Below, piece after piece: positions 1 through 36,978 of a stretch of DNA of 36,978 nt. The translations under genes and the position numbers were made by a program. How positions within the stretch are numbered: the stretch's first letter is position 1; every line of letters starts with the position of its first letter. The DNA lies in the IMG/VR virus record IMGVR_UViG_3300040801_001541, positions 1 to 36,978 of that record; one strand, given 5' to 3'. The DNA is from a virus. Under the pieces are notes generated by a model. It searched no databases, was not told the DNA's origin, and saw only the letters and a list, made by a program, of their open reading frames with translations.

Positions 1-184
1 CCTCGTGCCCATGTTGCGAGCCGATCACAGCAGGAAAACGATCGCCGAGGACGGCGGATTCGGTCACACCCGGGCAGGGGAGGGGGGAGTCAAAACTTCA
101 GAGCCTCGGGGCGTAGACCGCAGCGGGCAGGTTGCCTCACAGAATGTCACTTCAGACGCAAGGGGTTCCAATGCCGGCGCATAG
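1..184 (+). CDS. HNH endonuclease, C-terminal part (cut by window start)
   Basis: Reading from base 2, the frame is open to TAG at 182-184. It begins LVPMLRADHSRKT followed by IAEDGGFG, the usual end of a phage HNH nuclease: the Asn/Leu segment, the last metal-binding His, and the Lys-Thr that follow the beta-beta-alpha fold. The first half lies at the other end of the window (36705-36978), so both belong to one gene interrupted by linearisation. Joining the ends directly is one base short of keeping the frame. HNH proteins next to terminase genes assist genome cleavage and packaging in HK97-like and other cos phages. The 3' end overlaps the likely terminase small subunit start by 14 bases. 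The last 35 or so residues are low-complexity and may overlap packaging-site DNA. Confidence 0.75.
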   Translation, partial: LVPMLRADHSRKTIAEDGGFGHTRAGEGGVKTSEPRGVDRSGQVASQNVTSDARGSNAGA

Positions 185-668
185 AATCCCGAAGCAGCTG
201 AAAGTCGTCCGCGGCACCTTCCGCAAGGATCGGAACCCGAAGAACGAGCTGGAGGGCGAGCCGGTACGCGAGGTGCCGAAGCCGCCGACCGGACTGAACC
301 GCTGGGGCCGGAAGCTCTGGAAGCGGATCGCTCAGCAGCTCGTCGACAACGGCGTACTCACGGAGCTCGACCTTCCCGCGCTCGAGCAGCTCTGTCAGCA
401 GTACGGCCGCGCGCAGGAACTCTACGACGCGATGACTCACGAGATTGACGAGACCGGCAAGAGGCGGAAGCGCTCGCTCGCGGAGTACCTGGTCGGGCGG
501 AACTCGCAGACCATGCCGGAGTACCAGGTCATGAGGCAGGCGGAGAATCTCTTGAAGGCGTACCTCGAGCAGTTCGGGCTCACGCCGGCGAGCCGTAACC
601 GCATCGATCTATCTCACGCACAGGAGGAGAAGCAGGACCCGATGGAGGCGCTACTCAATGAAGCGTAG
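171..668 (+). CDS. terS: Terminase small subunit (P27-type)
   Basis: This is the DNA-recognition subunit of the packaging motor. The 165-residue product starts MPAHRIPKQLKVVRG and continues with NRWGRKLWKRI, LTELDLPALEQLC and a C-terminal FGLTPASRNR segment, all typical of P27-family small terminases. An in-frame TTG at 132 would add 13 residues. I chose ATG 171 because AAGGGG lies five bases upstream and because P27 proteins normally begin a few residues before the IPKxLK-like motif. It sits directly before the large subunit, which it overlaps by 11 bases, and follows the HNH gene, the standard order in HK97-like phages. No catalytic residues are expected. It should form a ring that binds the cos or pac site, probably in the structured DNA just upstream. 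Confidence 0.9.
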   Translation: MPAHRIPKQLKVVRGTFRKDRNPKNELEGEPVREVPKPPTGLNRWGRKLWKRIAQQLVDNGVLTELDLPALEQLCQQYGRAQELYDAMTHEIDETGKRRKRSLAEYLVGRNSQTMPEYQVMRQAENLLKAYLEQFGLTPASRNRIDLSHAQEEKQDPMEALLNEA

Positions 669-2436
669 CCTCATCGCGGTCGCTCTGGCGATCATGGCAA
701 CAGTCAGCGCGTACACCGCGCAGCAGTACATCGACGATGTGCTCAACGATCGCCTCCTGGTGTCGCGATACGTGCGGCTCGCGGTCGAGCGTCACGTCGG
801 GGATCTCGCGCGCGTCGGGTCTGAGGGGTTCCCGTTTCACTTCGACGAACACCAGGCGAAGCGCGTGATCGACTTCAAGCAGGAGCTCCGCCACACGAAG
901 GGCGAGTGGGCGAATCCTCGTCGGCACGATACGAGGATCCGGCTCGAGCCGTGGCAGCAGTTCATCGACTGGTGCGTCTTCGGCTGGCGCCGGGAAGACG
1001 GCACGCGACGGTTCACTCGTGCCTACGTCGAGGTCGCACGCAAGAACGGGAAGACCACGCTCGCCGCGGCGACCGCGAACTACTGCTTTCTCGCAGACCG
1101 GCCGCGCGAAGAGGGCGCTGAGGTCTATGCGATAGCGACGAAGCGCGACCAGGCGAAGCTATCCTGGGATGAAGCCGCTCGGCAGATCGACCGGCACCCG
1201 GTGCTCCGCCGGCTCGTGAGGACGTACAAGAACGGTTCCACGATCACGATACCGGGCACCGCGTCCCGCTTCCGGCCGCTCGGGAAGGACTCGAAGACTG
1301 AGGACGGGCTGAACGCGCACTTCATTCTCGTGGACGAGTACCACGCACATCCGACAGACGGGATGGTTCAGGTCGTCGTCGACTCGACTGTGGCGCGCAT
1401 GCAGCCGATGACGTACATCATCACCACGGCCGGATTCGATCTCAACGGGCCGTGCTTCCGGGAGCGCGAGCGGGTTATCACGACGCTCGAGCGCGCGGTC
1501 ACGCGAACCGCGGACGATCCGATCGACGAGACGACCTTCGGGATCATCTACACGCTCGACGAGGGCGACGACTGGACCGACGAGTCGGTATGGGTGAAGG
1601 CAAACCCGAACCTGGGCGTGAGCGTGAAGGCCGATCGCCTCCGTGAGCAGGTCAACATCGCGCTCTCCTCTCCACACAAGCAGAACGACATCAAGACGAA
1701 GCACTTCAACATGTGGACCCAGGCGGAGACGCGCTGGATTCTCGACGAGAAGTGGATGCGCTGCACGTTCGATGTGCGGCAGCAGGACCTCCTTCACCGG
1801 CCGGCGTGGATCGGGCTCGACCTCTCCGCGTCGATCGACATCTCGAGCTACGTGCTCTGCATCCCTCCGCAGGGAGAGCTCGAAAAGTACAGCCTCATTC
1901 CGCGGTTCTTCATCCCGGGCGACAACATCATCGAGCGCGAGCGCTCGGACAAGGTGCCGTATACCTACTGGGTCGAGCAGGGGCTCATCCACCCGACGCC
2001 GGGCGACGTGATCGATTACGACTTCATCGAGCAGATGATCCTCGAGGACGCGGAGCGGTTCGATATCCAGGAGATCGCGTTCGACCCGTGGAAGGCGCAG
2101 GAGATCGTGAACCACATGACCGAGGCCGGATTCACCATGGTGCCGATCTACCAGCGCTACTCCGGCATGGCGGCGCCGACGGACACCTTCGAGAAGATGG
2201 TGCTCGCGCAGCAGATCGCTCACGGTGGGAACCCGATTCTGCGCTGGATGATGGCCGCGACCGAGGTCAAGAGCGATCGGCAGGGGAACATCATGCCCAT
2301 GAAGCCGGCGAGGGACCGGAGCGGAAAACGAATCGACGGCATTGTCGCGTCGATCATGGCGCTGCACCGAGCGGTCCTCAACACCGGCGAGGGCGGCTCT
2401 GCCTACGGCGATGGCCGGGAGGTGCTGATCCTATGA
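658..2436 (+). CDS. terL: Terminase large subunit (Terminase_1 family)
   Basis: This is the ATPase/nuclease that pumps DNA into the prohead and cuts the concatemer. In the 592 residues the ATPase part shows LEPWQ near residue 97, a Walker A-like ARKNGKTT at about 127-134, and Walker B ILVDE at about 223-227. The nuclease part shows IGLDLS (metal-binding Asp), an IAFDPWKAQE segment and the C-terminal IDGIVASIMAL signature. Length and motif order match complete Terminase_1 proteins. The ATG at 658 has GGAGG nine bases upstream; the first 17 residues are hydrophobic and not typical of the family, so a later start such as ATG 694 cannot be excluded, although it has no ribosome site. Stop and portal start overlap as ATGA. 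Confidence 0.95.
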   Translation: MKRSLIAVALAIMATVSAYTAQQYIDDVLNDRLLVSRYVRLAVERHVGDLARVGSEGFPFHFDEHQAKRVIDFKQELRHTKGEWANPRRHDTRIRLEPWQQFIDWCVFGWRREDGTRRFTRAYVEVARKNGKTTLAAATANYCFLADRPREEGAEVYAIATKRDQAKLSWDEAARQIDRHPVLRRLVRTYKNGSTITIPGTASRFRPLGKDSKTEDGLNAHFILVDEYHAHPTDGMVQVVVDSTVARMQPMTYIITTAGFDLNGPCFRERERVITTLERAVTRTADDPIDETTFGIIYTLDEGDDWTDESVWVKANPNLGVSVKADRLREQVNIALSSPHKQNDIKTKHFNMWTQAETRWILDEKWMRCTFDVRQQDLLHRPAWIGLDLSASIDISSYVLCIPPQGELEKYSLIPRFFIPGDNIIERERSDKVPYTYWVEQGLIHPTPGDVIDYDFIEQMILEDAERFDIQEIAFDPWKAQEIVNHMTEAGFTMVPIYQRYSGMAAPTDTFEKMVLAQQIAHGGNPILRWMMAATEVKSDRQGNIMPMKPARDRSGKRIDGIVASIMALHRAVLNTGEGGSAYGDGREVLIL

Positions 2437-4481
2437 GCATTCTGCAGGCGGCAAAGAACCTGCGGACCGGCATCAACCGGTTCTTCACGACCGACGTCCG
2501 AAGCCTCGAGCGTCCGACGACGCCGATCACCTCCGCGCAGCTCGCGGACATCTTCCAGGGATCGCCGGCGGCGTCCGGGGTCAAGATCACTGAGCAGACT
2601 GCGCTCCGGTCGACCGTTGTCCTGGCGTGCGTCCGCGTGATCGCAGAGGCGATCGCGAGTCTACCGCTCCACGTCTTCGAGCGCGGCGAGGACGGCGCGA
2701 AGGCGAAGGCGCGCAGTCACCCGCTCTACTTCGTGCTCCACGACCGGCCGAACGACTTCATGACGTCGTTCACCTGGCGCGAGCTCGCTGTCGCGAACGT
2801 GCTGCTCGCTGGGAATCACTTCTCGGAGATACAGTTCGGAGGCGACGGTCAGATCCGCGCGCTCTGGCCGCTTCCGACCGCGACGAAGGCGTTCATCGAA
2901 CGCGGCCGACTCTGGTACCTCGTGCCGCTTCCCGACGGGACCTCTCGCGTACTCAGCGCTGAGCGTGTCTACCACGTTCCGGGGCTCGGGTTCGATGGGA
3001 TCTCCGGGAAGTCGGTCATCAAGTGGGGCAAGGAGGCGATCGCGCTCTCCCTCGCGGCAGAGGAGTTCGGCGCTCGCCTGTTCGGGAACAACGCGAACCC
3101 GGGCGGCATCATCACGAGCGAGAAGAAGCTCGACGACGACGCGAAGAAGCGGCTCAAGGCAGCGTGGGAACAGTCACACGGAGGGCTCGACCGAGCGCAC
3201 CGGGTCGCGGTGCTCGAGGAGGGTCTCAAGTGGCAGCAAACCGGTATCTCGCCGGACGATGCCCAGGCGCTCGAGACGCGGAAGTTCCAGGTCTCCGAGA
3301 TTGCCCGGCTCTTCCGAGTCCCTCCGCACCTGATCGCCGACGTGGAGAAGTCGACGAGCTGGGGAACCGGGATCGAGCAGCAGAACATCGGACTCGTGAC
3401 GTTCACGCTCCGGCCGTGGCTCGTGCGATTCGAGCAGACCTACAACTACCGGCTCTTCCTGGCTGCAGAGCGAGGGCGCTACTTCGTCGAGCACAACGTC
3501 GATGGACTGCTCCGTGGTGACGCCAAGAGCCGGAACGAGGCTCTCGCGATCCAGCGTCAGTGGGGAATCATCAACGCGAACGAGTGGCGGGCGATTGAGA
3601 ACATGAACCCGCTCGATGGTGCCGCCGGCGACACGTACCTCGTGCCACTCAACATGGCGTCCGCGGACCAGCCGCCGGTGCCCACGATCGAGCCTGGCAG
3701 TGAACCGCAGGACGAGGAGCCTCGCGCGCTCCCTCCGGTGGAGCTACGAAGCGAGCACGTCCACACGCGAAAGCAGATCGCGCAGTCGTTCCGCTCCGTA
3801 TTCGAGGACGCGTTCGCGCGGATCGCACGTCGCGAGCGCAACGACATTCTCGCGGAGGCGAAGAAAGCACTCGAGCGGCGGGACGCGAATCAGTTCAAAG
3901 GCTGGATCGTGGAGTTCTTCCGCGATCACGTCGACTTCGTTCGCAGACAGACCGAGCCGGTCTACCGCGCGATGTACTCCGCGATCACCGTCAGCGTGGG
4001 CGACCAGCTCGGCAAGAACTTCGAGGGGCTGCGCGAGCTCGACATCTTCTTCGACGAGTACGTCGGAGCTTTCGCTGAGCGACACGTCAACATGTCGCAG
4101 GCCGACGTCGTTCGGGCTCTGAACGCGGCGATCGAGTCCGGAGACGATCCCCTCGAGGCGCTCGAATCGTACTTCGGGGAGTACGAGACGCTGCGAACCG
4201 CGCAGGATGTGGAGTGGGAAGTCACGCGCAGCGAGAACGCGTTCGCGAAGGCGGCATATGCGGCCGCGGGCGTGAGCCGGCTGATCTGGCGCACGCGCGG
4301 CGACTCATGTCCCTACTGCCTGGGCCTCGACGGCGCGACCGTCGGGATCGACGAGAGCTTCATCAGAGCAGGAGAAGAGTACCGGCCGGACGACGACACC
4401 GAGCCGCTTCGACCGACTACGAACATCGGGCATCCGCCCGCGCACCGGGGGTGCGACTGCGGCATCGAACACTCGATGTGA
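2433..4481 (+). CDS. Portal protein fused to a C-terminal MuF-like domain
   Basis: The start is ATG 2433 in an ATGA overlap with the terminase; the 682-residue protein is much longer than a normal HK97-type portal of about 400-450. Residues about 1-430 are portal: SILQAAKNLRTG, LPLHVFER, the long stem region, and FRVPPHLIAD followed by ENMNPLDG near the end. The remainder resembles the Mu gpF/SPP1 gp7 minor head domain, with a helical segment followed by RGDSCPYCLGLDG near residue 626 and HPPAHRGCDC near the end, the paired Cys/His sites of the MuF motif. The portal forms the dodecameric vertex for DNA entry. MuF proteins ride on the portal and are often injected. Fusion makes them stoichiometric. 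No frameshift is needed. Confidence 0.92.
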   Translation: MSILQAAKNLRTGINRFFTTDVRSLERPTTPITSAQLADIFQGSPAASGVKITEQTALRSTVVLACVRVIAEAIASLPLHVFERGEDGAKAKARSHPLYFVLHDRPNDFMTSFTWRELAVANVLLAGNHFSEIQFGGDGQIRALWPLPTATKAFIERGRLWYLVPLPDGTSRVLSAERVYHVPGLGFDGISGKSVIKWGKEAIALSLAAEEFGARLFGNNANPGGIITSEKKLDDDAKKRLKAAWEQSHGGLDRAHRVAVLEEGLKWQQTGISPDDAQALETRKFQVSEIARLFRVPPHLIADVEKSTSWGTGIEQQNIGLVTFTLRPWLVRFEQTYNYRLFLAAERGRYFVEHNVDGLLRGDAKSRNEALAIQRQWGIINANEWRAIENMNPLDGAAGDTYLVPLNMASADQPPVPTIEPGSEPQDEEPRALPPVELRSEHVHTRKQIAQSFRSVFEDAFARIARRERNDILAEAKKALERRDANQFKGWIVEFFRDHVDFVRRQTEPVYRAMYSAITVSVGDQLGKNFEGLRELDIFFDEYVGAFAERHVNMSQADVVRALNAAIESGDDPLEALESYFGEYETLRTAQDVEWEVTRSENAFAKAAYAAAGVSRLIWRTRGDSCPYCLGLDGATVGIDESFIRAGEEYRPDDDTEPLRPTTNIGHPPAHRGCDCGIEHSM

Positions 4482-4492
4482 GGAGGAGAGGG

Positions 4493-5164
4493 ATGGAACA
4501 GAGGAAGCGAGAAGGAAAGCAGCGCTGGGTGCTCCCGGCTGCTGAGCTTCGTGTCCAGGACAACGACGCCGGCGGGAAGACCCTCGTCGGCTATGCGGCG
4601 GTGTTCGACCAGTGGTCTGAGGACCTCGGCGGGTTTCGAGAGATCATCCGCTCGGGAGCGTTCACGAAGACGCTGCGCGATGGTGCGGACGTCCGTGCGC
4701 TCTTCAACCACGACCCGAACTTCGTCCTCGGGCGAACCACGAGCGGCACGCTCCGGCTCAATGAGGACGTGAAGGGACTCCGCATTGAAGCGGACCTGCC
4801 GGACACGCAGACGGTGCGCGATCTCATCATCGCACCGCTCGAGCGCGGAGACATCGATCAGATGAGCTTCGGGTTCCGGACGGTGAAGGACACCTGGAGC
4901 AACGACTTCAGCGAGCGCGAGCTCCATGAGGTCATGCTCTTCGACGTCTCGGCAGTCACGTTCCCGGCGTACCCGCAGACCGAGGTCGGGGTCCGGGTGG
5001 TGACGGAGAACTGGGACGCTGCGGAAGTCCGCAGTCTCGCACAATCGCAGGCGACCGACGAGGAGCGCACACACGACGAGCAGGAAGAGCCGGAGCAGGA
5101 GCTCCACTCCGCCGAGCTCGACGAGATGGACGCGCGCCTCGAGGCGATAGAACCAGCACTATAG
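4493..5164 (+). CDS. Prohead maturation protease (HK97 type)
   Basis: The 223-residue product matches caudovirus prohead serine proteases: VGYAAVFDQWSEDLGGF near the start, then ALFNHDPNFVLGRT with the catalytic-region His, and DIDQMSFGFR (the Ser of MSFGF) and FDVSAVTFPAYP further on. The protease acts inside the prohead, trimming the capsid N-terminus and itself. The glutamate-rich tail (about residues 185-223) follows the catalytic domain and probably helps incorporation. A strong AGGAGGAG site lies at 4481-4488, five bases or less from ATG 4493, overlapping the portal stop. The major capsid gene follows after 12 bases, the normal order. Confidence 0.93.
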   Translation: MEQRKREGKQRWVLPAAELRVQDNDAGGKTLVGYAAVFDQWSEDLGGFREIIRSGAFTKTLRDGADVRALFNHDPNFVLGRTTSGTLRLNEDVKGLRIEADLPDTQTVRDLIIAPLERGDIDQMSFGFRTVKDTWSNDFSERELHEVMLFDVSAVTFPAYPQTEVGVRVVTENWDAAEVRSLAQSQATDEERTHDEQEEPEQELHSAELDEMDARLEAIEPAL

Positions 5165-5176
5165 GAGGAGAGCAAC

Positions 5177-6427
5177 ATGACGTTGACTCAGATCATCGAA
5201 AAGCGTCGAGAGCGCAAGGCGCTCTACGACCAGGCGCGCTCGATCCGAGAGGCGGCGCGCGAGGAGAGCCGGGCGATCACCGCTGAGGAGCGGGAGAAGT
5301 TCGACCGGATCATGGCAGACATCGACTCGATGACGCAGGTCATCAACGACGAAGAGCGCATGCTCGCCGTCGAAGAGGCGATGGGCGACGCGGACGAGCG
5401 TGCCGCGGAGCGCGATGAGCAGGACGGCGACGATGGCGACAGCTATCGCACCATCTTCTCCCGCTGGATGCGCGAAGGACGCGAGGGACTCTCTCGAGAG
5501 GAACGCGGCGTCATGCAGAGATCCTTCACCGCGCTTCCGAACGAGGCCCGCGCTCTCGCAGTAGGGACCGGATCCGCCGGCGGCTTCACGGTGCCGGAGG
5601 ACTTCTACAACCGGCTCGTCGAGGCCATGGCCGCGGCCGGTGGAATGCGCCGGTCTCGCGCGGAGATCATCCGAACGGCAAGCGGTGCGGATCTCCCGAT
5701 CCCGTCGGACAACGACACGGCGAACGCGGCGAGCATCGTCGCGGAGAACGCGCAGGTCAGCGAACAGGACGTGACGTTCGCGCAGAAGGTGCTCGGGTCG
5801 TACATGTACACCTCGAACATCATCCGGGTGAGCTACCAGCTCCTCCAGGACAGCGCGTTCGACATCGAAGCGTGGGTCGCTCGGAAGTTCGCGATGCGGT
5901 TCGCTCGCGGCACGAACGCGCACTTCACCACGGGGACCGGAACCGGACAGCCTGAAGGCGTCGTGACCGGAGCCTCGGAGGGCAAGGTCGGCGCAGGCGG
6001 TCAGACCACCTCGATCATCTACGAGGACCTCGTGGACCTCGAGCACTCGGTCGATCCCGACTACCGGGAGAACGGCGAGCTCATGTTCAATGACTCGACG
6101 CTCAAGGCGCTGAAGAAGCTCGAGGACTCGCAGGGCCGGCCGCTGTGGCTCCCTGGTATCGCGTTCCGTCAGCCGGACACGATCCTCGGCTACCCGTACA
6201 TCATCAACCAGGACATGCCGGTGATGGCGGCGAGCGCGAAGTCGATCCTCTTTGGAGACTTCTCGAACTACAAGATTCGGGACGTCCTGGGGATGCAGAT
6301 GCTTCGCCTCGAGGAGCGGTACGCCGACTACCTCCAGGTGGGTTTCCTCGGATTCTCGCGCCACGACGGCGCCCTGGTCGATGCGGGCAGCGCCCCCATC
6401 AAGTACTACCAGAACGCGGCGACGTGA
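5177..6427 (+). CDS. Major capsid protein (HK97 fold)
   Basis: The 416-residue protein has an N-terminal coiled-coil delta domain (about residues 1-110, rich in Glu/Arg) that acts as scaffold and is probably removed by the upstream protease. The shell domain starts around SFTALPNEARALAVGTGSAGGF, where the GSAGGFTVPE pattern marks the beginning of mature HK97-type capsid proteins. The E-loop, P-domain and the late segments TILGYPYIINQDMP and ILFGDFSNY, with a C-terminal DGALVDAGSAPIKYY, are all recognisable. RBS AGGAGAG lies before ATG 5177. It assembles the icosahedral shell. A stem-loop directly follows the stop codon and may adjust downstream expression. Confidence 0.95.
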   Translation: MTLTQIIEKRRERKALYDQARSIREAAREESRAITAEEREKFDRIMADIDSMTQVINDEERMLAVEEAMGDADERAAERDEQDGDDGDSYRTIFSRWMREGREGLSREERGVMQRSFTALPNEARALAVGTGSAGGFTVPEDFYNRLVEAMAAAGGMRRSRAEIIRTASGADLPIPSDNDTANAASIVAENAQVSEQDVTFAQKVLGSYMYTSNIIRVSYQLLQDSAFDIEAWVARKFAMRFARGTNAHFTTGTGTGQPEGVVTGASEGKVGAGGQTTSIIYEDLVDLEHSVDPDYRENGELMFNDSTLKALKKLEDSQGRPLWLPGIAFRQPDTILGYPYIINQDMPVMAASAKSILFGDFSNYKIRDVLGMQMLRLEERYADYLQVGFLGFSRHDGALVDAGSAPIKYYQNAAT

Positions 6428-6430
6428 TGA

Positions 6431-6464
6431 TTGACGGCGGGGCATAGTGCCCCGCCGCGGTCAA
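6431..6464 (+). terminator. Stem-loop after the major capsid gene
   Basis: TTGAC-GGCGGGGC (6431-6443) pairs with GCCCCGCC (6449-6456) and, after a three-base bulge, GTCAA (6460-6464), enclosing the loop ATAGT. No T-run follows, so it is more likely a partial terminator or an mRNA-stabilising stem that lowers expression past the capsid gene than a full terminator. It lies four bases after the capsid stop. Confidence 0.6.
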
Positions 6465-6483
6465 TGAATCGAGGAGGAGACGC

Positions 6484-6687
6484 ATGGCGAAGAAGAAAGG
6501 CACCGCAGAGGTCATTTTCACGCGCGCGATCGTGGGCGCTGATCTGTCGTACCGCAAGGGACAGAAGGCTCGGATCGACGCGGCGTGGGCGGAGCAGCTC
6601 GCGGAGAGCGGAACCGTGCGAATCCTCAGCGGGAAGCCGGAGAAGGAGAAGGCAGTCGCCGAGCCGTCGGAGACTGCGGAGGCGTAA
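6484..6687 (+). CDS. Small head-region protein, unknown
   Basis: The 67-residue product opens with MAKKKGTAEVIFTRAIVG, has a short GxxLSYRKGQKARI segment and an Ala/Glu-rich tail. I do not recognise a specific family. Small genes between capsid and connector genes often encode decoration proteins or adaptor accessories, and the GADLSYRKGQ pattern resembles short beta-barrel head proteins, but that is inference only. A strong GAGGAGG site precedes the ATG. The gene comes after the capsid-gene stem-loop and three bases before the connector, so it belongs to the head block. Confidence 0.7.
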   Translation: MAKKKGTAEVIFTRAIVGADLSYRKGQKARIDAAWAEQLAESGTVRILSGKPEKEKAVAEPSETAEA

Positions 6688-6690
6688 GGT

Positions 6691-7260
6691 ATGGCGCTCG
6701 ACACGACCATCGCGCTGATAGATGTAGCGTACCTCGAGCAGATGTGGCAGTCGATCGACGCATCGACGGAGACCGCGCTCGCCGAGGAGCTCATCAATCA
6801 AGCGTCGGCGCTCGCTGAGACATGGACGAAGCGGAAGCTCAAGTCGCGATCTCACACCGAGATCCGTGACGGCAACGGCCGGAAGGAGCTGATCCTGAAG
6901 CAGTGGCCGGTCACGGCGCTCACGAGCGTGCACATCGATGCGGCGCGGACGTTCGCAGCGTCAACCGAGGTCACCGCAAACTGCTACTACGACGGGGAGG
7001 CCGGCGAGCTCTACTACGAAGGCGGATTCGGCACCGCTCGCAGGAGCGTGCAGATCGTCTACACGGCTGGGTACACCGATGTGCCGAACGACCTGAAGGA
7101 AGCGACGATCGAGCTCGTCTCGTGGCTCTGGCATCGACAGCGGAGCAACAACGCGGCGATCCGAGTGGAGCGCGGGATGGACGGCGTGACGACGGAGCAC
7201 GCGATCTCCATTCCGATGCACGCGCGGCAGGTGCTCGAGAGCTACCGGAGGGCAGAGTGA
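6691..7260 (+). CDS. Head-tail connector (gp6-like adaptor)
   Basis: The 189-residue protein has an N-terminal helical region (residues about 10-50) followed by a beta-rich part containing LKQWPVTALTSVHID and VYTAGYTDVPNDLKEATIELVSWLW. That last pattern, YTAGY plus P followed by L-ATxxLV, is the signature of HK97 gp6-like connector/adaptor proteins that form the ring beneath the portal. It sits in the usual place between the capsid block and the tail-completion genes. Its stop overlaps the next GTG start as GTGA. Confidence 0.88.
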   Translation: MALDTTIALIDVAYLEQMWQSIDASTETALAEELINQASALAETWTKRKLKSRSHTEIRDGNGRKELILKQWPVTALTSVHIDAARTFAASTEVTANCYYDGEAGELYYEGGFGTARRSVQIVYTAGYTDVPNDLKEATIELVSWLWHRQRSNNAAIRVERGMDGVTTEHAISIPMHARQVLESYRRAE

Positions 7261-7634
7261 AGGTCACCTCGCAGCGGCGTGGACATGGAACGATCCGGCT
7301 CGCGAAAGCGCTCCCGAAGACGCGGAACTACATCGCGTCCAAGATCGGCGAGGCATACGCGGAGTTCGTGCGACGCGGGTATCTGAGCGGTCAGGTGCTC
7401 GCTGTGCGGCGCGGAGTGACGCGGCGGTCGGCGAAGTTCTTCAAGCAGCGCGCCGGCGTGTTCGGTGTGCGGCCGGGTGTCGGCGTACCTGGGCGATTGA
7501 ACTACCTCGCTCGGTTCGAGCGGCGTGGTCGGTCGTTCATGGGACGCTCGGCGCGCGCGTTCAAGCGCGGGCGGCTGCACGAGAGGATCGCACGGAAAAC
7601 GATCGCCGAGATCATGAGGAGGTCGCGTGTTTGA
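7257..7634 (+). CDS. Tail-completion / minor head-tail protein, HK97 gp10-like position
   Basis: The 125-residue, strongly basic product starts at GTG 7257 inside the previous stop; CCGGAGGG just upstream is the ribosome site. It contains many Arg/Lys residues and a YIASKIGEAYAEFVRRGYLSG helix, ending in RRSRV. The position between the connector and a tail-terminator-like gene fits the HK97 gp10/neck group. The sequence itself is only weakly family-diagnostic; the call rests mainly on gene order, size and charge. It overlaps the next gene by eight bases. Confidence 0.65.
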   Translation: MKVTSQRRGHGTIRLAKALPKTRNYIASKIGEAYAEFVRRGYLSGQVLAVRRGVTRRSAKFFKQRAGVFGVRPGVGVPGRLNYLARFERRGRSFMGRSARAFKRGRLHERIARKTIAEIMRRSRV

Positions 7635-8073
7635 CACCTGGGCGGTGCTTACCGGCATTCGCGACTACTTCAAGGGCGCGGTTCCGACGTCGCTCGCGAA
7701 GATCAGCGTGACGGACACCGTCAACACCTGGGGCGTGGGTTGGGAGAATCCCTACTCGCTGAACCGGTACGACGGGGTCCTGTTCGTGGCTGGCAACCGT
7801 GAGCGAAACGAGGACGAGGCGACGCTCGAGCTCCCGATCGACATCTATGTGGCGATTCTCGGGCGAGAGGTGACTGACGTAAATCGACGAGTAATGGCGT
7901 ATCTCGACGCCATAGACGATGCATGGGAGGCGGACCCGTCTTTCGCCGGGAACGTATTCACGAGCGAGATCAGGGACGTCGACTATGCGGACCCGGAAAC
8001 GTCCGGGGGAGTGAAGGGGGTGGCGATCGTATCGCTACTCGCTGAGCTCGATACGCTCGCAGGAGGAGTGTAA
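7627..8073 (+). CDS. Tail terminator-like protein
   Basis: The 148-residue product starts at GTG 7627, inside the previous gene, with GAGGAGG a few bases upstream. It reads FDTWAVLTGIRDYFKG, then an alternating beta pattern with VTDVNRRVMAYLDAIDDAW, and ends with GVKGVAIVSLLAELDTL. This alpha/beta pattern, length and location directly before the major tail protein fit siphovirus tail terminators, which cap the tail tube and join it to the head. Gene order carries much of the call. The stop and the next ATG overlap as TAATG. Confidence 0.7.
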   Translation: MFDTWAVLTGIRDYFKGAVPTSLAKISVTDTVNTWGVGWENPYSLNRYDGVLFVAGNRERNEDEATLELPIDIYVAILGREVTDVNRRVMAYLDAIDDAWEADPSFAGNVFTSEIRDVDYADPETSGGVKGVAIVSLLAELDTLAGGV

Positions 8074-8738
8074 TGGGTAAGCGACTGAGCGGGACGCGAA
8101 ACTATCTGTGGATCGCGGCCCTTGGAACGGAAGTCGTGGGGGACGGTACTACCGCGCTCGCCACGGAGGGATTCTACAAGATCACGGCGGTCGCCTCGAG
8201 CGGCAGCGCATGGCCGACGAACGCGGTCGTGGGCGACGTCGTGTACAACGGCACCGGCGGCGGAGCGATCACCCCGGCGGTCGGCGACGACGCGAAGCCG
8301 ATGACGCTGACGAAGATCGCCTGGGTCACCGACATCCCGAACTCCGCCTCGAAGGAGAAGTTCGAGGACACGGTGCAGATCGACGACGCGCGGAGCTACG
8401 AGGAAGGTGACAAGCCGGAGATCAGCGGAAGCTGGAACGGCTACTTCTTCAGCGACGACGCGGACGCGCTCACGGTCCTGAAGCGGTTCTTTACCGTGAC
8501 CGAGGACGACGGCGCGGGGTCGATCACGATCTCGAACCCGACCACGGGCGTGATTCACACGTTCCTCGGGCGCAACGAGACGACCACGAGCGGCGAGAAG
8601 AACATCATGCAGTACCTGCCGGTGATCCTCGACAACTGGCAGGGCGACAAGCCTATGCAGGGGAAGCAGACGTTCACCTGCAACTACACCGCCGTCGGGT
8701 CCGAGCGGCCGGCGTTCTACATCCGCACCGTCGCGTAA
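8073..8738 (+). CDS. Major tail tube protein
   Basis: The 221-residue protein begins MGKRLSGTRNYLWIAALGTE and has a middle segment EEGDKPEISGSWNGYFFSDDADA, the reading typical of phage major tail proteins that stack as hexameric rings. The last third, YLPVILDNWQGDKPMQGKQTF, continues the beta-barrel pattern. Residues about 25-85 (GDGTTAL through AWVTDIP) look like an inserted Ig-like or Gly/Thr-rich loop. It overlaps the terminator-like gene by one base and precedes the tail chaperones, the classical order. Confidence 0.88.
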   Translation: MGKRLSGTRNYLWIAALGTEVVGDGTTALATEGFYKITAVASSGSAWPTNAVVGDVVYNGTGGGAITPAVGDDAKPMTLTKIAWVTDIPNSASKEKFEDTVQIDDARSYEEGDKPEISGSWNGYFFSDDADALTVLKRFFTVTEDDGAGSITISNPTTGVIHTFLGRNETTTSGEKNIMQYLPVILDNWQGDKPMQGKQTFTCNYTAVGSERPAFYIRTVA

Positions 8739-8750
8739 GGTGAACCACGG

Positions 8751-9071
8751 ATGATCTTGCGAATACGGCCGGGCAAGGTGCCCGGCCAGCTTTCGACCTA
8801 CCGACTCGAGACGGATCGAGGCGAGGCGGTAGAAAACGTGCGGTTCCTGGAATCGTACAACGACATGGGGAAAAGGCGCGCAGTCGTGGAGGTGACATTC
8901 GATGCGAACGAGCAGTCAGACACCGGTGACATTCGTCCCGAAGTGGAACGGGAACCAGGAGCTCCCGGAGAACGAGCAGATTCGGGTGACGGTGAAGTTC
9001 CCGACGGCGAAGGAGTTCGAACCGTTCGATCTCGGTCCCGGAAGGATGCCAAAGCAGACGGCTCTCGTTGA
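8751..9071 (+). CDS. Small tail-region protein overlapping the chaperone gene
   Basis: This 106-residue reading frame is the only open + strand candidate covering 8751-8901. The first 58 or so residues (MILRIRPGKVPGQLSTYRLE onward) have G/C-rich third positions and protein-like composition. After the next gene starts at 8902 the same frame turns into an Arg/Glu/Gly-rich stretch that looks like a shadow. Either the gene really overlaps its neighbour by 170 bases, or the true product ends early through an undetected sequence error. No function is recognised. Confidence 0.45.
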   Translation: MILRIRPGKVPGQLSTYRLETDRGEAVENVRFLESYNDMGKRRAVVEVTFDANEQSDTGDIRPEVEREPGAPGERADSGDGEVPDGEGVRTVRSRSRKDAKADGSR

Positions 9072-9237
9072 GGCGTTCGTCCCGAAGATCGAGAACTACT
9101 ACCACAACGACCAGCCGGTAGAGTCCGGGGAGGCGCTCGTCGCGTGCGAGGCGAAGGAAGTCTACCAGCTCGTCGCTGAGATCTTCCTCTATCTCTGGCG
9201 CGGCATCTCACTCGGGGAGGAGCGCGAAAAAAACTGA
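8902..9237 (+). CDS. Tail assembly chaperone, zero-frame product (gpG-like)
   Basis: The 111-residue product starts at ATG 8902 with GGAGGT about eight bases upstream. It begins MRTSSQTPVTFVPKWNGNQE and has an acidic helical end. It occupies the slot of lambda gpG: between the major tail protein and the tape measure. The last codons before the stop are GAA AAA AAC TGA, forming a textbook -1 slippery site, and the -1 frame is open through the next ORF. Chaperones of this type coat the tape measure during tail assembly and are absent from the virion. Confidence 0.85.
   Translation: MRTSSQTPVTFVPKWNGNQELPENEQIRVTVKFPTAKEFEPFDLGPGRMPKQTALVEAFVPKIENYYHNDQPVESGEALVACEAKEVYQLVAEIFLYLWRGISLGEEREKN
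9228..9234 (+). promoter_or_regulatory. -1 ribosomal frameshift site A AAA AAC
   Basis: Seven A residues (9227-9233) followed by C place the canonical heptamer A AAA AAC exactly in the X XXY YYZ phase of the upstream frame, one codon before its TGA. After a -1 slip, translation continues at CTG 9234 in the frame that contains the next ORF, with no stop in between. This is the gpG/gpGT arrangement of siphovirus tail chaperones. I did not identify a definite downstream pseudoknot. Confidence 0.88.
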
Positions 9238-9554
9238 GACAGGCGACGTCGCTTCTGACGATGGGCGTCGCCTATGACGACTACAGCTTCGAGCCGGATC
9301 AGGAGGATATCGTCTACTCCTCCGTTGCAGAGAACGGGAAGACATTCATCCGGCGTGGCGACATACCGGCGATCATGCGCGACGACTTCGTGCGTGATGC
9401 GCTGAGCGAGTGGAACCGGTTCACACGGTTCGGGCTCGCGAACGGGGCGGGATGGAAGAACGAGCGGATTCTGTACGTCCGCGTGATCGAGGTCTGCGAG
9501 CAAGAGCACCAGCACACGCTCGCGCGAATGAGGGAAGACCAGAATGGCCAATGA
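9234..9554 (+). CDS. Tail assembly chaperone, frameshift extension (gpT-like)
   Basis: Read as the -1 continuation of the upstream frame, this adds 106 residues starting LRQATSLLTMGVAYDDYSFE. The combined product (8902-9554) would be about 217 residues. An ATG at 9261 could start a separate 97-residue protein, but no convincing ribosome site precedes it, while the slippery site in the right phase makes fusion the better explanation. In lambda, the T part binds the tape measure or tail tube protein and the G part spreads along the tape. The stop overlaps the tape-measure start by 11 bases. Confidence 0.82.
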   Translation: MRQATSLLTMGVAYDDYSFEPDQEDIVYSSVAENGKTFIRRGDIPAIMRDDFVRDALSEWNRFTRFGLANGAGWKNERILYVRVIEVCEQEHQHTLARMREDQNGQ

Positions 9555-12273
9555 CGAACTGAAGATCCTTGTCAAAGCCGAGGTCGACAAAGCGGTCGCA
9601 GACCTGAAGCGCGTCGACGGGTCGATGACGCAGACCGGAAAGAGCGCCGGAAACGCAGCAATGTCGTTCGGCAAGGTCGCCGGCGCCGTGGGCGGCGCGG
9701 TGCTCGCGATCCGGACGGCGATCAACGTCTCGCGACAGCTCGTTGACGCGTACCGGGTGCAGGAGCAGGCCGAGGCGAAGCTCGCCGGGGTCCTCCGGGC
9801 GACGGGAGAGGCAGCGGGGTTCAACTCGAGGCAACTCCGCGACATGGCGAGCGGTCTCCAGGGGCTCACCACGTTCGGCGACGAGGCGATCCTCGGGATG
9901 CAGTCGCTTCTGCTCACCTTCAAGTCCATCCAGGGCGAGGCTTTCGAGCGCACGACCGAGCTCGCGCTCGATCTCTCCGCCGCATTCGACCAGGACCTCA
10001 AGAGCTCCGCAATGCAGCTCGGCAAGGCGCTCGAGGACCCGGAACGCGGGCTCACGGCGCTCCGCCGGGTGGGCGTCTCCTTCACCGAATCGCAGGAGGA
10101 GATGATAAAGGGGCTCGTCGAGGCCGGCGAGCTCGCCGAAGCGCAGGGCATCATCCTCGACACGCTCGAGCAGCAGGTCGGAGGCGTCGCGCAGACCATG
10201 GCGGCGACAGCGACCGGCGAGCTCACGCAGCTCACGAACGCGCTCGGCGACATGCGGGAGCGAGGCGGGAAGGCAGTCCTCGACTTCGGTCGGCCGTTTA
10301 TCACCTGGCTCCGCGACGTCGTGACGGAGAGCAACGATGCCGCCGCGGCGCTCGACAACCTGAAGGCGGCACTCGCCGCAGACGTCAACCCCAGCAGTGG
10401 CGAGTTCGACATCGATGCGGCGATCGAGACGCAGCAGGAGCGGATTGCAGCGGCAGAGGTGGAGCTCGAAACGCAGCGGGAGCTTGCGGCCGCAATGGTT
10501 CGCCAGGGCAGAATCAGTGAGGCGACCGCGGAGCAGAGCGTCCGGATGCGTGAGAACACGATCCGGAATCTCCGCGATGAGCTCTACGAACTCGAGCGCC
10601 GGAAGGCCCAGCTTCGCGCGGAAGCGAAAGCCGTGCAGGAGGAGCTTGATCGGCTCGAGGCCGAGCGACTGGAGCGCGAGGAGGCGGCACGCCGGCAGGC
10701 GGCGGTCGATCAGGCGTTCACCGATGCCCGGTCTGTGGTCCTGGGCATTCTGGAGTCGGAGAAGTCCGAGCGCGACAAGATCATCGAGCAGATCGAGTAT
10801 CTCGAGGCTCATCCGTGGGCAGCGGGGTCGCCGCAGGAAGCTGATCGACTGGAAGCACTTGAGATCCTGACGGGCAAGCTCGAGGACATAGCATGGGCTG
10901 CCGTTCTGGCAGATCACTCGCTGCGGGCCATGTCCTCGGGCCTTGCTGGGGCAGCGTCGGAAGCCAGAGATCTGTTCGACGCGACCGCCTGGGATGATTC
11001 GGTGTTTGGAGGCGGCGAGACGACACCGATGCTTGATCTCACGGGATTCGCCGAGGCTTTCGAGCAGGGATATACCGACGTAATGGAGGTCGGGGAAGCC
11101 TGGCGCGAGTGGGAGGCAGAGCAGGAGGAACTCCGTCTCGCGCAGTCGCTCGCGATGTACCAGGAATACTACGACGCTCGGATCGCGGCGGCGGAGCAGA
11201 CAGTATCGGCCGAACAGAAGATTCTCGACGAGTTCTCCGAGAATGTCCGAGACATCTTCGACGACGACATGCTCGCTCGTGCATTCACTGGGGCGATGAC
11301 AGAGATGGGGCGAGCGATCGCGGATGGCACCGACGCTATGGACGCCATGGGTTCCGTGCTCGCGAATGTCGCGTCAGACATCCTTGGTCAGATCTCCATG
11401 TATGCGACGCTCGCCGCGGTGAAAGTTGTAGCGATGAGTCCCAACCCTCTCGCTGCTATTCCGCTTGCTGTGGGTTTGCTCGCAATAGCTGGCGTTACTG
11501 GCATTGCCTCCGGCTTCATCGGAGCTACCGGCGGCGGCGGAGGCCCGGACACGAGCTGGGCCGAGCGTATCGTCGCCGCGGAGGAGAGCGCAGCGGAGAA
11601 ACGGCTCGAGATCATCCGCGATCAACTCGAAGATGAGCGGCGGATCAGAGACGAGCACCTGGCAAAGCTCGAGAGCTCGTTCAACCAGGAGTTCGAGATC
11701 CTGCGCGATGCCTGGGAGCGAAACCTCATCTCGACCGAGGAGTTCCGGGCCGGGATGGGCGATCTCAACGCGGAGCACCAGGCGGGCGTGGAGGAGGCGA
11801 ACGAGCCGGTCGTGGCGCTCGAGACTGAGCAGGACAAGATCGAGAAGCAGCAGGCTGCGCTGGAAGCCGCTCGGACGACGAAGCTGCAGGCGCTCGCGCA
11901 AACCGCGCTTGCTCTGCAGGAAGAGCTCAACGGTATGTCGGGCTGGGACAAGTTCTGGAGCGGCAGGGACGAGGAGATCGTCAAAGAGCTCGACGCGCTC
12001 GATCGCCGTCGGCAGATCGTCGAGACAGCTACCGACATGGAGACGATTACCTCCGCGGCGAAGGGAGCCAACTTCCTCACCTCCGGGCCGGAGCTCCTGC
12101 TCGTGGGCGATAACGCGAGCGGCCGGGAGCACGTCATGGTGAACCCGGCGCCAGGCGCCGGCGGTATGGGCATTGCGATCAACATCAACGCGCCGGTCTA
12201 CGGCATGGATGATCTGTACGAGAAGCTCGAGGAAGCCGGTCGTCGGCTGCAGCGCAGGGGGCGAGTCGCATGA
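9544..12273 (+). CDS. Tape measure protein
   Basis: The 909-residue protein sets tail length, fills the tail tube and helps DNA entry. The N-terminal part has AVGGAVLAIRTAINVSRQLV and KLAGVLRATGEAAGF, with the LQGLTTFGDEAILGMQSLLL pattern common in tape measures. Residues about 290-390 are long Glu/Arg-rich coiled coil. About residues 620-660 form a hydrophobic Gly/Ala-rich region (LAAIPLAVGLLAIAGVTGIA), the membrane-active part, and the last 200 residues are again coiled coil with ANFLTSGPELLLVGDN near the end. The relatively short length predicts a tail of roughly 130-140 nm by the usual 0.15 nm per residue rule (inference). Confidence 0.93.
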   Translation: MANDELKILVKAEVDKAVADLKRVDGSMTQTGKSAGNAAMSFGKVAGAVGGAVLAIRTAINVSRQLVDAYRVQEQAEAKLAGVLRATGEAAGFNSRQLRDMASGLQGLTTFGDEAILGMQSLLLTFKSIQGEAFERTTELALDLSAAFDQDLKSSAMQLGKALEDPERGLTALRRVGVSFTESQEEMIKGLVEAGELAEAQGIILDTLEQQVGGVAQTMAATATGELTQLTNALGDMRERGGKAVLDFGRPFITWLRDVVTESNDAAAALDNLKAALAADVNPSSGEFDIDAAIETQQERIAAAEVELETQRELAAAMVRQGRISEATAEQSVRMRENTIRNLRDELYELERRKAQLRAEAKAVQEELDRLEAERLEREEAARRQAAVDQAFTDARSVVLGILESEKSERDKIIEQIEYLEAHPWAAGSPQEADRLEALEILTGKLEDIAWAAVLADHSLRAMSSGLAGAASEARDLFDATAWDDSVFGGGETTPMLDLTGFAEAFEQGYTDVMEVGEAWREWEAEQEELRLAQSLAMYQEYYDARIAAAEQTVSAEQKILDEFSENVRDIFDDDMLARAFTGAMTEMGRAIADGTDAMDAMGSVLANVASDILGQISMYATLAAVKVVAMSPNPLAAIPLAVGLLAIAGVTGIASGFIGATGGGGGPDTSWAERIVAAEESAAEKRLEIIRDQLEDERRIRDEHLAKLESSFNQEFEILRDAWERNLISTEEFRAGMGDLNAEHQAGVEEANEPVVALETEQDKIEKQQAALEAARTTKLQALAQTALALQEELNGMSGWDKFWSGRDEEIVKELDALDRRRQIVETATDMETITSAAKGANFLTSGPELLLVGDNASGREHVMVNPAPGAGGMGIAININAPVYGMDDLYEKLEEAGRRLQRRGRVA

Positions 12274-15182
12274 GCACTCGGACGGTGAAGCTCCAGTTCC
12301 CGGGAGACGCGTCGTTCACCGACGTCTCGCACCTGGTCGTCGACGGATCGATGAGTGAGTTCCGGCGCATGATGAACGACAAGCGTCGGAGCGTCGTCGA
12401 CACCTACTCCTTCCGCCTGAAGCACGACCAGGACATCACCGACGCATTCGCGAACGCAACCGACAAGATCTGGTGCACAGTCGATGATGGAGCGACCCGG
12501 GAGTTCACCGGCTGGATCGCTCCGACCGACTCCTTCACCATCGATCAGCGCGTGGGACCGCGGTCTGTCGAAGCGCTCGACATGAGCTACCTGCTCGACG
12601 AGCCGATCAGCGCGAGCGTGCAGTACCCGGCGCTCGTCACTGACCCCGGGTTCAAGATCCTCGACAAGGCCGACGCTCCGAACTCGATCGTGCACCAGCT
12701 TCTCACGCTCGCCGGCTATGATCCGGCGGTGTACATCGACTCCGGGTGTCCGAACATCACGACGAGCGTTGACTCGGTCACCGCAGAGGAGGGCGCGGAG
12801 ACCTATCGCGACATCCTGGACGACCTGCTCAGTGAGTACGGCTACGTTCTGTACTGGACCGCCGGCGGGAAGTTCAGCGTCCACCAGTGGGACCACGACA
12901 CGGTCACCGTGAGCGAGACGATCTCCTCGTTCGGAACGGCTCGTGGGCTGCAGATATCGAAGGTCGAGACGGAGAACGACGGCGCGGAGGTGACCTGGGC
13001 GGAGCTCGACGTCATGCAGGACGCGCTGCTCTACCGGGACAACCTGCCGATCTCGTCCACCGCTGGGTCGGTGGAGTTCACCGGGGAGCCGATCGGGGCG
13101 GGTGACTACTACCCGCCGGACTCGGACATCGAGGACCAGTATCAGCGGTTCCGCACGCGCTGGCTCGATCTGCCGTATCTGAGGCGCGAGACCAGGCTCC
13201 AGAACCAGGACCTCTCCCTCGTCAACACGAGCGGGCACGCGATCGCGTTCACAGCGGACGCGGGAGTCGCGATCTCAACGCAGGTATTCGAGCCGAATCG
13301 GGCGCGGGTCAACTTCCGCAACTCGGCCGGGTCCACGGAGAGCATCTACACGTTCGAGATCACCGGAGACGCGCTCTATCGCTCGTCGGTGCGCACGACC
13401 ACGGTCCCGGTCGCCTCCACGAACCCGGAGAAGTACACGTCGCGGTTCATTTTCTCCGACGCACACGCGACCAGACTCTCCACGGCGCGGAGCCGCATGC
13501 TTCGGTTCGGGAACTATCACTACGACTTCGAGCTCCGGCACAAAGTGGAGCCCGGAGCGATCGTCGAGCTCTACCAGGAGCGCGACAACCTCACGCCGAT
13601 CCAGACGACGGTCATCATCCTCGAGCGCCGGAAGAACCCGCAGCGCCCGATGTGGACCTATCGCGCGCAGGCGATCACCGCCTATTCGTCGGAGGCTGCT
13701 CTGAAGGTCGGGATCGGCGCGCCGAACACCGCCGCGCAGGACGCGCTCACCGAGGCGCAGATCGGTGTCACCCCGACCTTCGACGACCTCGACAACGGCT
13801 ACACCGCGAGCACCGGCGGGACGACGACGCCGACACAGCCGGTTCTCGCCGGCGTGGGGCTCTACCTGGGCACGCGGATTGCATGGGATCGGCAAATCAA
13901 CCTCACGAACCTATCCCACTACGAGATTCTCGTCTCGCCCGACGGCGGTACGACGTGGTACGAGCCGGTCGACGGCGGGACGGGGCTCGGGACGCAGGAT
14001 CCCGGAGACTGGACCGCGGCGCTCCATTGGCCGGCCGAAATGTTCGTTCATGCCGATCTACCGCTCGGGGGAACGGCCGAAGATCCCACGCCGAGCGCGT
14101 GGACGTACAAGGTTCGCCGGGTCACAAAGCAGAACGACGTGAGCGCAGCCTCGAGCACGATCACCGTCAACGCGTCGCCGGTAGCGAACGGCACGCTCGC
14201 CAAGGACGCGATTTCGACGAACCTTCTCAACGCCGTGATCGCGAACATCGCCGACCGGCTCACGATCTCGAGCGGTACCGGGTTCACGTCCACGGCGCTC
14301 ACGACGACCGGCGGTGAAACGCGCGGGTACCTGGATCTCGACGAGGTAGCGGTCCAGAAATACACGACGACCATACCCGGATGGGGCACACTCGCCCGGC
14401 TCACTGTAGAGAACCCGACGGCGATCGACGGCACCGGCGTGCTCGAGCTCAACGAGGGGAGTCTCGTACCGGTCAACACGACCGACGCGCGGCTCCGGGC
14501 GACCGGGAAGTCGCTCACGCTCCAATCGTGGGATGGCACGAGCGCATGGGTCGATCAGATCAAGCTCGGCTCGGTCGATGCGGCGGGGGATGCGCGCTCT
14601 CAACTTTCGGGGCGCGTCTACGCCGGCGAGATTCGGCTCGATTCTACCCTCTACGGCATCGGGTCGAACTACGGATTCATTGGTAGTCAACTCGCGATGC
14701 ACGTTCTGGAAAATGCCTACTACGACGGGTCGTGGAAGCGGATCGCGAACCGAAGGGCGGCATTGATTCAGACGCAAGCCGAGTCAGATGTTGCTATCAA
14801 GGCGCTGATCGCCGAGTCGGGCGCGGCTGACAGCACTATCACATGGATAAACCAATTCGCGGTACGGAGGTTCCAGGGTAACTACGACTCGACGGTTGTC
14901 GACGTGGGCGTGAACGGTAGGTTGATCGACATCGACAACGGCTCCTCAGTCCGGAATATGCACATCGCCACCAATCTGTACCACGATGGGACGGCTTGGC
15001 GATACGTAGCGTCAGCAGGCGGGGCTTTAATGAACATGACGCCGGACGGTTCAATTGGATTCTACACAGTCCCAAGCGGCACAGCCGGGGCGACAGCTTC
15101 CCCAACCGCGAGGATAACGATAGCACAAAACGGCGACCTCACAGCACCAAACGGCCGCGTGTTCGGCGCCGTGTTCAACTGA
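12270..15182 (+). CDS. Tail tip / central fibre protein
   Basis: The 970-residue protein starts in an ATGA overlap with the tape measure. Its N-terminal half (about 1-480) is beta-rich with SFRLKHDQDITDAF, VEALDMSYLLDEPIS and a YRDILDDLLSEYGYVLYWTAGGKF module, resembling siphovirus tail-associated hub proteins that sit below the tube. About residues 500-640 look like a fibronectin III-type domain (ILVSPDGGTTWYEPVDGG with W/Y spacing). The last 300 residues are beta-repeat fibre-like (DGTGVLELNEGSLVP and similar), probably the receptor-facing part. Base composition becomes less GC-rich toward the 3' end, as is common in host-range segments. I do not recognise a closer family. Confidence 0.75.
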   Translation: MSTRTVKLQFPGDASFTDVSHLVVDGSMSEFRRMMNDKRRSVVDTYSFRLKHDQDITDAFANATDKIWCTVDDGATREFTGWIAPTDSFTIDQRVGPRSVEALDMSYLLDEPISASVQYPALVTDPGFKILDKADAPNSIVHQLLTLAGYDPAVYIDSGCPNITTSVDSVTAEEGAETYRDILDDLLSEYGYVLYWTAGGKFSVHQWDHDTVTVSETISSFGTARGLQISKVETENDGAEVTWAELDVMQDALLYRDNLPISSTAGSVEFTGEPIGAGDYYPPDSDIEDQYQRFRTRWLDLPYLRRETRLQNQDLSLVNTSGHAIAFTADAGVAISTQVFEPNRARVNFRNSAGSTESIYTFEITGDALYRSSVRTTTVPVASTNPEKYTSRFIFSDAHATRLSTARSRMLRFGNYHYDFELRHKVEPGAIVELYQERDNLTPIQTTVIILERRKNPQRPMWTYRAQAITAYSSEAALKVGIGAPNTAAQDALTEAQIGVTPTFDDLDNGYTASTGGTTTPTQPVLAGVGLYLGTRIAWDRQINLTNLSHYEILVSPDGGTTWYEPVDGGTGLGTQDPGDWTAALHWPAEMFVHADLPLGGTAEDPTPSAWTYKVRRVTKQNDVSAASSTITVNASPVANGTLAKDAISTNLLNAVIANIADRLTISSGTGFTSTALTTTGGETRGYLDLDEVAVQKYTTTIPGWGTLARLTVENPTAIDGTGVLELNEGSLVPVNTTDARLRATGKSLTLQSWDGTSAWVDQIKLGSVDAAGDARSQLSGRVYAGEIRLDSTLYGIGSNYGFIGSQLAMHVLENAYYDGSWKRIANRRAALIQTQAESDVAIKALIAESGAADSTITWINQFAVRRFQGNYDSTVVDVGVNGRLIDIDNGSSVRNMHIATNLYHDGTAWRYVASAGGALMNMTPDGSIGFYTVPSGTAGATASPTARITIAQNGDLTAPNGRVFGAVFN

Positions 15183-15191
15183 GGAGGATGG

Positions 15192-15653
15192 ATGGCAGTA
15201 GTTGGATACAAGATCATGGGCAGCTCAGATTACGACTCCGCGGTGACGTACAACACGACGATGGCATACCTCGCCAACTGGTACTTCATCGGTTCAGTGC
15301 TGATCATCAACACGACGTCCACGTTTTTCGGAAAGGACCTCCGCATATTTCAGCGCGACTCAGCGGATTCGTTCTGGAGTCAGAGATATGCGATAACCGG
15401 CACGGCCGCCAACACGTTGAAGATATACCGGCACACATATGGCGGCCGTCCGATGTGGCTCTTCCAGAACCACAATAACGTAGAGTCACCGACTATCAAC
15501 ATCCAGGTTATTGGGCACGGACGAGAGGGGAGGAAAGTGTACTACTGTGCCGCTTCTCCGCCATCTCATACCAGCAAGCCAAACGACTATTACAAGAGTA
15601 ACTCCGGGCTGTCGATCACGGCGGGCCGGGGTCGGAATCTGTGTGACGAATAG
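15192..15653 (+). CDS. Putative tail fibre-associated protein
   Basis: The 153-residue product has the beta-rich, aromatic and Asn/Thr-rich composition of a receptor-binding or fibre-tip protein (YDSAVTYNTTMAYLANWYF, IYRHTYGGRPMWLFQNHNN). It follows the tail-tip gene after a strong GAGGAGG site and uses noticeably more A/T at third positions than the structural genes, suggesting recent exchange. An ATG at 15188 in another frame gives only a shadow. No family is recognised. Confidence 0.6.
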   Translation: MAVVGYKIMGSSDYDSAVTYNTTMAYLANWYFIGSVLIINTTSTFFGKDLRIFQRDSADSFWSQRYAITGTAANTLKIYRHTYGGRPMWLFQNHNNVESPTINIQVIGHGREGRKVYYCAASPPSHTSKPNDYYKSNSGLSITAGRGRNLCDE

Positions 15654-15663
15654 GGAGGAAACC

Positions 15664-15942
15664 ATGAAGGCAACAATCGAAGGCATCGACTACGACATCG
15701 CGGGGCTCTCGCAGTTCGACCGGCAGTTCTACCTACGGGCAGATTTGCAGACCGTCCAGGCGCTCCGCACGGCGACCGAGGGTAAGGGGATCGTGACGAT
15801 TCTGATCACCCGAAGCGACGGTACCACGGTCGAGGCGCAAGGGCTCTATCAGAGCTCGCAGACTGACCTCGACGAGAACCAATCGACCGGGCAGGCGGCG
15901 TACTTCATGACCTCGCCTATGGTTGTGGGGGTGGTATCGTGA
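15664..15942 (+). CDS. Small tail-region protein, unknown
   Basis: The 92-residue product starts at ATG 15664 after GGGAGGAAACC. It reads MKATIEGIDYDIAGLSQFDR and then a VTILITRSDGTTVEAQGLYQ segment; the alternating hydrophobic pattern suggests a small beta protein. The upstream extension of the same frame is not coding-like. It sits between the fibre-associated gene and a coiled-coil gene and probably belongs to the tail tip. Its stop overlaps the next GTG as GTGA. Confidence 0.65.
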   Translation: MKATIEGIDYDIAGLSQFDRQFYLRADLQTVQALRTATEGKGIVTILITRSDGTTVEAQGLYQSSQTDLDENQSTGQAAYFMTSPMVVGVVS

Positions 15943-16112
15943 CAACCGGAGAACGCAAGGTGGCCCTCGAGCAAGAGCGTGATCAAATCCTCGCCCACAT
16001 CCAGCAGGCGCAGCAGCAGTTCGAGGCCATGAAGAACCGGCTGAATCAGATCGTCGGTAAGCTCGAGCTACTCGCCGAGATCGAATCGCAGGAAGGGCAG
16101 GGCGAAGTGTGA
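15939..16112 (+). CDS. Small coiled-coil protein
   Basis: This 57-residue frame starts at GTG 15939, overlapping the previous stop, and ends at TGA 16110-16112, again overlapping the next start. The sequence is almost entirely helical and Gln/Glu-rich, with heptad spacing from about residue 6 to 50 (ILAHIQQAQQQFEAMKNRL). The chain of overlaps on both sides makes it a believable gene. It could act in tail-fibre assembly or serve as a small accessory of the lipase-like gene that follows. No family is recognised. Confidence 0.65.
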   Translation: MTTGERKVALEQERDQILAHIQQAQQQFEAMKNRLNQIVGKLELLAEIESQEGQGEV

Positions 16113-16666
16113 CCGAAACCGTCGACCTCGCGAACATTCGGGTACACGTCTCCCGCAACCTCCGCGGGATGCTCAGGATCCACGTCGAGGGCTCCGGGCC
16201 GTTCGTGCAACGGCCGATGCGGTTGAACGATTGGCTACGGACGAACGCGCTCGCGTTCATCGTGGTCGGCGTTCACCTGGGCTACCTCGTCGCCGCGATC
16301 CGCGTACTCTGGCGATTCCGGCACGAGATCCGCGCGGCGTCGTGGGTCACAATCACCGGGCACTCGCTCGGCGGGGCGACCGCAGAGGTCGCGGCGGTAC
16401 TCGGGTCGGTATTCCTGGGCGGCGGGATCCGCGGCGAGAGCTACGGCGGGCCGGCTCCCTGGTGGTTCGTGACGTGGCCGCTCTGGTGGCTCGTCTCGAA
16501 GGTCGCAGGGGCCGAGCTCGCATGGTACGTCGCGGGTGGCGACCCGGTGCCGCTGCTTCCGTTCTTCTGGAATCGGCACCTGGGACAGCGACACTGGATA
16601 CACGGCACCGGCGACGGGCCGATTGCGGATCACGTACATGGATACGATGCGCTGATCGAAGCGTAG
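16109..16666 (+). CDS. Class 3 lipase-like alpha/beta hydrolase
   Basis: The 185-residue protein begins at GTG 16109. It shows WVTITGHSLGGATAEVAA at residues 79-96: the nucleophile elbow GHSLGG of Lipase_3 enzymes, with Ser86. Further on are GESYGGPAPWW (110-119), GGDPVPLLPFFW with the candidate acid Asp145, and late His residues in HWIHG and HVHGYDALIE for the third triad position. The order matches class 3 lipases, whose substrates are lipid esters. It lacks the N-terminal sequence of a secreted enzyme, so it would act in the cytoplasm, on the virion, or after holin opening. Its place between fibre and lysis genes suggests an envelope-directed esterase, comparable in role to LysB of mycobacteriophages, though not related by sequence as far as I can judge. 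Confidence 0.72.
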   Translation: MTETVDLANIRVHVSRNLRGMLRIHVEGSGPFVQRPMRLNDWLRTNALAFIVVGVHLGYLVAAIRVLWRFRHEIRAASWVTITGHSLGGATAEVAAVLGSVFLGGGIRGESYGGPAPWWFVTWPLWWLVSKVAGAELAWYVAGGDPVPLLPFFWNRHLGQRHWIHGTGDGPIADHVHGYDALIEA

Positions 16667-16689
16667 GCGAGTTCACTGGGAGGGGAACG

Positions 16690-17325
16690 ATGCCAGAATG
16701 GGTATGGATACCGATCACAGTAGTAGGAACCGGGGTCATCATCGCGATCGTCCTCATGATGTGGAAGCGCGGCGGGACGCTGGGGATCGGGAAGAATACC
16801 TTCGTCCTGCACGGCGATGCGAAGAACCCGAAGAACCCGCTCGCGAAGGCGCTCCGTTACGTCCCTGAGAACATCGGGCAGGTGACGAGCCTGGTCTACT
16901 CCGGCTACCTCAAGATCGTGAAGAGCAAGGGCGTCGAACCTGCGGTCATGACCGACATCGAGGACAGCAAGTTCGCTCGCTCAGTGATTCGCAACGCGAC
17001 GAGCCTCGGGAACGGGTCGAACAGCGTCCAGAAGATCATCGAGAACGATATTGCGAATCGCGACTACGTCGGGCACGACATCGAGCAGTACGTCCACGAC
17101 ATCGTGCTTCCGAAGGTCGTCGACTCGATCAGGAACACGATCAACTCCGAGTACGATACGGTCGCGCGGTACGCGGAGCATTCCGACCGGCAGCGGATCG
17201 TTACACAGGCGGAGTTCGTAGACATGCTTTCGGAGCCGCGGTTCCAGCACGATCTCGCGCACGCGATCCTGCCGTTCTACCGGTTCGCGGCGCGGTGTCT
17301 CAGCGACGGGTGCGTCGACATATGA
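16690..17325 (+). CDS. Membrane-anchored protein of the lysis region
   Basis: The 211-residue product starts at ATG 16690 after CTGGGAGGGG. Residues about 4-24 (VWIPITVVGTGVIIAIVLMM) form one transmembrane helix, followed by a Lys/Arg-rich boundary and a soluble helical domain of about 180 residues with several Asp/Asn-rich loops. No enzyme motif is visible. The stop overlaps the M23 peptidase start (ATATGA). It may anchor or regulate lysis proteins at the inner membrane, but that is inferred from position. The domain is unfamiliar. Confidence 0.65.
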   Translation: MPEWVWIPITVVGTGVIIAIVLMMWKRGGTLGIGKNTFVLHGDAKNPKNPLAKALRYVPENIGQVTSLVYSGYLKIVKSKGVEPAVMTDIEDSKFARSVIRNATSLGNGSNSVQKIIENDIANRDYVGHDIEQYVHDIVLPKVVDSIRNTINSEYDTVARYAEHSDRQRIVTQAEFVDMLSEPRFQHDLAHAILPFYRFAARCLSDGCVDI

Positions 17326-18008
17326 GATACCTGCTCGAGGACCTGCTCCAGTGGCTCGCGATCAACGATCCGGCGAAGATGCCCTACTGGCCGGGTGCAC
17401 ACTACACCGGCGGCGTGGGGTTCCGTGAGTCGCGCACGCTGCTCGAGCTCGGCGCCTCTCCGATCCACCTGGGGGTCGATCGTGCCGGCGGCGGGCGATT
17501 CACGACGCCGTTCGACGGTCGCGTGAAGTGGTCCATCGTGGGCGGCGCCGCGGGGTCGCTCCTTCGGATCATTGCCGACGATCTGAGCCTCGAGCTCCAG
17601 GTGTTCCACACCGAGGCCGAGCCGTATGTCGAAGCGATCGATCTGTTCATGCGGCAGGGCGATCCTCTCCCGGTGAAGCCCGGGGACCTCGGGACATCAT
17701 CCGGCGTGCATACGCACACGGAGGTGCTCATGCCGCACACGCCGGAGCTCCGCGACTGGCTCGCCGGCGACTCGCCTCCGATCATCCGAGACGGCATGCT
17801 CGATCTCTCCGACCTCCTGGTGCACTGTGACCGGCACTACCTGGACTCGTGCGACGTGGTGAGACGAGTGAACGCCCAGGTGCGCGGATGGCGGATTACC
17901 GAACTCTGGCCGCACTTCGGAGCCCGCGCGGCCCTGCCTGAGTACCGGCGTCCGGGGTGGGAGGGGCCGACGCTCCACATCGATAGTCACTGGCTGCTCA
18001 AGATCTGA
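17322..18008 (+). CDS. M23-family metallopeptidase (likely endolysin)
   Basis: The 228-residue protein has the zinc-binding layout of M23/lysostaphin peptidases: HLGVD at 49-53 (H-x3-D), a single His at 96 and HTH at 130-132 inside SGVHTHTEVLM. TPFDGRVKW and GDLGTSSGVH fit the strand before each motif. These enzymes cut peptide cross-links in murein. No signal peptide or transmembrane helix is present, so export would need the holin-like protein encoded next. The order membrane protein, peptidase, holin-like, spanin-like makes this the probable lysis cassette. The C-terminal 90 residues after the active site (LVHCDRHYLDSCDVVRRVN and onward) are not part of M23 and could be a wall-binding domain. 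Confidence 0.8.
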   Translation: MRYLLEDLLQWLAINDPAKMPYWPGAHYTGGVGFRESRTLLELGASPIHLGVDRAGGGRFTTPFDGRVKWSIVGGAAGSLLRIIADDLSLELQVFHTEAEPYVEAIDLFMRQGDPLPVKPGDLGTSSGVHTHTEVLMPHTPELRDWLAGDSPPIIRDGMLDLSDLLVHCDRHYLDSCDVVRRVNAQVRGWRITELWPHFGARAALPEYRRPGWEGPTLHIDSHWLLKI

Positions 18009-18022
18009 GAGAGGAGGATACG

Positions 18023-18244
18023 ATGAAGACCATCACGAAGCTCGTCTACCTGGCGATCCTGGTCGTGGTTGCTGCGGTGCCGATCATCGTCTGGGCGCGC
18101 TCGCCCGGGGAGATCGATCTCTCCGGTGTCGGTGCGTTCGCCGCGGGGCTCGGTGTTCCGATGGGGACGTTGACCGCGGCGATGGCCGCGCGGGCGATCA
18201 GCCGCGACCAGGCGGCGAAGAGAGGCGGAGGCGATGCGACGTGA
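18023..18244 (+). CDS. Holin-like small membrane protein
   Basis: The 73-residue protein has one clear transmembrane helix (about residues 8-26, LVYLAILVVVAAVPIIVWA), a short loop, and a second Gly/Ala-rich hydrophobic stretch (about 35-58). It ends in a basic RDQAAKRGGG tail, the charge pattern of many holins. It directly follows the M23 peptidase after GAGAGGAGG and precedes the spanin-like frames. The call rests on topology and position; it has no sequence motif that would prove a holin. Confidence 0.7.
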   Translation: MKTITKLVYLAILVVVAAVPIIVWARSPGEIDLSGVGAFAAGLGVPMGTLTAAMAARAISRDQAAKRGGGDAT

Positions 18245-18734
18245 GGCGTGGCGCGCGGTCGCTCTGGTTGGGCTCGGCGCTGCTCTTGCTCTCGGCGGTT
18301 TGTGGCTTCACAGTCGATCGCAGTCCGGCGACCTTGCCGAACGAGCTCGCGCGTATAGAGAGTCTGCTGAGCAGCTCGCTCGTGATCTCGAGGACGCTCG
18401 AGATGCGGCTCGAAGAGCGGACGCGACAAGTAGCGAGCTTGCAGAGTCGCTTGACCGTGCTCGAGCAGACGAACAGCGAGCAGTCGACCGAGCTCGTCGC
18501 GCTGAAGAACGAGCTCGCGACAGCCTTGCACGAGCAGAGCGAGCTGAGGAGCGAGCTCGAGACCTGGCAGAGCAGGTCCGATCGCTGGAGGAGCTTGGCG
18601 GCGCAATTGCGGATGGAACAGGCGGCGATCTCGATCTCGCTCGCGAGCTCAGCGGCAACCTCGATCAGGCTCTCGCGCGACTTCGCGAGCTACAAGCAGG
18701 CGTCGGAGGCGACGATTCTCGCGCTCCGGATTGA
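18234..18734 (+). CDS. Overlapping i-spanin-like frame (alternative to 18241-18831)
   Basis: The 166-residue frame starts at ATG 18234 and overlaps the neighbouring 18241 frame for almost its whole length. It encodes an N-terminal hydrophobic segment (about residues 8-24) followed by a very regular Arg/Glu/Ala coiled coil, the architecture of Rz-type inner-membrane spanins. Its third positions are less G/C-biased than those of the 18241 frame, and the spacing from GGAGG to ATG is only two bases. A coiled-coil gene in one frame tends to create Ala/Arg/Glu runs in another, so this may be a shadow. It is kept because nested spanin genes are a known arrangement. Confidence 0.35.
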   Translation: MRREAWRAVALVGLGAALALGGLWLHSRSQSGDLAERARAYRESAEQLARDLEDARDAARRADATSSELAESLDRARADEQRAVDRARRAEERARDSLARAERAEERARDLAEQVRSLEELGGAIADGTGGDLDLARELSGNLDQALARLRELQAGVGGDDSRAPD

Positions 18735-18831
18735 AGTGTGGGTGTACCGCGGCGTCGCGATCGGGGCCGCTGGGTACGGACTCTACCGGCTCGGAGAGTG
18801 GCTCCTGGAGTCGGTATTCGCGCCTCCATGA
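18241..18831 (+). CDS. Coiled-coil membrane protein, spanin-like
   Basis: The 196-residue protein starts at GTG 18241 in a GTGA overlap with the holin-like gene; GGAGG lies nine bases upstream, a good spacing. Residues about 7-25 form a hydrophobic signal or anchor (LWLGSALLLLSAVCGF), followed by a long coiled coil to about residue 150 and a final amphipathic or membrane segment (VYRGVAIGAAGYGLYRLGEW). Third positions are strongly G/C-biased, so this is the better coding frame of the two. The Cys after LSAV is not in a standard lipobox. The layout fits a spanin that bridges both membranes, which would imply a Gram-negative-type envelope, but that is tentative. Confidence 0.6.
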   Translation: MRRGARSLWLGSALLLLSAVCGFTVDRSPATLPNELARIESLLSSSLVISRTLEMRLEERTRQVASLQSRLTVLEQTNSEQSTELVALKNELATALHEQSELRSELETWQSRSDRWRSLAAQLRMEQAAISISLASSAATSIRLSRDFASYKQASEATILALRIEVWVYRGVAIGAAGYGLYRLGEWLLESVFAPP

Positions 18832-18865
18832 CCGTCTCCAATCCGTCGAAACCGAGCGCGTTCAA

Positions 18866-18885
18866 TTTGACCCATTTTTGACCCA
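18866..18885 (+). repeat. Left arm-type direct repeats of attP
   Basis: TTTGACCCA occurs at 18866-18874 and again at 18877-18885, 11 bases apart, about one helical turn. The same motif appears as a pair right of the core (19098-19116) and once inverted at 18909-18917 (GGTCAAAAA). Paired copies on both sides of an att core are what lambda-type integrases bind through their N-terminal arm-binding domain. Confidence 0.75.
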
Positions 18886-18958
18886 GCCGACCTCTCGGTT
18901 CCGTTGCAGGTCAAAAACGTAGTGTCGATAGGATGCAGGAGAAGCCGAAAACGGCACT

Positions 18959-18979
18959 ATTGCAACGTCATTGCAACGT
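18959..18979 (+). repeat. Direct repeats ATTGCAACGT next to the att core
   Basis: ATTGCAACGT is present at 18959-18968 and 18970-18979, also spaced 11 bases. Its core reversed (CGTTGCA) is found at 18902-18908 and 19089-19095. The set lies between the left arm repeats and the tRNA-derived core, so an excisionase or bending protein is a plausible ligand; that is inference. Confidence 0.6.
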
Positions 18980-18988
18980 TAAAGGCTG

Positions 18989-19030
18989 TTCGGGACCGAG
19001 AGGTCGGCAGTTCGAATCTGCCCAGCCCGA
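18989..19030 (+). other. attP: attP core: 3' fragment of a tRNA-Pro(CGG) gene
   Basis: TTCGGGA (18989-18995) reads as an anticodon loop with CGG. It is followed by variable-loop AGGTC, T-stem GGCAG (19006-19010), T-loop TTCGAAT, CTGCC and the 3' acceptor strand CAGCCCG with discriminator A at 19030. Bases before 18989 do not pair with the anticodon stem, so only the 3' part is here. It would restore the host tRNA on integration. No CCA follows. The integrase gene starts 125 bases downstream, the classical arrangement. Confidence 0.88.
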
Positions 19031-19069
19031 CTTTAAACCCCTACAGAGTAACGAGTTACGAGATGCAGA

Positions 19070-19100
19070 CGAGCCGCCATGAGCGGCTCGTTGCATTTTT
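19070..19100 (+). terminator. Rho-independent terminator-like hairpin after the tRNA fragment
   Basis: CGAGCCGC (19070-19077) pairs with GCGGCTCG (19083-19090) around loop CATGA, followed by TTGCA and five T residues. It could be the host tRNA terminator carried within attP, or it could separate the lysis operon from the integrase gene. Confidence 0.7.
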
Positions 19101-19116
19101 GACCCAGATTTGACCC
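19098..19116 (+). repeat. Right arm-type direct repeats of attP
   Basis: TTTGACCCA (19098-19106) and TTTGACCC (19109-19116) repeat with the same 11-base spacing as the left pair. The second copy contains the -35 hexamer of the integrase promoter, so integrase bound here would block its own transcription (inference). Confidence 0.75.
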
Positions 19117-19138
19117 GGGGAACGGTGCAAACTACACT
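19110..19138 (+). promoter_or_regulatory. Integrase promoter
   Basis: TTGACC (19110-19115) and TACACT (19133-19138) are separated by 17 bases, matching sigma70-type spacing. Transcription would begin near 19145 and the integrase ATG is at 19155, with GGGG as a weak ribosome site. Confidence 0.65.
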
Positions 19139-19154
19139 GTGATCGGGGCATCAC

Positions 19155-20444
19155 ATGGAGAAAACCTACGTCGTGGGGAGCAGGGAGTTCCGTCTCTGGC
19201 TCTATCGTGGTTACTGGTACGCTGTCTGGCGGGACCCCGCCGGGAAGAAGCGGAAGAAGACGCTCAAAACGAAGCGCCGCGACGTCGCGGAGGCGCGGAT
19301 CCCGGAGCTCGCTGAGCAGCTCGACGCGGAGACGCGGCCGACCTTCGGGCAGTACGTGGACCGGCTCCTCGAGGAGGGCGACGAGTACCTCTCCCAGCGC
19401 GGTCTCACCGAGCAGACGGTCTACGCGAAGAAGCGCTGCATCGAGATCCTGAAGAAGCAGTTCGGCTCCGACGTCCTGGGCGAGACGCGCGAGGCGAACA
19501 TCGAGAAGTGGCTCCGGATGGGGAAGTACGCGCCGAGCTACCAGGGCGAGATCATGGACGCGTACAAGTTCGTGATGCGCCAGGCGAAGCGGGACCGGTT
19601 CGACGTGCAGATCCCGGAGTTCTACCGGCCAGATCGGAAGGTGACGCGGCGCTCGTCGCTCGAGCCGGAGGAGGTCCGCGCGCTCTTCCCGGATTCGATC
19701 GAGAAGATCAGCGCACTCTACGAAGAGGACGAGGACGGCCACGGGGTCATGTTCGGGCTACTCTACCGGACGATTCTGCACGCGGGGCTCCGCCCAGGGG
19801 AAGGTCGCGCGATCGGGCGGCACCAGCTCTATCTCGACGATGGGGTGCTCGTCGTCTCGCGCCGGCTTGGACGCCACAACGAGGTGCTCGAGCTCAAGAA
19901 GCGAAAGTACGGCGACTCGGACGTGTTCCGTCTCGTCCCGCTCCCGGATCGGACGGTAGAGCTCCTGCGATGGTGGATCGAGACGACCGAGCCGCAGGAC
20001 TTCCTCTTCCTCTACCATGGGGAGCCGGTTCGACAGCGGTACATCTCGGAGCGGTGGGCGAAGGCGCTCACGCGCGTTCGGATCGGCCCGGAGAAGAAGC
20101 CGTTCGAGCTCGCCGGTCGGAAGATCGACGTCCAGGCGCTCCGCGTGACGTACCGCAGCATGACCGAAGGATGGCTCCCGCGTGCGTTCCTTCTCGGCGC
20201 GATGGGTCACCGCTCAGCGGACGTGCACGACGGGTACCTCCGGCACCTCGAGCGACAGGTCCAGGCGGTCGGGAAGCATCGCGGCGAGACGAATGAGGCG
20301 TGGACACTCGACCATGGAAAGGCAACGCGCGTAGACCGCACAAAAAACAGTCGCGATCAGACAGGCCCTTCTCCGAGAATAGAAGACGGGGGAGGCGAGG
20401 CTCATGAGCAAGTACACGGAGCGGCATTTCGAGGAGAGGGATAG
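19155..20444 (+). CDS. int: Tyrosine recombinase integrase
   Basis: The 429-residue protein starts with an arm-binding AP2-like region (WLYRGYWYAVWRDPAGKKRKK, about residues 15-60), then a SAM-like core-binding domain (about 62-160), then the catalytic domain. Catalytic positions are Arg213 in HAGLRPGEGR, Lys in the 249-251 region, Arg330 in VQALRVTYRS, His352 in MGHRS and Tyr361 in DGYLRH, with normal spacing. The HxLR histidine is Gln327 here, an unusual replacement, though some integrases vary at it. The gene faces away from the att core and probably drives integration into a tRNA-Pro gene. The last 45 residues are low-complexity and overlap the next gene by 41 bases. Confidence 0.92.
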   Translation: MEKTYVVGSREFRLWLYRGYWYAVWRDPAGKKRKKTLKTKRRDVAEARIPELAEQLDAETRPTFGQYVDRLLEEGDEYLSQRGLTEQTVYAKKRCIEILKKQFGSDVLGETREANIEKWLRMGKYAPSYQGEIMDAYKFVMRQAKRDRFDVQIPEFYRPDRKVTRRSSLEPEEVRALFPDSIEKISALYEEDEDGHGVMFGLLYRTILHAGLRPGEGRAIGRHQLYLDDGVLVVSRRLGRHNEVLELKKRKYGDSDVFRLVPLPDRTVELLRWWIETTEPQDFLFLYHGEPVRQRYISERWAKALTRVRIGPEKKPFELAGRKIDVQALRVTYRSMTEGWLPRAFLLGAMGHRSADVHDGYLRHLERQVQAVGKHRGETNEAWTLDHGKATRVDRTKNSRDQTGPSPRIEDGGGEAHEQVHGAAFRGEG

Positions 20445-21519
20445 TCTCCAGCGGACAAAGCACCATCTGCTCGAGGCATACCTCAATGCGTGGTATCCCA
20501 TAATGTCGTCCCGCAACCGGCGGATCGCAATCTTTGACCTCTATGCTGGCAAGGGACGGTTCGAGTCGGGTGAGCCGGGGAGTCCACTCGTCGCGTTGAA
20601 CACGCTTCTTGCGCACTCTCACCTGCCGACCATGGTGATGCAGACTGAGTTCAGGTTCTTCTTCGTCGAAGCGGATCCCGAGAGCGTAGAATCATTGGAA
20701 CGATCGGTTGAGGATGCCAAGCAGGACGATGGGTTCCCGGGCGACCGGATCAGTATTGACGTGGTCAATGCGGACTCCGAGGAAGTGCTCGCCGCGCTAA
20801 TCGAGCGATACGACGGGACTGCCTACCGTATCGCTCCGTCATTCTTTTTCATAGATCCCTTTGGCTTCAAGCTTCACGCCGAGCTATTTCGCCGAGTACT
20901 CGCGCTCCCCCGAACCGAGATCCTTCTGACGTTGATGTGGCGCCACGCGAACATGGGCAGGGCTCTGACGCATCGTGCGCCAGGCATGATTGACACTCTC
21001 AGTGGGCTGTTCGGGGGACCGGACTGGACGAGCCTCAATGATCCGGCCCTCGATGATGAGCACAGGGCAGACCTGGCGACCGACATACTGGGGCGTAACC
21101 TTCATGTGAAGTGGACCACCTCGCTGAAGCTGCGAGACCAAAGAGGTGGGATCAAGTACTGCCTTGTGCACTTCACCAATCACGATGCAGGGCGACAGAA
21201 GATGAAGGATGCCATTTGGCACATTGGCCCTAATGATCATTGGGTGTGGCGTGCCAAAGATGCTCCGGACAAAGGCCTCGAGCTCGATCTCGACATCGGT
21301 ACTGATCCGGTGGAGAGTTGGCTCGTCGACCAACTCAGGGATGGGCCGAAGACGAAGGAGCAGCTCTATCGAAGGCTACTCGGAGCCTACTGGAAGAGAT
21401 CTACGCTGCACGATGCATTGAGAGAGCTCTGCAGAAAGAATGAGGTTCGCGTCATCCCGCCCCAGCCGCATGACAAGATCAAGCTGAAGCGAATCAACCT
21501 GATAGAGCTGGTCGACTAA
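20404..21519 (+). CDS. tcmP: Three-Cys-motif partner protein (TcmP)
   Basis: The 371-residue product matches the TcmP family: TKHHLLEAYLNAWYPI near residues 18-33, IFDLYAGKGRFESGEPGSPL at 43-62, FFFVEADPES near 85-94 and PSFFFIDPFGFK at about 145-156. The DLYAGKG and IDPFG motifs resemble class I SAM-dependent methyltransferase folds, but the biochemical role of the family is unknown. A C-terminal winged-helix-like part (about 300-371) contains KEQLYRRLLGAYWKRSTLHD. These genes are usually paired with DUF5131, as here. ATG 20404 has GGGGGAGG upstream. A/T-richer codons than the surroundings suggest separate acquisition. Confidence 0.85.
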   Translation: MSKYTERHFEERDSLQRTKHHLLEAYLNAWYPIMSSRNRRIAIFDLYAGKGRFESGEPGSPLVALNTLLAHSHLPTMVMQTEFRFFFVEADPESVESLERSVEDAKQDDGFPGDRISIDVVNADSEEVLAALIERYDGTAYRIAPSFFFIDPFGFKLHAELFRRVLALPRTEILLTLMWRHANMGRALTHRAPGMIDTLSGLFGGPDWTSLNDPALDDEHRADLATDILGRNLHVKWTTSLKLRDQRGGIKYCLVHFTNHDAGRQKMKDAIWHIGPNDHWVWRAKDAPDKGLELDLDIGTDPVESWLVDQLRDGPKTKEQLYRRLLGAYWKRSTLHDALRELCRKNEVRVIPPQPHDKIKLKRINLIELVD

Positions 21520-21552
21520 ACGCTTGTATGGTAGATTGCACGGGGGCATGAG

Positions 21553-22275
21553 ATGAAGAACAGCAAGATCGAGTGGACTGACTCAACCTGGAACCCGATT
21601 ACCGGCTGTGACCACGTGTCCAACGGCTGTGATCACTGCTACGCAGAGCGCATGGCGGAGCGCCTCCAGGCGATGGGGAGTCCCCGCTACCGGGACGGGT
21701 TCAAGCTTACCATTCACGAGGATCTTTTCGACGCTCCGCTGCGCTGGACCAAGCCGCGAACGATTTTCGTCAACTCAGTGTCCGACCTGTTCCACGAACA
21801 GCTTGATTTCGACGTTATTGATAGGATCTTCGATACAATGAATCGCGCCTCATGGCACACCTTTCAGGTGCTCACGAAGCGACCGATCGAGCTCATAAAG
21901 CACGGTGCGAAACTGAACTGGACGCCTAACATCTGGATGGGCGTAACAGTGGAGTCTGCTCGGTACACCCACCGCATTCAGGCTCTGCAGTCAGTGGATG
22001 CGAAGGTTCGGTTCGTGTCGTTCGAGCCACTGCTGTCCGCGATACCTGCCGACACCGATCTCTCGGGCATCGACTGGGCGATCGTCGGCGGAGAATCCGG
22101 TCCCGGTGCCAGACCAATGGAGGCTGAGTGGGCGCGTGGAGTCCGTGCCGTCTGCCGTAGATATGAAGCAGCGTTTTTCTTCAAGCAGTGGGGTGGAGTC
22201 AACAAGAAACGGGCCGGTCGCGAGCTCGATGGACGTCATTGGGACGAGATGCCTGAGGCCGTCGCCGGCGACTGA
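21553..22275 (+). CDS. DUF5131 (phage Gp37/Gp68) three-Cys-motif protein
   Basis: The 240-residue protein begins KNSKIEWTDSTWNPITGCDH, the hallmark of DUF5131, and contains Cys19, Cys26 and Cys29 (C-x6-C-x2-C), a cysteine set reminiscent of but not identical to the radical SAM CxxxCxxC. Other family motifs are FVNSVSDLFHEQLDFDVIDR, VLTKRPIELIK and GGESGPGARPM, and the C-terminal FFFKQWGG. The role is unproven; a metal or iron-sulfur cluster at the three cysteines is a reasonable guess. It lies 33 bases after tcmP and probably forms one transcription unit with it and perhaps with the integrase. Confidence 0.88.
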   Translation: MKNSKIEWTDSTWNPITGCDHVSNGCDHCYAERMAERLQAMGSPRYRDGFKLTIHEDLFDAPLRWTKPRTIFVNSVSDLFHEQLDFDVIDRIFDTMNRASWHTFQVLTKRPIELIKHGAKLNWTPNIWMGVTVESARYTHRIQALQSVDAKVRFVSFEPLLSAIPADTDLSGIDWAIVGGESGPGARPMEAEWARGVRAVCRRYEAAFFFKQWGGVNKKRAGRELDGRHWDEMPEAVAGD

Positions 22276-22307
22276 TCGCTTCTGAGTCTTGACGCTGCGC
22301 TGACTTT

Positions 22308-22685
22308 CTATGGATCGTCGTCGGTCATGAACGGTACGTCTGCCAGGTTACGGTTTTTCACCACAAGGTTCAGCCGCTTCACGTAATCGAGCAGCTTCTT
22401 TGGCTCAATCTTCAGATCAATCAAGCGCACCTCAAGGTGCCCGTTCGCGTCGGCATGCGCACGGATGTTGTCAATCGAATCACCGTACTTCGATCGATCG
22501 ACGACGATGAGCCGGGCACCGAAGTAGTCGCCCTCACCGACGTATATGTCAATCCCAACGGCGAAGACGTCGTCAGGGACTCCGCTTTCTTGCGCCAGTC
22601 GATTAAGCAAACCCGCGTTGTGTCCATCGCATGATACGGTGCCTGTGTAGTCCCTATACTGGGTGGTTGCCTGTACTTCGTTCAT
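22308..22685 (-). CDS. Accessory protein, unknown
   Basis: The 125-residue protein is the last gene of the leftward accessory group. It starts at ATG 22685 with an AGGAGAAGAAGGAG-type ribosome site. It reads EVQATTQYRDYTGTVSCDGH, an alternating hydrophobic pattern, then IDNIRAHADANGHLEVRLID and a basic C-terminal helix. No family is recognised. It is convergent with the DUF5131 gene and 32 bases from it. Codon use is less G/C-biased than in the structural genes, as in the rest of this group. Confidence 0.65.
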   Translation of the reverse strand: MNEVQATTQYRDYTGTVSCDGHNAGLLNRLAQESGVPDDVFAVGIDIYVGEGDYFGARLIVVDRSKYGDSIDNIRAHADANGHLEVRLIDLKIEPKKLLDYVKRLNLVVKNRNLADVPFMTDDDP

Positions 22686-22743
22686 ACTCTCCTTCTTCTC
22701 CTGTTCTTGAGTTCTCGCCGAGTCTCAGATAGACCCTCGATTG

Positions 22744-23295
22744 CTACTCCTCGTCATCCAGCTCTCCGAGCGTGCACTCCCACGGGTCGTCCTCGTCCTC
22801 ATCAGTCAAGTGCTTTCGTGCTTCTTCTTCCGTGTCGTAGATCTCGCCCTCGTCGCGAGTCCGCCAACCAACCACGTAGTCCCGGGCCCGGTCCGCCGCG
22901 GCTTCGAGGATCTCGACCTCATGGTCCCACTTCTGCTCCGTTCGATCGGTCTGAGCGTTCGATGCCTTGTCTTGAGCCTGGTCTATCTTCTTCTGCAGCG
23001 CCTGTAGCTTCGCGAGCGTCGTCACGCCGCGCGCGATCTCCGAGATTCGTGCTTTGTCCTCGTCGGCAGTAGGAAGGCCTGCGGCTCTCCTTTCCTGGGC
23101 CTGTTGCTGAGCCTGCTGCTGCTTGGCGCTCGCATCCAGTACTTGATTCATGAATCGCGGAGCGATGACAAACAGCGCTCCAAGGACAGCGACCGCGCTG
23201 CCAATGGTGGGGAAGAAGAAGCCGCCGGTGCCCCAGGTGATGACCCAGATCCCGAAGGCAAGAAACACGGCTCCAATGATTCGCGTCGTCTTCAT
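22744..23295 (-). CDS. Membrane protein with two TM helices and acidic tail
   Basis: The 183-residue product starts at ATG 23295, preceded by GAGGAGAG; an in-frame upstream extension is not protein-like. Residues about 6-20 and 28-46 are transmembrane helices (GAVFLAFGIWVITWG, IGSAVAVLGALFVIA). They are followed by a Gln-rich coiled coil (KQQQAQQQAQERRAAG), another coiled coil to about residue 130, and a strongly acidic C-terminus (LTDEDEDDPWE, ELDDEE). The architecture suggests a cytoplasmic helical domain anchored in the inner membrane. Possible roles include superinfection exclusion in the lysogen; nothing in the sequence proves it. Confidence 0.7.
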   Translation of the reverse strand: MKTTRIIGAVFLAFGIWVITWGTGGFFFPTIGSAVAVLGALFVIAPRFMNQVLDASAKQQQAQQQAQERRAAGLPTADEDKARISEIARGVTTLAKLQALQKKIDQAQDKASNAQTDRTEQKWDHEVEILEAAADRARDYVVGWRTRDEGEIYDTEEEARKHLTDEDEDDPWECTLGELDDEE

Positions 23296-23335
23296 ACTCT
23301 CTCCTCTGTGTTCGCTGCCGACGACGGCTTGGTAG

Positions 23336-23521
23336 TCAATCCTGCTCTGCCGACGTCCAGCTCTCGGCAGTCTCATCCCACGTCCGCAGCTCCCTCCGGC
23401 CGCACTGGCGGCACTCGTAGGTGCGGACAGTCAGTTGATCGGATTCCGTTGTGACGTCCAGGAGCTCGCCTCCGCACCGCGGGCAGCGGTCACGGAGGCT
23501 CATGGCCATTTGCAGCTTCAT
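23336..23521 (-). CDS. Zinc-ribbon protein
   Basis: The 61-residue protein carries two CxxC pairs, Cys13/Cys16 (DRCPRCGGEL) and Cys37/Cys40 (YECRQCGRREL), which together form a zinc ribbon. The end is Trp/Glu-rich. It starts in an ATGA overlap with the stop of the exported protein gene, so they are co-translated. Zinc ribbons of this size bind nucleic acid or protein; no specific partner is evident. Confidence 0.75.
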   Translation of the reverse strand: MKLQMAMSLRDRCPRCGGELLDVTTESDQLTVRTYECRQCGRRELRTWDETAESWTSAEQD

Positions 23522-24246
23522 AGTCCCTCGGTTTGGGTTTCGCTGCGGGTAGATTCGATGAGATCTCGGTGCTCAACACTGTCGTAGACGATGTGCGTCG
23601 AGATCTCGTAATTGTTGCCCATAAGGAGCATGCTTACTCGCGTGTGGCTTAACTCCCAACTGGTGAGGAACGAACCCCGTCCGGAGCTGATAGCGAGTCC
23701 CCACCGCTCTCGGTCACTGCGATAGAGGCGATCAATCGACTCGCTGTCGATGTCAGGCTCGCCATACAACCCGATCAGGCGGCTCTTGAGGTCCCGGTAT
23801 TGGGAAACATATCGGTTCGGGTTGCTATGTTCCTCAACGATCGAGTACCCTCCACTCACAAGCATGCCATCGATGAAATCGAAGAAGGCTATTGCATCGA
23901 GCCCAGAGACACGAACCGGGTAGACGAGGCTTCCGCCGCTGGTGCGGTCGGGCTCCCCCTCCGATTCAATTACCGCCGCCTCACTCGCTCCCCAGCTTAC
24001 TCCTCGGAATCCAGATGTAGTCTCCGTCGAGCTTGTCTCCGGAGCTGACTCCTTTGAAGAAGCCCCCAATTGCGCTGATAGGACGGCGATGTAGCGCGTA
24101 AGCGCGACGGCCTTCTCTTCGTTCGATTCGATGCCATCAATCTCCCGGAGAGCCTCCAGAATCCGTCCGGGGGCGACCGCCTCCTGGGCAAACGTCATCG
24201 ATCCAATCGTCAACACGATCATCACCGCAACCAGCACTCTCTTCAT
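23518..24246 (-). CDS. Exported protein, candidate lysogenic conversion factor
   Basis: The 242-residue product has a clear signal peptide: MKRVLVAVMIVLTIGSMTFA with likely cleavage before QEAVAP. The mature part begins with a helical segment (ILEALREIDGIESNEEKAVA), a Ser/Thr linker at about residues 60-80, and then a folded domain starting FRGVSWGASEAAVIESEGEP, a WG-type opening common in small secreted bacterial proteins. YRDLKSRLIGLYGEPD and RERWGLAISSG follow. Codon use is less GC-rich than in phage core genes. Lying between attP and the repressor on the lysogen-expressed strand, it is the best candidate for a host-changing gene. GAAGGAGAG precedes the ATG. Confidence 0.75.
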   Translation of the reverse strand: MKRVLVAVMIVLTIGSMTFAQEAVAPGRILEALREIDGIESNEEKAVALTRYIAVLSAQLGASSKESAPETSSTETTSGFRGVSWGASEAAVIESEGEPDRTSGGSLVYPVRVSGLDAIAFFDFIDGMLVSGGYSIVEEHSNPNRYVSQYRDLKSRLIGLYGEPDIDSESIDRLYRSDRERWGLAISSGRGSFLTSWELSHTRVSMLLMGNNYEISTHIVYDSVEHRDLIESTRSETQTEGL

Positions 24247-24261
24247 CCATCTCTCCTTCAG

Positions 24262-24290
24262 GGTATTCCCCTACTACCAAACACTCTCAA
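24262..24290 (-). promoter_or_regulatory. Possible promoter of the leftward accessory genes
   Basis: Read leftward, TTGAGA (24290-24285) and AATACC (24267-24262) are separated by 17 bases, 16 bases before the ATG at 24246. The -10 match is weak, so this is tentative. It would give the accessory genes expression independent of the repressor promoter. Confidence 0.4.
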
Positions 24291-24336
24291 TTGCTATCTG
24301 TACGAAACTCCATTCCCTTCCGAGAAGGAAAAGGGA

Positions 24337-24546
24337 TTACGTTCCGACGTCCTCGCGATCCGGTTTGAATGTGGGCGCAGGTTCCGAGCGCTCGCCGGCG
24401 TTCTTCTCGCTTTGCTCCATCTCGTGCATCAAGTCAGAAAGTAGCACATTGATCTCGCCGGATAGAGTGATGCCGTGCCTCTCAGCGCGAGTCTTCACCC
24501 ATTCATAGACCTCTTCCTTCAGATTGACACTCTGTTTCCTTGGCAT
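24337..24546 (-). CDS. Ribbon-helix-helix repressor candidate
   Basis: The 69-residue protein starts MPRKQSVNLKEEVYEWVKTR, then AERHGITLSGEINVLLSDLMHE. The short basic strand, the two helices and the Gly/Ser turn match the Arc/CopG RHH fold, which binds DNA as dimers of dimers. An upstream in-frame extension exists but ATG 24546 is the natural start, 16 bases after the predicted transcription start. It is transcribed divergently from the early operon across a 105-base control region full of repeated half-sites, so it most likely maintains lysogeny. The Glu/Arg-rich end (residues 45-69) is probably disordered. Confidence 0.75.
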   Translation of the reverse strand: MPRKQSVNLKEEVYEWVKTRAERHGITLSGEINVLLSDLMHEMEQSEKNAGERSEPAPTFKPDREDVGT

Positions 24547-24561
24547 TGTTGGTCCCCCACG

Positions 24562-24589
24562 AGAACCCATTATAGCGCCACAGAACCCA
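24562..24589. promoter_or_regulatory. Operator direct repeats AGAACCCA at the leftward promoter
   Basis: AGAACCCA occurs at 24562-24569 and 24582-24589, 20 bases apart (two helical turns). One copy lies between the -10 and start, the other inside the spacer. The related AGCACCC occurs as an inverted pair at the rightward promoter. A shared half-site AG(A/C)ACCC at both promoters points to one regulator controlling both. Confidence 0.7.
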
Positions 24590-24597
24590 CTGTGCAA
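24569..24597 (-). promoter_or_regulatory. Leftward repressor promoter
   Basis: On the - strand TTGCAC (24597-24592) and a perfect TATAAT (24574-24569) are separated by exactly 17 bases. This is the best sigma70-like promoter seen in the window. Transcription should begin near 24562, upstream of the RHH repressor ATG at 24546. Repeats AGAACCCA overlap its spacer and its downstream edge. Confidence 0.82.
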
Positions 24598-24615
24598 GTT
24601 TTGTGCCGATTATGC

Positions 24616-24644
24616 TTTACATAGCACCCAACGGGTGCTACTAT
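24616..24644 (+). promoter_or_regulatory. Rightward early promoter with palindromic operator
   Basis: TTTACA (24616-24621) and TACTAT (24639-24644) are 17 bases apart. The spacer is almost exactly filled by a perfect palindrome: TAGCACCC (24622-24629), AAC, GGGTGCTA (24633-24640). A repressor bound there would exclude RNA polymerase. The start would fall about 24650-24652, at the ATG of the next gene, so the mRNA may be leaderless. Confidence 0.78.
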
Positions 24645-24651
24645 ATTCCGC

Positions 24652-24834
24652 ATGGCAGAAGAAGTAACCCAGCAGGTGCGTGAGGAAGTCAGGGTGAACG
24701 TTGAGCTGAGCGACGATTTGCATCGCGAGCTCAAGGAAATCGCCCGGCGAGAAAAGCGTTCATTGCGGCAGCAGATCGCGTACATGCTCGAGCGGGCCCG
24801 TGAGCAGGAACACGAACAGGAAATCGCGCAGTGA
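24652..24834 (+). CDS. Second ribbon-helix-helix protein (Cro-like role)
   Basis: The 60-residue protein has VRVNVELSDDLHRELKEIA, the strand and first helix of a CopG-type RHH fold, then KRSLRQQIAYMLERAREQE as the second helix, with an acidic end. It is the first gene of the early operon and lies across the control region from the other RHH gene. That makes it a likely Cro-type counter-regulator; an antitoxin would be expected to have a toxin neighbour, and none is seen. No ribosome site precedes ATG 24652, in keeping with a leaderless start. It overlaps the next gene by four bases. Confidence 0.7.
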   Translation: MAEEVTQQVREEVRVNVELSDDLHRELKEIARREKRSLRQQIAYMLERAREQEHEQEIAQ

Positions 24835-25646
24835 ATCTCGAGCTTGTAGATCACGACGATCTTGGCGAGATCGCCTCCCGGGTAAACGACGAGTACGCGC
24901 TCATGACCGGCGACATGACGCGTGCCGTTCAGAGAGCGATCAGGATCGGGGAGCTACTGACCCAGGCGAAGGCAGATGTCGCGCACGGCGAGTGGCTCCC
25001 GTGGATTCAACAGAACCTGGTATTCAGCGAGCGGCACGCTCGGAAGTACATGCAGGTCTATGCAAATCGGTCACGCGTGGCCGATTTGGGGGCCTCCAGC
25101 CTCCGCGAAGCCGTCGCCCTCCTCGCGGAGCCGAAGGACGAGCCGGCGGAGTCCGAAGACGTCCAGACGTCGGCTCCAACGGAACCGCAGCGGGCGCCCG
25201 ATATCACTCCCGTCCTCGACGAAGATCCTGATCCCGTCCCCGAGTACCGCAACGATCCAGAGCTCGAGCGGGCGCTCAAGGCGGCAACAGAGCGCGAAAA
25301 GATGTACGCCGCGAAGATCGAGGCGTCCGGACGTGCAATCGCGGAGAAAGAGCGGGAGCTCGCGAAGCTGCGGAAGCTCGAGGCGGACAAAGAGCGCGTG
25401 GAGACGGCGCTCCGGGATCTCCAGCGGCTGGAGGCGAGGAAGACCGAGCTCTTCAAAGATGCCGAGTCTACGAAGGTAGTCCACCAGACGCTCGTCCGGT
25501 CGCGAGAGTTCTTCACGCGAGAGTGCATGCAGATCCCGGCGCTGAAGCTGCGGCCGGAGTCGGTTCGGGTGATGAAGCAGGACTTTGAGGGGCTCGTCGA
25601 GCTCGTTGAGAACTGGCTCGAAGCGGTGAAGGAGAGGTTCCTGTGA
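24831..25646 (+). CDS. DUF3102-like early protein
   Basis: The 271-residue protein starts at GTG 24831. Residues about 20-75 contain AVQRAIRIGELLTQAKADV, HGEWLPWIQQNLVFSERHARKYMQ and VYAN, the DUF3102 pattern found in phage and plasmid early genes, where ParB-like or regulatory roles are suspected. Then follows an acidic linker and a long coiled coil (about 145-215, Glu/Lys/Arg-rich), and a final helical part. The stop overlaps the next GTG. It may act in DNA replication or gene control, but the family has no firm role. Confidence 0.75.
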   Translation: MNLELVDHDDLGEIASRVNDEYALMTGDMTRAVQRAIRIGELLTQAKADVAHGEWLPWIQQNLVFSERHARKYMQVYANRSRVADLGASSLREAVALLAEPKDEPAESEDVQTSAPTEPQRAPDITPVLDEDPDPVPEYRNDPELERALKAATEREKMYAAKIEASGRAIAEKERELAKLRKLEADKERVETALRDLQRLEARKTELFKDAESTKVVHQTLVRSREFFTRECMQIPALKLRPESVRVMKQDFEGLVELVENWLEAVKERFL

Positions 25647-26200
25647 ACAGAGAGCTCTTTTCACCGGGCGAGCATCCCTTCGACCCCTCGTCCCTTCCTC
25701 CCGATCAGCAGGTGTCCTACTACCTCCAGGCGACACAAAACGCGATGGCCCTCGCCATAGAGCAACTGCGACACGAGAACGAACAGTTCCGCGCCGAGCA
25801 GCAAGCTCGAAACGAGGAGATGGCTGAAGGGCTTCGACAGGTAGCCGATGCTTCAGCGCGCCGGATGAAGGACTCAGAGGAGTACTACGTGCGAACGGTG
25901 CTCGGGAGAGTGTTTGCACCGGAGATCTCGGCGAAGCGGATGACGAAGCTGCTCCAGGTTGTCGGGATCGTCGGTGCGCATGGCGTTCCGCTTTCGCAGT
26001 ACCGCTCCGGCAACGAACCTTTGGCGAAGCCGAAGCCGTTCAGCGAGTACCCAACATGGTTGTTCCACGCACAGAAAACGATGCGTCGGATCAACACCTG
26101 GCTGGAAGAGCATGAGTACTACGAAGACTTCCACACGACGACGACGAAGAACGATCGGGACGCGTTCATCGACATGCTCTATGAGGAGTTTTGCTCGTGA
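25643..26200 (+). CDS. Early protein with coiled coil, unknown
   Basis: The 185-residue protein starts at GTG 25643 in overlap with the previous gene. It has a Pro-rich beginning (FSPGEHPFDPSSLPPDQQ), a coiled coil at about residues 30-80, and a C-terminal domain with RVFAPEISAKRMTKLLQVVG and FHAQKTMRRINTWLEEHEYY. The latter reads like the C-terminal part of phage antirepressor or KilA-C-type proteins (a helix, GxV, then a basic helix), but the match is not strong enough to name. It is placed in the early operon where such proteins occur. Confidence 0.6.
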   Translation: MNRELFSPGEHPFDPSSLPPDQQVSYYLQATQNAMALAIEQLRHENEQFRAEQQARNEEMAEGLRQVADASARRMKDSEEYYVRTVLGRVFAPEISAKRMTKLLQVVGIVGAHGVPLSQYRSGNEPLAKPKPFSEYPTWLFHAQKTMRRINTWLEEHEYYEDFHTTTTKNDRDAFIDMLYEEFCS

Positions 26201-26213
26201 GGCAGGCGACCGC

Positions 26214-26504
26214 ATGAATCCCGTCGACGACCACGCTCTGATCGCCGCGTCACGTCTTCTCGACGTGCCCACGGAATACCTCGAGCGGGTCGTCGAGCGG
26301 TATCGGGAGACCGACGGGTGGAAGGGGCCGGAGTTCGATCTCGACTACGAGCGAGCCGAGCGGCTCACGGGCGTCGCGAAGACGACGCTCCGAGCTCGCG
26401 TGCATCGCGGCTACTACGTCGAGGGTGCGGACTACATCCGGAAGGGACCGCGCACGGTGCGGTTCTCGCGCCGGATCGTCCAGCAGGAGCGCGAACGTGG
26501 GTGA
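26214..26504 (+). CDS. Helix-turn-helix DNA-binding protein
   Basis: The 96-residue product starts at ATG 26214. The C-terminal half, AERLTGVAKTTLRARVHRGY followed by YIRKGPRTVRFSRR, is a MerR/excisionase-type winged HTH: first helix, turn, recognition helix with TLRARV, wing, and a final basic strand. It could be the excisionase or an early transcription factor. Position in the early operon far from the integrase argues slightly against excisionase. It overlaps the RusA gene by eight bases. Confidence 0.65.
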   Translation: MNPVDDHALIAASRLLDVPTEYLERVVERYRETDGWKGPEFDLDYERAERLTGVAKTTLRARVHRGYYVEGADYIRKGPRTVRFSRRIVQQERERG

Positions 26505-26922
26505 GTGGCGGTTCCTGGGCGAGCTCACCGTCTGCGCGAAGCCGGTCGCACAGTCCCGACCGCGCGCCTACGTGCGGCCGAACGGGAAGGCTGGCGTGCA
26601 CGACGACGGGAAAAGCCGGGGCTGGAAGGCGGCGATCATCGGCCAGGCGATGCGGGTGAGGCTCCCGCGCGGGATCGCGGCGCCGATCAGGCTCGACGTG
26701 ACGTTCGAGCTCCCGCGCCCAAAGCGCCTGGGGGCGGGTGCGAACGAGCCGCATGTGAACGTGCCGGACCTGGACAACCTGCTGAAGGCGGTGATGGACG
26801 CGCTCAGCGAGTACGGCGTCTGGAAGGACGATCGGCAGGTCGCCGAGATCCGGGCGAGCAAGTGGTATCACGCAGCGGGCGGCACGCCGCTCGCGGTCGT
26901 GGTGATCGATCGAATGGAGTAG
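26497..26922 (+). CDS. rusA: RusA-family Holliday junction resolvase
   Basis: Starting at GTG 26497 (AGGAGCG upstream), the 141-residue protein begins with GEWRFLGELTVCAKPVAQSR, where the Lys/Ser/Arg-containing first strand is typical. It shows the catalytic VPDLDNLLKAVMDAL (Asp91, Asp93, Asp101) and VWKDDRQVAEI (Asp111/Asp112), all key RusA residues. These dimeric nucleases cut four-way junctions formed during replication and recombination before packaging. The length is close to the family norm of about 120-140. Confidence 0.92.
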   Translation: MGEWRFLGELTVCAKPVAQSRPRAYVRPNGKAGVHDDGKSRGWKAAIIGQAMRVRLPRGIAAPIRLDVTFELPRPKRLGAGANEPHVNVPDLDNLLKAVMDALSEYGVWKDDRQVAEIRASKWYHAAGGTPLAVVVIDRME

Positions 26923-27293
26923 GCAACGATCGCGGCGAGCCGACTGGGAGGCGTCGCGATCACAAGGGGAACTGCAGTCGTGGTGAATGCAGAGCACATC
27001 GAACAGAGAATGAACACGCGCAGCGCCGGCGATGCCGACTCGTGGGAGCGCTCGCGTGCAGAAGTCAGCCTCCTTCTGACTGGTGGATACCTCCAATCGT
27101 CGGCAGAGGCGCGCAACGCGTCCCGGCGGGTGGGAGGCCCGCACTTGCACTCGAGGCCCGCGCTCCCCGCGGGTTACCTGGCGGTGAAGCTCCGCGGCGA
27201 CGGCGATGGTCCCCTCCTTCCGTCACTCCGCGCGAAGTCGATCAGCGGGTTCGAGTCCCGTCGGGTGCATACCCCACGAGGGAAGGAGGCAAC
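26923..27293. other. Gene-poor stretch with several inverted repeats
   Basis: This 371-base stretch between rusA and the 27294 gene breaks the otherwise gap-free operon. It holds: an inverted repeat GATCGCG (26928-26934) / CGCGATC (26955-26961); a hairpin AGTCAG / CTGACT (27063-27068, 27076-27081) with loop CCTCCTT; CCCGCG / CGCGGG (27157-27162, 27168-27173); and a tRNA-like T-arm (27245-27261). A structured RNA or cis-acting DNA element is possible. One open frame runs through it (26980-27312). Confidence 0.5.
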
Positions 27294-27312
27294 ATGCCAG
27301 GTGATTACGTGA
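26980..27312 (+). CDS. Possible small protein in the gene-poor stretch
   Basis: A 110-residue frame from GTG 26980 (second GTG at 26983) has mostly G/C third positions and an AAGGGG-type site nine bases upstream. The product is Arg/Ser/Gly-rich with no recognised motif (RSAGDADSWERSRAEVSLLL, then a Pro/Arg-rich region). It overlaps the next gene by 19 bases. High GC alone can keep such frames open, and the underlying inverted repeats point rather to RNA or DNA structure. It is reported as uncertain. Confidence 0.3.
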   Translation: MVNAEHIEQRMNTRSAGDADSWERSRAEVSLLLTGGYLQSSAEARNASRRVGGPHLHSRPALPAGYLAVKLRGDGDGPLLPSLRAKSISGFESRRVHTPRGKEATCQVIT

Positions 27313-27638
27313 ACGTGACCATGCAGACGGTGATGGGCGCGCTCGAGGATCGGTTCAACGCAGCGCTCGCGCGTGTCGTCCGAGACATCGCGGATCCCGC
27401 GAAGCCTGCGGAAGCGACTCGGGAGATCGTCATGCGCTTGAAGCTGAAGCCGGACGACGAGAGGTCGAGCGTCGTCATGGAGACCGACATCGACACGAAG
27501 CTCAGCCGGTCCAAGCCGACGAAGAGCTTCATGCTCGTCTCGATGGGCGACAACGGGCCGGTCGCGAAGGTATCGAACGCAAAGCAGCTCACACTTCAGG
27601 AGCAGCTCGAAGCCGCGACCCAGGAGAAGGAGGCGTAG
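27294..27638 (+). CDS. Conserved phage early protein ('replication terminator'-like)
   Basis: The 114-residue product begins after GGAAGGAGG at ATG 27294. It reads MQTVMGALEDRFNAALARVV, then REIVMRLKLKPDDERSSVVM and DTKLSRSKPTKSFMLVSMGD. This arrangement (short helix, then two-strand repeat with KP-DER and K-x-x-PxK) matches a family seen in siphovirus early regions, often annotated without proof as replication terminator protein. It is followed immediately by the partner gene usually found next to it. Its true role is unknown. Confidence 0.7.
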   Translation: MPGDYVNVTMQTVMGALEDRFNAALARVVRDIADPAKPAEATREIVMRLKLKPDDERSSVVMETDIDTKLSRSKPTKSFMLVSMGDNGPVAKVSNAKQLTLQEQLEAATQEKEA

Positions 27639-28391
27639 ATGAACGGTGACACGAACATGAATGGAAACGCAGTCCATGCAATCGCGGACCTTGCTCGTCA
27701 AGGACAGCTCCCTCAGATCGTCACTGAGGACGAGAAGCGCTGGGTCTACTTCGAAGGCAAGCTGACGCCGATCACATGGGATCCGCAACCGGGGTGCATC
27801 GGAGTACTGACGCTGCAGGGACTCGTGGCGTACCTCGAGGCCGACGCACCGTTCACGACCGACGAGCTCCTCGCGGTGGTCGACAGTCCGGCCCGGGTGA
27901 CCGTCTACGGCCCGGAGTCGTCGAAGACGCGGACCCGGCCGGTCATCGCGAAGGCGGAGCTTGACTCGGCGCTGAAGGCGTTCCCATTCGGCAACTGGAT
28001 GGACCAGGAGACGTTCCTGATCGACGCGTACACGCTTCTCGACCGAGAGGCCGGGGACTTCCGGTCCCTGGTGGACTACGCGAGCAAGGTCGTCGACGAG
28101 GAGTCGATCAATCTCTCCGACGATGGGATCTCGCAGTCCGCCGTGTTGCGACGCACGCTCTCCTCTGAGGAGGAGCGTGAAAAGGCGAAGTCCATCGTCT
28201 CCCTCCGGCCGTTCCGCAGTTTCCGCGAGATCGAGCAGCCGACCGGACTGTTCGTGTTCCGGATGAAGAAGAGCCAGCGCGGCGTAGAGTTCGCGCTCTT
28301 CGAGGCAGACGGCGGCTCGTGGCGGCTCGAGGCAATGAAACGGATCGGCGAGTTCGTGCGCGCTGGCGTCCCTGGGCTGGTGGTGGCATGA
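27639..28391 (+). CDS. Conserved phage early protein, partner of 27294
   Basis: The 250-residue protein contains VLTLQGLVAYLEADAPFTTD, FPFGNWMDQETFLIDAYTLL, DDGISQSAVLRRTL and SLRPFRSFREIEQPTGLFVF, ending with EFALFEADGGSWRLEAMKRI. These blocks, particularly RPFRTFxEVEQP and ALFEADGG-W, recur in proteins of early regions of many siphoviruses, in the same order after the preceding gene. The family has similarity to DUF2303-type proteins, but I do not know a demonstrated function; recombination or replication support is a guess. It starts one base after the previous stop region at ATG 27639. Confidence 0.7.
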   Translation: MNGDTNMNGNAVHAIADLARQGQLPQIVTEDEKRWVYFEGKLTPITWDPQPGCIGVLTLQGLVAYLEADAPFTTDELLAVVDSPARVTVYGPESSKTRTRPVIAKAELDSALKAFPFGNWMDQETFLIDAYTLLDREAGDFRSLVDYASKVVDEESINLSDDGISQSAVLRRTLSSEEEREKAKSIVSLRPFRSFREIEQPTGLFVFRMKKSQRGVEFALFEADGGSWRLEAMKRIGEFVRAGVPGLVVA

Positions 28392-28600
28392 GTACCGCGG
28401 CGCCGCAGCAGACCGGACTACTCAACGCATGCCCTACGTGCAGAAGCGATCAGATCGTCACGATCGGCTACCGAGGCGAGTGGTGGTGCGAGTGTCGGCT
28501 CTGCGGCGCCCGCGCGTGGAAGCGCGAGACTCCGAGCGATGCGATCGGAGCGTGGCAGGAGTACGCGCTCAGCCAGGAGGCGGCATGGACAGCACTTTGA
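28388..28600 (+). CDS. Lar-like restriction alleviation / zinc-ribbon protein
   Basis: The 70-residue protein starts in an ATGA overlap. Cys15/Cys18 (ACPTCRS) and Cys34, Cys36, Cys39 (WWCECRLCGARAW) form a zinc ribbon followed by PSDAIGAWQEYA. The C-P-x-C, then C-xx-CGA, then the Ala-Trp helix pattern is that of Lar-family proteins, which modulate type I restriction by boosting modification in Rac prophage. Function here is inferred from the family. Confidence 0.75.
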   Translation: MSTAAPQQTGLLNACPTCRSDQIVTIGYRGEWWCECRLCGARAWKRETPSDAIGAWQEYALSQEAAWTAL

Positions 28601-28803
28601 ACCGGTACGCCGGCGCGTTCGGCTACCTCTCCGGAGCGATCCGGGGCATAGCAGAGCACACGATCGGGCCGAAGCGTCGCGAGCTGCTCGCGGCGGTGGA
28701 AGAGGCCGAATGGTACGCCGAGCACGGGAACCTCTCGGGGCTTCCCGTCGACCCGGCGCGCCTCGAGGCAGCACGAGGAGAGAAGCATGCCGCAGGCAGG
28801 TGA
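28585..28803 (+). CDS. Small early protein, unknown
   Basis: The 72-residue product starts at ATG 28585 after CCAGGAGG. It reads MDSTLNRYAGAFGYLSGAIR followed by two short amphipathic helices (RRELLAAVEEAEWYAEHGNL). It overlaps the preceding gene by 16 bases and the next by 17. No family is recognised. Confidence 0.6.
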   Translation: MDSTLNRYAGAFGYLSGAIRGIAEHTIGPKRRELLAAVEEAEWYAEHGNLSGLPVDPARLEAARGEKHAAGR

Positions 28804-28963
28804 GCGAGTCGGGTTTCACTACCAGGGCCAGTATCTCGAGGCGGACGTGCTCGGCGGGCTCCCGGTGGCGATCTACGCGGGGGACATAGAGATCGAGCCG
28901 TCGCTCGACATGATCCGCGCGGCAACGGCGGCGGTGCGGCACGCGGAGCAGGGGCGAGCATGA
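28787..28963 (+). CDS. Small early protein, unknown (58 residues)
   Basis: Starting at ATG 28787 after ACGAGGAGAG, the 58-residue product reads MPQAGERVGFHYQGQYLEAD, then VAIYAGDIEIEPSLDMIRAA. The third positions are strongly G/C and the gene fills the space between neighbours with overlaps on both sides, so it is probably real. No family is recognised. Confidence 0.6.
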   Translation: MPQAGERVGFHYQGQYLEADVLGGLPVAIYAGDIEIEPSLDMIRAATAAVRHAEQGRA

Positions 28964-29643
28964 GGGTGAAGGAGCTCGCGATTGAGCAGATCGTGACGGC
29001 GAGCAACGTCCGGATCGAGTCGGATGATGAGCTCGGCGATCTCATGGACTCGATCGAGAAACACGGGCTGCTGCAGCCGATCATCGTCCGGCACAAAACG
29101 CTGAAGACCTACGAGGTAGTCGCCGGTCACCGGCGCCTGGCGGCGATGAAGGCACGAAACGAGCAGACCATACCCTGTTACATCAACGACGACATCACGA
29201 ACGAGGACCGAACGGTCATTCAGATCGTAGAGAACGCACAGCGAAAGCAGATGAGCGCTCTCGAGTACGTCGAAGTGTTCGAGCAGCTGCGGAAGAGTCA
29301 CGGACTGTCGCGGTCGCAGATCGGGAAGCTCATCGGGCGCTCGACGTCGTGGATCTCGCACCAGTGCGACGCGGTGAAGCTGAGCGGCTCCCTGGTGGGA
29401 GACGGTGTCGTGCGGAAGAAGGACGTGGCGAAGATGACAGCCGGGCAGCTCATCAACCGCGCTCAGAAGCACGGCATCGGGGTGAAGGGCCGCAGACAGA
29501 CGGAGGACATATCGGTCGCCGCGATCAACTCGACAACGCTCAACGTGCGGTGTCGGGACGCTGCGACGCTCGCGCGCGTGCTCGAGTGGCTCGACGCGCT
29601 GCGGGAAGAGATCCGCAAAGAGACGGAGGGGGTAGAGGCATGA
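28960..29643 (+). CDS. ParB-like DNA-binding protein, no ParA
   Basis: The 227-residue protein has the ParB/Spo0J N-terminal nuclease-like/CTPase module: GLLQPIIVRH, VVAGHRRLAA (GHRR at 56-59) and IVENAQRKQMSALE (ENAQR at 91-95). Then comes a helix-turn-helix (LSRSQIGKLIGRSTSWISHQ, about 117-136) and a helical C-terminus. No ParA gene is in the window, so this is unlikely to be a plasmid-style partition system. Phage ParB-like proteins act as DNA-binding regulators or nicking enzymes. It starts in an ATGA overlap and is followed directly by overlapping small genes. Confidence 0.85.
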   Translation: MRVKELAIEQIVTASNVRIESDDELGDLMDSIEKHGLLQPIIVRHKTLKTYEVVAGHRRLAAMKARNEQTIPCYINDDITNEDRTVIQIVENAQRKQMSALEYVEVFEQLRKSHGLSRSQIGKLIGRSTSWISHQCDAVKLSGSLVGDGVVRKKDVAKMTAGQLINRAQKHGIGVKGRRQTEDISVAAINSTTLNVRCRDAATLARVLEWLDALREEIRKETEGVEA

Positions 29644-29846
29644 AGCATCCAGGAGACGTGATACCGGAGGTCAGGGCGGCGATCGCGGCCGAGCGGCAAG
29701 CGCGTAGATATACGATCGCGAAAGAGTGTTTGGCTGCGATTCTGAAGACCCCGGATCTGATCGCGTTGCTCAAGATGGAGGGCCGGTCACCAGTAGAGTA
29801 CGCGGTGCACCAGACGGACGCGCTGCTCGAGGAGCTGGAGAGATGA
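29640..29846 (+). CDS. Small early protein, unknown
   Basis: The 68-residue product starts in an ATGA overlap with the ParB-like gene. It contains VIPEVRAAIAAERQARRYTI and EYAVHQTDALLEELER, mainly helical. No family is recognised. It overlaps the following ASCH-like gene by four bases, so it is translated with it. Confidence 0.6.
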   Translation: MKHPGDVIPEVRAAIAAERQARRYTIAKECLAAILKTPDLIALLKMEGRSPVEYAVHQTDALLEELER

Positions 29847-30424
29847 CCACGCGTCCCATTCTCATGAGCGGACCGATGGTCCGGGCGATCTTCGACGGGC
29901 GAAAGACGCAGACAAGGCGGGTGGTGAAGCCGCAGCCCGCTCAAGGGCTGTTGGGTCCGCGATCGGAAGACGGTCGGTGGATGATCGGTGGAGCCATCAG
30001 TCAGGTGATCGGAAGGTGCCCCTACGGCCAGCCTGGTGACCTGCTGTGGGTTCGGGAAACTCACTACGTCGCAGAAGGTATGAGAGTCATCTACCGGGCC
30101 GATGATCCCGACGCTTCGGTGCGTTGGACACCGTCGATCTACACGCCGCGATGGGCTTCCCGCCTGACGCTCCACATCACAGACGTGCGCGTGGAGCGGA
30201 TCAACACAATCACGGATGCCGAATGTCGCGCCGAGGGCATTCGACAATACGTGGTGTCGGGCCCGGACCCTGACGGGCGGAGCTACCAGGACTGGCGGAC
30301 GCCATTCAAGGAGCTATGGGATTCGATCAACGAGAATCGTGGCTACGCGTGGGAGAGCAATCCGTGGGTGTGGGTGATCGAGTTCGTGGCGATTCAGCGC
30401 AACGTGGACGAGGTGGCGACATGA
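29843..30424 (+). CDS. ASCH/PUA-like phage protein, copy 1
   Basis: The 193-residue protein begins with RPILMSGPMVRAIFDGRKTQ and TRRVVKPQP, then CPYGQPGDLLWVRETHYV, YRADDPDASVRW and a C-terminal ELWDSINENRGYAWESNPWV. This is the pattern of a widespread phage family (annotated as morphogenetic or ASCH-domain protein) in which the KTQTRR and GDxLWVRE motifs are shared. The ASCH/PUA fold suggests RNA or nucleotide binding; the function is not proven. A close paralogue lies at 35803-36387. The two are highly similar at the DNA level in the middle of the gene. Confidence 0.82.
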   Translation: MTTRPILMSGPMVRAIFDGRKTQTRRVVKPQPAQGLLGPRSEDGRWMIGGAISQVIGRCPYGQPGDLLWVRETHYVAEGMRVIYRADDPDASVRWTPSIYTPRWASRLTLHITDVRVERINTITDAECRAEGIRQYVVSGPDPDGRSYQDWRTPFKELWDSINENRGYAWESNPWVWVIEFVAIQRNVDEVAT

Positions 30425-30657
30425 TCGGCCGCAAGATCGAACCCTTCACGGCATTCAACCAGACGAGGCTCGTGCCGGTAGAGGTGTACGTCAATGGCGA
30501 GCTGGTGGACGGAAGCGACTACCAGGAGACGCTCTGGATGGAGCGCGGCGAGGATTGGTACGCATTCATGAACGACAAGTACCGAGACAAGCGCGTCCGC
30601 GTGGTCAAGCGTGAGGCGTGGCTGAAGGCGACTCCGCTCGACGAGGTGCTCCGATGA
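30421..30657 (+). CDS. Small early protein, unknown
   Basis: The 78-residue product starts in an ATGA overlap with the ASCH-like gene. It reads IGRKIEPFTAFNQTRLVPVE and VYVNGELVDGSDYQETLWME, suggesting a small beta fold with a Trp-rich middle. No family is recognised. Confidence 0.6.
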   Translation: MIGRKIEPFTAFNQTRLVPVEVYVNGELVDGSDYQETLWMERGEDWYAFMNDKYRDKRVRVVKREAWLKATPLDEVLR

Positions 30658-30685
30658 ACGGCCGGCGACACTTCCAGGGGGAATC

Positions 30686-30886
30686 GTGAGACCCGACAGC
30701 ATGTGGTTGATCGAGGGTGAGTGGTTTCCGAGCAAGGACCACGCGCTCACGACCTTCCGATACGCCGTGAAGGCGAAAGACCTGCTCGACGCGCTACAGA
30801 AAGCCGACGTGAAGCTCGCCGGGAAAGACCCGCTGAAGCTAACCGTTTCGCACCTCGGCGTCTGGCCAGATGAGGTGATTCAATGA
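30686..30886 (+). CDS. Small early protein, unknown
   Basis: The 66-residue product starts at GTG 30686 after CAGGGGGA. It reads MWLIEGEWFPSKDHALTTFR then KAKDLLDALQKADVKLAGKD. The 28 bases between it and the previous stop hold only an 11-codon frame that I do not consider a gene. No family is recognised. It overlaps the next gene by four bases. Confidence 0.6.
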   Translation: MRPDSMWLIEGEWFPSKDHALTTFRYAVKAKDLLDALQKADVKLAGKDPLKLTVSHLGVWPDEVIQ

Positions 30887-31305
30887 CCGGCCGTCCACGA
30901 CTCGCGAACACGATCGGCGTCGACGTCCAGGAGCTCATCACCGACCGCGAGGAGGGGCTGAAGGTCGCCGAGATCGCAGAGCGGCATGGGCTGTCGGTGG
31001 GGCAGGTCAACCATCTGGTGAAGTCGGAGGGATGCCTTGAGCAGTGGAAAGCCGCGCTCCCGGGCAGGTCGGGCGAACCGATCCCGTCCGTTGAGAAGGC
31101 GGTCCGCGCGATCATGCGCGAGCACACCGAGCTCACGATCGAGCGTGGTCTCACCGGCGGCTATGTCGCGACGATTGACGACGTACCAGGCGAAGAGCGC
31201 CGGACCCTGCAGCACGCTCTGCACAATGCCCGGAAGGCGCAGGCTGCAAAGACCCCTCAGAAGAACAGTTATCCGATGCAGAGGAATGGAGATTTGAAGG
31301 GATGA
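30883..31305 (+). CDS. Helix-turn-helix early protein
   Basis: The 140-residue product starts in an ATGA overlap. Residues about 24-50 (EGLKVAEIAERHGLSVGQVN) form a clear helix-turn-helix; the basic N-terminus (TGRPRLANT) also suits DNA contact. The middle has EKAVRAIMREHTELTIERGL, and the end is Lys/Gln-rich. It may be a transcription regulator of early genes. The family is not named with certainty. Confidence 0.6.
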   Translation: MTGRPRLANTIGVDVQELITDREEGLKVAEIAERHGLSVGQVNHLVKSEGCLEQWKAALPGRSGEPIPSVEKAVRAIMREHTELTIERGLTGGYVATIDDVPGEERRTLQHALHNARKAQAAKTPQKNSYPMQRNGDLKG

Positions 31306-31613
31306 GGGAAAGCGAGATGGAGACGGACAGGGTCATAGTACCGGTCGGCTGGATCAGCGCGAAGGAACTTCTCCCGGAACATCATCAAGCAGTCGTGTTC
31401 GTCGTCGACTCACCCGAGATTCCAGAGATCCACCGTTCGATCGCTGGCGGGTTCTTCTCGGCGAGAATATCGGCGTTCTTTGACTCTTGTGCAATGTATG
31501 AGTGGCGAGCGTCTCACTGGATGCCCGCTCCGCACCCGCCGTCGGAAACGCTGAAACCCTCCTCTGAGGCGGTTTCGCACCCCAAGCATGACATACTTGG
31601 TGGTATGACATGA
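31302..31613 (+). CDS. DUF551-like protein
   Basis: The 103-residue product starts in an ATGA overlap. It has VGWISAKELLPEHHQAVVFV and MYEWRASHWMPAPHPPSETL, matching the GWIS-x-K-x-LP beginning and the THWMP-PxPP end of DUF551, a family common in phages with no known role. The last 25 residues continue past the normal domain end, into the region of the repeated ATGACAT motif. Confidence 0.75.
   Translation: MRESEMETDRVIVPVGWISAKELLPEHHQAVVFVVDSPEIPEIHRSIAGGFFSARISAFFDSCAMYEWRASHWMPAPHPPSETLKPSSEAVSHPKHDILGGMT
31582..31611. repeat. Inverted and direct repeats at the recombinase start
   Basis: CCAAG (31582-31586) and CTTGG (31596-31600) form an inverted repeat with a nine-base centre, and ATGACAT occurs at 31588-31594 and 31605-31611, overlapping the ATG of the recombinase gene. 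The size is roughly that of a tyrosine recombinase core site, but arms are short and imperfect. Confidence 0.35.
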
Positions 31614-32452
31614 AATACGACCGGGACGCGCTGCTGGCGATCCGAGACTCCTACGTCGACGACACCCGGCTGTTCATCCGCTTTCTCGAGGCACGCAATC
31701 TCGACATGTCGGTGGACGCGCTGCGGGAGTACCTCGACTACCTGAAGGAGAAGGGGTACGCGGTCGAGACGATCGCGAAGCGGATCAAGGGCGCGAAGAA
31801 CCGGCTCTGGCGGGTGCTCCTGACGAACGCGGAGACGATGACGGTGATCGATCGGTTTCGCTTCAAGGAGGAGATCGACGAGATCAAGCCCGGCAAGCGC
31901 ACGTCGATCGAGGTCCCGCTCGACGAGGTCCCTACGCGCGATGAGCGTGCGGCGTTGCTCGCATCCGACGCGGTGTCCGAGCGGGTGAAGTGGTTCGTGA
32001 AGCTCCTTTCAACCAGTGGGCTCCGCGTGAGCGAGCTCGCCGGGATACGGCTCGCCGACTGCCGGCGCGGGCAGGGGTTCTATGCCGTTCGAATCTCGGG
32101 CAAGGGCGACCGGGAGCGGACTGTCTACTGGCGCCCAGCGGAGTTCGAAGGGGCGAGGGCGTTCTTCAACGGAGAGACATATCTCCTCGAGACTCGCGGC
32201 GGCCGCAAGTACGACCGACGAGAGATCTCGGACCCGATCCGCAACTCGTGCCTGGGCGTTCTCGGCAAGAGCTACGGAGCGCACAGCTGGCGGCACTACT
32301 ACGCGACCGAGAAGCTCCTCTCAGGGAGCAGCCTGAAAGCCGTCTCCCAGTACATCGGACACGCAAGCACGAGCCTGACAGGCGACGTGTACATCCACGA
32401 CCGTCTCGGGCCGGACGACATCGAGACGTTCGAAGACCAAGAACAGGGGTAG
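31610..32452 (+). CDS. Second tyrosine recombinase (XerC/D-like)
   Basis: The 280-residue enzyme has the full catalytic set: Arg139 (SGLRVSELAG), Lys165 (SGKGDRERTVYW), His225/Arg228 (AHSWRHYYAT), His251 (IGHAST) and Tyr261 (DVYIHDRL). It has no arm-binding N-terminal domain, only a SAM-like core-binding domain (about 5-95), and is much shorter than the 429-residue integrase. Such enzymes resolve dimers or act at a local site. Its neighbours are early genes with no att site, so a multimer-resolution or plasmid-like role is possible. Confidence 0.88.
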   Translation: MKYDRDALLAIRDSYVDDTRLFIRFLEARNLDMSVDALREYLDYLKEKGYAVETIAKRIKGAKNRLWRVLLTNAETMTVIDRFRFKEEIDEIKPGKRTSIEVPLDEVPTRDERAALLASDAVSERVKWFVKLLSTSGLRVSELAGIRLADCRRGQGFYAVRISGKGDRERTVYWRPAEFEGARAFFNGETYLLETRGGRKYDRREISDPIRNSCLGVLGKSYGAHSWRHYYATEKLLSGSSLKAVSQYIGHASTSLTGDVYIHDRLGPDDIETFEDQEQG

Positions 32453-32454
32453 AT

Positions 32455-32778
32455 ATGCCGAGCGCAGAGATTCGAAAGCAGATGGAGCAGATGAAGCGGA
32501 AGGACGTGAAGCAGGCGTTCGCCACCGCCGGCGACGGCATTATCGGGGGCTCGCTCGAGTTCCTCGCGCGGTACGTCGTGCACATGGAGCGCACGCGCCA
32601 GGCGGTGAAGGACGAGCTCGACCGGGTGCGCCTCGCGCTCGAGGAGTCGAAGGAGCGACACGCGCGCTGGGCAGAGGAAGCGATGCACGAGCGGGAGCTG
32701 CGGCAGACCGTCGAGCAGGGGCTCGACCAGGCGACCGCGGAGCTCTCGTCGGCTCTCGAGGGAGGGATAGAGCGATGA
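32455..32778 (+). CDS. Coiled-coil early protein
   Basis: The 107-residue product starts at ATG 32455. It has a short basic beginning (RKQMEQMKRKDVKQAFATAG), then a GGSLEFLARYVVHMERTRQA helix and a long Glu/Arg coiled coil to the end. It overlaps the next gene by four bases, which encodes a membrane protein. No family is recognised. Confidence 0.6.
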   Translation: MPSAEIRKQMEQMKRKDVKQAFATAGDGIIGGSLEFLARYVVHMERTRQAVKDELDRVRLALEESKERHARWAEEAMHERELRQTVEQGLDQATAELSSALEGGIER

Positions 32779-32972
32779 TCGGTGAATGGAAGCGCAATCC
32801 GGCGGTGTCGATCTTCTCCGCCGGCGCGGCACTGCTGGTCGCGGTGCTCGTCGCGTTTGTGGCGCTCTACGCGGGCGGGGTTCGAGCGGTGCCGATCTGG
32901 CTCGCTCTCGTGCTCTCGATCCTGTCGGCAGGCGGAATGTTTCTCGCCTCCTGGGGGATGGTAGAGTCATGA
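32775..32972 (+). CDS. Small two-TM membrane protein
   Basis: The 65-residue product begins IGEWKRNPAVSIFSAGAALL. Two hydrophobic helices are visible: about residues 14-33 (FSAGAALLVAVLVAFVALYA) and about 40-60 (IWLALVLSILSAGGMFLASW). It has the size and topology of a class II holin, and its stop overlaps the ATG of the M23 peptidase gene. That makes it a holin or antiholin candidate paired with the second M23 enzyme. Confidence 0.65.
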   Translation: MIGEWKRNPAVSIFSAGAALLVAVLVAFVALYAGGVRAVPIWLALVLSILSAGGMFLASWGMVES

Positions 32973-33613
32973 GGCGCGACGTACCCATGATCGCCGCGGT
33001 GCTGCTCCTATGCATCGTGCTCCTCCTGCTCGCGATGATCCTGTTCGAGCGCTCGGTGCGGCAGGGAGCCGAGATCGAGGCGCTCGAGGCCGAGCTCGCG
33101 GCGACGCTCTCTGAGGCCGAGCCACGCTCCGGGGGCGCCGAGAGCGCGCCTCCTCCGCAGCAGGTCGCCACGTCGCGTTACACGTTTCCGATCGCGGAGA
33201 CCGACTACCTCACGCTCACGAGTCCCTACGGCTACCGGATCAGCCCGATCCTGCAGATCGAACGCTATCACCAGGGCGTCGACATCGCGGCGACGTGGAG
33301 AGCCCAGGTCGTTGCGATCGCAGACGGCGAGGTCGTCGAGCACTGGCCGGCGCCCGACGGGTACTTCCGCGGGCACGACGTCTACGGCGGGCTCGTCGTG
33401 GTCGAGCACGCGAACGGCTGGCGATCGCTTTACGCGCACCTCTCCGAGACGCGCGTGCACACCGGATGGTCGGTGCGAGCCGGGCAGGTGATAGGGCGGG
33501 TGGGAAGCACCGGGCAGAGCCGCGGCGCACACCTTCACTTCGAGCTCATGGACGCGACCGGACGCCGGCACAATCCGCTGCTCTACGTGCAGCCGAAAGG
33601 AGGAGAGCGATGA
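32969..33613 (+). CDS. Membrane-anchored M23 metallopeptidase
   Basis: The 214-residue protein has a transmembrane or signal-anchor helix (about residues 7-26, MIAAVLLLCIVLLLLAMILF), a short coiled coil, a Pro-rich linker, and a complete M23 domain (about 75-205). The domain starts TSPYGYRISPILQIERYHQGVD (in part: HQGVD at 101-105), then YAHLSET with His157, and GAHLHFEL with His188 and His190. All zinc ligands and the catalytic His are present. It would cleave murein from the periplasmic side of the inner membrane. A second M23 gene lies in the lysis region, so the two likely have different jobs. Confidence 0.88.
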   Translation: MRRDVPMIAAVLLLCIVLLLLAMILFERSVRQGAEIEALEAELAATLSEAEPRSGGAESAPPPQQVATSRYTFPIAETDYLTLTSPYGYRISPILQIERYHQGVDIAATWRAQVVAIADGEVVEHWPAPDGYFRGHDVYGGLVVVEHANGWRSLYAHLSETRVHTGWSVRAGQVIGRVGSTGQSRGAHLHFELMDATGRRHNPLLYVQPKGGER

Positions 33614-33876
33614 AGCGATGGGTCTATCTCAACGCGGTGTACGTGACGGGGCTCGGCTACGAGCTCGAGGTCACGCGATCCGGGCGGGTGTACGTGCGCG
33701 AGGACGGTCACCTCCAGCGGGCCGACGCGATGGTGACACGCACAGGGATGCTCGCGATCAGTGGACCGCACGAGCAGGCGTTCACGTTGCGGCCGGATAT
33801 GACGCTCGTGGTGCACGGGGACCAGGAGCGGGAGGTGCGGCCGCTCGGAGAGAAGCAGAAGGAGCACAGCGCGTGA
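33610..33876 (+). CDS. Small early protein, unknown
   Basis: The 88-residue product starts in an ATGA overlap with the M23 gene after GGAGGAG. It reads MKRWVYLNAVYVTGLGYELE and SGRVYVREDGHLQRADAMVT, a beta-rich pattern with a basic C-terminus. No family is recognised. The stop overlaps the next GTG. Confidence 0.6.
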   Translation: MKRWVYLNAVYVTGLGYELEVTRSGRVYVREDGHLQRADAMVTRTGMLAISGPHEQAFTLRPDMTLVVHGDQEREVRPLGEKQKEHSA

Positions 33877-34328
33877 GCTACGCAGAGAACACGAGCGTTC
33901 CGGTGGAGCGCAGCAAGGCAGAGATCGAGCGGGTGCTCGAGCGCTACGGTGCGGAGGGGTTCATGTACGGAATCCGGCAGGACCGCGCGGTGATCGCGTT
34001 CGAAGCGAATGCTCGCCACGTCCGGTTCATCCTGCCGTTCCCGGATCCGCAGTCTCCTGAGTTCGTCACGACACCCACGGGCCGCCGGCGGAAGGGCGAC
34101 GCGGTGAACTCCGCCTACGATCAGGAGGTGCGAAGACGCTGGCGCGCGCTCGCCTTGGCGATCAAGGCGAAGCTCGAGGCGGTAGACACCGGCATCACCG
34201 AGTTCGACGAGGAATTCCTCGCGCACATCGTCATGCCGGGCGGGAAGACGGTCGCGGAGACCGCGATCCCGGCGGTGCAGAAGGCATACACGAACGGAGA
34301 GGCGGTGCCGCTTCTCCCGGGCTACTGA
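33873..34328 (+). CDS. Conserved phage protein of unknown function
   Basis: The 151-residue product starts at GTG 33873. It reads SVPVERSKAEIERVLERYGA, GFMYGIRQDRAVIAFEA, RFILPFPDP, RRRWRALALAIKAKLEAVDT and EFDEEFLAHIVMPGGKTVAE, ending LLPGY. These blocks in this order belong to a conserved family found in early regions of many siphoviruses next to replication genes. The function is unknown. It precedes the replication initiator-like gene by 16 bases, fitting that context. Confidence 0.78.
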   Translation: MSYAENTSVPVERSKAEIERVLERYGAEGFMYGIRQDRAVIAFEANARHVRFILPFPDPQSPEFVTTPTGRRRKGDAVNSAYDQEVRRRWRALALAIKAKLEAVDTGITEFDEEFLAHIVMPGGKTVAETAIPAVQKAYTNGEAVPLLPGY

Positions 34329-34344
34329 GAAACTGGGGGCATCT

Positions 34345-35180
<836 letters not shown>

Positions 35181-35184
<4 letters not shown>

Positions 35185-35552
35185 GCATCGACGATTTTTC
35201 GACTGCGGAGGAGTTTGGCAAACGGCTTGAAGACTACTTCGGCGGCAAGAAGTACACCAGGCAGCAGAAACACGAGATCAAGCGCTGGGCCGAGCGGAGA
35301 TCGCCGAGAACGCGGTATCTGGTCTACCGACTCGTCGTCGAGAAGGAACGCTTTCTGCCGCTGGTAGCAACGCTCAACGAGCTCTTGGTCGAGGCCGAAG
35401 ACGGGTATCCGGAGCTCGACCGTGCTCGGGCTCCCTCCGGGGCGAAACAGATCACCGACGACGCCGGGTGGACAGACGAAGACATGGAGCGCGCCCTCGA
35501 GCAGTTCCGCACGATCGCCGGCCGCGCGGCAGAGGCGAGGAGGTTCGGATGA
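35181..35552 (+). CDS. Replication-associated small protein, unknown
   Basis: The 123-residue product starts at ATG 35181 (GGAGG upstream, ATGA overlap with the initiator-like gene); a small in-frame extension upstream is unlikely. It contains DFSTAEEFGKRLEDYFGGKK, YLVYRLVVEKERFLPLVATL and an acidic C-terminus. The location just after a replication initiator suggests a helper such as a helicase loader, but there is no Walker motif and no family match. Confidence 0.6.
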
Positions 35553-35806
35553 CGAGCAAGCAGCAGGAGCAGCCGGATATCCGGCAACTGAGCGAGGCGG
35601 TGGAGGCCACCCGGATCGCGCTGCAGGATGCGGAGAGCGAGGAGCAGGAGGCACGCCGGCGCAGGACGGATGCGCTCAACCGGCACAACGAAGCGTGCAG
35701 GGCGTTTGACGCAGCGGTTGAGGAGCTGCGGAAGCTCTCACCACGGGAGACGGACTGGCATCGCATGGTGCATCCGCCCCGAAACTACCAGGTGAGCGAA
35801 TCATGA
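35549..35806 (+). CDS. Coiled-coil early protein
   Basis: The 85-residue product starts at ATG 35549 in an ATGA overlap. It is nearly all coiled coil (RQLSEAVEATRIALQDAESE and EEQEARRRRTDALNRHNEAC), ending with a short Trp/Pro segment. No family is recognised. It overlaps the second ASCH-like gene by four bases. Confidence 0.6.
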   Translation: MTSKQQEQPDIRQLSEAVEATRIALQDAESEEQEARRRRTDALNRHNEACRAFDAAVEELRKLSPRETDWHRMVHPPRNYQVSES

Positions 35807-36387
35807 AGGCTCGACCGATCCTCATGAGCGGCCCGATGGTGCAGGCGATCCTGGCGGGGCGCAAGACCCAGACGCGGCGGGTGCTGAAGCCGCAGCCCGG
35901 TCAAGGGCTGTTGGGTCCGCGATCGGAAGACGGTCGGTGGATGATTGGAGGAGCGATCAGTCAGGTGCTCGGACGATGCCCCTACGGCCAGCCTGGTGAC
36001 CTGCTGTGGGTTCGGGAAACTCACTACGTCGCAGAAGGTATGCGCGTCATCTACCGGGCCGATGATCCCGACGCTTCGGTGCGCTGGACACCGTCGATCT
36101 ACACGCCCCGGTGGGCTTCCCGCCTGACGCTTCACATCACAGACGCGAGCGTGGAGCGGGTGCAGGACATCAGCGAGGAGGAGGCCGAAGCAGAAGGTGC
36201 GCCGCTCTGGATTCAGGATGCAATACCCGGTGTCACGCACGCGAAGCCAAAGGGCTACCGTCCAGGGTTCGCGGAGCTGTGGGACTCCATCAACGCAAAG
36301 CGCGGCTACTCGTGGGCGATGAATCCGTGGGTGTGGGTGATCGAGTTCGTGGCGATCCAGCGCAATGTGGACGAGGTGCGCGCGTGA
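35803..36387 (+). CDS. ASCH/PUA-like phage protein, copy 2
   Basis: The 194-residue protein is a paralogue of the 29843 product: RPILMSGPMVQAILAGRKTQ, then the same CPYGQPGDLLWVRETHYV and YRADDPDASVRW blocks, diverging after HITDASVERVQDI, and again similar at the end (ELWDSINAKRGYSWAMNPWV). Nucleotides 35901-36145 match 29941-30185 with about 12 differences by hand count, whereas the first 98 bases differ at about 20 positions. That is stronger similarity in the core than in the N-terminus, unlike normal divergence. The function is the same as for copy 1, presumably. Confidence 0.82.
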   Translation: MKARPILMSGPMVQAILAGRKTQTRRVLKPQPGQGLLGPRSEDGRWMIGGAISQVLGRCPYGQPGDLLWVRETHYVAEGMRVIYRADDPDASVRWTPSIYTPRWASRLTLHITDASVERVQDISEEEAEAEGAPLWIQDAIPGVTHAKPKGYRPGFAELWDSINAKRGYSWAMNPWVWVIEFVAIQRNVDEVRA

Positions 36388-36563
36388 GGTGCCCACACTG
36401 CGGACACAAGAAGAGCTTCGTCCGCCGGACTGAAGTAACAGACCATGTTGTCTGGCGAGTTCGGGTGTGTCGGCGGTGTGACCAGGCGTGGAACACCAGC
36501 GAGATGCAGGACAAGAAAGCCACGAGGATCGGGAGACCTCCTGTCGAGAGCGCCAACACATAA
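36384..36563 (+). CDS. Zinc-ribbon protein, NrdR-like
   Basis: Starting at GTG 36384 in a GTGA overlap, the 59-residue product has Cys3/Cys6 (RCPHCGHKK) and Cys29/Cys32 (VRVCRRCDQAWNTSE). The layout RCPxCG, then a beta stretch and VCxxC-x-x-x-F/W-xT-xE, is that of the NrdR-type zinc ribbon without the ATP-cone. It is the last gene of the early operon and lies just before the control region of the packaging genes, so a late-gene regulator is possible. Confidence 0.72.
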   Translation: MRCPHCGHKKSFVRRTEVTDHVVWRVRVCRRCDQAWNTSEMQDKKATRIGRPPVESANT

Positions 36564-36585
36564 GTCCGCTACATATAGCGGACTT
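36562..36585 (+). terminator. Perfect stem-loop after the early operon
   Basis: AAGTCCGCTA (36562-36571) pairs perfectly with TAGCGGACTT (36576-36585) around CATA. It overlaps the stop of the zinc-ribbon gene. No T-run follows, so it could be an operator palindrome as easily as a terminator. Two copies of CCGCAC (36586-36591, 36597-36602) follow, 11 bases apart. Confidence 0.55.
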
Positions 36586-36608
36586 CCGCACATCTACCGC
36601 ACTTTTCA

Positions 36609-36665
36609 TTGAGGCGGCACAAGATATGGAAGGATACTCCGAGTAGGTTGCACCGTGCGGGTGCA
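36609..36665 (+). promoter_or_regulatory. Possible late promoter and leader stem-loop
   Basis: TTGAGG (36609-36614) and GATACT (36633-36638) are 18 bases apart, a weak promoter-like match. A hairpin TGCACC (36649-36654) / GGTGCA (36660-36665) follows in the leader, before the HNH gene. The site is in the right place to start late transcription through HNH and terminase genes. Confidence 0.4.
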
Positions 36666-36704
36666 GTGACGAACTGCTCGAAAGAGCACCTACAAGGAGT
36701 AGCG

Positions 36705-36978
36705 GTGCCGAAGCGACCACCACGACCGTGTAAGCACCCAGGATGCCCCAACCTCTCCTTTACCGGATACTGCGAGGAGCACGCTCCCGCAGTTCCGGTT
36801 TCTTCATCCAACCACAACAGACCGTCGGCTGCGCGCCGTGGGTACGACAGGACGTGGCAACGGGTCCGAGCTCGCGTCCTGATCGCCCACGGCATTCCTC
36901 GCAGTCAGTGGAAGCTCTATGACGTGGACCATCGGCCTGCGTATGACCCGGCGGTCGAGCCGGATCACCGGCAGTACA
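36705..36978 (+). CDS. HNH endonuclease, N-terminal part (cut by window end)
   Basis: The frame begins at GTG 36705 with AAGGAGT six bases upstream and runs 91 codons to the window end. A Cys/His cluster (PCKHPGCPNLSFTGYCEEH) is followed by RRGYDRTWQRVRARVLIAHG and YDVDHRPAYDP, the first His of the HNH motif in DVDH. The C-terminal half with LVPMLRADHSRKT is at bases 2-184 of the window. Such zinc-finger HNH proteins lie just before terminase genes in cos phages and help cleave genome ends. The first half alone lacks the second metal-binding His. Confidence 0.8.
   Translation, partial: MPKRPPRPCKHPGCPNLSFTGYCEEHAPAVPVSSSNHNRPSAARRGYDRTWQRVRARVLIAHGIPRSQWKLYDVDHRPAYDPAVEPDHRQY

Follow-up and report, generated by a model that had tools for sequence, protein, structure and literature searches.

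Outer-membrane disruption at phage lysis is usually ascribed to spanins. Lipolytic enzymes have been described in this setting, too: LysB of mycobacteriophage Ms6, a serine esterase encoded beside the endolysin, is a mycolyl-arabinogalactan esterase, and the lysis cassette of a Pseudomonas syringae phage includes a GDSL-type lipase with C2-C10 esterase activity (both according to an excerpt of PMC12173070). The same excerpt states that the active site of the GDSL-type lipase is needed for the outer killing exerted by an endolysin-lipase fusion, and its authors propose that this lipase damages the outer membrane; a similar conjecture concerns a GDSL/SGNH lipase of Proteus phages (excerpt of PMC9229222). 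In the open-licence literature, we found no study in which a class 3 lipase of a phage is treated as a protein of lysis.

Class 3 lipases are present in 16 of 50,697 GenBank phage records (tblastn with a viral relative as the query), where they are already annotated and form a PHROG. In Burkholderia phage BgManors32 and Shewanella phage vB_Sb_QDWS, the lipase gene belongs to the late region and follows the gene of a GH19 enzyme. In phages P-SSM2, Cr-LKS4, and vir526, it lies away from the lysis genes, among genes for nucleotide metabolism or other non-structural functions.

The DNA analyzed here (the window) is an IMG/VR virus record of 36,978 bases, from which an ORF of 185 aa with a GTG start was read at 16109-16666 (+). 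Its product resembles the lipases of BgManors32 and vB_Sb_QDWS in being a compact phage lipase, and those two likewise occupy the end of the late region in their phages, with a GH19 endolysin-like gene upstream. The differences are that the window lipase has the elbow GHSLGG rather than GHSLGA, that it precedes the endolysin candidate instead of following a GH19 gene, and that it lacks the lipoprotein-like gene that precedes, and is coupled to, the lipase gene in those phages.

RESULTS

Gene call and surrounding genes

The features of the locus are collected in Table 1. The GTG start of the lipase ORF shares 4 bases with the stop of the ORF at 15939-16112 (+), and the two are likely translationally coupled. 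Codon-position GC of the lipase ORF (0.69/0.49/0.84) is like that of the phage's clear genes, with TerL at 0.62/0.42/0.87. 16109-16666 is a real gene for a class 3 (fungal-type) lipase/esterase.

Table 1. Features of the tail-lysis region of the window
Feature	Positions	Strand	Basis or remark
Long tail protein, encoded by the final large tail gene upstream of the lipase	12270..15182	+	3' of the tape measure gene
153-aa ORF after the tail gene	15192..15653	+	No confident family in Pfam/PHROG searches
92-aa ORF	15664..15942	+	No family match
57-aa coiled-coil-like ORF	15939..16112	+	Only sub-cut-off coiled-coil matches
Possible ribosome-binding site, purine-rich AGGAAGGG	16090..16097	+	11 bases before the GTG; by eye
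Class 3 lipase/esterase (Ser86, Asp145, His175)	16109..16666	+	Pfam, PHROG 21992, self-free profile, AF2 fold, invariant triad
211-aa protein with one N-terminal membrane segment, putative start of the lysis module	16690..17325	+	By eye; a membrane-anchored protein is encoded at this place in G001
M23-like endopeptidase candidate (endolysin)	17322..18008	+	HxGxD-type and HxH-type motifs by eye
Holin-like 73-aa membrane protein	18023..18244	+	Sequence and position
Spanin-like 196-aa protein	18241..18831	+	Hydrophobic segments at both termini with a coiled coil between them
Terminator-like hairpin	19068..19092	+	Closes the late operon before the integrase; 10-pair stem and T tract

The lipase gene is co-oriented with the tail genes and the putative lysis module, and only gene 16690 stands between it and the M23-like gene. 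An earlier note had placed it between tail and lysis genes, and it does lie there, with the lysis genes (16690-18831) being named by position, motifs, and synteny only. More specifically, the M23-like candidate at 17322..18008 gave no Pfam match and sits where the M23-like proteins of two relatives sit; the holin-like protein had no family over the cut-off in Pfam and PHROG searches; and the spanin-like protein had no PHROG match at 0.001, has codon-position GC of 0.59/0.51/0.85, as in real genes, and is matched by counterparts at the corresponding position of three relatives. A scan of 14900 to 19109 returned no promoter-like site on the + strand. The terminator-like hairpin is only suggestive, as one was found where 1.9 were expected in shuffled sequences.

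An ORF in another frame at 18234-18734 overlaps the spanin-like gene at 18241-18831 (+), and both have an N-terminal hydrophobic stretch followed by coiled-coil-like sequence. We favour 18241-18831 as the gene because of its codon-position GC and synteny; 18234-18734 is probably a shadow ORF (0.86/0.56/0.51).

Family and fold of the lipase

The match to Pfam PF01764 (Lipase_3) scores 22.9 bits against a cut-off of 22 and is thin taken alone, because it covers only the 19 residues from 79 to 97. Longer alignments were obtained with PHROG 21992 'esterase/lipase' (8.7e-8, residues 41-157) and, by phmmer, with the Gibberella lipase 3ngm (5.8e-5, residues 79-172). In addition, we built a profile from 21 viral class 3 lipases taken from the pattern-scan matches listed, leaving the window protein out. 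When run against the 643 stop-to-stop segments of the window, this viral profile found the lipase ORF at E = 5e-16 (54.1 bits), the next segment being at E = 1.6, and the best of 1000 shuffled window proteins reached 6.2 bits. The profile also matches fungal lipases, at ~1e-31.

The earlier note had read a Lipase_3 enzyme from GHSLGG with Ser86, GGDPVPLLP with Asp145, and late histidines that it did not specify. All of these are present in the ORF, and the histidine can now be named as His175: the complete triad Ser86/Asp145/His175 is invariant across 22 aligned sequences (the window protein and the 21 viral lipases), and the Pfam, PHROG, viral profile, and fold matches agree with the family assignment. 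Ser29 and Leu87 are presumably the oxyanion residues, on the basis of the alignment and of fungal-lipase numbering.

The AlphaFold2 model of the protein has a pLDDT of 86.7 and a pTM of 0.84. Foldseek returned the Rhizomucor lipase 4tgl as the best solved structure (5.1e-8), and VIA-align superposed the model on the Aspergillus and Thermomyces lipases (5xk2 and 6xok) with Z 14.7 and rmsd 3.3-3.4 over 170 aligned residues, residues 1-185 of the model lying on residues 50-268 of 6xok. The earlier assignment had been tied to the predicted fold, and in this comparison, which was of the overall fold, the model matches class 3 lipases at a Z of about 14. Among viral models compared by fold, the top named matches are giant-virus class 3 lipases, and one of the first ten comes from an uncultured tailed phage. 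Judged from sequence and model together, the product is very probably a class 3 lipase/esterase.

The protein thus shares with the PHROG 21992/PF01764 class its profile matches, triad, GHSLGGA elbow, and whole-chain fold, but departs from that class in several respects. It has only 185 aa and begins at about residue 50 of the Thermomyces lipase, and its N-terminus is ~15-20 residues shorter than in L027, L055, and other compact phage relatives. The strand before the oxyanion hole, FRG[ST] in the class and FRGT or FRGS in L027/L055-type relatives, reads VEGS at residues 26-29, which keeps the nearly invariant glycine and loses the Phe-Arg. Tryptophan makes up 11 of the 185 residues (5.9%), compared with 0.4-4.1% in the 21 viral relatives, and five of the 11 fall between residues 118 and 127. 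Such a Trp-rich patch would suit binding to a lipid surface.

Other identities were considered. A LysB was rejected, given that no LysB/cutinase profile matched, that Pfam, with matches taken up to E 1, gave only Lipase_3 and PGAP1, and that PHROGs gave only 21992. PADLOC returned no match that would assign the lipase a defence role, and toxin-type lipase families were matched in NCBIfam only at E 0.1 or worse.

Frequency of class 3 lipases in viruses

Searches with the window lipase alone found no close relative, whether by tblastn (50,697 records of phages and 72,556 of plasmids) or by peptide-pattern scans of viral contigs and genome contigs. Scans of this type with ORF 16690 and with the tail protein gave no match, nor did megablast of window positions 1-25000 against phages. 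A single narrow degenerate DNA pattern of the lipase matched at least 120 stretches in viral contigs, and 119 of the 120 listed encode a class 3 lipase-like ORF, defined as a nucleophile elbow with a downstream D.VP motif. The view that phage-encoded lipases are rare outside LysB is therefore not supported for viruses at large and holds only for cultured phages. The family was already known in viruses, and the window gene is another copy of these class 3 lipases. The nearest by sequence among the matches listed (L014) is 32% identical over 177 aa. Also among the matches listed, one cluster (that of L002, ~198 aa) makes up nearly half of the distinct viral class 3 lipases (46 of 96).

The lipase as an accessory gene

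A terminase search yielded 49 related viral contigs. In the closest relative, G001 (loci L160 and L171), the capsid protein is 80% and the terminase 81% identical to those of the window, and the long tail protein is 59% identical over 785 aa; there, a membrane-anchored protein is encoded directly 3' of the tail gene, with no lipase between them. Two further relatives, G008 and G011, carry the tail, membrane protein, M23-like, coiled-coil, and integrase genes in the order of the window without the lipase, the integrase being on the other strand relative to the window arrangement, and G013 retains part of the window's tail-lysis order.

The viral lipase profile, which matched the window, matched none of 18 relatives, the closest included, and neither the window protein alone nor PHROG 21992 matched any of 30; most of these relatives are fragments, and we regard the lipase as firmly absent only from those that include the tail-lysis junction, i.e., G001, G008, G011, and G013. 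By the gene content of these relatives, the lipase is an accessory gene that appears dispensable to the phage lineage. Since G008 and G011 share the order of the lysis module without it, the arrangement suggests that the lipase was added at the module's edge.

Genes near other viral class 3 lipases

Using our own ORF-calling script, we collected 106 ORFs of at least 70 aa and up to 3000 bases within ~3 kb of 16 of the 119 listed viral lipases, these 16 being the nearest to, and chosen for their closeness to, the window protein. A Pfam tally of these neighbourhoods, which has no background rate, counted nine cases of muralytic family members (Phage_lysozyme and GH19, two each; glucosaminidase, Hydrolase_2, DPBB_1, GH25, and Amidase_2, one each) and one holin. 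A muralytic gene is present in at least 8 of the 16 loci (L014, L055, L056, L078, L098, L099, L009, and L110), the GH19 match of L055 being below the Pfam cut-off and the match in L078 being a DPBB domain, and up to 8 of the 16 have no assignable one. Ten neighbours had been picked by eye, all but that of L027 for looking like endolysins; the Pfam tally involved no such picking.

L014, L098, L055, and L056 are the nearest to the window lipase by sequence among the matches listed, at low identity, and in all four a peptidoglycan hydrolase gene lies within ~2 kb of the lipase. The lipases of L027 and L119, on the other hand, sit among packaging or head genes. Muralytic genes near the viral class 3 lipases closest to this one are therefore best taken as a tendency.

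Host of the phage

In a genome collection, the terminase matched three loci, and all three named genomes belong to Spirochaetota: a Spirochaetota MAG whose matching contig has 64% GC, a Spirochaetia MAG, and a Treponema MAG. The GC content of the window is 63%. A relative of the protein encoded at 8073-8738 is present in 12 of 392 genomes of Spirochaetota, the only phylum searched with it, at 31-38% identity. Terminase and capsid matches in GenBank phages come from mixed hosts and are below 60% identity. Taken together, the sequence matches make a host in Spirochaetota likely.

Spirochaetes are diderms and are not known to have mycolates. The earlier note had named an outer membrane or a mycolate-like layer as possible targets. 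Because the terminase relatives are Spirochaetota in three of three named genomes, the host would be a diderm, which keeps the outer membrane as a plausible target and makes the mycolate-like layer unlikely.

The viral profile also matches lipases in 45 of the 392 Spirochaetota genomes. We fetched 20 of these loci and recovered 11 lipase ORFs by motif, of which the best scored 12.7 bits against the window protein, below the ~26 bits of the nearest viral lipases, and we therefore claim no host origin for the gene.

DISCUSSION

The position of the lipase gene is consistent with a role in lysis. It is followed by the genes of the membrane protein and of the M23-like, holin-like, and spanin-like proteins and by the terminator-like hairpin, and our preferred reading, to which we give an about even chance, is that its product is a non-secreted, envelope-lipid esterase released at lysis. 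The muralytic genes near related viral lipases, the late lipases of BgManors32 and vB_Sb_QDWS, and the precedent of the GDSL-type lipase of the Pseudomonas syringae phage speak for it as well. On this reading, the enzyme would be catalytically competent and made late, from a single transcript that also covers the tail genes and lysis module. No signal peptide is visible in its sequence, so the protein should remain cytoplasmic until the inner membrane is opened by the holin. It might then gain access to the periplasm and the outer membrane along with the M23-like endopeptidase and hydrolyse acyl esters in the glycerolipids of the envelope, allowing the cell and its debris to come apart. Such an enzyme would be LysB-like in its logic, as the lipolytic partner of an endolysin, while not being a LysB. 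What speaks against a role in lysis is that the gene stands on the tail side of the module, which would suit a tail-associated enzyme too. Further points against it are that the lineage can do without the gene, that the 17322 product is M23-like by motif only, that up to 8 of the 16 neighbourhoods have no assignable muralytic gene, and that the lipases of P-SSM2, Cr-LKS4, and vir526 lie away from lysis genes.

We also put forward, tentatively and with more doubt than confidence, a more specific version: in what is probably a spirochaete phage, a Trp-rich class 3 lipase without the N-terminal helix of its relatives would be freed at lysis and dissolve an LPS-poor, glycerolipid outer membrane, as a LysB counterpart in bacteria that lack mycolates, acquired as an optional cassette beside spanin-like genes.

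The tail-side position raises the alternative that the lipase is virion associated and sits at the tail tip with the products of the small ORFs 15192-16112, where it would breach the outer membrane or a capsule at entry. The gene is directly 3' of the tail genes and coupled to small ORFs that resemble a tail-end block, and it is this block that varies between relatives, much as host-range genes do. The protein itself is less accommodating: it is a free-standing, single-domain ORF whose fold takes up the whole chain, leaving no tail or fibre domain, and the lipases of its nearest relatives among the matches listed are also mostly free-standing. We regard a virion-associated enzyme as rather unlikely.

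That the lipase is a moron or an auxiliary metabolic enzyme, working on lipids of the host within the infected cell or the lysogen, is unlikely as well. Its accessory status and the lack of a visible signal peptide would fit such a function, as would the surroundings of the P-SSM2, Cr-LKS4, and vir526 lipases, but the window gene forms part of the late operon, with tail genes before it and lysis genes after it, and is not in the cargo block after the integrase. Finally, a decayed or non-catalytic hydrolase-fold protein, to which the shortened N-terminus, the change of FRGT to VEGS, and the poorly modelled residues 31-34 might point, is very improbable in view of the intact and invariant triad and GHSLGGA, the intact reading frame, the normal codon-position GC, and the high fold confidence.

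If class 3 lipases recur beside endolysins in diderm phages, they may represent an enzymatic alternative or aid to the spanins. Since spirochaete phages are little known (according to an excerpt of PMC11144348, a single Treponema prophage had been characterised in earlier work), a lipase linked to lysis in such a phage would, if true, be a useful handle. Should the gene be merely another accessory lipase, the analysis still annotates it firmly and corrects the picture of their frequency in viruses.

Several other features of this phage genome were observed. A two-gene pair at 20404-22275 (+), beside the integrase, matches both parts of PADLOC PDC-M30, with 9.7e-32 for A and 6.8e-106 for B, and PDC-M41B (1.3e-109) and Pfam DUF5131 are matched by the second gene as well; the pair is likely phage-borne cargo, by its profile matches a candidate defence system of the PDC-M30 kind. 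The phage has two integrase genes, at 19155-20444 and 31610-32452 (+). The gene at 32786-33613 (+), far from the late lysis module, encodes a second peptidase that is clearly of the M23 type (Pfam, 6.2e-27) and has a membrane segment, and a similar peptidase is found in G001, upstream of the terminase. A PHROG 874 gene occurs twice, at 29852-30415 and 35812-36378 (+), 6 kb apart, and the copies share 82% DNA identity across 581 alignment columns, reflecting either an internal duplication or a double acquisition.

Follow-up and report, generated by a model that had tools for sequence, protein, structure and literature searches.

Ribbon-helix-helix repressors in phage and viral immunity

In phage P22, mnt and arc diverge from a common operator region. 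The two genes constitute the immI module, in which arc and ant are repressed by Mnt, and Arc in turn represses mnt and has a moderating effect on ant (PMC11016777). This module is not essential for lysogeny (PMC11016777; PMC2629481). A further small ribbon-helix-helix (RHH) protein with a role in lysogeny is F55 of SSV1, an archaeal spindle-shaped fusellovirus. F55 is described as the chief viral factor that maintains lysogeny, binds repeated sites in early promoters as well as in its own promoter and has been reported to interact with host RadA (PMC9608457). The first-pass annotation of the locus described here named P22 Arc and Mnt as RHH proteins acting in secondary immunity; control of lysogeny by an RHH protein is, as SSV1 shows, already known. 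In lambda-type CI/Cro systems, the repressor is an HTH protein, often carrying an S24 domain.

The locus analyzed here shares features with each of these systems. It is located in a virus record of 36,978 bp, the whole of which is referred to as the window, and consists of two small divergent genes for RHH-type proteins, RHH-left and RHH-right, separated by 105 bp. It resembles P22 immI in layout and fold, with a mnt-like and an arc-like gene. However, immI is a secondary region governing Ant, with C2 and Cro located elsewhere, whereas the window pair stands first in the main early operon and searches for C2/CI were negative. Further, ant is under control of the RHH pair in P22 while the window has no antirepressor family match; in the one similar prophage locus, L105, a Bro-N protein does follow. 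With SSV1 F55, the locus shares a small RHH candidate lysogeny regulator and repeated sites, but no divergent RHH antagonist is described in the passages on SSV1 that were consulted. Position, divergent promoters, operator-like dyads and a leftward operon with candidate conversion genes are shared with lambda-type systems, including five relatives of the window. In contrast to these, the leftward protein of the window is an RHH protein rather than a CI-type HTH repressor and has no S24 self-cleavage domain.

We consider it likely that a temperate tailed phage uses this locus as its primary lysogeny switch, with an immI-like pair of RHH proteins at the immC position, where they would replace CI and S24. 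With less confidence, we slightly favor a broader interpretation, namely that a Mnt/Arc-like pair displaced CI at immC in two or more lineages of spirochaete phages (the window and L105), giving CI-free, RHH-only primary switches that are uncoupled from S24 self-cleavage and would require another induction signal.

Genome layout, temperate lifestyle and host

TerS and TerL are encoded at the start of the window and an HNH-like protein at its end, as identified by eye; this arrangement suggests a circularly permuted map. A search for terminal repeats gave none. Every called gene points rightward except those at 22308-24546, and the 105-bp region is the sole point where leftward genes stand back to back with the rightward early operon (Table 1). 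The leftward genes past RHH-left are candidate conversion or exclusion genes of lysogeny, and secreted or membrane proteins are also found downstream of the repressor in relatives.

The phage is very probably temperate, since its integrase gene follows a tRNA-3'-end-like sequence that probably represents the attP core. ARAGORN and Rfam did not detect this sequence, because just the 3' part of a tRNA is present. A partial inverted copy (AGCCGACCTCTCGGT) is located about 120 bp upstream at 18874-18898. Between the integrase gene and the switch, positions 20404-22275 encode TcmP (three-Cys-motif partner, TIGR04474) followed by DUF5131, a pair that matches the PADLOC candidate defence models PDC-M30/M41.

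The host is probably a spirochaete. TerL relatives among species genomes belonged to Spirochaetota in every case found, with a relative at E<=1e-60 in 23 of the 296 sampled spirochaete genomes, and a DUF3102 relative is present in Leptospira phage LE1. The 39-base attP core was not found in the 296 genomes when up to 3 mismatches were allowed.

Table 1 Features of the switch locus and of the regions that frame it
Feature	Position	Strand	Basis
tRNA-3'-end-like sequence, T-arm GGCAG-TTCGAAT-CTGCC canonical	18993..19033	+	by eye
Integrase (phrog_1)	19155..20444	+	E=5.4e-26
Leftward operon beyond RHH-left	22308..24246	-	gene calls, family searches, coding GC
125-aa protein, leftward operon	22308-22685	-	
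Membrane protein, leftward operon	22744-23301	-	
Zinc-ribbon protein, leftward operon	23336-23521	-	
Signal-peptide protein, leftward operon	23518-24246	-	
RHH-left, 69 aa, proposed lysogeny repressor (CI/Mnt position), opens leftward operon	24337..24546	-	Pfam, NCBIfam, AF2, codon-position GC
AGAACCCA half-site copy 1, at predicted leftward start point	24562..24569	+	repeat search
Leftward promoter TTGCAC-17-TATAAT	24569..24597	-	sequence reading and promoter scan
Imperfect dyad CACAG-AACCCA-CTGTG in leftward spacer; includes AGAACCCA copy 2 (24582-24589)	24579..24594	.	sequence reading
Rightward promoter TTTACA-17-TACTAT	24616..24644	+	promoter scan, 9/12 matches
Perfect dyad TAGCACCC-AAC-GGGTGCTA, 8+8 bp arms, proposed main operator	24622..24640	.	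repeat search, shuffles
RHH-right, 60 aa, proposed Arc/Cro-like early regulator, opens rightward early operon	24652..24834	+	Pfam, PHROG
Rightward early operon after RHH-right: DUF3102, RusA, phrog_1029, ParB-like, tyrosine recombinase, DnaD-like replication gene; HNH-like last	24831..36978	+	Pfam, PHROG

The two RHH proteins

RHH-right matches Pfam RHH_5 with an E-value of 2.4e-6, exceeding the gathering score, and the PHROG Arc-like repressor family at 1.2e-4. The Pfam matches of RHH-left, all below gathering, are MatP_C (E=2e-4), FitA-like_RHH (0.0015) and DUF6364 (0.0056). MatP_C is a C-terminal RHH domain, and RHH-left also matches the NCBIfam family MatP (8.5e-4). Judged by these profiles, both proteins fit the RHH (MetJ/Arc) class, RHH-left at scores below gathering. 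Codon-position GC is coding-like in both genes.

An RHH domain consists of an N-terminal strand and two helices that follow it. The AF2 model of RHH-left contains helices at residues 9-23 and 30-50 with a pLDDT of about 93 and, as a single chain, no strand; that of RHH-right is poor and consists of a single long helix. Searches with the single-chain RHH-left model in Foldseek and VIA-align returned chance-level matches only, an uninformative outcome because the ribbon of the RHH fold needs a dimer. IMG/VR yielded no direct homologues of RHH-left, RHH-right, DUF3102, phrog_1029 or the integrase. Tblastn with RHH-right against GenBank phages gave no homologue, and a search of 296 spirochaete genomes with RHH-left gave no close one.

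Promoters and operator-like sequences in the intergenic region

The intergenic region (24547-24651) measures exactly 105 bp and is flanked by the ATG codons of RHH-left at 24546 (minus strand) and RHH-right at 24652 (plus strand). The first-pass annotation had described two small RHH-type genes diverging from it, a promoter-like sequence in each direction, AGAACCCA twice at the leftward promoter and TAGCACCC/GGGTGCTA in the rightward spacer; all coordinates were borne out, both promoters are present at the claimed spacing and each repeat was located where it had been placed. For the leftward promoter, the promoter scan favors TGCACA-16-TATAAT, with the same -10 element and 10/12 matches. Over 17 kb the scan yielded just 5 sites (expectation 2.7), the two divergent promoters among them. 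The rightward -10 element ends just 7 nt upstream of the RHH-right ATG, a proximity which suggests that the RHH-right mRNA is leaderless.

The perfect dyad TAGCACCC-AAC-GGGTGCTA occupies the spacer of the rightward promoter and extends by two bases into the -10 element. The motif AG[AC]ACCC occurs 17 times on both strands of the 36,978 bp, with 4 of these occurrences inside the 105-bp region. Dinucleotide shuffles of the 105 bp gave P=0.007 for dyad arms of at least 8 bp, P=0.04 for a four-member 7-mer family with one degenerate position and P=0.001 for dyad and half-site family jointly. Exact k-mer or half-site repeats by themselves were not significant in this region; the statistical significance depends on the dyad together with the degenerate family.

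Related phages carry CI at the same position

Five relatives, four viral contigs and one spirochaete prophage (L054, L055, L056, L057 and L062), were identified through the window terminase, and the region upstream of TerL is laid out alike in all of them. The leftward gene encodes a CI-type HTH protein (Phage_CI_repr/HTH_3) in each of the five, with an S24 peptidase domain in three (L054, L055, L062). Opposite CI, the relatives encode a small protein of 59-90 aa. In two of them it is RHH-like, with matches to Omega_Repress in L062 (1.4e-4) and to DUF6290 in L057 (0.002); the small rightward proteins of the other relatives gave no convincing family match. An annotated CI repressor is also found at the corresponding place in a DUF3102-bearing phage. 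In L056, positions 5460-7745 hold two successive divergent CI/small-protein pairs, which may be tandem switches.

Promoter geometry at these loci is similar to that of the window. A TTGACA-type rightward promoter is found in all relatives. In the window, as in six of six relative pairs, whose rightward gene is RHH-like or unclassified, the rightward -10 element ends 6-8 nt before the ATG. This spacing suggests that a leaderless mRNA is conserved for the gene at the Cro position. Dyads can be discerned in L056 and L057 and are weak in the remaining three relatives (L054, L055, L062), none being individually significant by shuffle. In two further prophages (L106 and L107), the gene opposite CI is an HTH-type Cro-like one whose leader is ordinary. 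The comparison excludes other spirochaete prophages with related terminases in which no divergent switch was readable at the corresponding place, namely the low-GC set L094-L101 and L109-L113 as well as L102-L104 and L108.

Searches for CI in the window were negative. An HMM built from the CI proteins of the relatives recovered a control CI (LR797314) and had no match in any window ORF, and HTH_3, Phage_CI_repr and S24 had no match among the window proteins scanned. An ORF at 30883-31305 is not CI-like and has a weak sigma-r4/HTH_23-like match. No antirepressor family matched in the window, where the gene after RHH-right encodes a DUF3102 protein.

A similar locus in a spirochaete prophage

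Prophage L105, located in a spirochaete contig of 3,285,855 bp (G146), carries a pair of small genes that diverge at the corresponding place. The leftward gene is followed by a lipoprotein-like gene, the rightward gene directly by one for a Bro-N protein and then by homologues of the window early genes, including phrog_1029 (E=3e-32). HMM searches of the two prophage loci examined detected no CI homologue. In alignments of L105 and the window, the left proteins gave a shuffle P of 0.004 and the right proteins 0/500. Because cross-comparisons likewise score well, these alignments support a common RHH character and less so one-to-one orthology. On family searches, the right protein of L105 has a weak RHH_5 match (0.065) and the left protein no match of its own. 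Intergenic repeats in L105 were not significant.

Proposed mechanism and alternative explanations

The RHH-only switch put forward in the first-pass annotation gains support from the immunity position of the pair in a temperate phage, CI in five syntenic relatives, the lack of a CI homologue among window ORFs and the operator-like dyad in the rightward promoter; with respect to operator binding, direction of repression and antagonism, we carry the proposal forward as a model. In the prophage state, RHH-left would bind the dyad in the rightward promoter and keep the early operon off, while adjusting its own promoter via the AGAACCCA sites. Upon infection or induction, RHH-right would be produced first, from a probably leaderless mRNA, and compete for the same region, thereby turning RHH-left off in a manner comparable to the action of Arc on mnt in P22 immI. 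Since RHH-left has no S24 domain, induction would have to follow a route other than S24 self-cleavage, for which the reported F55-RadA interaction of SSV1 may serve as one precedent.

Alternatively, the pair could be an immI-type secondary module steering an antirepressor or another early function, with a different, unrecognised phage gene encoding the true immunity repressor. Bro-N domains are common in phage antirepressors, and it is a gene with this domain that follows the rightward gene of L105; several early proteins of the window also have no family match. The dispensable Mnt/Arc module of P22 is the precedent for such an arrangement (PMC11016777; PMC2629481). However, the window yielded neither an antirepressor-like gene nor a CI homologue, and the pair occupies the immC position, precisely that of CI in the relatives, where the entire early operon starts. 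We regard a secondary module as unlikely.

RHH proteins also occur as antitoxins, and one or both of the proteins could be a merely self-regulating antitoxin, plasmid-partition adaptor (ParB-III) or recombination accessory protein. Pfam also gives ParD-like, FitA-like and TraY matches, a ParB-like gene is present in the rightward operon and RHH proteins have been described as ParB-III adaptors in plasmid prophages (PMC8026635). Yet neither gene has a toxin-like partner, the neighbours being a signal-peptide protein and a DUF3102 protein, ParA/ParM was not found among the proteins scanned and the integrase and probable attP indicate an integrated prophage. Such functions seem improbable to us, even more so than a secondary module.

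What is unusual about the preferred reading, a primary switch, is the presence of RHH proteins at this position in a tailed bacteriophage whose relatives use CI. Among the best-ranked titles of the open-access literature, none was seen to describe a bacteriophage with an RHH primary repressor. If correct, the reading would mean that an unrelated DNA-binding fold can occupy the lambda-like repressor slot without a change in operon layout, promoter geometry or operator position. Such phages would be without the usual S24/SOS induction and would be overlooked by annotation that searches for CI-type repressors. The locus would also offer a testable model of lysogeny control for a poorly studied host group.

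Additional features of the early operon

A duplicated gene is found at 29800-30424 and 35803-36387. Both proteins contain RPILMSGPMV.AI..GRKTQTRRV and are near-identical over much of their length, and the gene has no Pfam match. A second tyrosine recombinase is encoded at 31610-32452, within the early operon, and may act in dimer resolution or integration. A similar-looking recombinase gene is present at 8439-9293 of L058, whose TerL is 81% identical to that of the window.
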